Shown: in pieces, positions 1 through 47,317 of the stretch
Layout: each line of letters begins with the position of its first letter
How positions within the stretch are numbered: position 1 is the stretch's first letter
NCBI GenBank assembly: GCA_016933195.1
Contig: JAFGBN010000034.1
Span: 1-47,317 of the forward strand
From: Dehalococcoidia bacterium
GTDB taxonomy: Bacteria; Chloroflexota; Dehalococcoidia; GIF9; AB-539-J10
Length of the DNA stretch: 47,317 nucleotides
Direction: 5' to 3'
Program-made: the position numbers and the translations under genes
Notes under the pieces: model-generated
What the model saw: only the letters and a program-made list of their open reading frames with translations
Told to the model about the DNA's origin: nothing
The model's database searches: none

Positions 1-347
1 CGTTCAAACCACTTGAATAGCTTTGCCACAGGCTCGAACGCAGCATATTCCATCTCAATAGCTTCTTCTTCTGGTCCCTCTAGTGCGCTAACGTCACGCC
101 CGTATTTTATTCCCAGAGCCAGGGCTGCTCCAGTCAATGCCCCGCATGCAGACCCCATTGAAGCTATACCACCAGAGAGTCCAATTGCTGCTTTAGATAA
201 GCGGTCATCTCTTAGCTCGCACACTTCCTGAATTGCCAGTAATGTACATTGAGCACAGCCATGATATTTGCGTACGAGTTCGTAAGCTCTTTTTTGAACT
301 CTGTCCAGTTTCTCTGCTTCGCTACTTACGGTACGGTTCTTAGACAT
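1..347 (-). CDS. C_GCAxxG_C_C family redox protein (partial, 3' end outside window)
   Basis: Minus-strand frame open from the ATG at 345-347 to the window edge, about 115 residues, with a strong AGGAGGTT ribosome-binding site just upstream (351-358). The protein has the family's signature cysteines: 'GCAQC' near residue 36 and 'SACGALTGAAL' near residue 75. This matches the small C_GCAxxG_C_C family, which is thought to be redox-active or metal-binding but has no settled biochemical role. A second family member lies at 10789-11334. The C-terminus is cut by the window edge. Family assignment is by motif only. Confidence 0.7.
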   Translation of the reverse strand, partial: MSKNRTVSSEAEKLDRVQKRAYELVRKYHGCAQCTLLAIQEVCELRDDRLSKAAIGLSGGIASMGSACGALTGAALALGIKYGRDVSALEGPEEEAIEMEYAAFEPVAKLFKWFE

Positions 348-420
348 ATAAACCTCCTCTATTAAACTTCTTTTAAACCTCTATTTCACGCTGGTTGTTC
401 CAACAAGCTCGAAAAAGCCG

Positions 421-702
421 TCATCCTGCTGCTATAGTTATGCTAGCGGTGAAAGAATACATCGTAACATCAGAGTTGTCTATAAGCTTCTGAGCCGACT
501 GGTCAACCTGCTTGTTATCAGCGGCATCAGCCTCTACGGATAATGGTTTGCGGCCCGATGCCTTGACCTCATCGCAATCTTGCTACCAGTATTCTTATTG
601 GTACCAACAATCATCGGGCCTCTCCTCAGCCAGGCAGAGAGCAATGCCTTGCCCATTCCTTCCCCCTCCTCCAGTGATAATAGCACCTTGACCCATAATT
701 CT
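421..702 (-). pseudogene. Short-chain dehydrogenase (SDR) remnant
   Basis: Pieces of an SDR can be read on the minus strand in two frames. The N-terminal glycine-rich segment 'GAIITGGGGRNGQGIAL' (about 600-700) is followed, after a frame change near 590, by 'DEVKASGRKPLSVEADAAD' (about 500-560). That piece matches the 'alpha-C/beta-D' stretch of the intact SDRs at 4883, 14477 and 21031. It ends with TGA at 421-423, before the NNAG motif and catalytic Tyr/Lys. It is clearly a decayed fragment. Its 5' end abuts the integrase remnant, so the two were probably joined by a deletion. Confidence 0.6.
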
Positions 703-852
703 GGTAAAATAGTAAAGCGTGCAGGGTTGGTCGCCAGGTTCCACGATTTGAGGTATAGTTACGATTCTCTGATGTTGGCGGCTGGCGTTCATCCCGAGAT
801 GCTTAGTAAGGCTCTGGGGCACAGCAAGGTAGTTTTCGCATCTGGGCTTTAA
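703..852 (+). pseudogene. Tyrosine recombinase (integrase) C-terminal remnant
   Basis: The plus strand encodes a fragment ending '...RFHDLRYSYDSLMLAAG' and 'KALGHSKVV'. This resembles the catalytic HxLRH and LGH boxes of phage-type tyrosine recombinases. The second box-II histidine position is Tyr here, and the fragment stops at TAA (850-852) before the catalytic tyrosine. No upstream recombinase sequence was found; the sequence upstream is SDR remnant on the opposite strand. It lies about 90 bp from a tRNA-Arg gene, a classic integrase target. This suggests an old, now degraded, integration event. Confidence 0.6.
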
Positions 853-941
853 GAGGTGCAGCGAAGCAGCTCGCTTCTGTGCTGCCAGTCGGGGTGCCTG
901 GGCGTCATGGGGAGGAATGAGAGGGAGCTTCAGCTAAGAGT

Positions 942-1015
942 GCGCCTATAGCTCAGCGGACAAGAGCACCGGTCTTCGGAACCGGGGGTCGTGGGTTCAA
1001 ATCCCTCTAGGCGCG
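942..1015 (+). tRNA. tRNA-Arg (anticodon TCG)
   Basis: A cloverleaf can be drawn. The acceptor stem pairs GCGCCTA (942-948) with TAGGCGC (1008-1014). The D stem pairs GCTC with GAGC. The anticodon stem pairs CCGGT with ACCGG around the loop CTTCGGA, giving anticodon TCG at 976-978. The T arm has loop TTCAAAT and one T-T mismatch (992/1006). The discriminator is G at 1015 and CCA is not encoded. Confidence 0.9.
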
Positions 1016-1151
1016 CTACAAATCTACAATAAGCTATGAACAGCAGCAAATTGTTGAGGAGGCTGGTTTTGGGCAGAATACTTGACTTAAGCTCATTGAT
1101 TGATTAGGATTGTAACTGTGATAAAGCCCCAGCCTAGAGGGAGATAGTACT

Positions 1152-1673
1152 ATGATAGAGATGGTAATTGACAGTATCCGCGTAAGCTTGATGAATTATC
1201 AAAGGGTGGTGATTTTGAAGGAGAAAGAGGCCAACCGCTATCTGCCCATTTGGATTGGCCCTGCTGAGGCAGATGCTATCGCAGTAAAGCTGCAAAATGT
1301 CGAACTAGCCCGTCCTCTAACCCATGATTTGTTGCAATCTGTAATTACTACCTTGGGAGCTTCGGTCAATTTCATTGTAGTCAACGAGCTTCAAAACGAT
1401 ACCTTCTATGCTAAGCTTTCCCTTAGTGTTGATGGCATGCGAGTTGAGGTTGACTCTCGGCCGAGTGACGCCCTGGCTTTAGCAGTAAGAGCCAAAGCGC
1501 CAATATATACCGAAGAGTCAGTTCTAGACAAAGCCGGCATCACACTTGAAGAGGAAACAGACAAGCCTGTTTCCAAAGGTAAAGTTGACGAGCAAGAGAT
1601 GAAAGGATTGTCAGCATATAAGGATTTCATAAATACACTTGATTTAGAAGATTTTAAGAAACGCAAATCCTAG
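1152..1673 (+). CDS. Bifunctional nuclease family protein (DUF151)
   Basis: A 173-residue protein whose first ~130 residues match the BFN/DUF151 fold. It has the 'LPIWIGPAEADAIA' segment near residue 30, the 'RPLTHDLL' segment near residue 55, and 'VDSRPSDALALAVR' near residue 105. Plant and bacterial members have been reported to have nuclease activity, but the bacterial role is unclear. The last ~40 residues are a charged, Lys/Glu-rich tail. The ATG at 1152 follows a GGGAG site. It stands alone downstream of the tRNA. Confidence 0.85.
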   Translation: MIEMVIDSIRVSLMNYQRVVILKEKEANRYLPIWIGPAEADAIAVKLQNVELARPLTHDLLQSVITTLGASVNFIVVNELQNDTFYAKLSLSVDGMRVEVDSRPSDALALAVRAKAPIYTEESVLDKAGITLEEETDKPVSKGKVDEQEMKGLSAYKDFINTLDLEDFKKRKS

Positions 1674-2192
1674 CAACCTACGAATGGCAGCTTAAGTGAA
1701 GAAATAGCCACTCTGGCTGCGCAGTTGTTTACCGCTTGCTCTTATGTAGCTCTGAGCCATTAATACCAAGGGTATAGTTTGAGCCGTTCAGTAATGGATA
1801 ATTTCTTATTTATCCTTTCCCTGTAAGATGTCTTCAGCTCTCAAAAACGGAGACCTCTTTCAATCGTTATTTCGGAAGGCATAGCATCTCTTATGATTAG
1901 GTAAAATTGTAAGAGGGAGGTGCAAGAAACCGAATATCCTGGCGCTCCTGGAATCTCTGAGAAACTTATTATGATGAAACTGGATGGATTCAGCCCAGAA
2001 GGTTCGCAGCCATGCTCCTCTTCATAGGCTCACTAATGGGAGCTTTAATCGGTTAGACAGCGCCTATGCTCTAAGAGGAAAGGATTGGTGATACATGACA
2101 AGGCTACATCAGGATGGTAAACTTATAATCTATTACCACTAAATTGAAATAGAAGAGACTCATTTAAAAATTCATGCATTGCAGGTGATACG
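1674..2192. other. Intergenic region with no recognisable gene
   Basis: About 520 bp between the bifunctional nuclease and the CBS gene. Neither strand shows a convincing reading frame or family motif. A weak AT-rich inverted repeat (GGATAA/TTATCC near 1796-1815) lies downstream of the nuclease gene and could help end transcription, but it lacks a clean T-run. Confidence 0.5.
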
Positions 2193-2636
2193 ATGCCAGA
2201 AACAAGTTGCTATAATACTCCGACAGAAGAAGTTATGAATCGTGACCCGCCATTGGTTGAGAGAAGCACGCCTATAGAAGAGGTCGCCAGGATAGTATCT
2301 AAAGAAACGCATGCTTGGGTAGTCGAGGGGAAGGATAGCAAAAAGCTTGTGGGCGCTATCACCGAAACAGACCTTCTAGATATCGTTAGCCCGCTACCTA
2401 GCAGAAGTTATGCAATCGGTGTGATAAGCCCCAGGTCTTTACGTCACACCGAATTTGAAAAAGCGGAGGATATCATGACTAAGCCCGTAATAAAATGCAA
2501 TCCAAAGGCGACGATAGAGGAGGCGCTCTCCCTTATGACGAGCCACAGAGTAAGAAGATTAGCAGTAGCAGAAAATGATGAAATCCTTGGAGAACTATCT
2601 CTGAATATCGTGATAAATACCTGCTTTTCTATATAA
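2193..2636 (+). CDS. CBS domain pair protein
   Basis: A 147-residue protein made of two CBS repeats. The first starts at 'EEVMNRDPPLVERSTPIEEV' (about residues 12-31). The second starts at 'EDIMTKPVIKCNPKATIEEA' (about residues 91-110) and continues to 'MTSHRVRRLAV'. Paired CBS domains form a Bateman module that usually binds adenine nucleotides and controls a partner protein or transporter. There is no other domain, so it would act in trans. It lies 140 bp upstream of, and in the same direction as, a cation/proton antiporter. Regulating that antiporter is a reasonable guess from position only. Confidence 0.85.
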   Translation: MPETSCYNTPTEEVMNRDPPLVERSTPIEEVARIVSKETHAWVVEGKDSKKLVGAITETDLLDIVSPLPSRSYAIGVISPRSLRHTEFEKAEDIMTKPVIKCNPKATIEEALSLMTSHRVRRLAVAENDEILGELSLNIVINTCFSI

Positions 2637-2709
2637 AAACAGCCTGTAAAAGATTCTGGTTAAAACAACGAGGCGATGCCTTCTCAGAATGCTTGTCTCG
2701 ATTTTGAAA

Positions 2710-2727
2710 AGGTCTAAATAAAGACCT
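2710..2727 (+). terminator. Possible weak terminator hairpin after the CBS gene
   Basis: A perfect 6-bp stem AGGTCT / AGACCT with a 6-base AT-rich loop is followed by CTCTCATTTT. The stem is short and the T-run imperfect, so termination is uncertain. It separates the CBS gene from the antiporter. Confidence 0.3.
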
Positions 2728-2778
2728 CTCTCATTTTAACTTTATAAGCTCAATATAGAGCAACGGTCTGTAGAAGAG

Positions 2779-3987
2779 ATGAACTTAATATTAGCCATAG
2801 GGATAATAGTAGTCGTCGGTTTTTTCGGCGGGTTAGCCGCAGGGAAAATCAAATTCCCCAGGATCACCGGCTACATAATTATCGGTATCCTGTTGAGCCC
2901 TTCCCTCCTGAACATAATACCAAGAGAAACTGTAGGAAACCTGGACATAATCACCGATATTGCTCTGGGATTTATCGCATATTTAATCGGCGGCAGCCTT
3001 CGCTGGGAATCCATACAAAGACTGGGAAGGAGCATCGCAGCAATACTTCCCTTTCAATCCCTGGGCGCATGGTTTTTGGTCACCATAGTTTTAGCTCTTT
3101 TGGGCCATTTAATCCTCCCAAACCAAGATTTCTGGCAGACTTATTTTCCCATGGCTTTTATCATAGGTGCCATATCGTGCGCCACTGCTCCAGCGGCAAC
3201 GATGGCGATAATCAAGCAATATAAAGCGAAGGGCCCTTTGACCACCACTTTATTGGCGGTGGTTGCGCTCGATGATGCGGTAGCAGTCATAGCCTTTGCT
3301 ATCGCTTCAGGCATATCCCTGCCATTAGTCAGTGGTGCAGGAAACATTTCCTTTCATCAAATGATTGGCATTCCTTTCTTACATATAGCCGAGTCTGCAG
3401 GCATCGGCATTATTTTCGCCTTCGCCTTGATGTATATCAGCAGGCTTGTGAAAGCTCGCGAATTGCTATTAGTCGTGGTCTTCGGGATGATCATGCTATG
3501 TGCTGGCATTAGCAGCTACTTGGGCATTTCATCAATTTTAGCTAACATGATTGTTGGCTTTATCGTAGTAAACAAAGTAAAAAGAAGAGAGATGTTTCTG
3601 GTGGTTGAAGAAATCGAGGATGTGCTCTTTGCGATGTTTTTCGTATTAGCGGGATTGCATTTTGATTTGAGCGTATTGAAAGCCGCAGGTATATTGGCGT
3701 TATTAATTGTTGCGACTAGATGCCTTGGCAAATATTTTGGAGCCAGAGCAGGTGCTAAAGCTTCTCATGCCTCAAACGCGGTGCAAAAATATCTGGGCTT
3801 GGCCCTGTTGCCAAAGGCCGGAGTTACCGTAGGTTTAGTCCTTCTAGCAGAGCGGGCATTCCCCAGCTTTGGAACTATAATGCTGAATGCAGTCCTTGCC
3901 TCAGTCATCATTAACGAACTCACTGCACCGCCTTTAACAAAATACGCTATCTTCAAAGCCGGGGAAGCGAGCATCGAGGCTTCGTAG
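2779..3987 (+). CDS. Cation:proton antiporter, CPA2/KefB-like membrane protein
   Basis: A 402-residue very hydrophobic protein with about 11-12 predicted membrane segments from residue 1 to the end. It resembles the Na+/H+ exchanger domain of the CPA2 family. Supporting features are an early GGLAAGKI(K)FPRITGY segment, typical of the first helices, and an acidic pair in the membrane, 'VVALDDAVAVIAFA' near residue 162. That pair matches the conserved aspartates that carry ions. It lacks the C-terminal TrkA-N/RCK domain of true KefB/KefC. Substrate (Na+ or K+) cannot be told. It converges with khpA/rpsP. Confidence 0.85.
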   Translation: MNLILAIGIIVVVGFFGGLAAGKIKFPRITGYIIIGILLSPSLLNIIPRETVGNLDIITDIALGFIAYLIGGSLRWESIQRLGRSIAAILPFQSLGAWFLVTIVLALLGHLILPNQDFWQTYFPMAFIIGAISCATAPAATMAIIKQYKAKGPLTTTLLAVVALDDAVAVIAFAIASGISLPLVSGAGNISFHQMIGIPFLHIAESAGIGIIFAFALMYISRLVKARELLLVVVFGMIMLCAGISSYLGISSILANMIVGFIVVNKVKRREMFLVVEEIEDVLFAMFFVLAGLHFDLSVLKAAGILALLIVATRCLGKYFGARAGAKASHASNAVQKYLGLALLPKAGVTVGLVLLAERAFPSFGTIMLNAVLASVIINELTAPPLTKYAIFKAGEASIEAS

Positions 3988-4089
3988 AGAGAGCGGGCAA
4001 GGCACTATAAGCACCAAGAACTGAGCTATTTAATTTTATGACTGTTGGGGAAACTAAGCAAAAGCTACAGAAAGGGCCAACAGCTTTAG

Positions 4090-4317
4090 CTACACTATCT
4101 CTAGCCTGACCCTGACCTCATCCTTAGCTGCTTTTACCCGAAGTAGAGTTCGCATTGCTTCAGCTACTCTACCTTGTCTGCCGATAATTCTGCCTTTATC
4201 TTCGGGGGCAACCTCAAGTTTGATCAGCAAACCTGTGTCACTGTCCTCCTCTGTGAGGCTCACTTTATCAGGTTCTGCCACAAGAGATTTAACGATGTAT
4301 TCTATCAAGTCTTTCAT
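4090..4317 (-). CDS. khpA: KH domain RNA-binding protein KhpA
   Basis: A 75-residue single KH-domain protein. The nucleic-acid binding GxxG loop is visible as 'IIGRQGRVAEAMR' around residues 44-56. KhpA works with KhpB (Jag/EloR) as a small RNA chaperone. It is encoded right after rpsP, the usual bacterial order, with a GGGAGG site before its ATG. The rimM-trmD-rplS genes that often follow are absent here; the next gene is the convergent antiporter. Confidence 0.9.
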   Translation of the reverse strand: MKDLIEYIVKSLVAEPDKVSLTEEDSDTGLLIKLEVAPEDKGRIIGRQGRVAEAMRTLLRVKAAKDEVRVRLEIV

Positions 4318-4334
4318 TCTGCCTCCCTAACAAG

Positions 4335-4607
4335 TTAACTTTGGTCCGAGACTCGTTGTCCAGATTTCCCCATAATGCCCAATTGGCGAAGCAGGCTGCG
4401 TACTGTATCCGTAGGTTGGGCACCACAGTTAAGCCATTTTAGTGCTTGCTCCTCGTTAATATCAACAGTGGCAGGGTCAGTTAAAGGGTCATAATGCCCG
4501 ATGATTTCGATGAAGGCGCCGTCGCGAGGTGAACGACTATCGGCTACTACTACCCTGTAGGAAGGTCTATGTTTCCTACCTACTCTCCTCAATCTAATTT
4601 TAACCAT
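4335..4607 (-). CDS. rpsP: 30S ribosomal protein S16
   Basis: A 90-residue protein beginning '[20 protein letters not shown]' and continuing '[20 protein letters not shown]', diagnostic of S16. It is a structural component of the 30S subunit. No good Shine-Dalgarno lies before the ATG, and a promoter-like TTGACA-N17-GATAAT (4619-4647) would start transcription only a few bases upstream, so translation may be leaderless or nearly so. It is followed after 17 bp by khpA. Confidence 0.95.
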
Positions 4608-4618
4608 TTAACTCAGTC

Positions 4619-4671
4619 ATTATCCCTTAAACAGCCATATTTGTCAATGGTTCGATTTGAACCTGTCAATG
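4619..4671 (-). promoter_or_regulatory. rpsP promoter with direct-repeat operator-like element
   Basis: On the minus strand TTGACA (4642-4647) and GATAAT (4619-4624) are 17 bp apart, a close match to a sigma-70 promoter. Just upstream, the 8-mer TGTCAATG (plus-strand reading) occurs at 4642-4649 and 4664-4671, 22 bp apart. A 5-bp inverted repeat GGTTC/GAACC lies at 4649-4663 between them. The first repeat overlaps the -35 box, so a regulator could bind here. Confidence 0.5.
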
Positions 4672-4882
4672 TGCTAAAGCTGGCAAAGGTTGCCAGACCT
4701 AAATGAAGTCTTCCGCACTGAAGGACACTCTACTAAGCGCCTCGGGAGGATATCTTAGGGAGAAGGCAATACATCGAACGGATGGCTTATGAGTATTTGT
4801 AGTACATCGGTAGTCTTATGAAGGTTTTCACGCTTATTGCTGAAGAGCCAGAAGGGAATCTTCGGCTGATACTGCAGACCAG

Positions 4883-5647
4883 TTATATGTAGCCGTAGGC
4901 TGACCAACCACCATCCACTGCTAGAGTCGCCCCGGTTATATTCTTGGCTTCATCAGATACCAGGAATACGGTTGTATTCCCAATGTCATCGGGCGTAGCG
5001 AATCTTCCAAGAGGAGTTCGCCTTTGAAGTGCTTCCAAATCGAGTTTGCCTTGCTTTACCAAAGCCTTAATTAAATCAGTCATAACATATCCCGGAGCTA
5101 TGCAATTCACATTGATATCGTATTTAGCCCACTCTACTGCTAAGTCCTGGGTCAGATTTATTACTGCTGCTTTGGATGGGGCATATGCAGTGCGCATGGG
5201 AAAACCACTCATGCCGAACATCGAAGAGATATTGATTATTTTCCCCGTCTTGTGGGGTACCATCCATTTCCCTGCTTGCCGGCAACAGAGATAAGTACCG
5301 CGCAAATTGATATTCATTGTCTTCTGCCACTTCTCCACGGATTGTTCCACAGTAGGCACGACTTCTAGGTTAACGCCGGCATTGTTTACCAAGATATGTA
5401 TGCCGCCAAGCTCGCTGATTACCCTATTTACCATCATCTCAACCTGGTCTACTTCAGCCACATCAGCCTCTATGGCGATAGCTCTTTGCCCGAGCTGCCT
5501 TATCATTTCAGTTGTTCCTTCAGCAGATGAGAGATGTGCAGCATTCACACCTATATCAGCGCCTTCTTTAGCAAGTGCCAAAGCTATTGCTTGGCCAATA
5601 CCTTTTCCTGCTCCGGTAACCAGAGCAACTCTACCATTTAGTTTCAT
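4883..5647 (-). CDS. SDR family oxidoreductase
   Basis: A classical short-chain dehydrogenase of about 254 residues from the chosen ATG at 5647, which follows a GGAGGGGG site. An upstream in-frame ATG at 5668 would overlap the preceding gene. The cofactor motif 'TGAGKGIGQAIA' is near residue 10, 'NNAG' near residue 87, and the catalytic Ser and 'YAPSK' near residues 137-155. It is an NAD(P)-dependent oxidoreductase of unknown substrate. It is the last gene of the minus-strand run and starts 10 bp after the epimerase at 5658. It may oxidise a hydroxy- or sugar-acid intermediate handled by the neighbouring lyases; this is inference. Confidence 0.85.
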   Translation of the reverse strand: MKLNGRVALVTGAGKGIGQAIALALAKEGADIGVNAAHLSSAEGTTEMIRQLGQRAIAIEADVAEVDQVEMMVNRVISELGGIHILVNNAGVNLEVVPTVEQSVEKWQKTMNINLRGTYLCCRQAGKWMVPHKTGKIINISSMFGMSGFPMRTAYAPSKAAVINLTQDLAVEWAKYDINVNCIAPGYVMTDLIKALVKQGKLDLEALQRRTPLGRFATPDDIGNTTVFLVSDEAKNITGATLAVDGGWSAYGYI

Positions 5648-5657
5648 TCCCCCTCCT

Positions 5658-6626
5658 TTATTCATCAATAGCCTTGTTAGTCCGAACCTCTTTTATGAAA
5701 TCCTCCACTGCTTGATCAAGTAAATAGTGGGGAGACCAACCCCAATCCTCTCTAGCTGGAGTATCATCTAACCTCTTTGAAATGACAGCATATTGGGTTT
5801 CTATAATTCTAAGCATTGCCTGGTCTGGTTTAAAGTCTATCTGTGCCTCGGGTATATGATTCTTTACACTATCGACCAAATCTTGTGCTGTAGCTGGAAA
5901 CCCGTACAGGTTATAAACGCGCCTAGTTAGCCTTTCGTCGTCAGCTCTGTTTAAGTCTATCAAGCTTTGTGCTGCATCTTTAAGATATAGAAATCCTGCG
6001 CTGGTGGATTTATCAACATAGATAGTGTAGGGTCGCCCCAACGCAGTTTCTTCGATAAGCAAGGAGGTAAAAGCAGTCCAACCGACACCGAGTACCCGTC
6101 CCGGACCCATTATCACTGGGAATCTAACCCCACGGAAGTTGATACCAAACCTGCTATAGTAGTATTCACCAAGGCGCTCACTACATACTTTTGTCACACC
6201 GTACATGTTGGGAGGTCGTTGGGGGAAGTCATTTGGTATCACTTGAGGAAGATCGAAACCGAATGTGCTCAGGCTGCTCGCATAGATAACACTATCTACA
6301 CCGAGTAGCCGAGCTGCCTCCAATATGTTAAAAGTGCCGGTAATATTTACGGCAAAAGCTGCTGCGGGATTTTGCTCGGTGGTGGGTGGCAATAGAGAGC
6401 CAAGATGATATATACAGCTAATATCGTTATTTTTCACCGCATCAATTACCTGCACCCAGTTGGTCAAGTCACCATGTGTAATGTTTACTCTATCCCTGAT
6501 GTCTTTAGGAAGCCTTGATTCAGAAGCAACATCAAACAACACTACCTCTTTACTCTCACTAAGCAAGAGCTTGGCTAAACTACGCCCAATAAGACCGAAT
6601 CCCCCGGTTATTAAGTTCTTTCCCAT
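5658..6626 (-). CDS. NAD-dependent epimerase/dehydratase (extended SDR), copy 1
   Basis: A 322-residue extended SDR. The N-terminal dinucleotide motif is 'TGGFGLIG' (residues 7-14), the active-site motif is 'YGVTK' near residue 152, and the substrate-binding C-terminal part follows. Families of this kind act on nucleotide sugars or on hydroxy acids and lactones; the substrate is unknown. It is a clear paralog of the gene at 8023-8976, by eye about 60-65 percent identical over the whole length including the C-terminal '...ANKAI/TNKAI' end. An AGGAGG site precedes the ATG. Each epimerase copy follows a UxaA-type gene, so a two-gene unit has been duplicated. Confidence 0.88.
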   Translation of the reverse strand: MGKNLITGGFGLIGRSLAKLLLSESKEVVLFDVASESRLPKDIRDRVNITHGDLTNWVQVIDAVKNNDISCIYHLGSLLPPTTEQNPAAAFAVNITGTFNILEAARLLGVDSVIYASSLSTFGFDLPQVIPNDFPQRPPNMYGVTKVCSERLGEYYYSRFGINFRGVRFPVIMGPGRVLGVGWTAFTSLLIEETALGRPYTIYVDKSTSAGFLYLKDAAQSLIDLNRADDERLTRRVYNLYGFPATAQDLVDSVKNHIPEAQIDFKPDQAMLRIIETQYAVISKRLDDTPAREDWGWSPHYLLDQAVEDFIKEVRTNKAIDE

Positions 6627-6739
6627 TATGGTAGCCTCCTAAAGCTATTCCTTGGTAGCAGCTTTATCCGGTACTCGCAAAATCGGCTTATATGTATCCT
6701 CAGCCAGCATTTTGTATCTCTTTTGCTTTACTTTTTGCG

Positions 6740-7936
6740 CTATAGAACGGGGCCTGTGGTGTACATCTCCATGACCTCTTGATAGCGGGAAAACATCTCC
6801 AGCTTGGTGGGCTTGCCCGAGGCTACGGCCGTAATCTCTTTAAGCAATCGTTCGCCTACCTCAGGGACGGATTCCTGTCCCTGGATAATAGTGCCCGCGT
6901 AGACATCGAAATACTCCATCTCGCAGCTATCTTTAGGGCTACTCAAGACTTTTATCACTGGCAGTATGGGTAGGCCACCACAGCTGGCAGCAGTAGAAGT
7001 ACGGAATCGTGCGGGCAGGCCACCACCAAAGTTGAGGCTCATTAGCTGAGCTCCCGCCGCCGCTAGCCCTAAGAATATTTGCGGAGTGTTAGCTGATCCA
7101 TCCATGAAAAAGAGCCCTTTTCCCTGAAGTTTCTCTCCCCATTCCAGCACGCCCCGGATTGGAGAGGTACCGCTCTTGGCAATGGCACCCAAGGATTTTT
7201 CCTCCAGTGTGGTCAGACCTCCCTGGATGTTCCCTGGCGTGGGCTCCGAACCCCGGATATCCACACCGGAGTCCTTCATCCTTTTCTCCATTCGGTTTGC
7301 TACTTCGTAGATCCGTTGAGCTGTCCTTTCATCGGCAGCCCGTTTGGCCAGAATATGCTCAGCTCCGACTATCTCTGCCGTCTCGGAGAAGACGGCACTG
7401 CCACCTTGTGCTATGATAGCGTCTGCTGCCCAGCCGACGGTAGGGTTACAAGCTAGAGCAGACGCAGGCGTTGAGGCAGTGCATTTTGTACCCAACACCA
7501 GGTGGCTGAGGTCAAAAGGCTGCCTCGTCAAGAGTGAGGCATCTGACAGCATCTCTTTAGCAACCCTGACTCCTTTGTCCAGAGCTGCCTGGTAGCTGCC
7601 CTCCCTCTCTATGGTTATCAGCTCTAATGGCTTATTGGACTTGGCAATGCCTTCGGCGATATCCTGAGCGGGCAGTCCATCACAACCAATACCCACTACT
7701 ACAGCGGCGGCCACATTGGGGTTTGTGCCTAACCCTATAAGGACCCGCAAAGCCATCTCGTTATCGGGTTTCAGGTGGATGCATGGCTGGTTGTGGAGCA
7801 GAGCCACTACACCCATACCAGCCTCGTCTGCGATTCTAATTGCCAGCTCATTGGCACATCTCACTGCCGGGATCACCGCTACGTGGTTACGCGCACCTAC
7901 GGAGCCGTCTGGTCGAAGATAGCCGTAAAAATTCAT
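6740..7936 (-). CDS. UxaA-family lyase large subunit, divergent, without SAF partner
   Basis: A 398-residue homolog of the C-terminal domain of altronate/galactarate dehydratase (UxaA/GarD) and of the large subunit of sulfolactate sulfo-lyase (SuyB). The N-terminal 'YLRPDGSVGARNHVAV' and 'GLTTLEEKSLGAI' near residue 245 mark the family. Unlike its paralogs at 8994 and 15361, the conserved 'KCG(G/A)SDTTSGLAS' stretch is changed to 'KCTASTPASALAC' near residue 150, and 'HHxGC' is replaced by 'LHNQPC' near residue 48. No SAF-domain subunit is adjacent. It may have a different substrate or be non-catalytic. A GGAGGTGAG site precedes the start. Confidence 0.8.
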   Translation of the reverse strand: MNFYGYLRPDGSVGARNHVAVIPAVRCANELAIRIADEAGMGVVALLHNQPCIHLKPDNEMALRVLIGLGTNPNVAAAVVVGIGCDGLPAQDIAEGIAKSNKPLELITIEREGSYQAALDKGVRVAKEMLSDASLLTRQPFDLSHLVLGTKCTASTPASALACNPTVGWAADAIIAQGGSAVFSETAEIVGAEHILAKRAADERTAQRIYEVANRMEKRMKDSGVDIRGSEPTPGNIQGGLTTLEEKSLGAIAKSGTSPIRGVLEWGEKLQGKGLFFMDGSANTPQIFLGLAAAGAQLMSLNFGGGLPARFRTSTAASCGGLPILPVIKVLSSPKDSCEMEYFDVYAGTIIQGQESVPEVGERLLKEITAVASGKPTKLEMFSRYQEVMEMYTTGPVL

Positions 7937-8022
7937 TTGCTCACCTCCTTTACAATTTTCTCACCTTCTCGCCCGGTGCCCTCATGGCATTTGTTTCAGC
8001 TGTTTCTATACGACCTCGCTCC

Positions 8023-8976
8023 TCACTCAAAAATAGCCTTATTAGCTCGAACCTCTTCTATGAAATTCTCCACAGCTTGGTCGATGGAGTAACGGGGAGC
8101 CCAGTTCCAGTCTTGCCGAGCCAAGGTATCATCCATCCTCTCAGGCAGGTTTTCCACGGCCTTAATCATCGCTGGGTCTGGTTTAAAGTCTATCTGTGCC
8201 TCCGGTATATATTTTTTCACCTTGTCAGCCAGTTCCTGTGCACTAACCGTAAACCCGTATAAGTTATATACTCGTGTGGTTAACTTTCCGTCCTCAGCTT
8301 TCTTTAAGTCAATCAGGCTTCGTACTGCATCTTTCACATACAAAATAGCTATCTTGGTTGATTTATCAACATAAATGGTGTAGGGCCGCCCCAAAGCCGC
8401 TTCTTGAATAACCAGATAAGTATAGGCGCTCTGAGCCTGGCCGAAGCGCCCCAGGCCTATCAATGGGGGATATCTAACCCCACGGAAGTTGATCCCGAAC
8501 CTGCTGTGATAATACTCGCCAAGACGCTCACCGCATACTTTGGTTACACCGTACATGTTGGGAGGTCGTTGTGAGGCATCGTTGGGTACTATTGGAGGGA
8601 CACCCGGACCGAACGTAGCCAAAGTACTTAAGTAGATAACGCTGTCTACACCAAATAGACGAGCTGCCTCCAGTACATTAAACGTGCCGGTAACATTTAC
8701 GGAATAGGCTGCTGCAGGGCACTGCTCGCTTGTAGGTGGCAACGCGGCTCCGGCGTGGAATATGCAACTGACATTGTTGTCCTTGACAGCATCAAGCACC
8801 TGCACCCAGTTGCTCAGGTCGCTGCGAACAACGCTCACCTTGTCTCTGATGTCTTTAGTAAGCTTTGATTCGGAAACTACATCGAATAGCACTACTTCCT
8901 CGCCTTCATCTAGCAAGAGCTTGGCTAAGTGATACCCGATAAAGCCAAGCCCCCCGGTTATCAAGTTCTTTCCCAT
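8023..8976 (-). CDS. NAD-dependent epimerase/dehydratase (extended SDR), copy 2
   Basis: A 317-residue extended SDR, paralog of 5658-6626. It has 'TGGLGFIG' at residues 7-14, 'YGVTK' near residue 152, and the same 'PEAQIDFKPD' segment near residue 265. An AGGAGG ribosome-binding site precedes the ATG, and it lies 17 bp after the UxaA-type gene at 8994, so they should be co-transcribed. Substrate unknown. It may act on the same compound as the lyase next to it, for example by oxidising or epimerising a hydroxyl before or after dehydration. Confidence 0.88.
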   Translation of the reverse strand: MGKNLITGGLGFIGYHLAKLLLDEGEEVVLFDVVSESKLTKDIRDKVSVVRSDLSNWVQVLDAVKDNNVSCIFHAGAALPPTSEQCPAAAYSVNVTGTFNVLEAARLFGVDSVIYLSTLATFGPGVPPIVPNDASQRPPNMYGVTKVCGERLGEYYHSRFGINFRGVRYPPLIGLGRFGQAQSAYTYLVIQEAALGRPYTIYVDKSTKIAILYVKDAVRSLIDLKKAEDGKLTTRVYNLYGFTVSAQELADKVKKYIPEAQIDFKPDPAMIKAVENLPERMDDTLARQDWNWAPRYSIDQAVENFIEEVRANKAIFE

Positions 8977-8993
8977 TTTCTAGCCTCCTGTTA

Positions 8994-10166
8994 TTATTTG
9001 AGCCCCAGAAGCGCCTCGATCCTGGGGTCACGTCTCCATACCGAGAAATTATGGAATCCCAGCTGCTCGCCCACAGTTACTTTACCCGATGCTACCGCTA
9101 CCACTTCATCGAATATTCTCTTCCCCACGCTCTCTATGGACTCTTTGCTTTCCATTATAGTGCTGGCATTTACATCTATGTCTTCGCTCATTCTGGCCCA
9201 GGTATCTGGGTTTCCTGTCACCTTTATCATGGGGCAGACGGCATGTCCGAAGACACCACCCCGCCCGGTGGCGAAAACGACGATATGTACACCAGCTGCT
9301 GCCATGGAGCTCATCGCCATGGGCTCCATATGAGTACCATCCTGTAAGTAGAATCCCCCTCCGGGCGGTACAGTTTCTAGGTAGTCCTCCTGGTTCTTTA
9401 GGACTCCCTTGATAGGCCTGTGGCCACCCTTATGCACAGCACCCAGCGATTTTTCTTCGAGGGTTGTAAGTCCTCCCTCGACATTCCCGCGGCACATAAA
9501 ATCCATTTCAGTACCCGGCACTGTCCACCGCTTCTCCTCGTTAGCGATCCACGTCAGGATTTGCTGCTTAACTCTCTCATTCACAGCACGAGCAGCCAGC
9601 GGCTCATCTGCACCTATGGCTTCTATGGGCTCAATCATTACTACTGCAGCACCTGCATCCACCAGCATATCTGACATTGCGCCTATAGCCGTGTTGGAAG
9701 CAAGGCCACTTGTGGTATCAGAGCCGCCACATTTCACACCAACAACCAGCCTGTTGATATCAAACGGCTTTCTTCGTTGTTTCCTAGCTTGGTCTACCAT
9801 GCCTTTTACTATCTCCTGCCCACGGGAAATGGCCTTGCGCGTGCCCCCAATCTTCTGAATGTTTACCACATCCACTGGTTTTCCCGCTTTACTGATTTCC
9901 TCCACCAGAGGTTCAGGCTGCATGCCTTCACAACCCATGGCTACTAGCAAGGTTCCAGCTACGTTGGGGTTCTTGGCTACCCCGACCATCGTGGGCGCTA
10001 TGTCCATGGCAATGCACCCGTGGTGTTGGGTCACTGGTGTTGCACCTTCTACGCCAGCGGCAATCATCCGCGCTGCCGGCTCGGAGCAATCTGCTACGGC
10101 CATTACCAGCACCGTGTTGCGTATGCCTACCAAATCATTGGGCCTTTCAAATCCCTGGAATTCCAT
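8994..10166 (-). CDS. UxaA-family lyase large subunit (altronate/galactarate dehydratase or sulfo-lyase type)
   Basis: About 390 residues from the ATG at 10166, chosen because the GGGAGG site is correctly spaced for it; an ATG two codons earlier is too close. The family signature 'VGVKCGGSDTTSGLASNTAIG' region lies near residue 150, 'QHHGC' near residue 46, and 'GLTTLEEKSLGAV' near residue 245. The enzyme would eliminate water (sugar acid) or sulfite (sulfolactate) from a 2-hydroxy acid with a small SAF subunit. That subunit is encoded immediately upstream at 10193. The split large/small arrangement is like SuyAB. Substrate cannot be decided from sequence. Confidence 0.85.
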   Translation of the reverse strand: MEFQGFERPNDLVGIRNTVLVMAVADCSEPAARMIAAGVEGATPVTQHHGCIAMDIAPTMVGVAKNPNVAGTLLVAMGCEGMQPEPLVEEISKAGKPVDVVNIQKIGGTRKAISRGQEIVKGMVDQARKQRRKPFDINRLVVGVKCGGSDTTSGLASNTAIGAMSDMLVDAGAAVVMIEPIEAIGADEPLAARAVNERVKQQILTWIANEEKRWTVPGTEMDFMCRGNVEGGLTTLEEKSLGAVHKGGHRPIKGVLKNQEDYLETVPPGGGFYLQDGTHMEPMAMSSMAAAGVHIVVFATGRGGVFGHAVCPMIKVTGNPDTWARMSEDIDVNASTIMESKESIESVGKRIFDEVVAVASGKVTVGEQLGFHNFSVWRRDPRIEALLGLK

Positions 10167-10192
10167 CAACATTCCTCCCTTACTGGTTATTT

Positions 10193-10501
10193 CTATTTTG
10201 AACGGAGCATATGCTCTGTTAAAGGAAGTCTGATACTCACAACATTGTGTATGTGTACATAGTCACCTGCTGAAATATTCCTTGACGCCTTGCCGATGGT
10301 TTCCCCGTACTTTATTACCGGGGCATCCCTGGCTATATCTGCTAATGCAATCTTGTGCCCAAAGGGTATAGCTTCCTTGATAGTTAACTGCTGCAGTACT
10401 TCCTGTGCTGATGAGACCACCTCAACCTTGTCTCCTGCCGCGAAGGCTACAAGGGCGGTAGCCACATTATCCTTCGGATCCATCATTATAGCTCTCTTCA
10501 T
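10193..10501 (-). CDS. UxaA-family lyase small subunit (SAF domain)
   Basis: A 102-residue SAF-domain protein equivalent to the N-terminal domain of altronate dehydratase or to SuyA. The family's landmarks are 'MDPKDNVATAL' at the start, 'IPFGHKIAL' near residue 46, 'VIKYGETIG' near residue 62, and 'DYVHIHNV' near residue 79. The final His-rich part is typical. It pairs with the large subunit 20 bp downstream. It is about 50 percent identical by eye to the second SAF protein at 16509. A purine-rich AAAGGA site lies upstream. Confidence 0.88.
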   Translation of the reverse strand: MKRAIMMDPKDNVATALVAFAAGDKVEVVSSAQEVLQQLTIKEAIPFGHKIALADIARDAPVIKYGETIGKASRNISAGDYVHIHNVVSIRLPLTEHMLRSK

Positions 10502-10666
10502 AACTTTTATATCCTTTCTGGGTTTTCGTCTGCTGGGTGTTTATCAAGCTGTCTCTTCTTGCTGCTTCCCCTATAGAGGTTACCTCCCTCAGTTAGTGTC
10601 CCGGAAAGAGCTTGCTATTTTTCATTTTTCACCAAGATTTATCAATACCTTTATGTTATCTCCAGG

Positions 10667-10769
10667 AAGAATAACATCTTAAGCAGCAGGCAAAGATGGT
10701 ATCTGAAGTTATTCTTAAGGTAGCACACCGGGAGAGGCCGGTAATCGATAGAGCTAATACCCTCCCGGT
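10667..10769 (-). promoter_or_regulatory. Two consecutive hairpins in the gap before the SAF-subunit gene
   Basis: The 287-bp gap between the C_GCAxxG_C_C gene and the SAF gene contains two inverted repeats. One is ACCGGGAG (10727-10734) with CTCCCGGT (10762-10769). The other is AAGAATAAC (10667-10675) with GTTATTCTT (10708-10716), with an inner ATCTT/AAGAT pair. In the minus-strand transcript they would fold one after the other about 170 bases before the SAF start. They could end the upstream transcript, protect an mRNA end, or mark a processing site. Confidence 0.45.
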
Positions 10770-10788
10770 TATCGCGCTCCTCGCCGTT

Positions 10789-11334
10789 TTACTTTACCAA
10801 GCTCCGAAGCTTATCTTCGTCTATCAGGTTTTCCTCTATTACGATTTCAGCTGTCCATCTAGCAGCTTTACCCACCACTTCCGTGCATACTGTGGTATGT
10901 GCTCCAGCATTATCGAACTTGGTGAATTCATCTGGGTCAGGCATGTAGAAGTAGCGCCCCGTAATTTTCATATGAATGTCCCGACATATTGCGGTGCCGA
11001 ATTCAGCTATGAATTTGTCATGGAGCTTTCTTACCAGTTCATGAGTTTTGAATCGAATGCCTTCAGGGTCAGTGATGTTCTCTCTTTCCCTACCTAGCAG
11101 TGAACCTATAAAGAGAGCTCCTCCTATGTAAGCTCCGCAACCAGTATCAGCCAGCATTCCGGCTGACCCTGCAATACCAGTAGTCGCTTTGAAAACATCG
11201 TCATTCCTCATGTCAAAGGTGTCCTGAAGCGCAGCTAATACACACTGCCCACAGCCTCTAAAGATATTCTCGTATTTATAACCTAGCTCGTATGCCTTGT
11301 CAGCTAACATTTTTGCGGCTTTTGCTTCAATCAT
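10789..11334 (-). CDS. C_GCAxxG_C_C family redox protein
   Basis: A 181-residue protein with the family motif 'CGQCVLAALQD' near residue 28 and 'TGCGAYIGGALFIG' near residue 64, plus a further Cys near residue 118 ('AICRDI'). Members are small cysteine-rich proteins, often beside redox enzymes; the biochemical role is not established. It is a paralog of the partial gene at 1-347. A perfect AAGGAGG site precedes the ATG. It sits between the DUF169 gene and the SAF/UxaA pair in the same direction. Confidence 0.8.
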   Translation of the reverse strand: MIEAKAAKMLADKAYELGYKYENIFRGCGQCVLAALQDTFDMRNDDVFKATTGIAGSAGMLADTGCGAYIGGALFIGSLLGRERENITDPEGIRFKTHELVRKLHDKFIAEFGTAICRDIHMKITGRYFYMPDPDEFTKFDNAGAHTTVCTEVVGKAARWTAEIVIEENLIDEDKLRSLVK

Positions 11335-11487
11335 TTAAGTCTGTCCTCCTTTGCTTTATTCATATTTGTTAACCCTCTGCCCTCCTGTAGCTAATACTCT
11401 TACTTAGCCGATGCTCCAGCAGTACATCCAGCTTAGGATCACGTTGAAAATTTCTGTGACATGTAACTGCTCAGAATAAGCTTGCAT

Positions 11488-12252
11488 CTAAGGCCTCTTT
11501 GTTAGCCCAGTTCTATACAGGGCAGCTTCTGGCCAAGCTGATAGCCCGGATGGGGCTGCAGGGTACTTATAGATACCATTAGTAAGGGCACCTCGAACAC
11601 CTTCAACGAGCTGAGGTAGCTTGGCGCAGGGTAGCCCTGCCACCATCTCGTAATCATAGGCTGCTCCAAATTTCCTTTCCCCGATATCTGTGATAGCCAG
11701 CCGTAGTTCGTTATGCAAATACGGTGCGGCTATAGTTTCACGGCAAGCGCTGCCATGGCCATTGGTTATTAACTTTACTCTGTCGCCGCCAAGCCAGATA
11801 GTTCCGTAGACTAGTCTCAATATTTGGGCTGGGTTACCATAGACTAACACCACATCGGGTTCAACTGGCATCTTAGCTAAAGGAGCGATTACAGCAGCGG
11901 AAAAGGTGCCACCTTTGATGGCATCTCCCTCCACTAATTTAGCAGTGGCTTTGGCGTCTGCTGCCCACATCCCTGCATTCCGCTCGCCGGTCTTAAAATC
12001 ATCCTCCGGATCCCAGAAACCCAGGGCTGCACCTCCAACCTGGCAGGCCCAGACTTCTTTCTTGGTAACCAAAACTGGCTTATTGTAATACCGAGCCGTG
12101 CCTGTTGCCTGGCAGACTGCGCAAGGGTAAGGCAATGGCTCGATGTCCTTGGGTGCATCCTCGACTCGTTTCAGTAACTTGACACCCAAGGAGGGCGTTC
12201 TCAGCTTCAGCAATTGGTCCATCTCTTCGCCTAATTCTGCCCATTTCTCCAT
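11488..12252 (-). CDS. DUF169 family protein
   Basis: About 254 residues from the ATG at 12252, which has a GGGAG site 10 bases upstream; a GTG at 12291 would add 13 residues but lacks a better site. It belongs to the DUF169 family: 'SLGVKLLK' near residue 22, a 'PCAVCQA' cysteine pair near residue 44, 'GNPAQILRLVYG' near residue 140, and a late 'YEMVAGLPCAKLPQLVEG' type region. The family is common in anaerobes and methanogens. Its function is unknown; the conserved cysteines suggest redox or metal chemistry. Confidence 0.8.
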   Translation of the reverse strand: MEKWAELGEEMDQLLKLRTPSLGVKLLKRVEDAPKDIEPLPYPCAVCQATGTARYYNKPVLVTKKEVWACQVGGAALGFWDPEDDFKTGERNAGMWAADAKATAKLVEGDAIKGGTFSAAVIAPLAKMPVEPDVVLVYGNPAQILRLVYGTIWLGGDRVKLITNGHGSACRETIAAPYLHNELRLAITDIGERKFGAAYDYEMVAGLPCAKLPQLVEGVRGALTNGIYKYPAAPSGLSAWPEAALYRTGLTKRP

Positions 12253-12351
12253 AGTTTTACGTCTCCCTTCTTTTAATCTCGTGGTATTCACCTAGCATCC
12301 TTATATCCTCTATTTCTGCTTTTTATCTGCCCCCCTTTTTGTATGTATTTC

Positions 12352-12831
12352 TTAGCTTAGACGGCTAGCGAACTCTGCTACTCTTTTCCCCAATGCTCTG
12401 CTGTTTGAGAGTGAATTCTCACTTACCGAGCCAAAAGAGATGCCGCCGTAATAAGAGTCAGAGCCTGTTGAGTTACCCATAATAATCATCCCGTGTATCA
12501 TAAGTGCGTGTATAAGAGAAAGGACTGTGGTCTCATTGCCTCCAGCGGGGTAGAGCGAAGAGGCGAAAGCTGCACCCACCTTCCCATCAAGCTGCCCCCA
12601 GATTCCCAAAGACTTGGTTATCAGCCTTTTCATTCCCTCAGACATACCACCAAAGTGAGTGGGTGAGCCCAGGATTAGAGCATCAGCCCTGGCCATCTCA
12701 TCGAGTTGTACCTCATCAACTGTCCTGGTTGCAGTCTCAGCGCCAGCCTCCTTAGCCCCCTCAGCGACCGCTTCTGCCATCCGCTTGGTATGGCCCGTCT
12801 TTGAATCATAAATAACTAACACTCTGGACAT
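12352..12831 (-). CDS. Flavodoxin-like NAD(P)H:quinone oxidoreductase (WrbA-type)
   Basis: About 159 residues from the ATG at 12831, preceded by a GAGGTG site. The FMN phosphate-binding loop 'YDSKTGHTKRMAE' is near residue 7, 'GSPTHFGGMS' near residue 58 binds the isoalloxazine ring, and 'ASSLYPAGGNETT' is near residue 91, as in WrbA-like flavodoxins. It would carry electrons or reduce quinones in the cytoplasm. It lies between the LeuA-like and DUF169 genes, 33 bp downstream of the former. Confidence 0.85.
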   Translation of the reverse strand: MSRVLVIYDSKTGHTKRMAEAVAEGAKEAGAETATRTVDEVQLDEMARADALILGSPTHFGGMSEGMKRLITKSLGIWGQLDGKVGAAFASSLYPAGGNETTVLSLIHALMIHGMIIMGNSTGSDSYYGGISFGSVSENSLSNSRALGKRVAEFASRLS

Positions 12832-12863
12832 TTTATTCACCTCTGCTGCAGAATATGGCCTGT

Positions 12864-14084
12864 CTAGGCCTTCGCTTCTCGAGTAATTTCCCGAAACTCA
12901 TCCTCGGTCAGCAATCGCTTAAGCTCATATGACCTTTGTTTAACTTGGCGCAGAACCGCCTCAATTTCCACATCAGTAAGCTTGATGCCCAGTTTGTCCG
13001 CCCACATGGCGACAGAATCCAGCCCACTCTTCTTGCCCATCACTACGCTAGTCGCTCTATGGCCTACGAACTGAGGAAGAATAGGGCTTATCTCTGTCGG
13101 GTTCTGCTTATAGTTATTCTTATACCAGTTAGCGACTATTCCAGATTCTATATCGTTAACCGTATCTCCTACAAAGGGCCGGTTGGCAGGCACGCCAGAA
13201 ATCTCCCCCACCAGCTTAGAAAGTTCGGTTAGCTTACCATACTTGATGCCCGTATCTATCCCATACAGGATTAATAGTGCCACCACTGTCTCCTCCATGG
13301 GGCAATTACCAGGTCCTTCGCCGATGCCGGTGACTGTAGAGTGAATCACCTCACCGCCAGCGAGTACAGACATTATGGTGTTAGCCGCAGCCATGCCAAA
13401 GGTATTATGGAAATGGACCTCCAGAGGCTTATTTATCGTCTGCTTGACAGTTTTTGTATAGTAGGAAGCACCTTGCGGCGAGAGTACGCCAAAGGTATCC
13501 ACTAAGGTCAGTGCATCCATGTGGCCCTCCTGGGCAACTCTCTTAATAAGGTTCAAATACCAGTTCATATCTGATCTGGTGGCATCAATGGTAAAGAAAA
13601 CCGTATATAGCCCCTGTTCCTTAGCGAATTGAGTTGCCTTTATGGGGAGGTCTATAGCCTTCTCCAGGGGCCACTGATATGAGTGCTGAATCAGATGTTC
13701 GGCGCTAGGAATCTCTATGACAATGCCGTCTACTCCACAATCCACTGCTCTTTTTACATCATCCACCATACAGCGGCAGAAACAGAATATCTCAGGGCCC
13801 AAGTCGCGTTTCACTATCTCTTTTATAGCAGCCTCATCCTGTGGCGATACTGCCGGCATACCGGCCTCGATGCGGTGAACACCCGCCTCAGCCAGCTTTT
13901 CGGCAATACGTATCTTGTCCTCTTTTCTGAATATGATGCCAGCCTGCTGCTCACCGTCACGCAAGGTGATGTCGTGGATTTTCACCTGCTTGGGAGGGTG
14001 AAAATCCTTAGTCACCTCCCCCGCGAAATTCCACGGACTGACGAACCAATTGTCCGATTTCCAAGGTTCTCTTTTAGTTGTCAT
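12864..14084 (-). CDS. LeuA-type acyltransferase (isopropylmalate/homocitrate/citramalate synthase family)
   Basis: A 406-residue DRE-TIM metallolyase. The metal and active-site motif 'HDITLRDGEQQAG' is at residues 37-49, the metal-binding 'HFHNTFG' near residue 225, and the 'GIGEGPGNCPMEE' loop near residue 255. Family members condense acetyl-CoA with a 2-oxo acid. No leuB, leuC or leuD gene is nearby, and the usual HxHND is HxHNT here, closer to the HMG-CoA lyase form. The substrate is therefore open, and a catabolic or specialised 2-oxo acid reaction is likelier than leucine synthesis. It may be co-transcribed with its neighbours. Confidence 0.82.
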   Translation of the reverse strand: MTTKREPWKSDNWFVSPWNFAGEVTKDFHPPKQVKIHDITLRDGEQQAGIIFRKEDKIRIAEKLAEAGVHRIEAGMPAVSPQDEAAIKEIVKRDLGPEIFCFCRCMVDDVKRAVDCGVDGIVIEIPSAEHLIQHSYQWPLEKAIDLPIKATQFAKEQGLYTVFFTIDATRSDMNWYLNLIKRVAQEGHMDALTLVDTFGVLSPQGASYYTKTVKQTINKPLEVHFHNTFGMAAANTIMSVLAGGEVIHSTVTGIGEGPGNCPMEETVVALLILYGIDTGIKYGKLTELSKLVGEISGVPANRPFVGDTVNDIESGIVANWYKNNYKQNPTEISPILPQFVGHRATSVVMGKKSGLDSVAMWADKLGIKLTDVEIEAVLRQVKQRSYELKRLLTEDEFREITREAKA

Positions 14085-14291
14085 TTACTTGCACAGCTCC
14101 TTTTAGGATTGTTTAGTTTTGATAAGTTCATTCTTAGCCTCAAATTCAAGATCTCTGGATTGTATAGTGCTCTAATTGCTCTGCTAACTCGCACGGCCCC
14201 TTTTCTTTGGTATGGAGTAAAGCTTCGATGATGATGTCCGAATCACTTCTTAGATCCCGAGAGCCCAAAATTTCAGCTAACAATCCCCAAT

Positions 14292-14471
14292 TCATTTGCA
14301 CAGAACTGCATTGTTAAGCTTTAGCTCTTTGAGAAACATGGACTCACCGCGTATCTCTTCTGAGCGATTCAACTTACTTATCCGCACGCCAGCCTTAGCA
14401 ATTGCAAGCATAGTATATAAACTCGGATAATTCGCCAAGCTGTTTTGACGCGTATCCTCAGTGTAATCCAT
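14292..14471 (-). CDS. Small hypothetical ORF
   Basis: A reading frame of about 59 residues from the ATG at 14469-14471, beginning just past the stop of the SDR gene at 14477. It has no recognised motif, hydrophobic segment or convincing ribosome-binding site. Its position and direction fit the run of genes, but it may be chance. It is reported only as a possible gene. Confidence 0.2.
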   Translation of the reverse strand: MDYTEDTRQNSLANYPSLYTMLAIAKAGVRISKLNRSEEIRGESMFLKELKLNNAVLCK

Positions 14472-14476
14472 TCCCG

Positions 14477-15280
14477 TCAAGGTAATTTTGTCAGAAAATA
14501 TGTCATTCCGCCACTGACTAACAAGGTCTGCCCGGTTACGTACCCCGAGGCGTCGGAAGCCAGGAATGCCGCCACTTTGCCTATATCGTCTGGGTTACCA
14601 TAGCGGCTGAGGGGGATGATGCGGTCTTGTGCAGCGCGCACCTCCTCGCGCCCACGATAGAGGTCATCGGTTATCGGGGTCTTGACATGTCCTGGTGCAA
14701 TGCAGTTTACCCTGATATCCTGCTTACCGTACACCGCCCCGAGGGTAGCTGTCAGGTTGATCACCCCTGCCTTAGCTGCACCATAAGCCACCGAGGTCTC
14801 ATAGGGAACCATGGCCGCGAGTGAGGCAATGTTTACGATAGCGCCTTTGCTCTTACGCTCTATCCAATGTTTTATACATGCTTTGCAGCATAGGAATTGT
14901 GAAGTGAGATTCAGGCTGATGACATCATCCCAATGGTTGAGTGCCATCTCGACGATAGGTATCATCCGTGGTTTGCCAATAACTCCGCCGACGTTGTTGA
15001 CCAATATATCCAATTTGCCAAAGGCGTCTAGTGTGGCCTTTAGCATGGCATTTACACTTTCTTCCTTGGTTACATCGGTCTGTACCGGTATAGCTCTCCT
15101 TCCGAGCCCGGTGACGATATCCACGGTTTCCTTTGCTGCCTCGGGATTTATCTCGGCAACCACTATATTTGCGCCTGCCCCGGCAAAGACTTCTGAGATC
15201 CCTCGCCCTACGCCACGCCCTGCACCAGTCACAATCGCAACCTTATCTTGTAAATTGATTAGCTGATTAGCTTCTGACAT
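14477..15280 (-). CDS. SDR family oxidoreductase
   Basis: A 267-residue classical short-chain dehydrogenase. The cofactor motif 'TGAGRGVGRGIS' is near residue 18, 'NNVGG' near residue 95, and the catalytic Ser with 'YGAAK' near residues 152-170. NAD versus NADP and the substrate are not clear; the Asp/Glu after beta-2 ('VAEINPE') favours NAD(H). An AAAGGA site precedes the ATG. It lies 80 bp downstream of a SAF/UxaA pair, so it may oxidise or reduce the same hydroxy acid. Confidence 0.86.
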   Translation of the reverse strand: MSEANQLINLQDKVAIVTGAGRGVGRGISEVFAGAGANIVVAEINPEAAKETVDIVTGLGRRAIPVQTDVTKEESVNAMLKATLDAFGKLDILVNNVGGVIGKPRMIPIVEMALNHWDDVISLNLTSQFLCCKACIKHWIERKSKGAIVNIASLAAMVPYETSVAYGAAKAGVINLTATLGAVYGKQDIRVNCIAPGHVKTPITDDLYRGREEVRAAQDRIIPLSRYGNPDDIGKVAAFLASDASGYVTGQTLLVSGGMTYFLTKLP

Positions 15281-15360
15281 AGCTCGCTATCCTTTCTTAT
15301 CTATACACAATGCCTTCATATAGCTCAAGGGTAGACCTGCTGAGTAAGCTTAGACGTGAA

Positions 15361-16512
15361 CTAAAACGTAGGGCCACTAACCCAGATATCAGCGAAATTG
15401 ACATAATCCAAGACTTCAGCCTTGGTTCTCTTCCCTGAAGCCACTGCCAGTGTCTCTTCAAATATAGCCTGGCCTGACTCCTTGTGGCTAGCCTCACCAA
15501 CAATATCTATGTACAAGTCCATATGTTCTAAAAGCCGCTGGTAAGTTTTTGGGTTTGCTGTCACTTTTATCACGGGAACGAAGGGAAAACCCTGGGGAGC
15601 ACCTATTCCAGTGGAGAATAGAATAATCTGTGCCCCAGCGGCAGCTAAAGCTGTGACAGCTTTGGGTTCCTGCCCTGGTCCATCCACGATAAACAAACCG
15701 CTTCCCTCAGGCCTTTCTCCATATTCACATACTCCCTTTATGGGCGTACTACCACCTTTGACTATGGCACCCAAGGATTTCTCCTCGATGCTGGTTAAGC
15801 CTGCAGCGATATTGCCCCGCGTTGGATTAGCACCCCTCATATCTACACCAGTACTCAGAGCTCTCTTCTCCATGCGGTCCACAATTTCTATTATCTTACG
15901 CCCTATCTCGGGTGATGCTGCTCTTCGTGCTAAGATATGCTCAGCACCCATCATCTCAGTCGTTTCTCCAAAGATACAACTGCCACCCTTTCCAACTAAT
16001 ATATCGCAAGCAGCGCCAATACTTGGGTTGGAAGCCAGGCCTGATGTTGTATCGGAGGCACCACACTTAACACCAATCATCAATTTAGAATCATCGACCT
16101 CTTCCTTGCGCACACGAGAGGCATCGGTAACCATCTGACGAGCCAACCGTGAGCCTTCAGCCATAGCAACACTAGCTCCTCCGATTTCCTGAATTACAAC
16201 CTTGGCTACGGGTTTCCCTGAAGCAGCGATGCCTTCTACTATATGGTCGACGGGTCCCTCGCAACCAACACTTACTAGCACCACACCAGCCAGGTTGGGA
16301 TTTCGGCCAAGGGAAATCAAAGTGCGATGCACTGTTTCCATATCGGGTTCGCTTTGGCCACAACCTTGATGGTGGAAGAAGGGAACGCATCCAGGCACTC
16401 CATTAGCAATCCGTTGAACCATATCACAAGCACACACTACTGTAGGGAAGATGCCCACGTAGTTTCTAGTGCCTACAGAACCATCTGGTCGAGGATAGCC
16501 CCAAAAACTCAC
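15361..16512 (-). CDS. UxaA-family lyase large subunit (second complete pair)
   Basis: A 383-residue homolog of altronate dehydratase C-terminal domain / SuyB. It carries 'YPRPDGSVGTRNYVGI' at the start, 'FHHQGCGQ' near residue 46, 'GVKCGASDTTSGLASNPSIG' near residue 147, and 'GLTSIEEKSLGAI' near residue 240. Its start overlaps the SAF-subunit stop by 4 bases (ATGA), so the two are translationally coupled and probably form one enzyme. The substrate is a 2-hydroxy acid of unknown identity; both sugar-acid dehydration and sulfolactate desulfonation fit the family. Confidence 0.86.
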   Translation of the reverse strand: MSFWGYPRPDGSVGTRNYVGIFPTVVCACDMVQRIANGVPGCVPFFHHQGCGQSEPDMETVHRTLISLGRNPNLAGVVLVSVGCEGPVDHIVEGIAASGKPVAKVVIQEIGGASVAMAEGSRLARQMVTDASRVRKEEVDDSKLMIGVKCGASDTTSGLASNPSIGAACDILVGKGGSCIFGETTEMMGAEHILARRAASPEIGRKIIEIVDRMEKRALSTGVDMRGANPTRGNIAAGLTSIEEKSLGAIVKGGSTPIKGVCEYGERPEGSGLFIVDGPGQEPKAVTALAAAGAQIILFSTGIGAPQGFPFVPVIKVTANPKTYQRLLEHMDLYIDIVGEASHKESGQAIFEETLAVASGKRTKAEVLDYVNFADIWVSGPTF

Positions 16513-16811
16513 TTTACCTCCTGGGCTAGGTCGCCACGAGCTCGAGCACTGGCTACGTTATGCACATGAACATGCTGCCCAGGCTGGATATCTGAGGTAG
16601 CCATGCCTATGACTTCACCATATTTCATTACAGGTGAATCGGATTTTATATGGCTGAGGCTGAACTTGTGCCCAAAGGGTATGGCATTTACCAACTTTAC
16701 GGAAATGGTGTTTTTGTCCATTTCCATCTCTACGACGTTCCCTGCCTCTAAATCACTTATCGCAGTAGCCACATTATCTTTGGGATTTAGTATGATTGCT
16801 TTTCTTTCCAT
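16509..16811 (-). CDS. UxaA-family lyase small subunit (SAF domain, second pair)
   Basis: A 100-residue SAF-domain protein: 'LNPKDNVATAISDL' at residues 8-21, 'IPFGHKFSL' near residue 45, 'VMKYGEVIG' near residue 61, and 'QHVHVHNVASARARG' near residue 79. It pairs with the large subunit overlapping its 3' end. It is the first gene after a strong promoter-like sequence and has a good GGAGG site (near 16820), so it probably starts the long minus-strand transcript. Confidence 0.88.
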   Translation of the reverse strand: MERKAIILNPKDNVATAISDLEAGNVVEMEMDKNTISVKLVNAIPFGHKFSLSHIKSDSPVMKYGEVIGMATSDIQPGQHVHVHNVASARARGDLAQEVK

Positions 16812-16846
16812 TGTTTTTTCCTCCTTAGATTTATAATTCAGGGGTT

Positions 16847-16876
16847 ACTATAGCGACTATAGATGTGATTTGTCAA
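16847..16876 (-). promoter_or_regulatory. Sigma-70-type promoter of the SAF/UxaA run
   Basis: On the minus strand TTGACA (16871-16876) is followed after 18 bp by TATAGT (16847-16852). Transcription would begin near 16840, about 30 bases before the SAF-subunit ATG. The -10 hexamer lies in a direct repeat CTATAGT-CG-CTATAGT, so a second TATAGT is present but badly spaced. Confidence 0.65.
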
Positions 16877-17062
16877 CATATCTTGCTTCTTACGCCATGC
16901 TTAAATTCCCTTGGCAAGCTCATAATCACTCTCACTTGGAATTAGATAGTCTCTAAAAGCTGGCCATTTTGCACTCTTCAGACAGCTAGATACCTCCTAA
17001 TTACCTCCTCGTTTTGCCAAATATTCTCACCTCATCCTGGTAGCGGATGATATCTTCCTGTC

Positions 17063-17497
17063 TTGTGGCTCAATGAAGTTATGTGTACCAAGGCTAAAAG
17101 GGTATCGTTTCGTGGGCAGAGTCAAAGCAGGAATGTTTACCTCGGAATTATTCGTTGTCACTGGCGATGCCAAGAGTGTAAACATACCTTCAGCGGAGTA
17201 GAGGAAAGCATGGCCATACTCCAGGATTTGCACATGGGTGGAGTGGCAAGCATAGTTGTAGATTTGAAAAAGGGCCAGAGGTTTATTGCAGGAAATACCC
17301 CTGAGATTTATGTTGTCTCCCAACTATCTCTACATAATTTAACAAGGAGCCATGCCAGCGTTGTTGTTCCTGGGGGTCATCCTTGCAGTGAAACTCCAAT
17401 GGTGAAGGGATATGGGAGGCTTAGGATATATATCAAACCGACCTATATCAGCTTAGCCGAAATGCTGATGGCACTCTCTTTTGGTATTTGGGCATGA
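17063..17497 (+). CDS. Hypothetical ORF, possibly frameshifted
   Basis: A plus-strand frame of 144 residues in an 845-bp gap between minus-strand genes. No family is recognised. An overlapping frame (about 17050-17197) encodes 'VKAGMFTSELFVVTGDAK', which looks more protein-like. It ends at a TAG right where the first frame continues with 'MAILQDLHMGGVASIVVDL'. This may be one gene split by a frameshift, or chance. Confidence is low. Confidence 0.25.
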   Translation: MWLNEVMCTKAKRVSFRGQSQSRNVYLGIIRCHWRCQECKHTFSGVEESMAILQDLHMGGVASIVVDLKKGQRFIAGNTPEIYVVSQLSLHNLTRSHASVVVPGGHPCSETPMVKGYGRLRIYIKPTYISLAEMLMALSFGIWA

Positions 17498-17656
17498 GCT
17501 TCTAAACCAGCGTAGGCATGGACTTTGTTAAGTGATTGCAGTGATGCCTTATATGAACTTGATTTACCTATCTTTGGTTTGAAACTTCAGATTCGCATCT
17601 ATTTCGCCATAAAGGTCATTAAACAGTCTCTCTGGATAATTTGCTCTCAGGAGTGT

Positions 17657-18817
17657 TTAACGGTTAGCCTTTCTATAGCCTAAGGCATCGGTGCTGATAA
17701 TCATCTTGTGGATATTAGATGACCCGTCTATAATCTGGTGCATCTTAGCATCGCGTAGAAGCCTTCCCACTGGATGGCTACCAGCACAGCCAGAGGTACC
17801 CATAATCCTAAAAGCGCCGTCAGCTATTTTGGAGGCTGCTTCAGAGGCAAAATACTTAGCCATGGAGGTCTCCAGGGTATTGTTTAAGATTCCTTTCTCT
17901 TTCTGGCCAGCACAGCGATAGGTGAGCAGCCTTGCCGCATCAGTCTCCACCACCATTCTGGCAATCACTTCCTGAACCATCTGGAACTGGCCAATTTCCT
18001 GCCCGAATTGCACTCGTTGGGTGGCATGTTTAACGCTCTCATCGAGAAGGGCCTGACAATTGCCCACAGCACGTGCAGCTGCTGTTAGGCGAAGATTATC
18101 AAAACATCTCATCATAATCTTGAAGCCTTGTTCTGGCTCAGCGAGCAGGTTATTAGCTGGGACCTTGACATTATCGAAATATATCTCTGCGGTAGGAGCT
18201 GCACGCCATCCAAGCTTTTCTTGATCTGGGGAGAAAGATACACCTGAAGCATTCATGTCGACGATAAAGGCAGAGATACCGTGATGCCTAAGGTCAGGCT
18301 CAGTATAGGCAAAGATAATCCCTGTATCGGCGACCTGAGCAAGGCTGATCCATGTTTTGGTTCCATTTAAAATATAGTAATCGCCGTCTTTCACAGCAGT
18401 TGTACTCATTGCAGCGACATCATTTCCAGCATCAGGCTCGGTGACTGCAAAGCACCCCAGCCACTCGGCACTGACCAGCTTGGGTATATAGTTTCTTTTC
18501 TGCTCCTCGGTCCCGAATTCAAGAAGGGCTCTTGAGGTACCCATAGTTTGCGTATTGAAGAGGACTCCAAGGGAGCAGCTCGCACGGGCAATCTCCTCAC
18601 AGACGATAGCATGCGCTACGAACCCCATATTATTCCCACCGTACTCCTCAGGTATGGGGCAACCAAAAAAGCCTAATTCCCCCATCCTGGTAACAGTCTC
18701 TCGTTGGAACCTGCGAGACCTTTCATCAATAGGAGCAATAGGCATAATCTCCTTTTCAGCGAATTCTCTTACCGCTCTCTGTAATACCTTGTGCTCCTCG
18801 GAAAGTTCAAAATCCAT
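17657..18817 (-). CDS. Acyl-CoA dehydrogenase
   Basis: A 386-residue flavoprotein with the full family layout: N-terminal helical domain, FAD/substrate loops 'CFAVTEPDAGND' near residue 122 and 'TWISLAQ' near residue 155, and the C-terminal helical domain with 'RVQFGQEIGQFQ' near residue 268. It would oxidise an acyl-CoA to the 2-enoyl-CoA using FAD and pass electrons to ETF. The usual catalytic Glu in the 'YEGT' motif is Asp (D364 in 'IIDGSSNIH'). The start ATG overlaps the TAA of the DUF364 gene, implying coupled translation. Confidence 0.9.
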   Translation of the reverse strand: MDFELSEEHKVLQRAVREFAEKEIMPIAPIDERSRRFQRETVTRMGELGFFGCPIPEEYGGNNMGFVAHAIVCEEIARASCSLGVLFNTQTMGTSRALLEFGTEEQKRNYIPKLVSAEWLGCFAVTEPDAGNDVAAMSTTAVKDGDYYILNGTKTWISLAQVADTGIIFAYTEPDLRHHGISAFIVDMNASGVSFSPDQEKLGWRAAPTAEIYFDNVKVPANNLLAEPEQGFKIMMRCFDNLRLTAAARAVGNCQALLDESVKHATQRVQFGQEIGQFQMVQEVIARMVVETDAARLLTYRCAGQKEKGILNNTLETSMAKYFASEAASKIADGAFRIMGTSGCAGSHPVGRLLRDAKMHQIIDGSSNIHKMIISTDALGYRKANR

Positions 18818-19542
18818 TATGTATTCTCTTCCCTAAACATATTTAGATGTTTTATTCCTTCTGTCTGCACATGGGTAGCTCCTTCAGTGATAAAACGAAC
18901 TGTCTTCTCAGCATCAACTATTTTCGTTCCACCGATAACATCCACGCCATAGTCAAACAAGACTGGTGATAAGGGGCTGGTAGGTCCTACCATAACTATA
19001 AACTTGCCTTTGCTCAGGTCCAGTAATTTCCCTATGGTATGATTCGTAAAGGCAGTCCCTGTGAGGCCAACTACATCGGCCTTAGGTAATATCTCTTCTG
19101 ACGCTTCAGCCGGCAACTCTCCCTCTCGGGGTCTCTGCTCTATGACCCAAAGAGTGCGAGCTATCTTTTTGAGCTTTGATATCCACGGAAAATGACCTAC
19201 TATGGCGATATTCTTGTCCCTTCCCTTTTCGGCCAGGGCATCAAAGGCATTTTTCTCAGTGCATCTAGCTTCATCAATATCTATCAGCGAATTGATAGCT
19301 GCCATGCCGATGGATGCCTCTAGAAGGTGGTCTGATTTAGCATATTCTACTAGTTCTAAAGCTGACTTGTTCCTTAGCTTTCCTGGCTCTCTTACTATTT
19401 TATGATATGGATGCCCTTCGTGAAGGGTAGAGGCCAAACCGCAGTGCCTGCTCACCACTGCTGTCCAGAAGACGCAAACATATACCCCCTGCACTGCACT
19501 GTCTACTCTTAGCGTGGAGATTAGGTCATCCAAAATCTTCAT
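18817..19542 (-). CDS. DUF4213/DUF364 (Rossmann-like, putative heavy-metal chelation) protein
   Basis: A 241-residue protein. The N-terminal ~90 residues resemble DUF4213, with 'ASIGMAAINSLI' near residue 76. The rest resembles the Rossmann-like DUF364 domain, with 'NIAIVGHFPWI' near residue 111, 'LPKADVVGLTGTAFTNHTI' near residue 152, and 'VMVGPTSPLSPVLF' near residue 183. The family is suggested to bind metals or cofactors but has no defined reaction. It is coupled to the acyl-CoA dehydrogenase gene through a TAATG overlap, which is an unusual association. Confidence 0.78.
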   Translation of the reverse strand: MKILDDLISTLRVDSAVQGVYVCVFWTAVVSRHCGLASTLHEGHPYHKIVREPGKLRNKSALELVEYAKSDHLLEASIGMAAINSLIDIDEARCTEKNAFDALAEKGRDKNIAIVGHFPWISKLKKIARTLWVIEQRPREGELPAEASEEILPKADVVGLTGTAFTNHTIGKLLDLSKGKFIVMVGPTSPLSPVLFDYGVDVIGGTKIVDAEKTVRFITEGATHVQTEGIKHLNMFREENT

Positions 19543-19796
19543 TCTAACCTTACTCTGAACCTGGAACTACATATTGTGCTGGCTGAGCACATAGTTAACA
19601 CTGGGCTGCAGATTTTAGCAAGTTCTTTTCCAAGATACTCTACGGGAACGAGATAGTCAAGAGGCCGGTGTGGACTATTCTTAGCTACGCTATTAAAACA
19701 TCAACCACTGTAATGGAAATCAAGCCAGTTCTGCTTTTAACCCTAAAGGTATATAAATATAAAGATGAAGAGGATTTCGATGAAGCTCTGGCTAGG

Positions 19797-20885
19797 CTAT
19801 TTCATCTCGTACCTGCTAATTGCTTCAGGGTCAAGCTCCAGCCCCAATCCGGGCTTGTCCGCAATCTCCAGGTAACCATCCTTAACCTGAGGCGGTTCCT
19901 GGTATATGACATCCCACCAGGGCATATACTCGACAATAAGACCATTTGGAATAGCGGCAATTAGATGTGCTGAGAAATCGTGGAATAGGTGGCTGGCTAC
20001 TGGTATGTTCCAAGCCTGGGCCATAGTTGCTATTTTCATCCACTCAGTTATTCCCCCAGCACGTTGCAAATCTACGATAAGAATGTCGGCCGACTTCTTC
20101 TCCAGGAGGGAGCGGAAGTCATATTTTGTACAGAAGGTCTCCCCATTAGAAACTGGCATATCTAGAGCCTTGGCTACTTGGGCTAACTCATCTGCATCAT
20201 CACTGGCTAGAGGGTCTTCTAACCAGTAGGCATGGTATCGCTCAATCTCTCGCCCTATCTGGATTGTTTGTGACACCGTCCATGCCCAATTAGCGTCTAT
20301 CATTATGCCAATGTTTTCACCAACGACTTCACGAACTGCCTTTAATCTTTCCAGCTCAACCTTAAATGGCTTATCTCCCATATTCATTTTCATGACATGG
20401 AAACCTTGCTTCACTAAAGACACAGCATCCCTTTGCAACTCATCCAGGCTCCAGTTACGAAAGAGCATATGGCTGGCGTAGGCTGGCACCTCACGCTGGT
20501 AGCCTCCAAGCAAATGGGCCAGGGGCAGTCCCAGGGCTTTGGCGCGCAGACACCAGAGAGCAGTATCAATGGCAGAAAGGGCATAGATACCATAGCCGTG
20601 ATGTCCCATGTGCCTGGTAGCGTTATAAAGTCTCTCCCAGGCTTCAGCCCAACGAAAAACATCCTGCCCGATTATTACCTCCTCCAGATCATCAATGCTC
20701 GCCTTTAGAGAATTTATCTGCCGGTCATTCCAGGCAAAGGCCAGGCCAAAAGCCTCAAGGCCATCGTCAGTGGTCAACTGTACTATGACCGGATTGATTT
20801 TCTCCCTGGGTTGTTGTCTTCCTCCAATGAAAGGTCGCGCCAATGGTACTGACAAGGCGCGGGTGTCCATCCTGGTTACCTTCAT
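19797..20885 (-). CDS. Mandelate racemase/muconate lactonizing enzyme family protein (enolase superfamily)
   Basis: A 362-residue enolase-superfamily enzyme with N-terminal capping domain and (beta/alpha)7-beta barrel. Metal ligands are visible as D197 ('IMIDANW'), E223 ('WLEDP') and E249 ('SNGET'). The D272/H299 dyad ('VDLQRAGG', 'ASHLF') matches mandelate racemase. The KxK motif of the family reads K166-M-N168, so the second catalytic lysine is Asn. It probably dehydrates or epimerises a sugar acid through H299; the substrate is unknown. A strong GGAGA site precedes the ATG. A weak TTGACA at 20962-20967 lies upstream. Confidence 0.88.
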   Translation of the reverse strand: MKVTRMDTRALSVPLARPFIGGRQQPREKINPVIVQLTTDDGLEAFGLAFAWNDRQINSLKASIDDLEEVIIGQDVFRWAEAWERLYNATRHMGHHGYGIYALSAIDTALWCLRAKALGLPLAHLLGGYQREVPAYASHMLFRNWSLDELQRDAVSLVKQGFHVMKMNMGDKPFKVELERLKAVREVVGENIGIMIDANWAWTVSQTIQIGREIERYHAYWLEDPLASDDADELAQVAKALDMPVSNGETFCTKYDFRSLLEKKSADILIVDLQRAGGITEWMKIATMAQAWNIPVASHLFHDFSAHLIAAIPNGLIVEYMPWWDVIYQEPPQVKDGYLEIADKPGLGLELDPEAISRYEMK

Positions 20886-21030
20886 TTCTATCTCCTTTCC
20901 CTGGCAGAGCCAGCTTCTGAAATAAGTGGTGTTGTCTTTGTTATCCTTTGGCTACACCCAATGTCAATCCGCGGATACCTGAAACAGTCAGAATAATTAT
21001 CGAGTTAAATGCTACTGAAACCATTACCAA

Positions 21031-21801
21031 TTAGCGACCCATCAGGTTGGTCCTACCCCCATTGCAAGCAATCGTCTCCGCATTTATGAAAGACGCGTCA
21101 TCCGAAGACAAGAACAGAGCCAGATGTGCGATATCCTCAGGAAGACCGAGCCGCCCAAGGATGGCAGCCGATTTACTAACTTCAATCCACTGCTCTACTT
21201 GTTCCGGTGTCCTACTGGCGTGAACCATGTCGGTTAGAATTCTCCCAGGCGCAATCGCATTGACATTTATTCCATATGCCCCAAATTCTCTAGCACAGGC
21301 CTTGGTTAATCCAACGACACCAAATTTTGAAGCAGTGTAAGCGGTCATCCCCGGCTCAATAGCACCTAGTGCGGCTGTGGATGAAATATTGATGATTTTC
21401 CCGTATTTCCGTTCCATCATGTGCCTGGCTACAGCCTGCGTGCACAAGAAGAGCCCTTTAAGGTTTGTATCTAATAGCAGGTCCCAGACCTCCTCTGTTA
21501 AATCCATGATAGGGATAAGGCGGTCTACCCCAGCATTATTCACCAGGATGTCAATCTTACCAAATTCATCTATTACCTTTTTCACCATGTTATCTACTTG
21601 CTCTTTGACACATACATCGGTAGCTATGGCCAGTGAACGCCTCCCTAAAGCCATAATCTCGTCACGCACTTTCTCAAGGTTGCCTATACTACGACTACAG
21701 ACCACGACATCAGCCCCAGCGTTGGCAAGTTCTAAAGCGATAGCTTTCCCCAGTCCCGTACCCCCACCGGTGACGATGGATATCTTACCTTCCAGTTTCA
21801 T
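21031..21801 (-). CDS. SDR family oxidoreductase
   Basis: A 256-residue classical SDR: 'TGGGTGLGKAIALEL' near residue 10, 'NNAG' near residue 88, a Ser in 'INISSTAALGA', and 'YTASK' near residue 155. It resembles 3-oxoacyl-ACP reductase / glucose 1-dehydrogenase-like members; Arg in 'VVCSRS' after beta-2 suggests NADP(H). An AAAGGAG site precedes the ATG. It lies between the enolase-superfamily gene and the thiolase cluster. Confidence 0.87.
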   Translation of the reverse strand: MKLEGKISIVTGGGTGLGKAIALELANAGADVVVCSRSIGNLEKVRDEIMALGRRSLAIATDVCVKEQVDNMVKKVIDEFGKIDILVNNAGVDRLIPIMDLTEEVWDLLLDTNLKGLFLCTQAVARHMMERKYGKIINISSTAALGAIEPGMTAYTASKFGVVGLTKACAREFGAYGINVNAIAPGRILTDMVHASRTPEQVEQWIEVSKSAAILGRLGLPEDIAHLALFLSSDDASFINAETIACNGGRTNLMGR

Positions 21802-21922
21802 TTATTTCTCCTTTGACGAATCATCTTATTATCCCTTTACCGCTCCAGAAGCCAGAACGCCACACATTACGGGTACTGCCTGCCTGTAGCCTTATCGAGA
21901 TAAGGGATTGCTGATTCTGGAT

Positions 21923-21950
21923 AGTCTAACATGGGGTGGTAATATGTCAA
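21923..21950 (-). promoter_or_regulatory. Possible promoter upstream of the SDR gene at 21031
   Basis: Minus-strand TTGACA (21945-21950) with TAGACT (21923-21928) 16 bp downstream. The -35 is perfect, the -10 matches four of six positions and the spacing is slightly short. It lies about 120 bp upstream of the SDR start. Confidence 0.35.
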
Positions 21951-22041
21951 TAGGCTGTGCTGGCTGACTTTCCTATCCTGATAACTCTTAACAGCAGGTT
22001 AATATCATTGTCAATCATTCCGCTAGTGTTACCCATGTACC

Positions 22042-23289
22042 TCAGCCTCCGCGGTGCTCCACAACGCCAGAGACACCCATTCCTCCACCTCCACAAATGG
22101 TTAAAATGCCATTCCTTGCATTGCGTCTTTTCATTTCGTAAAGCAGGGAGGTAAGAATCCTTGCTCCAGTAGCACCTAAGGGATGACCAATAGCAACACA
22201 GGAGCCATTAACGTTTATCCTATCATAATCCTTTTCGCTAAGCCCTAGCTCCCTGATATTTGCCAATACCTGGGCAGCAAAAGCCTCGTGGATTTCAATG
22301 AGGTCCATCTGGTCCCAGGTAAGCCCTGCTTTTTCAAGTGCTTTTCCAGCCGCCACTGTTGCTGATTCCCACACACGAGTAGGGTTAGCCCCGCTCATAG
22401 CAAAAGACCTGAGATAACCCATTGGCTCTACACCCAACTCCTTCGCCTTTTCCTCCGATGCTATCACACAGGCTGCTGCGCCATCGCTCTCACCAGATGA
22501 GTTACCCGCAGTGCAGACCCCACCTAAAACAGGTCTCAGTCTGGAAAGCGCTTCTAAACTGGTATCATGGCGAGGACGCTCGTCTTTATCAAAGGATATT
22601 GGCTCGCCTCTGCGTTGTGGAACAGAGACAGGAACAATCTCCTCCTTAAACTTTCCTGAGTCGATAGCTGCACAAGCTCTTTGGTTGCTCTGCAGCGCCC
22701 ATTTATCGATAGCTTCCCTTGGGATGTCATACTCCTTGGCTGCTGTTTCAGCCCATGTCATCATCGTTGGTAAGACGCCAAACCTCTCTTCAGGCTGAGA
22801 CATAACTCTAGCGCGCAGCACCCTATCATATAGTGGTATTCCCCATGTTGAGAGGGAGCCATGACCTCTGGGCATGTCGCCTTTTCCACCCAATCCCCAC
22901 TTCAGGTCTCCGGTAGTATAAAGCTCAGCGGTGCTCATGCTCTCCACACCACCAGCAACTACGATATCTGCGTTTCCACTCTGGACCAGTGTAGCCCCCA
23001 GGCAAATCGCATCAAAGCCGCTAGGGCATCGCCGATCAATTGTAAGGCCAGGAATTCCCACTGGCCAACCGGCCTTAAGCAAGGCCATGCGAGCAATATT
23101 CACATACTCGCCACTTTGATAATTCTGCCCCATAATTACCATATCAACTGAGGCTGGCTCTACTCTGGCTCTTTTTACAGCCTCATTAAGAACTAAAACA
23201 GCCAGATCGTACGCTGGCATATCTCGTAGAGCACCTCCATAATTGCCCACTGGCGTTCGCGTAGCACTAATTACAACAACTTCTTTCAT
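22042..23289 (-). CDS. Thiolase family protein (acetyl-CoA C-acyltransferase)
   Basis: About 415 residues from the ATG at 23289 (AAGGTGAG site upstream). The nucleophilic cysteine is in 'DRRCPSGFDAI' near residue 85. 'HEAFAAQ' near residue 345 replaces the bacterial biosynthetic 'NEAFA', as in degradative, trifunctional-enzyme-type thiolases. 'GHPLGATGAR' near residue 373 and 'CGGGGMG' near residue 402 supply the catalytic His and second Cys. It would cleave 3-oxoacyl-CoA or condense acyl-CoAs. It lies last in a cluster with two 3-hydroxyacyl-CoA dehydrogenase-type genes and an enoyl-CoA hydratase. Confidence 0.92.
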   Translation of the reverse strand: MKEVVVISATRTPVGNYGGALRDMPAYDLAVLVLNEAVKRARVEPASVDMVIMGQNYQSGEYVNIARMALLKAGWPVGIPGLTIDRRCPSGFDAICLGATLVQSGNADIVVAGGVESMSTAELYTTGDLKWGLGGKGDMPRGHGSLSTWGIPLYDRVLRARVMSQPEERFGVLPTMMTWAETAAKEYDIPREAIDKWALQSNQRACAAIDSGKFKEEIVPVSVPQRRGEPISFDKDERPRHDTSLEALSRLRPVLGGVCTAGNSSGESDGAAACVIASEEKAKELGVEPMGYLRSFAMSGANPTRVWESATVAAGKALEKAGLTWDQMDLIEIHEAFAAQVLANIRELGLSEKDYDRINVNGSCVAIGHPLGATGARILTSLLYEMKRRNARNGILTICGGGGMGVSGVVEHRGG

Positions 23290-23348
23290 TACACTCACCT
23301 TCTAAAAATTTCTGACCCGACTGTTCATCATCTTACTTAAAATTGAGG

Positions 23349-24203
23349 TCATTGGTATTCATAGAAACCTCTCTTAGTCTTTCTTCCATAATGCCCGGCT
23401 TGAACCTTTTTTATAAGGCATTGTGGAGGTCTGAACTTATCATCTCTAAGCTGCTCATAAATAGCAAGGGTGCCCTTAAGCCCAGTATCTAACCCTACAA
23501 GGTCTCTTAGCTCCAAAGGTCCCATGCGAAAACCACCGCCAACCTTGATAGCAGTGTCAATATCTTTTGCCGTGGCAATTCCTTCCTCAAGAAGCCTCAT
23601 CCCTTCGTTATACCAGGGCTGAAGGATTCTATTTACCACAAAGCCGGGTGAATCCCTGCACACCACAGGGGTCTTTCCTACCCTCTTAGAGAGGTCGACA
23701 ATAGCGCCTACCGTTTCTTCGGAAGTGCTTGGCGTTCTTACTACCTCTATCAATCTCATAATTTGGGGTGGGTTAAACCAATGCATACCGATAAAACGGT
23801 CAGGCCTTTTCGTAGACGCCGCTAACTCAGTTATGCTCAAATAGGAGGTGTTAGAAGCAAAAATCACATTAGCCGGGCATATTTCATCCAGCTCTCTGAA
23901 GAAGCGTTTCTTCTCTTCCAAATCCTCCACAATAGCTTCGATAATAAGGTCAACCCCTTCTACTGCCTCCGTTAAGTCCGTGACACCTTTGATTCCTGCT
24001 AAGGTCTCCTTCTTCTGTTCCTCAGTAAGCTTGCCCCTTTTGATTCCCTGGTCCATGAACTGTTCAACGTTTCTAATCCCCATTTGAACGAATTCTTCCT
24101 TTATGTCCCTCAAGGTTATGCTAATTCCGGCCTGGGCAGCTACCTGAGCGATACCGTGGCCCATAACTCCAGCACCCATCACGCCTATACTATTGACCTC
24201 CAT
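23349..24203 (-). CDS. hbd: 3-hydroxyacyl-CoA dehydrogenase
   Basis: About 284 residues from the ATG at 24203, chosen for its GGAGGTGAG site; an ATG seven codons earlier overlaps the enoyl-CoA hydratase stop. The NAD motif 'GVMGAGVMGHGIAQ' is at the N-terminus. The catalytic His and Glu are in 'HWFNPPQIMRLIE' (H141, E153 from this start). The C-terminal helical domain ends 'GRKTKRGFYEY', as in HbdA/FadB-type enzymes. It oxidises (S)-3-hydroxyacyl-CoA with NAD. It follows the enoyl-CoA hydratase gene directly. Confidence 0.93.
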   Translation of the reverse strand: MEVNSIGVMGAGVMGHGIAQVAAQAGISITLRDIKEEFVQMGIRNVEQFMDQGIKRGKLTEEQKKETLAGIKGVTDLTEAVEGVDLIIEAIVEDLEEKKRFFRELDEICPANVIFASNTSYLSITELAASTKRPDRFIGMHWFNPPQIMRLIEVVRTPSTSEETVGAIVDLSKRVGKTPVVCRDSPGFVVNRILQPWYNEGMRLLEEGIATAKDIDTAIKVGGGFRMGPLELRDLVGLDTGLKGTLAIYEQLRDDKFRPPQCLIKKVQAGHYGRKTKRGFYEYQ

Positions 24204-24220
24204 TTTCTCACCTCCTATCC

Positions 24221-25006
24221 TCATTTACCGGTGAATTTAGCCGGCCTCTTCTCTAAGAAAGCATTAAGCCCTTCAAGATGGTCTTCAGAGGAGAAAGCAA
24301 GACATTGGGCTCCTACTTCATAGCCAAGTCCAACGTCCAATGGTGCCTGCATTCCTTTATTTATCGCCTTCTTTGCCAGCTTAATAGTTATCGGGCTTTT
24401 GCTTGTTATCTTGTCTGCCAGTTCCTTGGTTGCTTCATCGAGCTTATCCAATGGTACTACTTTATTTACCAATCCGATCCTTTCCGCCTCTTTAGCATCT
24501 ATGAGGTCCCCGGTATAGATAAGCTCCTTTGCCTTACCAACTCCTACCAGACGAGGTAATCTCTGAGTTCCTCCTCCACCAGGAAGAATGCCAAGGTTCA
24601 ATTCTGGCTGACCTAACTTTGCATTTTCTGAGGCTATTCGTAAATCACAACACATGGCCAATTCTAGTCCAGCCCCCAGGCAGAAGCCATTGATTTTAGC
24701 AATCAAGGGGATGTCTAAGTTCTCAAAATCGGTGTACAGCTGCTGGCCTATGGTAGCCATGAATTCTTGCATTTGAAGAGGGCTTAACTCCTTAAGCTCA
24801 TTAATATCTGAACCCGAGATAAAAGCTTTTTCCCCTGCACCGGTGAGAATAAGCACCTTGATGTTTTTATCTAACCTCACATCCTCTAAAATCTGGATAA
24901 GTTCCTCTCTGCTTTCTTTGTTCAAGGCATTCCTTTTATCAGGCCTATTTATAGTGATAGTGGCTATGTTTTCTTCCTTTTCATAGATAGTGCACTTCAA
25001 TTCCAT
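24221..25006 (-). CDS. Enoyl-CoA hydratase/isomerase family protein (crotonase)
   Basis: A 261-residue crotonase. The oxyanion-hole segments are 'ISGSDINEL' near residue 64 and 'GAGLELAMCCDLRIA' near residue 111. Both catalytic glutamates are present: one in 'GLELAM', the other in 'QPELNLGILPGGGGTQRL' near residue 134. It would hydrate trans-2-enoyl-CoA to 3-hydroxyacyl-CoA. A GGAGGG site precedes the ATG, 9 bp after the dehydrogenase-like gene at 25016. Confidence 0.93.
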   Translation of the reverse strand: MELKCTIYEKEENIATITINRPDKRNALNKESREELIQILEDVRLDKNIKVLILTGAGEKAFISGSDINELKELSPLQMQEFMATIGQQLYTDFENLDIPLIAKINGFCLGAGLELAMCCDLRIASENAKLGQPELNLGILPGGGGTQRLPRLVGVGKAKELIYTGDLIDAKEAERIGLVNKVVPLDKLDEATKELADKITSKSPITIKLAKKAINKGMQAPLDVGLGYEVGAQCLAFSSEDHLEGLNAFLEKRPAKFTGK

Positions 25007-25015
25007 GACACCCTC

Positions 25016-25750
25016 CTATTCATACTGATAAAACCCTTTCTTTGTCTTCTTACCCAACATCTTAGCTGCAACCATTTTCTTAAGGAGCGGGCAAGGGCGA
25101 TACTGAGGCCCCAATTCTCTATAAAGCAGCTCCAAGGTATTGAGAACATTGTCTAAACCTAAATAGTCAGCATACTCTAAAGGGCCCTTAGGGAAATTTG
25201 CTCCTAGTTTTAACATTTTATCTATATCGTCACAGCTGGCGATGCCGTATGACAGCACAAAGGTAGCCTCATTAATCATTGATGCTAAAACTCGATTTAA
25301 AATAAGCCCCGGAGAGTCTTCGACGGTAACCGCCGTCTTACCAATATTTTCCGCAAAGCGTTTACAATCTTCATAGGTTGCATCTGAGGTCTCAATACCC
25401 CTGGTTATCTGAACTAACTTCGCTTCCGGGTCATAAGGCCAAAAATTAAAGCCGATAACTTTATCCGGCCTTTCCGTCGCCACTCCTATTTCAGTGATGC
25501 TCAAATAAGCGGTAGTTGAAGCTAACACAACATCTTCAGGCGAAATTCTATCAAGTTCTCGGAAAATTTCCTTCTTCTGAGCTAAGTTCTCGGGCAGAGC
25601 TTCAATAACCAGTTGAACATCTTTAAGCTCCTTGTCCAGGTTGCCGGTAACGTCTCTTACAATGCTTTCTATGCCGGCTCTGGAAACTACCTTGCTGAGC
25701 CCTTCACTAAAATCTCTCGTCCCTACTATGCAAATTTTATCAATTGTCAT
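25016..25750 (-). CDS. 3-hydroxyacyl-CoA dehydrogenase paralog lacking catalytic residues (probable pseudoenzyme)
   Basis: About 244 residues from the ATG at 25750 with an AAAGGAGGG site. It is homologous along its length to the dehydrogenase at 23349, including the 'DSPGL(I)LNRVL' segment and the C-terminal 'GKKTKKGFYQYE'. The Rossmann glycine motif GxGxxG is replaced by 'GTRDFSEG'. The catalytic His is Asn (N102) and the catalytic Glu is Gln (Q114) in 'FNFWPYDPEAKLVQ'. It should not catalyse the normal reaction. Its frame is intact, it has a strong ribosome-binding site, and it is the first gene of the cluster. A structural or regulatory partner of the real dehydrogenase, or a new activity, is likely. 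Confidence 0.85.
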   Translation of the reverse strand: MTIDKICIVGTRDFSEGLSKVVSRAGIESIVRDVTGNLDKELKDVQLVIEALPENLAQKKEIFRELDRISPEDVVLASTTAYLSITEIGVATERPDKVIGFNFWPYDPEAKLVQITRGIETSDATYEDCKRFAENIGKTAVTVEDSPGLILNRVLASMINEATFVLSYGIASCDDIDKMLKLGANFPKGPLEYADYLGLDNVLNTLELLYRELGPQYRPCPLLKKMVAAKMLGKKTKKGFYQYE

Positions 25751-25768
25751 CAAGCCCTCCTTTAGCAA

Positions 25769-26380
25769 GACTTTTTCTTGCTCTTGTCCACTGCTCAGGT
25801 AGAAAAGGCCTGTGCCAGTAAAGCTTCTTCCGGCGACTCAGACCAACTCCGGCATTTCAAAACCTATCGGCCAAAATATTTAGGGCATCCCTGTGAAAGA
25901 GCAACTCAGTATTATTGCTTGAAACTGAGAACCATTTTCCCGCCCCTCAATAATACCCTCAACCAGGAGAAAATCAGGAATGCTCATTAGCAAACACAAA
26001 CCTGATCCGCAGGCAAATATTTATATCATGCATTATCCTCTCAGGAAAATACTGTGGCAAGGCTCAAAAAGCATCTTTCTGAGGACAGTAGCTACCATCC
26101 ACATAACCCGCTGGGCTATATGATACCAGTGGAGCTTGCTACAGGCTAATCTTCTGTTCGTTCTTAATCTTAACTTCCCTCGCATTTCCTCAAGCGTCAG
26201 GAGCTGCTCTTTTGGCAATGGTTTTACGATTGCCCTTTTGTTACACATTTCTCCCAGGCCCGGATTCTGGCTATATGAATAAGTGCAACCAATTTGATAC
26301 AGGTTAGCAGAACAGTGGGTTTGACAAGTGGAAGGAAGAAAAAATTGAGGCGAGAGGACTTAAACCTACCAGATCAGCAT
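25769..26380. other. Intergenic region with no supported gene
   Basis: About 610 bp between the dehydrogenase-like gene and asd. Short frames exist on both strands (for example 26033-26248 minus, 71 codons) but none has a family motif or good ribosome-binding site. A T-run on the minus strand near 26338-26343 follows asd without a stable hairpin. Confidence 0.5.
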
Positions 26381-27460
26381 CTAAGAAATATATCCATCCC
26401 TGATAAGGAGTTCAGCTACAAGGACTGCGCCTTTAGCCGCTCCCATCTTGGTGTTGTGGGACACCAGGAGATATTTGATGCCATTTTCTAGAACAGCATC
26501 CTTCCTGATTCTACCGACCACGGTGGCCATGCCATTATCAGCATCACGGTCAAGTCGAGGTTGGGGCCTGAACGGGTCTTCGTGCACGATTATCATGTGC
26601 TTGGGGGCTGAAGGCAAGTTGGTTTCTTCGGATGAACCGGCAAATTCCCTCATTGCTCTTGCGATATCCTCTACGTCGCAGGTTTTCTGGGTAGAGGCGA
26701 AGACTGATTCTGTGTGTCCCTCTCGTACATTAACACGGGTGCAGGTGCAGCTCAGGTCGAATTTCGCTGGACTTATTGAACTACCTTCAAAACTGCCCAG
26801 GATTTTCTGTGTTTCCCGCTGCACTTTTTCTTCTTCTCCTGGAATAAAAGGAATGACATTGTCTAGAATATCGAGGCCGAGCACTCCAGGGCTTCGGCCT
26901 GCGCCAGACATAGCTTGCATCGAGGTCATTACGACAGCATTCAGGCCGAAGGTCTCGTATATTGGTTTTAGTGTTATTACCAGACCAGCGGTGGTGCAGT
27001 TGGGAATAGGTGTAATGAAACCTTTCCACCCCCGTGATTTTCTCTGAACTTGGAGCACTCTGGAATGTTCAGAGTTGATGCCCGGGATTAGAATGGGTAC
27101 ATCGTCATCATAACGGAAAGCTGAGGCCGTGCTTATAACAGGTCTGTCAACGGCAAATTTCGGCTCGAGGATTTTCGCCGGGGCAGACTCTATAGCGGAA
27201 AAAACGATGTCTACGGTAGAGACATTCATTTCGGTGGCATTCTGGACTGGCATTTCCATAACTTCTTCCACTGGAGGCTCCTCGCAAAACCAGCGCATGG
27301 CTCCTGATGAAGCATCGGTTATTGCCTGTTTATATCTGCGTCCTGCTGACCTCTCGGAGGCAGCAAGTGCGGTAACTTCAATCCAGGGATGGTCTTTCAG
27401 GGCAACGAGAAATTGCTGACCAACGATGCCTGTTGCTCCTACGATTGCAGCTCTTATCAT
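26381..27460 (-). CDS. asd: Aspartate-semialdehyde dehydrogenase, archaeal-type
   Basis: A 359-residue enzyme. The NADP motif 'VGATGIVGQQF' is at residues 8-18, the catalytic cysteine in 'PIPNCTTAGL' near residue 152, and the active-site region 'MQAMSGAGRSPGV' near residue 182, then 'GEEEKVQRE'. The basic 'RVNVREGHTESVF' motif with the catalytic His is near residue 266. This is the archaeal/fungal subtype, which also includes malonyl-CoA reductase of Sulfolobales. Biosynthesis of Lys/Thr/Met is the default call; malonyl-CoA reduction cannot be excluded by sequence alone. It is monocistronic, with GGAGAG before the ATG. Confidence 0.88.
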   Translation of the reverse strand: MIRAAIVGATGIVGQQFLVALKDHPWIEVTALAASERSAGRRYKQAITDASSGAMRWFCEEPPVEEVMEMPVQNATEMNVSTVDIVFSAIESAPAKILEPKFAVDRPVISTASAFRYDDDVPILIPGINSEHSRVLQVQRKSRGWKGFITPIPNCTTAGLVITLKPIYETFGLNAVVMTSMQAMSGAGRSPGVLGLDILDNVIPFIPGEEEKVQRETQKILGSFEGSSISPAKFDLSCTCTRVNVREGHTESVFASTQKTCDVEDIARAMREFAGSSEETNLPSAPKHMIIVHEDPFRPQPRLDRDADNGMATVVGRIRKDAVLENGIKYLLVSHNTKMGAAKGAVLVAELLIRDGYIS

Positions 27461-27938
27461 AGTTTCTCTCCAGTCTACTTCTTAATATCAAGGATAGCCG
27501 GGGGCTACAAATTTTAACATCTGTGGATAAAAATAGCACGGAGAGTGTTTTGTGCCAGAAGACCATTATCAGGAAAGGTATTCTATCCCGCACATTGGGC
27601 TTGAGAAACGGAGAGCCCTCTCTCTTTAGCCCAGATGGTGGCCAAAGATGTCCTGGATAAAGGTACGTATCTCTCAAACATAAACTATGAACCTGTAACG
27701 GCCAGGAAGAGATTACCTGGATACTAATGGTTTTTTCTGGAAGGCAAAATCAGGCTGCGTTTTTGGGCTTATAGCCGAGAGCTAAGCCTGGCTAACGAAC
27801 CTCGCTTTACAGTTCTAGTAACGCTGTGGCTCAGGAGATACGGGACAGATATTGAGGGGAAAGGTTCCAACTAACTTGAACAACCAGCACAGGACGTTGC
27901 CTTATTCTGCTTGGCTTGCTAGTATGGCAACCTGAGTC
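27461..27938. other. Intergenic region between divergent asd and mobA
   Basis: About 480 bp between two divergently transcribed genes. It must hold both promoters, but I see no convincing -35/-10 pair. No gene, RNA motif or repeat is recognised. Confidence 0.4.
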
Positions 27939-28550
27939 ATGACTTCCATCATTCTCGCCGGTGGCAAGAGCTTAAGGTTTGGCCAGGGCAAGGCTCTCGA
28001 GACTATCGCTGGTAAGAGCCTTATCAGGTGGGTAATTGACCGCCTTACGCCTCTCAGCAGGGAAATTATCGTAGTAACCTCTCAAACAGATTGTTTCCCC
28101 TGGCTCGCAGCTAACACACCTCTCTCCCCAAAGATAATAGCCGATATTTATCCAGGGAAAGGCCCACTTGGTGGCATCTACACAGGGCTGACGGCATTGA
28201 CCAGTTCACATGCTGTTGTCGCTGGCTGCGATATGCCATTTCTAAACGCTGCTTTGCTTGACTACATGATTCAAATCTCCCCAGTAGCTGACATTGTCGT
28301 TCCCCGGATAGGAACCCAGGTAGAGCCTCTTTGTGCAGTATATTCCAAGAATTGCTTAGCTCCTATCCACAATTTGTTAGAGCGTAATGAACTGAAGCTT
28401 AGCACGCTCTTTAACATAACCAGGGTGAAGTACGTTGAAGAGGATGAGGTCAACAGGCTTGACCCAGAGCATTTAAGCTTTTTTAATATAAATACCCAGG
28501 CTGACCTGGATGAGGCAAGGAAGCTAGCCGTCGCGGGATGGATGGAATAG
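27939..28550 (+). CDS. mobA: Molybdenum cofactor guanylyltransferase MobA
   Basis: A 203-residue nucleotidyltransferase. The GTP-binding motif 'LAGGKSLRFGQGKAL' is at residues 6-20, 'YPGKGPLGGIYTGL' near residue 71, and the metal-binding 'AGCDMPFLN' near residue 96. It joins GMP to molybdopterin to make the bis-MGD cofactor used by DMSO-reductase family enzymes. The formate dehydrogenase at 41960 is such an enzyme. No strong ribosome-binding site is visible at the ATG, but no better start exists. Confidence 0.93.
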   Translation: MTSIILAGGKSLRFGQGKALETIAGKSLIRWVIDRLTPLSREIIVVTSQTDCFPWLAANTPLSPKIIADIYPGKGPLGGIYTGLTALTSSHAVVAGCDMPFLNAALLDYMIQISPVADIVVPRIGTQVEPLCAVYSKNCLAPIHNLLERNELKLSTLFNITRVKYVEEDEVNRLDPEHLSFFNINTQADLDEARKLAVAGWME

Positions 28551-28754
28551 TCTAGGGACATCCATAATCGTCAGACCTGATTAATAGACAAGCAAAAGGA
28601 GAATATAGACAAGGGTCATTGAGGAAACGATAAAGTTTGGTCCACCCAGTTGGGGGTAGCACGAAAATGGTTCAGATTATTCCCCATTTCGGAGGGATAA
28701 ACGAAATAAGTTCGGGTAGCCACCGCTAAACGGAATCGTGGACAAAAGGGCATT

Positions 28755-29051
28755 ATGAGCTGCTTTGAAAATATAGAAGGCGTTAGAGAAACTCAAAAAC
28801 TTCGGACAGGCTATGCAATATTTGCCGAAACTCTGTCAAGAATAAAGATTGACGAGAAAAAGCTATCAGTAGCATTAGATGCGCTTCGCAAAAGTCCTGA
28901 AGGTGCTTGCAGTCTTGCATACGCTGTGCGTGGGAATTATATCGATGAGGCAAGGAAGATAGGGGAGTGGTATGACCGAAAACAGGGGGACCAGCAAAGA
29001 AATTATGGAAGAAAGTCGAGTGTAACATGCCTCCAAATGCTAAGCCTATGA
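28755..29051 (+). CDS. Small hypothetical protein
   Basis: A frame of 98 residues, mostly charged and helical in appearance, with an AAAAGGG site 5 bases before the ATG. No family is recognised. Residues 17-75 look protein-like; the C-terminal ~20 residues look random, so the gene may be truncated or frameshifted. It stands alone downstream of mobA. Confidence 0.35.
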   Translation: MSCFENIEGVRETQKLRTGYAIFAETLSRIKIDEKKLSVALDALRKSPEGACSLAYAVRGNYIDEARKIGEWYDRKQGDQQRNYGRKSSVTCLQMLSL

Positions 29052-29241
29052 ATATCAACAATCGAATGCCCATCAAAATAGGGAAATGGTACTCTCTTAG
29101 ACTTTTATGAACGGAGTGGGAGCCAAAGGCGGCAATGAGAAAGCTATACCTGATGCAAGTACGGCACCTCCCTGAAATCCACCCCGGGAGTCAGGCGTCC
29201 GTGCATGATGATATATAAAGCAAAGATAAGGACAGGCAGAA

Positions 29242-29619
29242 TTAAAGAGCTGGACGTAGTGCGGGCAATACAGACAATTTTGGACATCGTTGCTTATTGT
29301 TTATTCCCACCTTTCCATTTTTCTTAAGTCCTTTTGACTCCCATTTCTTTTGAGACAGCCGGTACCACAGCCAGGTAGCTAACTCTTTATTCAGCTTGCC
29401 TATCCAAGCCTCTATTTTCCCGAGGTCACCACTAGCTAAGGCAGCTCTCTCTTCCGCAGTTAAAGAGTGATATTCTCTGATAGCCTCGTGAGGATTCTGA
29501 GCTAACAGTGCCACGGATTCTGGCTCATTTGCGGCTCTTTTTAGGACGGCGAGCAGCCTCTCCCACCGCGATACTTCTTCACTTGCCCTTCGTTTGATTA
29601 CGCCAATGACTCTAGTCAT
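29242..29619 (-). CDS. Small protein with LigA-like (LigAB small subunit) helical domain
   Basis: A 125-residue protein. Residues 31-85 ('SVALLAQNPHEAIREYHSLT' followed by 'AEERAALASGDLGKIEAW') match the pattern of the LigA subunit domain of class III extradiol dioxygenases and related stand-alone helical proteins. There is no LigB catalytic subunit nearby. It is probably a small helical accessory or binding protein. The last ~25 residues are basic and of low complexity. The ribosome-binding site is weak. Confidence 0.5.
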   Translation of the reverse strand: MTRVIGVIKRRASEEVSRWERLLAVLKRAANEPESVALLAQNPHEAIREYHSLTAEERAALASGDLGKIEAWIGKLNKELATWLWYRLSQKKWESKGLKKNGKVGINNKQRCPKLSVLPALRPAL

Positions 29620-29653
29620 TTTTGCTTCCGTTTCTTCTTTTATTCCTTATCGA

Positions 29654-29915
29654 GTCTAGCAATTGTTTAACCGCCTGCCATCGTTCATAGGTTGTGAATT
29701 GCAGGCACCTTGGTCATGTCCGAGAAGGCTAATTGCCTAGCACTAAAGGGCAGGCACGCTTTATAATTGCTTCAGCAATACTGGAAATTAAGCGCCGGAG
29801 AAAAATTAATGGTCTTGATTGCCGACGATCATCTCTTGTTGCGTAAAGCTCTGCATCCAGCACTAGTTGGCGAGAAGGATATGGAGGTCATAGCTTAAGC
29901 CAGTGATGGTGAGGA
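29654..29915 (+). repeat. 262-bp direct repeat, left copy (carries truncated response-regulator start)
   Basis: This stretch matches 40009-40271 in order and orientation. Both contain 'ccgttcataggttgtgaattgc'-type sequence (first shared block), the 'aaagggcaggc' inverted-repeat arm, the 'aattgctt(a/c)agcaat' palindrome and the first ~40 codons of a response regulator. By eye the copies are roughly 85 percent identical. This left copy ends in the receiver domain and carries an in-frame TAA after 'EVIA'. The two copies bracket the whole hdr operon plus cobO. Confidence 0.8.
29790..29915 (+). pseudogene. Truncated response-regulator receiver fragment
   Basis: Within the left repeat copy, 'VLIADDHLLLRKALHPAL' is the start of a NarL-type receiver domain. 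A TAA stop follows 'MEVIA', and the homology ends about 10 codons later near the 3' end of the hdr operon. The intact counterpart is at 40144 onwards. It is a duplicated and broken 5' fragment. Confidence 0.7.
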
Positions 29916-29980
29916 TAGGGGGGTGTCAAAAGGCAACCCTCGTTCACTCCACCCCTTATCTGGCGAGGGATGTAAGGAAG

Positions 29981-31660
29981 CTATGCTATGAGTGCCTCCA
30001 ATTGCGCCATGATTTGCTCATTACTGAAGTGATTCATGGTAATGGCGCCAGAAGGGCAAGCTGCTCCGCAAACTCCACAACCTTTACATTGAGCTACGGT
30101 GGACTGGGCCACCCTCTTCCCATCTTTGGACACGAGTTCCATGGCTCCAAATGGGCAAAGGGAAACGCATGTACCACATCCTGAGCAAATATCCTCGTTA
30201 ACTGAGGAAGTTATGGCTTCAGGCTTTACATAGCCTATTCTCATGGGGCCTGCTGCCTTTGAAGCAGCAGCATAAGCTTGAGACACTCCCTCAGCCACAT
30301 CTGTAGGCCACTTTGCCGAACCACAGATGTAAATACCATCCATGGCAAATTCCACAGGTCGAAGTTTTAGGTGTGCTTCCAATAGAAAACCAAACTCATC
30401 TAAGGAGACTTTAAGAAGCCTGGATATCTCCTGGTTATCCTCACGGGGAATTAGGGGAGTGGTAAGAACAAGCATGTCGCAGGGAAGTTCTAGCTCTCTT
30501 TTACGTAGTTCGTGGTACACCTTTATGTTATCAGCTTTCCCATTCCCAGTGACCTCAGGAGGTTTTTCTAAGCTGTATCTAATGAATCTAACCCCTTGCT
30601 CCATGGACTTTCGATAGTAGTCCTCGAAATCTACGCCATAAGTCATAAGGTCTCGGTACAATATCCAAATTTTCGCCTCGGGGTTTAATTCTCTAATAAG
30701 GGAAGCATTTTTAATCGCACTCATGCAGCAAATCCTGCTGCAATAAGTTCTCTCGGGAACTCGAGCCCCAACACAATTAATCATCACAATGTTTTGCCCA
30801 TCAAGATTTCCATTCTTCAATCGTTTCTCTAACTCTAGCTGGGTGATGACGTTTGGAAATTTGCCATAACCATACTGACCTATTGGCTTTAGTACCTCAG
30901 CGCCAATGGCAACGATAATGGTGCCAACATTAATCTTACTCTCTGCCCCGTTCTGGTTTAAAGTGACATCGAAATTGCCTATGAAGCCACCCACATTCTT
31001 TACCTTGGTAGAGAGATGAAGTTTAATCCTTGGATGACTTTTTATTTTTTGAACAAGCGGACCTAAAAGCTTACTTGCTTCTTCATTTGCAGTGAAGAGC
31101 TTATAGACATCCCGAAGGGTGCCACCAAGCTCCCCTTCTTTTTCCACCAGGTGAACTTGGAAACCTTGGTTGGCCAAGTTTAAGGCTGCTTGCATCCCTA
31201 CAACTCCGCCACCCATCACTAGTGCAGAAGGATTTACCTCGATCTCAAGCTCCTCCAGCGGCTCTAGTAACCTTGCTTTCGCCACCCCCATCCTAATTAG
31301 GTCTTTAGCTTTTTGAGTAGCCTTTTCCGGTTCACCCATATGCACCCAGGAGCACTGATCCCTTATGTTGACAAACTCAAAAAGGTATTTATTTAAGCCT
31401 GTTGCTTCGCAGGCCGACCGAAAGAGCGGCTCATGCGTTCTAGGCGTACAAGAAGCAACTATAACTCGGTTCAAGCCATGCTCTTGAATTCCCTTCTTAA
31501 TCGCTGATATCCCTTCTTCAGAGCAGGTATATAGATTATGCTCAACATGCACTACATCTGGCAGCCCTTCAACATATTCCACAACCTCTGGAACGTTCAC
31601 ATACGCCCCTATGTTTCTGCCACAATGACACACAAAGACACCGACACGAAGCTCGTCCAT
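29981..31660 (-). CDS. hdrA: HdrA-like FAD iron-sulfur protein, short form (no GltD insert)
   Basis: A 559-residue HdrA homolog, last gene of the hdr operon. The N-terminal ~135 residues form the HdrA-type domain with 'FVCHCGRNIG' and 'VASCTPRTHE'. FAD binding is by 'VMGGGVVGMQAA' near residue 148. The 'NCVGAR...YCSRICC' cluster motif spans residues 295-312. Two [4Fe-4S] motifs end the protein ('CSGCGTCVSLCPFG' and 'CKGCGVCGAACPSG', residues 492-537). It lacks the internal ferredoxin segment where the other two copies carry GltD. It starts 1 base after the stop of the 909-residue gene, so the two are surely co-translated. Role: flavin-based electron transfer or bifurcation. Confidence 0.9.
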   Translation of the reverse strand: MDELRVGVFVCHCGRNIGAYVNVPEVVEYVEGLPDVVHVEHNLYTCSEEGISAIKKGIQEHGLNRVIVASCTPRTHEPLFRSACEATGLNKYLFEFVNIRDQCSWVHMGEPEKATQKAKDLIRMGVAKARLLEPLEELEIEVNPSALVMGGGVVGMQAALNLANQGFQVHLVEKEGELGGTLRDVYKLFTANEEASKLLGPLVQKIKSHPRIKLHLSTKVKNVGGFIGNFDVTLNQNGAESKINVGTIIVAIGAEVLKPIGQYGYGKFPNVITQLELEKRLKNGNLDGQNIVMINCVGARVPERTYCSRICCMSAIKNASLIRELNPEAKIWILYRDLMTYGVDFEDYYRKSMEQGVRFIRYSLEKPPEVTGNGKADNIKVYHELRKRELELPCDMLVLTTPLIPREDNQEISRLLKVSLDEFGFLLEAHLKLRPVEFAMDGIYICGSAKWPTDVAEGVSQAYAAASKAAGPMRIGYVKPEAITSSVNEDICSGCGTCVSLCPFGAMELVSKDGKRVAQSTVAQCKGCGVCGAACPSGAITMNHFSNEQIMAQLEALIA

Positions 31661-31661
31661 C

Positions 31662-34391
31662 TTAACTACCCCCTGTTATGGCTTCAGCTGCTCTGCCTGC
31701 TGCCCCTGAGGCTTGAGTTACAGAATCAGGGATATCCCGTGGACTGTGAACGTAGCCACAAGCAAATATGCCAGGCTGTGTGGTATCCAGCGGCTGCGAC
31801 AATCTATCTGGTGTCTTTACAAAGCCACTTTCGTCTAACTCTATACCTAATATCTCTGCTAAGTCCTCGGTGATTTGAGGGATCATCGCTTGGGCAAGAA
31901 CCACCAGCTCTGCTTCAAAGCTCTTTATTTCCCCGGTAGTAGTATCCTCATACCAGATGATGGGGTTCTCATCCTCGGGGTTAACTTCGATCCTGCCAGG
32001 GCGACCCCTGATATAAGCCACATTGTATTCCTTTTTAGCTCTGGCAATATACTCCTGGAACCTTTTGCCCACAGCCCTCATATCCATATAGAAGATGGTT
32101 GATTTAGTTCCCGGTTCATGCTCATATGCCATCATCGCCTCTTTGGTAGAATGCATACAGCACACACTGGAACAATAAGGTTTATACCTGAAATCGCGGG
32201 AGCCAACACATTGAATGAAGGCTATATTATGCGGAATTTTGCCATCTGACGGTCGGTGAAGCGCTCCAGAAGTCGGCCCGGATGCCGCGGTTAATCTCTC
32301 ATACTCCATTGCGGTGACGACGTTCTTTATCTTCTCATAGCCATACTCGCTTATGACTGAAACATCGAAGAAGTCGAGCCCCGTGGCTACGATTATTGCT
32401 CCTACATCAATTTTGATATGTTCGTCCTGCATCCCATGAGCAACCGCGCCTGCCTCGCACCGTCTCTCACATTCATAACACTCAATACATCCCTCTATCT
32501 GTCCTGCCAGGCAGCGCGAAGCTTCTTCCAAACCCTCTTCTAGAGAATACCCAAGAGCTGCCTCACCGAAACCTTTAATCCTCTTATCAACACGCTCCTC
32601 TCTCATGTCTACTCGCTTCCTAGAAGGGAAACGCTTTCTCAGCTTCTTGATCTCCTCTTCAGAGAGTTGCTCTGGCTCTTTCTTCTCCTCGTCCATCTCA
32701 AGAGGCTCTCCATTCAAATATCGATTGATAGAGAGAGCTGCTTTTTTACCTGCAGCAATAGCATCTATCACGAAAGCAGGGCCAGTAACAACATCGCCTC
32801 CAGCAAATACTCCTTTGGCGTTAGTGGCCCCGGTCTTGGGGTCAATCTCTACCATCCCCTTCTTGGAAACCGAGACCCCGAGCTCCTTAACAAAATCTGT
32901 TTCCGGTGTCTGCCCAAGAGCAGCGATCACCGTATCCACAGGGATAACGAACTCAGAACCCTCAACAGGAATCGGCCTAGGCCTACCGCTAGCATCAGCC
33001 TTCCCGAGTTCCATCCTCACACACTCCATCTCGGCGAGCTTCTCGTTATGGGACAAGAAGCGACTTGGGGTAGTCAGGAACTCGATCTTTATCCCCTCAT
33101 TCTCTGCTGCTGTGACTTCCTCTACTGATGCTGGCATCTCAGCACGAGAACGGCGATAGATAATGTCTACTTCCGTTGCTCCAAGGCGCTTTGCTGTCCG
33201 AGCACAATCGATAGCCGTGTTCCCTCCACCTATAACCGCCACATTCTTCCCCAAATTGGTTTTCTCTCCAAGATTTACAGATCTCAGGAACTTCACCCCC
33301 TCTAACACTCCAGGGAGATCCTCTCCCTCGACACCAAGCCTCATCCCACCATGCGCCCCAACACCGATGAAGAGCGCATCGTGGTCCTTCCTTATGTTTT
33401 CTAAGGTGATGTCTTTGCCCACGTGAACACCTGTTTTTATATCAACGCTGAGTTTCTGAATATAAGCCACTTCCTTCCTGAGTATATCCTTGGGAAGTCG
33501 ATACTCGGGGATGCCAACACGAAGCATACCCCCTGCTTCAGGAAGGCTTTCAAAGACGGTGACATTGTGTCCCTTTAGGGCAAGATCGTTGGCAGCACTC
33601 AAGCCCGCAGGGCCCGCGCCTATAATCGCTACCTTCTTGCCTGTTCTTGTTATGGTCGGTACCTCAAGCTCTTCAATATTCACTTGATCGGCAGCAAACC
33701 TCTTAAGGTCACGGATGGCCATGGCCTCATCAACTTGGCCACGGTTACAGACATGCTCACATGGGGCATAGCAAACGCGACCAACAGAGCCAGGAAAAGG
33801 GTTTGTATCCCGGATCAGCTTATAAGCCTCCTTAAATTCTCCTTCTGTGATAAGCTTGATGTACCCGGGCACGTTGGCATGGACAGGGCAGGCATCCATA
33901 CAAGCTACTTTGCAGGGACGCTCCTCTCTTTTGTCAATGGCACACTTCTTAGGGACAGCTTGAGGAAAGAGCATGAAGATGGCTTTCCTTTTTCCCAGAC
34001 CTTGGTTGAACTCATCTGGCATGATTACAGGGCAACCCTCCACGCAAAGACCACAGCCGGTGCATTTAGCCCAATCAACAAGAGGCGATTTTTTCTTTAT
34101 TTTGACTTTGAAATTCCCTACCTCTCCTGAGACCTCCTCGACCTCAGAATAGGTCAAAAGCTCTATATTAGGATGCTGGCTTGCATCTATCATTTTGGGA
34201 GCGAGAATACACATAGCACAATCATTGGTAGGGAAGGTTTTGTCCAGTTGTGCCATCCTCCCTCCGATGCTGGGCAATCTTTCCACCAAATATACCTTAA
34301 GACCCATATTAGCTAAGTCGAGGGAGGCTTGAATCCCAGCTATGCCAGCGCCAATTACTAAGACTGATTTACGTCCGTTTTCTTCACTCAT
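31662..34391 (-). CDS. hdrA: HdrA-GltD fusion protein (909 aa), lacking HdrA N- and C-terminal domains
   Basis: HdrA FAD domain ('VIGAGIAGIQAS' residues 12-23) and a [4Fe-4S] motif ('CTGCGLCVEGCP', residues 110-121). Then comes a complete GltD/NfnB-like module at about 155-560, with its own cluster segment 'CMDACP', 'GRVCYAPCEHVCNRG' (204-218), FAD motif 'IIGAGPAGLSAA' (256-267) and NAD(P)H motif 'VIGGGNTAID' (386-395). After that HdrA resumes with 'CIECYECERRC' (635-645) and 'CVGSR...YCSSVCC' (728-745). The HdrA N-terminal ~140 residues and C-terminal ferredoxin are absent, but the next gene supplies both. ATGA overlap with the HdrCB gene. It probably passes electrons between NAD(P)H and the Hdr complex. 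Confidence 0.92.
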   Translation of the reverse strand: MSEENGRKSVLVIGAGIAGIQASLDLANMGLKVYLVERLPSIGGRMAQLDKTFPTNDCAMCILAPKMIDASQHPNIELLTYSEVEEVSGEVGNFKVKIKKKSPLVDWAKCTGCGLCVEGCPVIMPDEFNQGLGKRKAIFMLFPQAVPKKCAIDKREERPCKVACMDACPVHANVPGYIKLITEGEFKEAYKLIRDTNPFPGSVGRVCYAPCEHVCNRGQVDEAMAIRDLKRFAADQVNIEELEVPTITRTGKKVAIIGAGPAGLSAANDLALKGHNVTVFESLPEAGGMLRVGIPEYRLPKDILRKEVAYIQKLSVDIKTGVHVGKDITLENIRKDHDALFIGVGAHGGMRLGVEGEDLPGVLEGVKFLRSVNLGEKTNLGKNVAVIGGGNTAIDCARTAKRLGATEVDIIYRRSRAEMPASVEEVTAAENEGIKIEFLTTPSRFLSHNEKLAEMECVRMELGKADASGRPRPIPVEGSEFVIPVDTVIAALGQTPETDFVKELGVSVSKKGMVEIDPKTGATNAKGVFAGGDVVTGPAFVIDAIAAGKKAALSINRYLNGEPLEMDEEKKEPEQLSEEEIKKLRKRFPSRKRVDMREERVDKRIKGFGEAALGYSLEEGLEEASRCLAGQIEGCIECYECERRCEAGAVAHGMQDEHIKIDVGAIIVATGLDFFDVSVISEYGYEKIKNVVTAMEYERLTAASGPTSGALHRPSDGKIPHNIAFIQCVGSRDFRYKPYCSSVCCMHSTKEAMMAYEHEPGTKSTIFYMDMRAVGKRFQEYIARAKKEYNVAYIRGRPGRIEVNPEDENPIIWYEDTTTGEIKSFEAELVVLAQAMIPQITEDLAEILGIELDESGFVKTPDRLSQPLDTTQPGIFACGYVHSPRDIPDSVTQASGAAGRAAEAITGGS

Positions 34392-35542
34392 TCTTGGCCT
34401 CCCATGGCATTTGCCACCAAATTCGCCAAATCCATAACTTCAATCTGCGGAGTTGGTCGCTTCTCCTCTCCTTTGTCTACCATGGCACATTTGAAATGGG
34501 TCTGACATTTAGGGCAACAGGTTATAAGCGTCTCTGCTCCAGTCAAGGTTGCCTCGGATAGCCTTTCCGTTCTTATCATATTGGAGTAAGAGTCGCAATT
34601 GGTAAAGGCGCTGGTGCCACAACAAATGGAATCCCTTCTGTTATGGGGCATCTCAACAAACTCTATGCCAGGAATAGACTCAAGCACCTTTCGAGGCGCA
34701 TCATAAACCTCCAAATGTCTTCCTAACCTACATGGGTCTTGATAGGTCACCTTCTTTCTTACTTCATTAAGTTTCAACCCTCCTTTTTCTATCCTCTCGG
34801 CTAGAAATTCAGAGATATGTTGTAACTCACAATCCACTTCAAAGCCATGATTCGGGTAGTCCAGCTTGAATGTCCGATAGCCTTCAGGGCAGGAGAAGAT
34901 TATTTTCTTTACCCCAGCCTCTTTTATTAATCTGGTATTGTGCTCAGCTAGTTTATTAAATGTCTCTATATCCCCAGTCCAAAGCACATCATGCCCACAG
35001 CATTTCTCATTCGAAAGCAATTTAGGCTCTATCCCCAGAAGGTTCAAGATTCTCAAGCTTGCCTCAGTAATATCAAGAGCTCTAAATTCAACATCCTCGA
35101 AGATGGGCTCAAAATATGGAGCACATCCAATCCATAGAAGAATATCGCTTTTATCCGAAATGCGATATTTTTCAGATAGCCACTCCAATCTCCTTTGCTT
35201 AATGTCAGGACTTGCCATGAGTCGTGCCAGAGATTGCAATTGTCCCGAGTGGGCATAAACTCCATGCTGCCCATTATTCTGGGCTATGGCTCTGGCTTTC
35301 TGGGTAAACACAGGAAAATCAACGCCAGAGGGGCATAATTGCTGGCAAGTATAGCAAGTCAAACAGGAGAAAAGTTTCTGGTTAAAGACCAACTCATCCT
35401 CAAATCCTAAAAGAGCGTCTTCAATTATTGCCCGGGGAGAGTAAGATGGATCGTGTCTGGCCACAGGACATACGCTGGTGCACTTGCCGCACTCTAAACA
35501 ATTATAAGTCTTGGTTTCTTGAATAATATCGTCTAAATTCAC
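34388..35542 (-). CDS. HdrC-HdrB fusion (heterodisulfide reductase-like, CCG domains)
   Basis: A 384-residue protein starting at GTG (35540-35542) that overlaps the MvhD stop (GTGA). The N-terminus is HdrC-like with two [4Fe-4S] motifs ('CLECGKCTSVCP' residues 15-26 and 'CLTCYTCQQLCP' near residue 60). The C-terminal part is HdrB-like with two CCG units. The second is complete (a Cys, then 'ICCGTSAF', then 'CCPKC'). The first has 'KCCGHD' but ends 'SCPEG', lacking the final Cys. HdrB binds the unusual [4Fe-4S] clusters that reduce heterodisulfide in methanogens; the bacterial substrate is unknown. Confidence 0.9.
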   Translation of the reverse strand: MNLDDIIQETKTYNCLECGKCTSVCPVARHDPSYSPRAIIEDALLGFEDELVFNQKLFSCLTCYTCQQLCPSGVDFPVFTQKARAIAQNNGQHGVYAHSGQLQSLARLMASPDIKQRRLEWLSEKYRISDKSDILLWIGCAPYFEPIFEDVEFRALDITEASLRILNLLGIEPKLLSNEKCCGHDVLWTGDIETFNKLAEHNTRLIKEAGVKKIIFSCPEGYRTFKLDYPNHGFEVDCELQHISEFLAERIEKGGLKLNEVRKKVTYQDPCRLGRHLEVYDAPRKVLESIPGIEFVEMPHNRRDSICCGTSAFTNCDSYSNMIRTERLSEATLTGAETLITCCPKCQTHFKCAMVDKGEEKRPTPQIEVMDLANLVANAMGGQE

Positions 35543-35967
35543 GCTAAGTCCTCCATTTTAACTTTGAAAGGTGAGGGGCCTAGTTTCTTAAGCTGTTCAA
35601 CAAATTCCTGAACTACTCTGGCAAATACCGTTCCCTCGGAAGTAGATATCATCTCACGCTTTAGCCTTTCGTCCTCCAAACCAAGCGTGTGAACCAGCCT
35701 CTTCAGCTTGGCAAACATGGCATCGCACTTTACTGGGCCATCTATGTAATGGCAGTCTGTATAGTGGCACCCAGAGACTATAATCCCATCAGCTCCCTCT
35801 TCAAAAGCTCTGAGGACATAATCAGGATTTATCATCCCACTGCACATCATTCTGACAATATAGACATTGGGAGGATATTGAACCCGGCTCGTCCCGGCTA
35901 AATCGGCTGCGGCATAAGTACACCAGTTGCAGGCAAAAGCGACGATCTTGGGCTCAAAATCAGCCAT
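35539..35967 (-). CDS. mvhD: MvhD/FlpD-type hydrogenase iron-sulfur subunit
   Basis: About 142 residues from the ATG at 35967 (TTGGAGG site). The family's cysteines appear as 'CNWCTYAAADLAG' near residue 12, 'RMMCSGM' near residue 40, and 'SGCHYTDCHY' near residue 66. These hold a [2Fe-2S] centre that, in methanogens, passes electrons from hydrogenase or formate dehydrogenase to HdrA. No hydrogenase genes are present, so the formate dehydrogenase at 41960 is a candidate donor; this is inference. It overlaps the 3' end of the upstream hdrA by 8 bp. Confidence 0.93.
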   Translation of the reverse strand: MADFEPKIVAFACNWCTYAAADLAGTSRVQYPPNVYIVRMMCSGMINPDYVLRAFEEGADGIIVSGCHYTDCHYIDGPVKCDAMFAKLKRLVHTLGLEDERLKREMISTSEGTVFARVVQEFVEQLKKLGPSPFKVKMEDLA

Positions 35968-38900
35968 GGTGTACCTCCAATAAGCCATCAACCAAACTCC
36001 CTATTTCCTGCATACTGAAATGTCTGATTGACATTGCTCCTGTAGGGCAAACAACAGCACATGCCCCGCATCCTTTGCACAGGGCTTCATTTATGCTGGA
36101 AACCACAGTCCCATTTTTGCTAATTATTGCGGGAGCGTGGAAAGTACAAATCTCCTCGCAGCGTCCACATCCATGACAAAAGCTCTCATCCACATGAGCT
36201 ATGGCTGCTTCAGTCGTGACCTTGCCTTTGCTTATCAATGACAAGGCCTTGGATGCTGCCGCAGAAGCCTGGGCCACAGTATCAGGGATGTCCTTGGGTC
36301 CAGCACAGCAGCCAGCAATGAAAACCCCGTCTGTGGGCGTATTTACCGGAGCAAGCTTGGGATGGGTTTCCAGGAAGAAGTTATCGGCTCTTTGACCTAT
36401 GGTAAAACAGCTAGCGACCTCGCCTGCATCAGACCGGGCTTGCAGAGCAGAACAGAGGATAACCATGTCTACCGGGACACGGACTACCTTCCCCAATAAG
36501 GTATCTTCAGCTATAACAGCTAATTTTTCTTTTTCTTCCTCGCTTATGGCTTGATCAGTTATTTTTGATACCTTGCCTCGGATGAAATTGACCCCCATTT
36601 CTGAAACATGCTTGTAGAATTCCTCATAACCCTCTCCAAAACACCTCATATCGATATAGAATTCGTATACCTCGGCTTTGGTAAACTCCTTTATCAGTTC
36701 TGCATATTTGAGTCCATACATGCAGCAGACTCTGGAGCAGTACTCATGATAGTTCTTGTCTCGGCTGCCGACACAATGTACTATGGCTACACTTTCTGGT
36801 TCTCTTCCGTCTTTTAGTTGAATTCGCCCTTGAGTTGGCCCGCCAGCGCAAGTTATCCTCTCAAATTCAAGTCCAGTTAGAACATTGTCGTACTTCTTGT
36901 ATCCATACTGACTTATGATACTGGGATCAAACTGATCGTAACCAGTAGCCAGAATGATTGAGCCTACCTCTAGCTCAACAAATTCATCCTTCATGTCATG
37001 GTTAATCGCCTCTTGCTCACAGGCCTTCACGCACTCCAAGCATTCCGAGCATACGCCACAGTTTAGACAGCGCTTGGCCTCCTCGATAGCTGTTTCTTCA
37101 TCGAAGCCTTGTTCCACCTCAGCAAAGGAGCCTTTCCTCTGATCAAGCTTAAGCAGCGGCATGCTGGCTCTTGGGCTTGGCTTGGCTCCTTCTTTCGATA
37201 CTTTTTCTACCCTTGTAGGCGCTATTTGTCTTCCTTCGGTTAGGCTAATACCTTTTAGATAGCGATCGATAGAAATAGCTGCCTCTTTGCCTGCGGCAAT
37301 GGCTGCAATTACGTCAGCGGGTCCGGAAACGGCATCGCCACCGGCAAAGACGCCATGGATATTTGTTTGCAAGCTAGTAGGGTTGACTTCAAGTGTTCCC
37401 CAATCAGTATAGTCCAGTTCTCTTGGCAGCATTGATTTATCCACAGCCTGACCAATAGCGATGATGAGATTGTCAACATTCATGGTGAATTCGGAGCCCT
37501 TGACAGGTATGGGACGGCGACGGCCGCTAGCGTCAGGTTCGCCTAACTCCATCCTGGTACATTCTATGGCCGACAATTGATCATCTTTAGACAAAACTCT
37601 AACCGGCGCCGCCAGGAAATGGATTTTAATTCCTTCTCGCTCTGCTTCCTCAACCTCGGTTGCGATGGCGGGCATTTCAGCTCTAGAGCGACGATAAACG
37701 ATAGTTACCTCTTTAGCCCCGAGGCGCAAAGCAGCTCTAGCGGCATCAATAGCGGCATTGCCGCCACCGATAACTACCACTCGATCCCCTAAGCTAATCT
37801 GCACGCCAGAATTTACCATTCTCAGGAAGTCGAGGGCATGAATTACTCCGCTTGTTTCTTCATTGGGCATCCCTGTCTTTTGGCTTGCCTGGGCACCGCT
37901 GCCGAGGAAAATTGCTGTGTATCCTTGGGTGAAGACCTCGCTGAGGTCTTTCACCGGCGTATTTGTCTTGATCTCCACCCCCAATTCCTGTATGTAGCTT
38001 ATATCGTTATCCACTATCTTCTTGGGCAATCTATATTCAGGGATGCCATACCTCAGCAGGCCACCTGCACAAGAGAGAGACTCGAACACGGTAACCGCAT
38101 AACCCTCCCTGATTAGATCGTAAGCGCAGGCAAGCCCCGCAGGACCAGAGCCGATAATAGCTACCTTTTCTTCCTTTGTCCTTTCAACTTGGGTTGCCTT
38201 TTGTCTCCCAACCTTTAGCTCGTAATCAACAATGAAGCGTTTTAAGCTTCGAATGGCAACAGGTTCGTCAAACCTCCCCCGTTCGCAGTCCAGTTCACAA
38301 GGATGGGTACAGACCCGCCCAAGAACCCCAGCAAAAGGCACGCTTCTTCTAACTACCTCCAGAGCCTCTTTAAACTTGCCTTGGGAAGTAAGAGCAATGT
38401 AGCCTTGAGCATTGACACCGGCAGGACAGGCAATTCGGCATGGCGAAGTGCCTCTCTTGTCAATGGCAAAAGCAGCAGGGACAGCTTGAGGGAGGGGAAG
38501 ATAAGCTGCCTTCCTCATATGTAGCCCCATCTCAAACTCGTCGGGTACCTCGACAGGACATGCTTTGGCGCATTCCCCACAAGAGTTACATTTATCAACA
38601 TCGACATACCTAGGCTTCTTCCTCACCTTGACTTCAAAATTGCCGATATAGCCTGAAACCTCTTCTACTTCACTAGAAGTCATTAACTCGATGTTAGGGT
38701 GATGACCAACGTCGGTCATCTTTGGTGTAAGGATGCATTCCGAACAGTCCAAAGTGGGGAAGGTTCTATCAAGTTGAATCATATGTCCGCCAATGGATGG
38801 GTCGCGTTCTACCATATAGACTTTCTTTCCTCCATCAGCGATATCTAGAGCAGCCTGGATGCCGGCAATACCCCCGCCTACAACCAGGACATCGGAATTG

Positions 38901-39328
38901 ACTGAAACCTCCTTAATCTCCAGGGGCTCCTGCCAGTAAACACGCCTTATAGCAGCGCGTACAAGGTCCTTGGCCTTCTCAGTAGCTCGTTCCTTATCTG
39001 TAGCATGGGGCCAGGAACAATGCTCCCTGATATTGGCGTGCTCATATAGATAAGGATTTAACCCTGCATCCTGACAAGCTTTGCGGAACGTAAGCTCATG
39101 CATCCTTGGTGAGCAGGAAGCAACCACAACTCGATTAAGTCCCAGTTCTTTAATATCACTTTTGATGAGATCCTGCCCTGGGTCAGAGCACATATACCTA
39201 TAGTCACGAGAAATCACCACATGAGGTAAAGTCCCAGCGTATTTGGCTACCTGTTCTACATCAACTGTGCCAGCGATATTTAGCCCGCAGTGGCAAATAT
39301 ATATTCCGAGTCTTCTTTCATCTTCCAT
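35960..39328 (-). CDS. hdrA: HdrA-GltD fusion protein (1122 aa), full length
   Basis: First gene of the operon. HdrA N-terminal domain (1-140; 'ICHCGLNIAG', 'VASCSPRMHE'). FAD motif 'VVGGGIAGIQAA' (149-160). [4Fe-4S] motif 'CNSCGECAKACP' (247-258). GltD module at about 296-690, with 'GRVCTHPCELDCERG' (337-351), FAD motif 'IIGSGPAGLACA' (391-402) and NAD(P)H motif 'VIGGGNAAID' (519-528). A GltD-type linker 'EEAKRCLNCG' follows (749-758). HdrA resumes with 'CSECLECVKAC' (760-770), 'CVGSR...YCSRVCC' (852-869), and ends in a double [4Fe-4S] ferredoxin (1051-1095). A CAGGAG site precedes the ATG. Likely the bifurcating flavin subunit with a built-in NAD(P)H entry site. Confidence 0.93.
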   Translation of the reverse strand: MEDERRLGIYICHCGLNIAGTVDVEQVAKYAGTLPHVVISRDYRYMCSDPGQDLIKSDIKELGLNRVVVASCSPRMHELTFRKACQDAGLNPYLYEHANIREHCSWPHATDKERATEKAKDLVRAAIRRVYWQEPLEIKEVSVNSDVLVVGGGIAGIQAALDIADGGKKVYMVERDPSIGGHMIQLDRTFPTLDCSECILTPKMTDVGHHPNIELMTSSEVEEVSGYIGNFEVKVRKKPRYVDVDKCNSCGECAKACPVEVPDEFEMGLHMRKAAYLPLPQAVPAAFAIDKRGTSPCRIACPAGVNAQGYIALTSQGKFKEALEVVRRSVPFAGVLGRVCTHPCELDCERGRFDEPVAIRSLKRFIVDYELKVGRQKATQVERTKEEKVAIIGSGPAGLACAYDLIREGYAVTVFESLSCAGGLLRYGIPEYRLPKKIVDNDISYIQELGVEIKTNTPVKDLSEVFTQGYTAIFLGSGAQASQKTGMPNEETSGVIHALDFLRMVNSGVQISLGDRVVVIGGGNAAIDAARAALRLGAKEVTIVYRRSRAEMPAIATEVEEAEREGIKIHFLAAPVRVLSKDDQLSAIECTRMELGEPDASGRRRPIPVKGSEFTMNVDNLIIAIGQAVDKSMLPRELDYTDWGTLEVNPTSLQTNIHGVFAGGDAVSGPADVIAAIAAGKEAAISIDRYLKGISLTEGRQIAPTRVEKVSKEGAKPSPRASMPLLKLDQRKGSFAEVEQGFDEETAIEEAKRCLNCGVCSECLECVKACEQEAINHDMKDEFVELEVGSIILATGYDQFDPSIISQYGYKKYDNVLTGLEFERITCAGGPTQGRIQLKDGREPESVAIVHCVGSRDKNYHEYCSRVCCMYGLKYAELIKEFTKAEVYEFYIDMRCFGEGYEEFYKHVSEMGVNFIRGKVSKITDQAISEEEKEKLAVIAEDTLLGKVVRVPVDMVILCSALQARSDAGEVASCFTIGQRADNFFLETHPKLAPVNTPTDGVFIAGCCAGPKDIPDTVAQASAAASKALSLISKGKVTTEAAIAHVDESFCHGCGRCEEICTFHAPAIISKNGTVVSSINEALCKGCGACAVVCPTGAMSIRHFSMQEIGSLVDGLLEVHHG

Positions 39329-39353
39329 TCAAAAACTCCTGTTATTTGCTACG

Positions 39354-39920
39354 TCAGTAACCGATTCCCTCATGCGGGATTATACCTTCGGTGGAGGGAT
39401 GCTTAATCATGAGCATTTCTGTGACCAAGCTAGCTTCTCTCTGAACCTCTCTTAGTGCGTTTTGCCCAGTGAGAACCAGGTCTAACTAGGGTGGCTTTAC
39501 TCTCATTAAGTACAGCACATGTTCAACATTCAGCGCTCCCATGTCGATGGTTTTAAAAATATCGTCTGAGGTAACTAGGTCGTGATTTCCTCTCCATAAC
39601 ACCCGTTCGGCATGGGCAAAAGCTTTCTGAACATCCAAATAAAGCCCACCACCTGATTGCTTGGTGCTGTTTCTCTGGCTTAACTGCACTATCTCAAAGA
39701 GCTGATGATTAGAAATAAAGAGGTGTTCCCCGTGTTGGAAATCATGTCTGCTAAACCGGATCATAATCGCCTTCAAGCCATGTCCCGCGGCACAGAGTGC
39801 CTGTCCTAGGGCAACTGTTGTCTTTTCCTTCCCAGGCCCGGTGTATACCTGAACCAGACCCTTTCGAGGCCCGTTCCTCTCGCTAGCCGCCTTCTGAGGG
39901 CTCTCTATATGTTGACTCAC
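39354..39920 (-). pseudogene. cobO: Cob(I)alamin adenosyltransferase (CobA/CobO/BtuR), interrupted by in-frame TAG
   Basis: A GTG at 39918-39920 starts 144 codons of a CobA-type protein: 'GLVQVYTGPGKEKTTVALG' near residue 21 is a variant Walker A (usual GKGKTT is GKEKTT), and 'ALNVEHVLYLM' is near residue 128. A TAG at 39486-39488 stops the frame at 'RVKPP'. The same frame continues with recognisable C-terminal sequence ('LDLVLTGQNAL', 'ASLVTEML') to TGA at 39354. Together they give about 188 codons, the normal family length. The 'DE' metal motif also looks altered ('SDDIF'). It is probably a decayed adenosyltransferase. It is divergent from the response regulator. Confidence 0.75.
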
Positions 39921-39956
39921 CTACTTTACCTGAACCATCTCTTTTAGTTTCTTCCC

Positions 39957-40016
39957 TTTTCAGGCTGGGGCTAGCATTTTCAGGCTGAGTCTAACATTTT
40001 CAGGCTGGGTCTGGCA
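39957..40016. repeat. Three tandem 20-bp repeats
   Basis: Three head-to-tail 20-bp units (39957-39976, 39977-39996, 39997-40016) of consensus TTTTCAGGCTGGGTCTAGCA, each with one to three differences. They lie in the divergent gap between cobO and the response regulator. The 20-bp period is close to two turns of DNA. The last unit runs into the 262-bp repeat. Confidence 0.85.
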
Positions 40017-40271
40017 ATTGTCTAATTGCCTGCCATCGTTCATAGGTTGTGAATTGCGATAGTACCTTGGTCGTGCCCGAGAAGGCCAATTGCCTGCCCT
40101 AAAGGGCAGGCATGCTTTATAATTGCTTAAGCAATTTGGGGAATTGAGCGCAAGAGATAAATTAACGGTCTTGATTGCCGACGACCATCCCTTGTTACGT
40201 GAAGCTCTGCATCAAGCACTAGATGGCGAAGATGACACAGAAGTTATAGCTGAGGCCAGTGATGGTGAGGA
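40009..40271 (+). repeat. 262-bp direct repeat, right copy
   Basis: Counterpart of 29654-29915 in the same orientation. It contains a perfect hairpin GCCTGCCC-TAAA-GGGCAGGC (40092-40111), a perfect 16-bp palindrome (40121-40136), and the first ~43 codons of the response regulator. Confidence 0.8.
40092..40136 (+). promoter_or_regulatory. Hairpin plus 16-bp palindrome before the response regulator
   Basis: An 8-bp stem GCCTGCCC/GGGCAGGC with a TAAA loop (40092-40111) is followed 9 bp later by the perfect palindrome AATTGCTTAAGCAATT (40121-40136). There is no T-run, so a protein-binding site or an mRNA structure is more likely than a terminator. The left repeat copy keeps only imperfect versions of both. 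Confidence 0.5.
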
Positions 40272-40826
40272 AGCAGTAAGGCTTGTCTCAGAGCTAAAAC
40301 CTGATGTGGGGGTGAGGGATATCGTCATACCCAAACTCAGTGGAATTGAAGCTACTAGAAAGATCAAAGAGGTTGCTCCCGACATGGCCATTTTGATCCT
40401 CGCTGCTTATGATGATGAGGAGTACGTATTGGGGTTGCTTGATGCCGGAGCTGCAGGCTATCTCTTAAAAAGCGCCGGAGGGCATGACTTGGTTGAGGCT
40501 ATTCGAGCTATTCGATCAGGAGGGTCTATGCTTCACCCCTGCATCATTGCCAAGTTCCTAAAGCGAGCTATAACAGCACTGGTGGAGGAACACAAACACC
40601 CAGAACTACTGAGTGGGCGAGAATCGGAGATACTTAATCTAGTCGCCCTGGAGATGAACAACAAAGACATAGCGAAAAAGAGTTTCTCGGCCAGCACACT
40701 ATTGAAGCTCACCTGACTAGTACCTTCAACAAAGTGAATGTTGCCTCACGCAGTGAGGCCATAGTCAGAGGATTAAAATGGGGATTAGTTACCTTAGAAG
40801 GTGTCACAGGCAAACTCCAAGATTAA
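40144..40826 (+). pseudogene. NarL/FixJ-family response regulator, frameshifted in the HTH domain
   Basis: The receiver domain begins 'VLIADDHPLLREAL' and keeps the phosphoacceptor Asp ('VRDIVIPKLSG') and the switch Lys ('YLLKSAG'). The LuxR-type HTH starts 'LSGRESEILNLVALEMNN', but the frame is lost at the A-run 40675-40680. The -1 frame then continues correctly ('EFLGQHTIEAHLTSTFNKVN', then 'VASRSEAIVRGLKWG') to TAA at 40824-40826. The start is uncertain: TTG at 40144 or 40123. With the broken kinase downstream, this is probably a decayed two-component system; a sequencing error in the A-run is an alternative. Confidence 0.75.
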
Positions 40827-41905
40827 GGAGCCCGAATCTCTGGATTATAATTATCCTCTTCGTCGCCTTAACTTTATCTCGGTATATGGAATTCCTATCT
40901 GGAATACCTGTCCTGGGCGACATCTCACTGCCTGGAACCCTCGGCCTTGCACGACACAGTTTGGAGCGGCTTCTTTGTTTGCTGTTAGTGTTATATTTTG
41001 GCTGGGCTTTGGGGGTAATTGATATAGGGGCACTATAGCTAACAAGCGGTTTAGCAATGCTACTTCGCTCTTTCCTTAGTTCCCCCTATCTAAAAGATGC
41101 GGTGCTAGAAAGTTCCGCCAGCCTCATCATCAGCATTTTGGCCATCGTGCTCATGGAAATATGACGTCGCCGCGGCCAGCGTGAGGAAAGGCTGAGAGAG
41201 ACAATGAATGATTTGCGACTGTCGCAACAAAACTATGAAGAGTTATTCACCAACACCAGCGATGCTATTTGGGTTCAGGATATGGAGAGCAACATTACTT
41301 TGGCTAATGAAGTCTGTGAAAACTCACCGGCTATTCTGTTCCAGAATTGATTTGCAAAAATGTCTCCCAGTTTCTTGCCACAGAGGCACTAGTTTTGGCT
41401 AGGCAAGTAAAACATAGACTACTCCAAGGCGAAGCCATGGAACAGCGCTATGCTCAAGCTTTGAGGCCCCGCATTCTGGATGACTTGGGTTCGGTGCCAG
41501 CCCTGGAAGGGATGGCTAGCTCAGGAAATAACCAAATTTAGCGGAATCAAGGTTCAGGTTAAAACAGATACCGTTCCACCATTACCCCCAGAAACATAGC
41601 TGGTTCTGTTTCGTATCGCTCAAGAAGCCTTAAATAATATTTACAGACATTCTGAGACATCTCAAGCCAACATTACGTTGGAGCATCAGGAAGATGAGAG
41701 CAGAATAACCATTAGTGAGAATGGCGAGGGCTTTGAGGTTCCTAGGCAGCTAAACGACTTCACCAGTCAAGGTAAACTAGGACTTGCTGGGATGGCAAAA
41801 TGAGCTCAACTGGTAGGCGAGGAAGTTGAAGTTACTTCTCAAATAGGAAAAGGAACTAAAATAGTAGTTAAAGCGCCGACAAAGCTTTTTAACGGGAGCA
41901 AATAG
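40778..41905 (+). pseudogene. Sensor histidine kinase (NarX-like) pseudogene
   Basis: Pieces in several frames add up to a membrane sensor kinase. An N-terminal hydrophobic part ('LWIIIILFVALTLSRYMEFL', 'HSLERLLCLLLVLYFGWALG') is followed by a linker and a PAS-like segment ('NYEELFTNTSDAIWVQDMES'). The C-terminal part is an ATPase domain ('LVLFRIAQEALNNIYRHSE' N box, then 'ISENGEGFEV' and 'GKGTKIVVKAP'). At least two frameshifts and three in-frame stops (TGA near 41163, TAG near 41598, TGA near 41803) break it. Two of the stops fit CGA-to-TGA changes. It follows the frameshifted response regulator and ends at TAG 41903-41905. Confidence 0.8.
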
Positions 41906-41959
41906 TTAGAGCAGTCCAAGGAGCTTGCTTTGCCCGCGATGACGTTTCTTACAAAGTGC

Positions 41960-44900
41960 TCATAGTTTCTCCACTCTAACTGCTGAGACTTTAAACTCAG
42001 GAATTTTGGATACGGGGTCTAGCTTGGGATTAGTGAGAACGTTGGCAGGGCTTTCAGCGAAATGGAAGGTCATAAACACAACTCCAGGGGGTAATGCCTC
42101 AGTTACTTTCGCTTTAGCGATGACTTCACCACGCCGTGAACTGACTTTGACCTTATCGCCGTGAGCTATGCCGAGGTGCAAGGCATCCTTGGGGCTAATT
42201 TCCACGGTACCTTCAGGCTCTATGATATTAAGCCCAGTCACCTTACGGGTCATTGTGCCAGTATGAAAGTGATACAAACTGCGCCCTGTTGTGAAGATTA
42301 AAGGATACTCTTCGTCTGGCAGCTCCCCCGGGGGGATATATTTTAGCGGGATAAATCTGCCTTTTCCCCTAGTAAAAATATTTGTGTGTAGTATTGGTGT
42401 ACCCGGGTGGTCATCGGTAGGACAAGGCCATTGAAGTCCACCGTTTTCCAACCTCTGGTAACTTATGCCACCGTAGCTGGGAGTGACATAGCGAATTTCC
42501 TCCATTATGTCAAAGGGGTGGCTATAATCAAAGCCTTTGGCTCCTAAGCTTTTGGCTACTTGGCAAATAATCCACCAATCAGGACGGGAATCGCCAATCG
42601 GCTCGATAGCCTTTGTTACTCGCTGTACTCGCCGCTCGGTGTTGGTGAAGGTGCCATCCTTTTCAGCAAAGCTCGCCGCTGGCAGGACAACATGGGCAAA
42701 CTTTGCTGTTTCGGAAAGGAAAATATCCTGAACCACAAGAAAGTCAAGTCGAGCTAGCGCCTCTCGGACATGTTGGGCATCCGGGTCGCTTAAGGCCGGG
42801 TTCTCACCCACGAGGTATAGTGCCTTTATCTCTTTCTGGTAGGCGGCTTCAAGCATTCCAACCAAGGTTAGCCCTGGGGATGAAGGCAAGGAGCACCCCC
42901 AGGCAGTTTCGAATTTCTCTCTAATAGCTGGAGCAGTTACTGCCTGATAGCCTGGATAGACGTTAGGGAGGGCACCCATATCACAGGCACCTTGCACATT
43001 GTTCTGCCCCCTGAGTGGATTGACCCCAGTTGAGGGCTTACCTATATTTCCAGTGAGCATTGCCAGGTTGGCAGTAGCCATTACATTGTCAGTGCCGTGG
43101 GAATGCTGCGTAATACCCATAGCATAGAGGATTGTAGCGGGATGGTTGGTGGCAAAGATACGAGCAGCTTCTGCTATCTTGCTCTGGGGAACTTTGGTTA
43201 CTTGCTCAACAAAATCAAGATCAAAGTCTTTTAACGACTCCCTGAAAGCATCGAAATTCTCACATCTATCTTTGGTAAAGGCTGAGTCAAATAGTCCCTC
43301 ATCCACTATAACCCGCATCATTCCCATCAACAAGGCTACGTCTGTGCCAGGGTTATGTTGCAGCCAGAGGCTAGCAAAGTGGCAGAGGTCGATCTCGCGG
43401 GGGTTAGCTACGATGAGCTTTGCCCCATTATCCACTGCTCTTTTCACCTCAAGCCCGATCACAGGGTGGGTCTCGGTAGTGTTAGTGCCAATAGCTAAAA
43501 TGCAAGCGGCGTCGCCAATTTCGCTGATGGAATTAGTCATAGCTCCACTCCCGAAGCTCTGCACCAGGCCGGCTACAGTAGGGGCATGGCATAGTCGGGC
43601 GCAATGATCAACGTTGTTAGTACCCAGCACCGCTCGAGCAAATTTTTGCATGACATAGTTCTCTTCATTAGTGCACTTGGCTGAGGTGATCATCCCCAAT
43701 TCAGCCGATGTATAGCTTCTCAATTTCCTGGCCACTAGCTCTAGTGTCTCATCCCACGACGCCTCTTTCAGCTCCCCATCCCTTCTTATCAGGGGGACAG
43801 TTAAACGTTCGGGGTGATGGACAAATTCGGCAATGCCGAAACGACCTTTGACACATGCTTGCCCCTGGTTAACCACGCCATCAGGATCAGGAATGGAAGC
43901 GATTATCCTTTCATTTTTGACCTCAAGGTTCAACTGACAGCCAACACCACAATAGGGGCAAATCGTGGCAACTACACGGTCAGGCTTTGCAATCCCACGG
44001 GTAGCTACATCAGTGATGGCACCGGTTGGGCAGGAATCAAGGCAGGCACCGCAAAAATTGCAGCCACCCTCTTGAAGACTTCGCCCTTCTAAAGGGGCAA
44101 TGACATGACACTGGAGGCAGCGCTGAGCTTCAGCAACTGCTGTTTCCCAACTCATTCCCTGCTCTACCTCGGAAAGCCCTTCAATACGCGTATGCGGTGG
44201 AAGGTAGGAAATGCTGGCTAGTCTTTCGCCTGTAGGTACGTCTTCTAACCAAGTCATAGCCTCCTCAGCAGGAACAAGATGCTCTGTGATATCTCCTCTG
44301 CCGCCGAGATAACAATCAATAGACTGAGCTGCCTTTCTTCCCGCTGCGATAGCGTTGACGACCAAAGCTGGCCCGCTGACACAGTCGCCTCCGGCAAAGA
44401 CACCCTCCCGACTTGTGCTTAGATCTTCGTTAGCTTTCAATACATTTCCCCGTCCCACTTCAAGCTGAAAGTCTCCCGGAACTTCCGGGCGTTCGCCAAT
44501 GGCAGCAATCAACGTATCAAGCTCGGTGACAAACTCACTTCCCTTGACAGGAACAGGACGACGTCTGCCACTGGCATCAGGCTCCCCTAACTCCATGCTG
44601 ACTAACTCCAACTTTAAGATAGATCTTTCCTCGAAAATCTTTGAAGGAGCGACGAGAAAGATGATTTCAACTCCTTCTTCTAACGCTTGTTGCACTTCTT
44701 CTGGCTGAGCCGGCATTTCGTTCTGCGTTCTGCGGTAAAAAATAATTACTCTTCTGGCACCAAGCCGTAAAGCAGCACGCGCGGAGTCTATAGCAACATT
44801 CCCGCCTCCAATTACCCCCACCCTGTTTCCCAGTTCTAACTTTTCTCTCAAGTTGAATCGGCGGAGGAATTCCACACAGCCGATTACCCCAGGCAAATCT

Positions 44901-46009
44901 TCTCCCTCCACACCCAGCTTCATCTCCTCATGAGCACCGATGGCAAGAAAGATTGCCTGGTATCCCTGCTCAAAAAGGGAATCCAAGGACTCGACTCGAG
45001 TATTCAGTCTGATTTCTACACCTGCCATCTCAATATCTCGGATCTCATTGCGGAGTATATCTCGAGGAAGACGATATTCAGGTATTCCTACCATCATCAT
45101 TCCACCTGGCTGGGGGAGAGCTTCAAATACAGTTGCCCTGTGTCCCAGTTTAGCCAGATAGTAGGCACAGGTGAGCCCTGCTGGTCCTGATCCCAATACT
45201 GCTACGCTTCTACCAGTCGCAGGAAGAGATTTTGTTTGCTTTTTCCAGCTATCGTCACCATTATCAGCGGCAAAGCGCTTGAGCATTCTTATGTGTAATG
45301 CTTTATCCACGTCCTGGCCACGCCGACATTCTTCCTGACACGGGGCGGCACATACTCTACCTAATACAGCAGGGAAAGGAACCTTCTCCCTTATCACTGC
45401 TAAGGCGGCGTTTGGTCTCCCTCTTGCAATAAGGCGAATATAGCGAGGAATGTCTATGCCCGCAGGGCAGGCTTTGTAACATGGAAAGGCAATCTGAATT
45501 ACTCCATTTCCTCTTATCTCGTCACAAACACGGAGGCAACGATTACATAGAATACAAAAACTAGGATTGCGGGCGAAGAAAGGATTATCCTCTAAAGGAG
45601 GTAAAGACCTAGAAATACGAACAGGTATCTCCTTTAAACCAATATGGTCAATAACTTTCCCAAGTTTGCAGTCTCTTTTCTCAAAACAGACATCAATGGG
45701 TTGCCTGGCTAAAATAGCAAGGAGATTTCTTCGTTGTAGCTCCCGTACCCTTGTTGTTCCCGTCTTAACTCTCATTCCTTCAGAGGCAGAAGTAATGCAG
45801 GAAAGGACAATATTACCGTTTGCCTCTACTACGCAAAGCTGGCAAGCCTCGTCCGGCATTATTTGAGGCAGCGGTTTTAGCCCAGGATAGTAGCAAAGGC
45901 TCGGAATGTAAATTCCTGTGCTTCTAGCAGCTTCCAAAATCGTCTGTCCCTGCCTGGCTTTTATGTCCTCACCGTCAATATTTAATGTAATTATGTCTCC
46001 TTCACTCAT
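41960..46009 (-). CDS. fdhA: Formate dehydrogenase alpha subunit with internal GltD-like NAD(P)H module (1349 aa)
   Basis: Residues 1-75: [2Fe-2S] domain (C39, C56, C59, C71). 150-162: [4Fe-4S] motif 'CILCNRCLRVC' of the NuoG-like ferredoxin. 175-570: complete GltD/NfnB module ('GRVCAAPCQEECRRG', FAD motif 'VLGSGPAGLTCA', NAD(P)H motif 'VIGGGNVAID'). 650-662: second [4Fe-4S] motif 'CNFCGACLDSCPTG'. From 680: molybdopterin oxidoreductase with [4Fe-4S] ligands C684, C687, C691, C719 and active-site C807 in 'HCARLCHAP', the Cys form of the Sec-containing FdhF site. C-terminal molybdopterin-dinucleotide domain to 1349. It should oxidise formate or reduce CO2 and exchange electrons with NAD(P)H within one chain. 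GGAG site before the ATG; no FdhB-type gene nearby. Confidence 0.92.
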   Translation of the reverse strand: MSEGDIITLNIDGEDIKARQGQTILEAARSTGIYIPSLCYYPGLKPLPQIMPDEACQLCVVEANGNIVLSCITSASEGMRVKTGTTRVRELQRRNLLAILARQPIDVCFEKRDCKLGKVIDHIGLKEIPVRISRSLPPLEDNPFFARNPSFCILCNRCLRVCDEIRGNGVIQIAFPCYKACPAGIDIPRYIRLIARGRPNAALAVIREKVPFPAVLGRVCAAPCQEECRRGQDVDKALHIRMLKRFAADNGDDSWKKQTKSLPATGRSVAVLGSGPAGLTCAYYLAKLGHRATVFEALPQPGGMMMVGIPEYRLPRDILRNEIRDIEMAGVEIRLNTRVESLDSLFEQGYQAIFLAIGAHEEMKLGVEGEDLPGVIGCVEFLRRFNLREKLELGNRVGVIGGGNVAIDSARAALRLGARRVIIFYRRTQNEMPAQPEEVQQALEEGVEIIFLVAPSKIFEERSILKLELVSMELGEPDASGRRRPVPVKGSEFVTELDTLIAAIGERPEVPGDFQLEVGRGNVLKANEDLSTSREGVFAGGDCVSGPALVVNAIAAGRKAAQSIDCYLGGRGDITEHLVPAEEAMTWLEDVPTGERLASISYLPPHTRIEGLSEVEQGMSWETAVAEAQRCLQCHVIAPLEGRSLQEGGCNFCGACLDSCPTGAITDVATRGIAKPDRVVATICPYCGVGCQLNLEVKNERIIASIPDPDGVVNQGQACVKGRFGIAEFVHHPERLTVPLIRRDGELKEASWDETLELVARKLRSYTSAELGMITSAKCTNEENYVMQKFARAVLGTNNVDHCARLCHAPTVAGLVQSFGSGAMTNSISEIGDAACILAIGTNTTETHPVIGLEVKRAVDNGAKLIVANPREIDLCHFASLWLQHNPGTDVALLMGMMRVIVDEGLFDSAFTKDRCENFDAFRESLKDFDLDFVEQVTKVPQSKIAEAARIFATNHPATILYAMGITQHSHGTDNVMATANLAMLTGNIGKPSTGVNPLRGQNNVQGACDMGALPNVYPGYQAVTAPAIREKFETAWGCSLPSSPGLTLVGMLEAAYQKEIKALYLVGENPALSDPDAQHVREALARLDFLVVQDIFLSETAKFAHVVLPAASFAEKDGTFTNTERRVQRVTKAIEPIGDSRPDWWIICQVAKSLGAKGFDYSHPFDIMEEIRYVTPSYGGISYQRLENGGLQWPCPTDDHPGTPILHTNIFTRGKGRFIPLKYIPPGELPDEEYPLIFTTGRSLYHFHTGTMTRKVTGLNIIEPEGTVEISPKDALHLGIAHGDKVKVSSRRGEVIAKAKVTEALPPGVVFMTFHFAESPANVLTNPKLDPVSKIPEFKVSAVRVEKL

Positions 46010-46259
46010 CGCTTACTCCTTCCTTGATGGACATTTAGCTACATTGCCTAACCTCGACTCCAAGCCCAGCAAAAATGAACATCCTAAAGCTTGAACTAGT
46101 TGCCTCGAAAGGGATGATAAAGAATGTCAGTCTGTTTTGCAAGTAAAATCTACATATCTAAGGTTTTCTCTCTCACTGAAGTAGCAGCGTCTTGCTCATT
46201 AAGTTTCCCCATCAACTCTGCGAAACTCGTTTATATTAGCGCCACCCTTTCTCCCTGCC

Positions 46260-47253
46260 TCATGGCATTGATAACTGTAGCTGCTCCAGTGGCTGTGGCC
46301 ATGAGGCACGAGTAATCCTTTCAAACTCAAGCCTAGTTATGACGTTATCATATTTCCCATAGCCATATTGTGGTATCTTGCTTGAGTCGAGAAGACTATA
46401 AACAGTAGCCAAAATAATTATGCCTACTTCCAACCCGATGACCTGGTCAACGGGATTAAAACCTATAGCCTTGGTCTCACAGAATCTTATCTAGGCTCCG
46501 TGCTTTTCTCCTCCCGACTGAATATAAACACAAAGATCCTTATCGATAGTGGCGGTATTCGGCATAGCTTGGGCAACTGGGATATGAATCGCCTTTCTCA
46601 TTGCCAAGCCTGCCTCAAAATCACCTGGTGCCTTAAGGACATTTCTCCTCACAGACGCCACAGCCAACACATTTGCTCTCATCCACATGCCTTGCTTTTT
46701 TCTCACCTTTACCTTGAGATTACCTACAGACCCTGAAACTTCCTCTACCTCGCTATAGGCCAGAGGCTCGATATCGGGATGATGCCCCACCTTGGTCATC
46801 TTTAGAGGTAAGAATACGTTCAGAGCAATCCAGGGTGGGGAAAGTGGTGCCTAGCTGGATCATATGCCCGCCAATTGAAAGCTCCCTCCCTCCCAGGTAT
46901 ACCTGGTGCCCACCATTAGCTATTTTCAAAGCTGCTTCTATTCCGGCAATTCCTTCGCCTACGACCAATGTGTTAGGATTGACAGGCGTCTCTTTGGCTT
47001 CTATAGGCTCGTGGTAGTAAACACGCTTTACGGCAGCAAGAACCAGATCCTTGGCTTTCTCGGCAGCCTGCTCTTTATCCTTATGACACCAAGAACAATA
47101 CTCCCTGGCATTGACGTGTTCATAGAGATAGGGATTTAGCCTGGCATACTGGCAGGCTTTGCGGAAAGTAAGCTCGTGCATCCGTGGCGAGCAAGAGGCA
47201 ACAACTACTCGATTAAGTCCTAATTCTCTAATATGCCTATCTTGATAACTCAC
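46260..47253 (-). pseudogene. hdrA: HdrA pseudogene without GltD insert
   Basis: Strong similarity to the 1122-residue HdrA: 'GLNRVVVASCSPRMHELTFR', an FAD-type segment 'GEGIAGIEAA', and 'FPTLDCSE'. A frame change near 46800 leads into 'VGHHPDIEPL' and 'SEVEEVSGSVGN'. Further on 'ATIDKDLCVYIQSGGEK' passes straight into 'RFCETKAIGF' and 'LEVGIIILATVY', with an in-frame TAG at 46491-46493 between. No GltD module is present. The 5' ~50 codons are missing and homology ends after 'NVITRLEFERIT' (TGA at 46260-46262). It is upstream of fdhA in the same direction. Confidence 0.85.
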
Positions 47254-47317
47254 AATAGGAGTGGTAGAATGTTAAAATGCATATCATTTGGGGCTATATC
47301 AAATTCATTGAGAATAA

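Follow-up and report, generated by a model that had tools for sequence, protein, structure and literature searches.

A pseudoenzyme homologue of 3-hydroxyacyl-CoA dehydrogenase in Chloroflexota, probably the non-catalytic partner of an active family member

The DNA analysed here, 47,317 nucleotides of a Dehalococcoidia contig (JAFGBN010000034.1, henceforth the window), carries on its minus strand a gene for a homologue of 3-hydroxyacyl-CoA dehydrogenase (HCDH), referred to below as pseudo-HCDH, which is followed by genes for an enoyl-CoA hydratase, a catalytically intact HCDH (the partner) and a thiolase (Table 1). An ATG at 25750 opens an uninterrupted frame of 244 codons with an AGGAGG ribosome-binding site directly upstream, and the stop codon lies inside the Shine-Dalgarno sequence of the hydratase gene; hydratase and partner overlap by 4 bp if the longest frames are taken, the ATG at 24203 being the likelier start of the partner. 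The intact frame and the strong ribosome-binding site that a previous sequence-only reading had claimed are both in place, and the pseudo gene precedes the same-strand partner in 11 of 11 readable loci.

Both HCDH domains are recognised in the window protein above their Pfam gathering cut-offs, 3HCDH (PF00725, 2.2e-26) over its full length and 3HCDH_N (PF02737, 5.8e-26) only from profile position 59 to 179 of 180, so that the NAD domain is partial. The nearest NCBIfam model is that of 3-hydroxybutyryl-CoA dehydrogenase, which is matched well under its cut-off (258 vs 408 bits). In a BLASTP comparison with the partner the two proteins are 35% identical over 284 columns (E=3e-56), pseudo-HCDH being about 38 residues short in the NAD domain.

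Table 1. Position of the pseudo-HCDH gene, its altered sites and its neighbours in the window
Feature	Position	Strand	Basis
AGGAGGG ribosome-binding site of pseudo-HCDH	25755..25761	(-)	sequence
Pseudo-HCDH gene, 244 aa	25016..25750	(-)	frame, Pfam, BLASTP, alignment
GTRDFS in place of GxGxxG (dinucleotide motif), residues 10-15	25706..25723	(-)	alignment
Site of absent ~38-residue helical hairpin (putative CoA clamp roof), residues ~34-38	25637..25651	(-)	BLASTP, alignment
Residues 79-81 (TTA), with Thr79 for NAD-contact Asn and Ala81 for catalytic Ser	25508..25516	(-)	alignment
Asn102 replacing catalytic His	25445..25447	(-)	alignment
Gln114 replacing catalytic Glu	25409..25411	(-)	alignment
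C-terminal dimerisation domain (PF00725), residues 148-243, best conserved part	25022..25309	(-)	Pfam, identity by domain
Enoyl-CoA hydratase (second module gene), with Glu of GLE and QPE motifs; missing from the module in 3/11 loci	24221..25006	(-)	Pfam, locus comparison
Partner, an HCDH with intact catalytic residues; probable start codon ATG at 24203	23349..24224	(-)	alignment, profile
Thiolase of the acetyl-CoA acyltransferase type, following gene of the operon	22042..23298	(-)	Pfam, NCBIfam

In the HCDH of F. prausnitzii the catalytic triad consists of Ser117, His136 and Glu148, NAD is contacted by Asn115 and Ser117, and the helices of a clamp roof close over the CoA and hold it (PMC11476959). 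A site-by-site alignment was made against 71 canonical HCDHs, in every one of which this Ser, Asn, His and Glu are intact. The window protein has Ala, Asn and Gln in place of the catalytic Ser, His and Glu. The exchange of His for Asn and of Glu for Gln and the degeneration of GxGxxG to GTRDFS had already been called from the sequence, and the alignment reproduces all three (at Asn102, Gln114 and residues 10-15); the losses go beyond that earlier account and include the catalytic Ser, the NAD-contact Asn and a hairpin of about 38 residues. The accompanying claim that the rest of the fold is preserved therefore holds only in part: the C-terminal domain is complete, but at the site of this hairpin all 11 pseudo members have 7-8 residues vs 46 in canonical HCDHs. 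The missing segment probably corresponds to the CoA clamp roof. Across the 11 members the NAD-contact Asn is lost throughout, the equivalent of Asn208 is Asp in nine and the GxGxxG motif is degenerate in most; Ser is clearly substituted in nine, the alignment being ambiguous in the remaining two (G008 and G020). Judging from the catalytic, NAD and CoA features that have gone, pseudo-HCDH is presumably inactive as a dehydrogenase. The idea, also voiced in the sequence-only reading, that it may bind acyl-CoA for another purpose has the loss of the CoA clamp in all 11 members against it.

These members form a well-delimited family. Eleven intact pseudo-HCDHs were found in Chloroflexota, the window protein included, and a twelfth (G417) is broken by a scaffold gap. 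Two belong to the same family as the window genome (G008 and G020) and are full-length proteins, 46-48% identical and likewise devoid of the hairpin; profile searches recovered G260, G221, G361, G331, G416, G425, G426 and the gap-interrupted G417 from the order, and G086 from another part of the class. The intact orthologues come from two of the order's families and from a further, distant family within the class. A profile built from ten members separates them cleanly, giving 352-446 bits for members and at most 257 bits for all other homologues. Beyond the phylum the distribution was sampled through the best 80 loci of one capped contig scan; the only members among these were two Chloroflexi loci (L058 and L107), which encode the same proteins as G416 and G425 and assign the window to Chloroflexota. 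No solved structure belonging to the clade turned up in structure searches.

Pseudo-HCDH is neither dying nor recent and has been retained by selection. Pairwise dN/dS ratios (NG86) are 0.08-0.15 for close pairs with estimable dS, with bootstrap upper limits of at most 0.24, and the best pair, G221-G416, has a dS of 0.66 and a dN/dS of 0.127 (bootstrap 0.081-0.184); the partner HCDH of the same genomes gives 0.06-0.10 for most pairs. The values come from pairs of relatives, as dS is saturated on the branch of the window itself, where the argument for selection consequently rests on the intact frame and the conserved position. A selected pseudoenzyme rather than a decaying gene had been proposed from the window sequence, and the intact orthologues, the ratios far from 1 and the shared operon position all agree with that proposal. 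The diagnostic changes recur as well, Gln in 11 of 11 and Asn in nine of 11 orthologues; none combines the catalytic His with the catalytic Glu, His being kept without Glu in two members (G086 and G426).

The partner encoded at 23349 is a distinct clade in its own right. Its Ser, His, Glu and GxGxxG are intact in 12 of 12 orthologues, which score 515 bits or more against their own profile, while no other HCDH exceeds 372. Across 393 class genomes, pseudo and partner clades occur in the same eight genomes and neither occurs alone, which corresponds to an exact p of ~8e-17 on the assumption of independent genomes. Related genomes violate this assumption, and it is the absence of exceptions over such distances, not the p-value, that makes the co-occurrence strong. 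The complete sample of the order (84 genomes) contains ten genomes with both genes and three exceptions. In G421 the partner begins at the contig end; in G417 a run of N in the assembly lies at the end of the pseudo gene and interrupts the locus, and its apparent status as a pseudo gene without partner was rejected on that ground. In G427 a single deletion extends from the pseudo gene through the hydratase into the start of the partner. The partner remnant left in this genome (L231:5827-6453) contains stop codons, and its flanking genes are still collinear with those of G426, a member of the same genus.

The module hydratase separates pseudo gene and partner in eight of the 11 readable loci, while nothing lies between them in G221, G331 and G416; where the hydratase is missing the pair stays, and the genetic link is therefore to the dehydrogenase. 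In the tree both clades have 99-100% SH-aLRT support and branch alike, G008 grouping with G020, the members of the second family grouping together, and the window and G086 falling outside these groups; the two distance matrices correlate with r=0.92. Pseudo and partner clades are not sister groups, and an origin as a recent tandem duplicate of the 23349 enzyme was rejected, since the two form separate, well-supported clades. The pairing and the matching branching order argue that the pair is old and has been inherited as a unit. Strict co-occurrence and co-phylogeny favour a pairing of pseudo-HCDH with the active enzyme as the interpretation, and both would also follow from linked vertical inheritance.

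The distribution of constraint along the protein is uneven. In pseudo-HCDH the mean identity is 0.663 in the C-terminal domain vs 0.437 in the NAD domain (calculated without the hairpin columns), and the former exceeds the latter in 55 of 55 pairs; the partner has 0.720 vs 0.709, i.e. no difference. For the first Rossmann segment the values are 0.34 in pseudo-HCDH and 0.76 in the partner. Canonical HCDHs dimerise through the C-terminal domain (PMC11476959, PMC10988713), and the dimer-forming domain is therefore the part of pseudo-HCDH that has been kept most strongly. Clade-specific substitutions are concentrated at the published interface positions in the partner (p=0.002) and in pseudo-HCDH (p=0.016), but an unrelated control clade is enriched still more strongly (6e-5), so that the enrichment is no proof of interface coevolution. 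The partner interface has a Gln in 12 of 12 and a Trp in 11 of 12 orthologues where canonical enzymes are mostly aliphatic; pseudo-HCDH has Ala at the Gln position. An AlphaFold2 monomer of pseudo-HCDH, predicted from a ten-member alignment, reached a pLDDT of 87 and a pTM of 0.60, and Foldseek matched it to 3-hydroxybutyryl-CoA dehydrogenases (E 4.9e-26) with a whole-chain TM of ~0.56 and an rmsd of ~15 A; in the model the domains are recognisable, while their mutual arrangement is unreliable.

The genes around the pair differ between genomes. Relatives carry an SCP-x/DUF35-type thiolase in place of the thiolase type of the window, and their clusters also hold an HMG-CoA-synthase-like/OB-fold fusion, a MaoC hydratase and a methylmalonyl-CoA mutase, neighbours that hint at an unusual acyl-CoA as candidate substrate. 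The fusion protein (L033:2959-4386 and orthologues) joins an HMG-CoA-synthase/KASIII-like part to a DUF35/OB-fold zinc domain and adjoins the SCP-x-type thiolase in these same clusters; it is not found beside the module of the window. In G086 an additional, intact-looking HCDH gene (L137:4079-4927(-)) lies directly upstream of pseudo-HCDH and brings the cluster to three HCDH-family genes.

Other parts of the window deserve mention in their own right. Three paralogues of the UxaA/GarD (altronate/galactarate dehydratase) type, ~390 aa each, are encoded on the minus strand (6740-7936, 8994-10172 and 15361-16512), the first called by Pfam and the other two from sequence. SDR and NAD-epimerase genes, as well as an enolase-superfamily dehydratase (19797-20885), are interspersed with them, and the whole appears to be a sugar-acid degradation island. 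Two long HdrA-like flavoproteins of 909 and 1122 aa (31662-34391 and 35960-39328, minus strand), each with an inserted Fer4_20/Pyr_redox_2 module of the glutamate-synthase small-subunit type, adjoin an FlpD/MvhD gene (35539-35991) and may be part of an NAD(P)H-linked electron-bifurcating complex. A minus-strand gene at 41960-46009 encodes a 1349-aa chain that combines 2Fe-2S, Fer4_20/Pyr_redox_2 and molybdopterin oxidoreductase (formate-dehydrogenase type) domains.

The loss of catalytic and NAD/CoA features, the purifying selection and the strict genetic pairing are established. A protein that has lost its working parts and always sits beside one active member of its own family is probably the non-catalytic half of a two-part enzyme. 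We consider it most likely, with a probability of about two in three, that pseudo-HCDH is an ancient, selected, non-catalytic subunit joined to the 23349 HCDH as an obligate heteromer. Pseudo-HCDH would associate with the active HCDH via its conserved C-terminal dimerisation domain and take the place of the second protomer of the usual homodimer; the pair would constitute an obligate heteromeric L-3-hydroxyacyl-CoA dehydrogenase in which NAD binding and substrate oxidation are carried out by one subunit type only, and the inactive chain would stabilise or shape the active half. We infer the lack of dehydrogenase activity, the physical heteromer and an effect on activity or substrate range.

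The altered cleft invites other explanations. Several of its residues are conserved in their changed form (partner numbering: Gln in 11 of 11 members, Thr118 and Asp191 in nine of 11 each, as well as Lys149). This points to a cleft that is still of importance and would suit a stand-alone binding or regulatory protein whose cleft accommodates a nucleotide, acyl-CoA or acid and which regulates or scaffolds beta-oxidation enzymes without replacing a partner protomer. However, the protein has lost its NAD motif as well as its CoA clamp, sequence change is faster in the NAD domain than in the C-terminal one, and pseudo-HCDH is never found without the HCDH partner in complete loci, which makes this reading unlikely. 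A neofunctionalised enzyme that reuses the cleft, for example as a hydratase or isomerase without NAD, could likewise draw on the conserved replacements (Asn, Gln, Thr and Asp) and on the single origin of the clade; yet two members have His where the rest have Asn, leaving no single fixed new catalytic residue, no invariant general acid or base stands at the old site, and the substrate clamp is missing, so that we regard such an enzyme as improbable.

Association with a different neighbour is hardly more probable. Pseudo-HCDH might scaffold a trifunctional-like complex by binding the enoyl-CoA hydratase or the thiolase instead of the HCDH, and the likely translational coupling of pseudo-HCDH and hydratase in the window, together with the position of the hydratase between both genes in most loci, speaks for the former; but the three genomes that have no module hydratase keep the pseudo-HCDH pair nonetheless, and the type of thiolase varies between genomes. 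A decaying pseudogene or MAG artefact, to which the lost catalytic residues might point, is scarcely credible, given that the gene occurs in 12 genomes, its frame being complete in 11 and interrupted by a scaffold gap in the other, and given its low dN/dS and conserved position; decay was rejected on the strength of the orthologues and dN/dS.

HCDH is a textbook homodimer. If the heteromeric reading is true, the dehydrogenases of beta-oxidation have seen a subunit inactivated in no fewer than three folds (SDR, ACAD and HCDH), and as both proteins are small and probably soluble, the contribution of the pseudoenzyme protomer is directly testable. Annotators should also take note: since pseudo-HCDH matches 3-hydroxybutyryl-CoA dehydrogenase better than any other family, reconstructions of uncultured Chloroflexota could wrongly count it among the active steps.

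In comparison with canonical HCDHs (PF02737 and PF00725; Hbd of C. acetobutylicum, 6aa8, and human HADH, 1f0y), pseudo-HCDH has the same fold and domain order and a complete C-terminal dimerisation domain, but it measures 244 rather than ~285 aa, lacks the catalytic triad and the CoA clamp hairpin, and has a degenerate NAD motif. Its identity to solved short-chain enzymes is ~29-41% in the fold search, with E values down to 3e-62 by sequence. The exchanges of Glu for Gln and Ser for Ala are those of the solved human laboratory mutants E170Q (1il0) and S137A (1lso), going by the entry titles. In the open-access literature, to which the search was confined (subscription papers being outside its scope), no published description of an HCDH pseudoenzyme or heteromer was found.

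The nearest functional parallels come from other folds. BbsCD, the (alpha-hydroxybenzyl)succinyl-CoA dehydrogenase of anaerobic toluene degradation, carries out the same 3-hydroxyacyl-CoA dehydrogenation step and, according to PMC10818641 (reference 26), consists of one active and one inactive subunit; BbsCD is an SDR, however, whereas the window pair belongs to the unrelated HCDH family, pseudo-HCDH having HCDH domains only and no SDR fold. The clusters of the relatives resemble BbsAB in that they likewise carry thiolase and OB-fold/zinc-domain genes. In the alpha2beta2 acyl-CoA dehydrogenases of the ChsE1/ChsE2 type from steroid degradation, only one subunit per alpha-beta pair has the catalytic glutamate (PMC8399759); unlike the HCDH pair, these enzymes belong to the ACAD family, bind FAD at the interface of the dimer and require the heterotetramer for activity. 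Domain E of peroxisomal MFE1 duplicates the HCDH dimerisation domain without being catalytic and takes the place of a second chain in the dimer (PMC10988713), but it is fused within one chain and has no NAD domain of its own, whereas pseudo-HCDH is a separate gene with a degenerate NAD domain. By analogy, pseudo-HCDH is most likely comparable to the inactive subunit of BbsCD or ChsE1/E2. A bolder extension, to which we give somewhat less than even odds, is that the pair represents an undescribed class of heteromeric HCDH that arose convergently with BbsCD and ChsE1/E2 and adds a third dehydrogenase fold to them, in which the separately encoded dead protomer would provide a dimerisation domain and, being without a clamp, open the complex for bulky or branched acyl-CoA. 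Dehydrogenases with a pseudoenzyme subunit were known already; what is new is the family of orthologues, the partner dedicated to it, the loss of the clamp and the difference in constraint between the domains.
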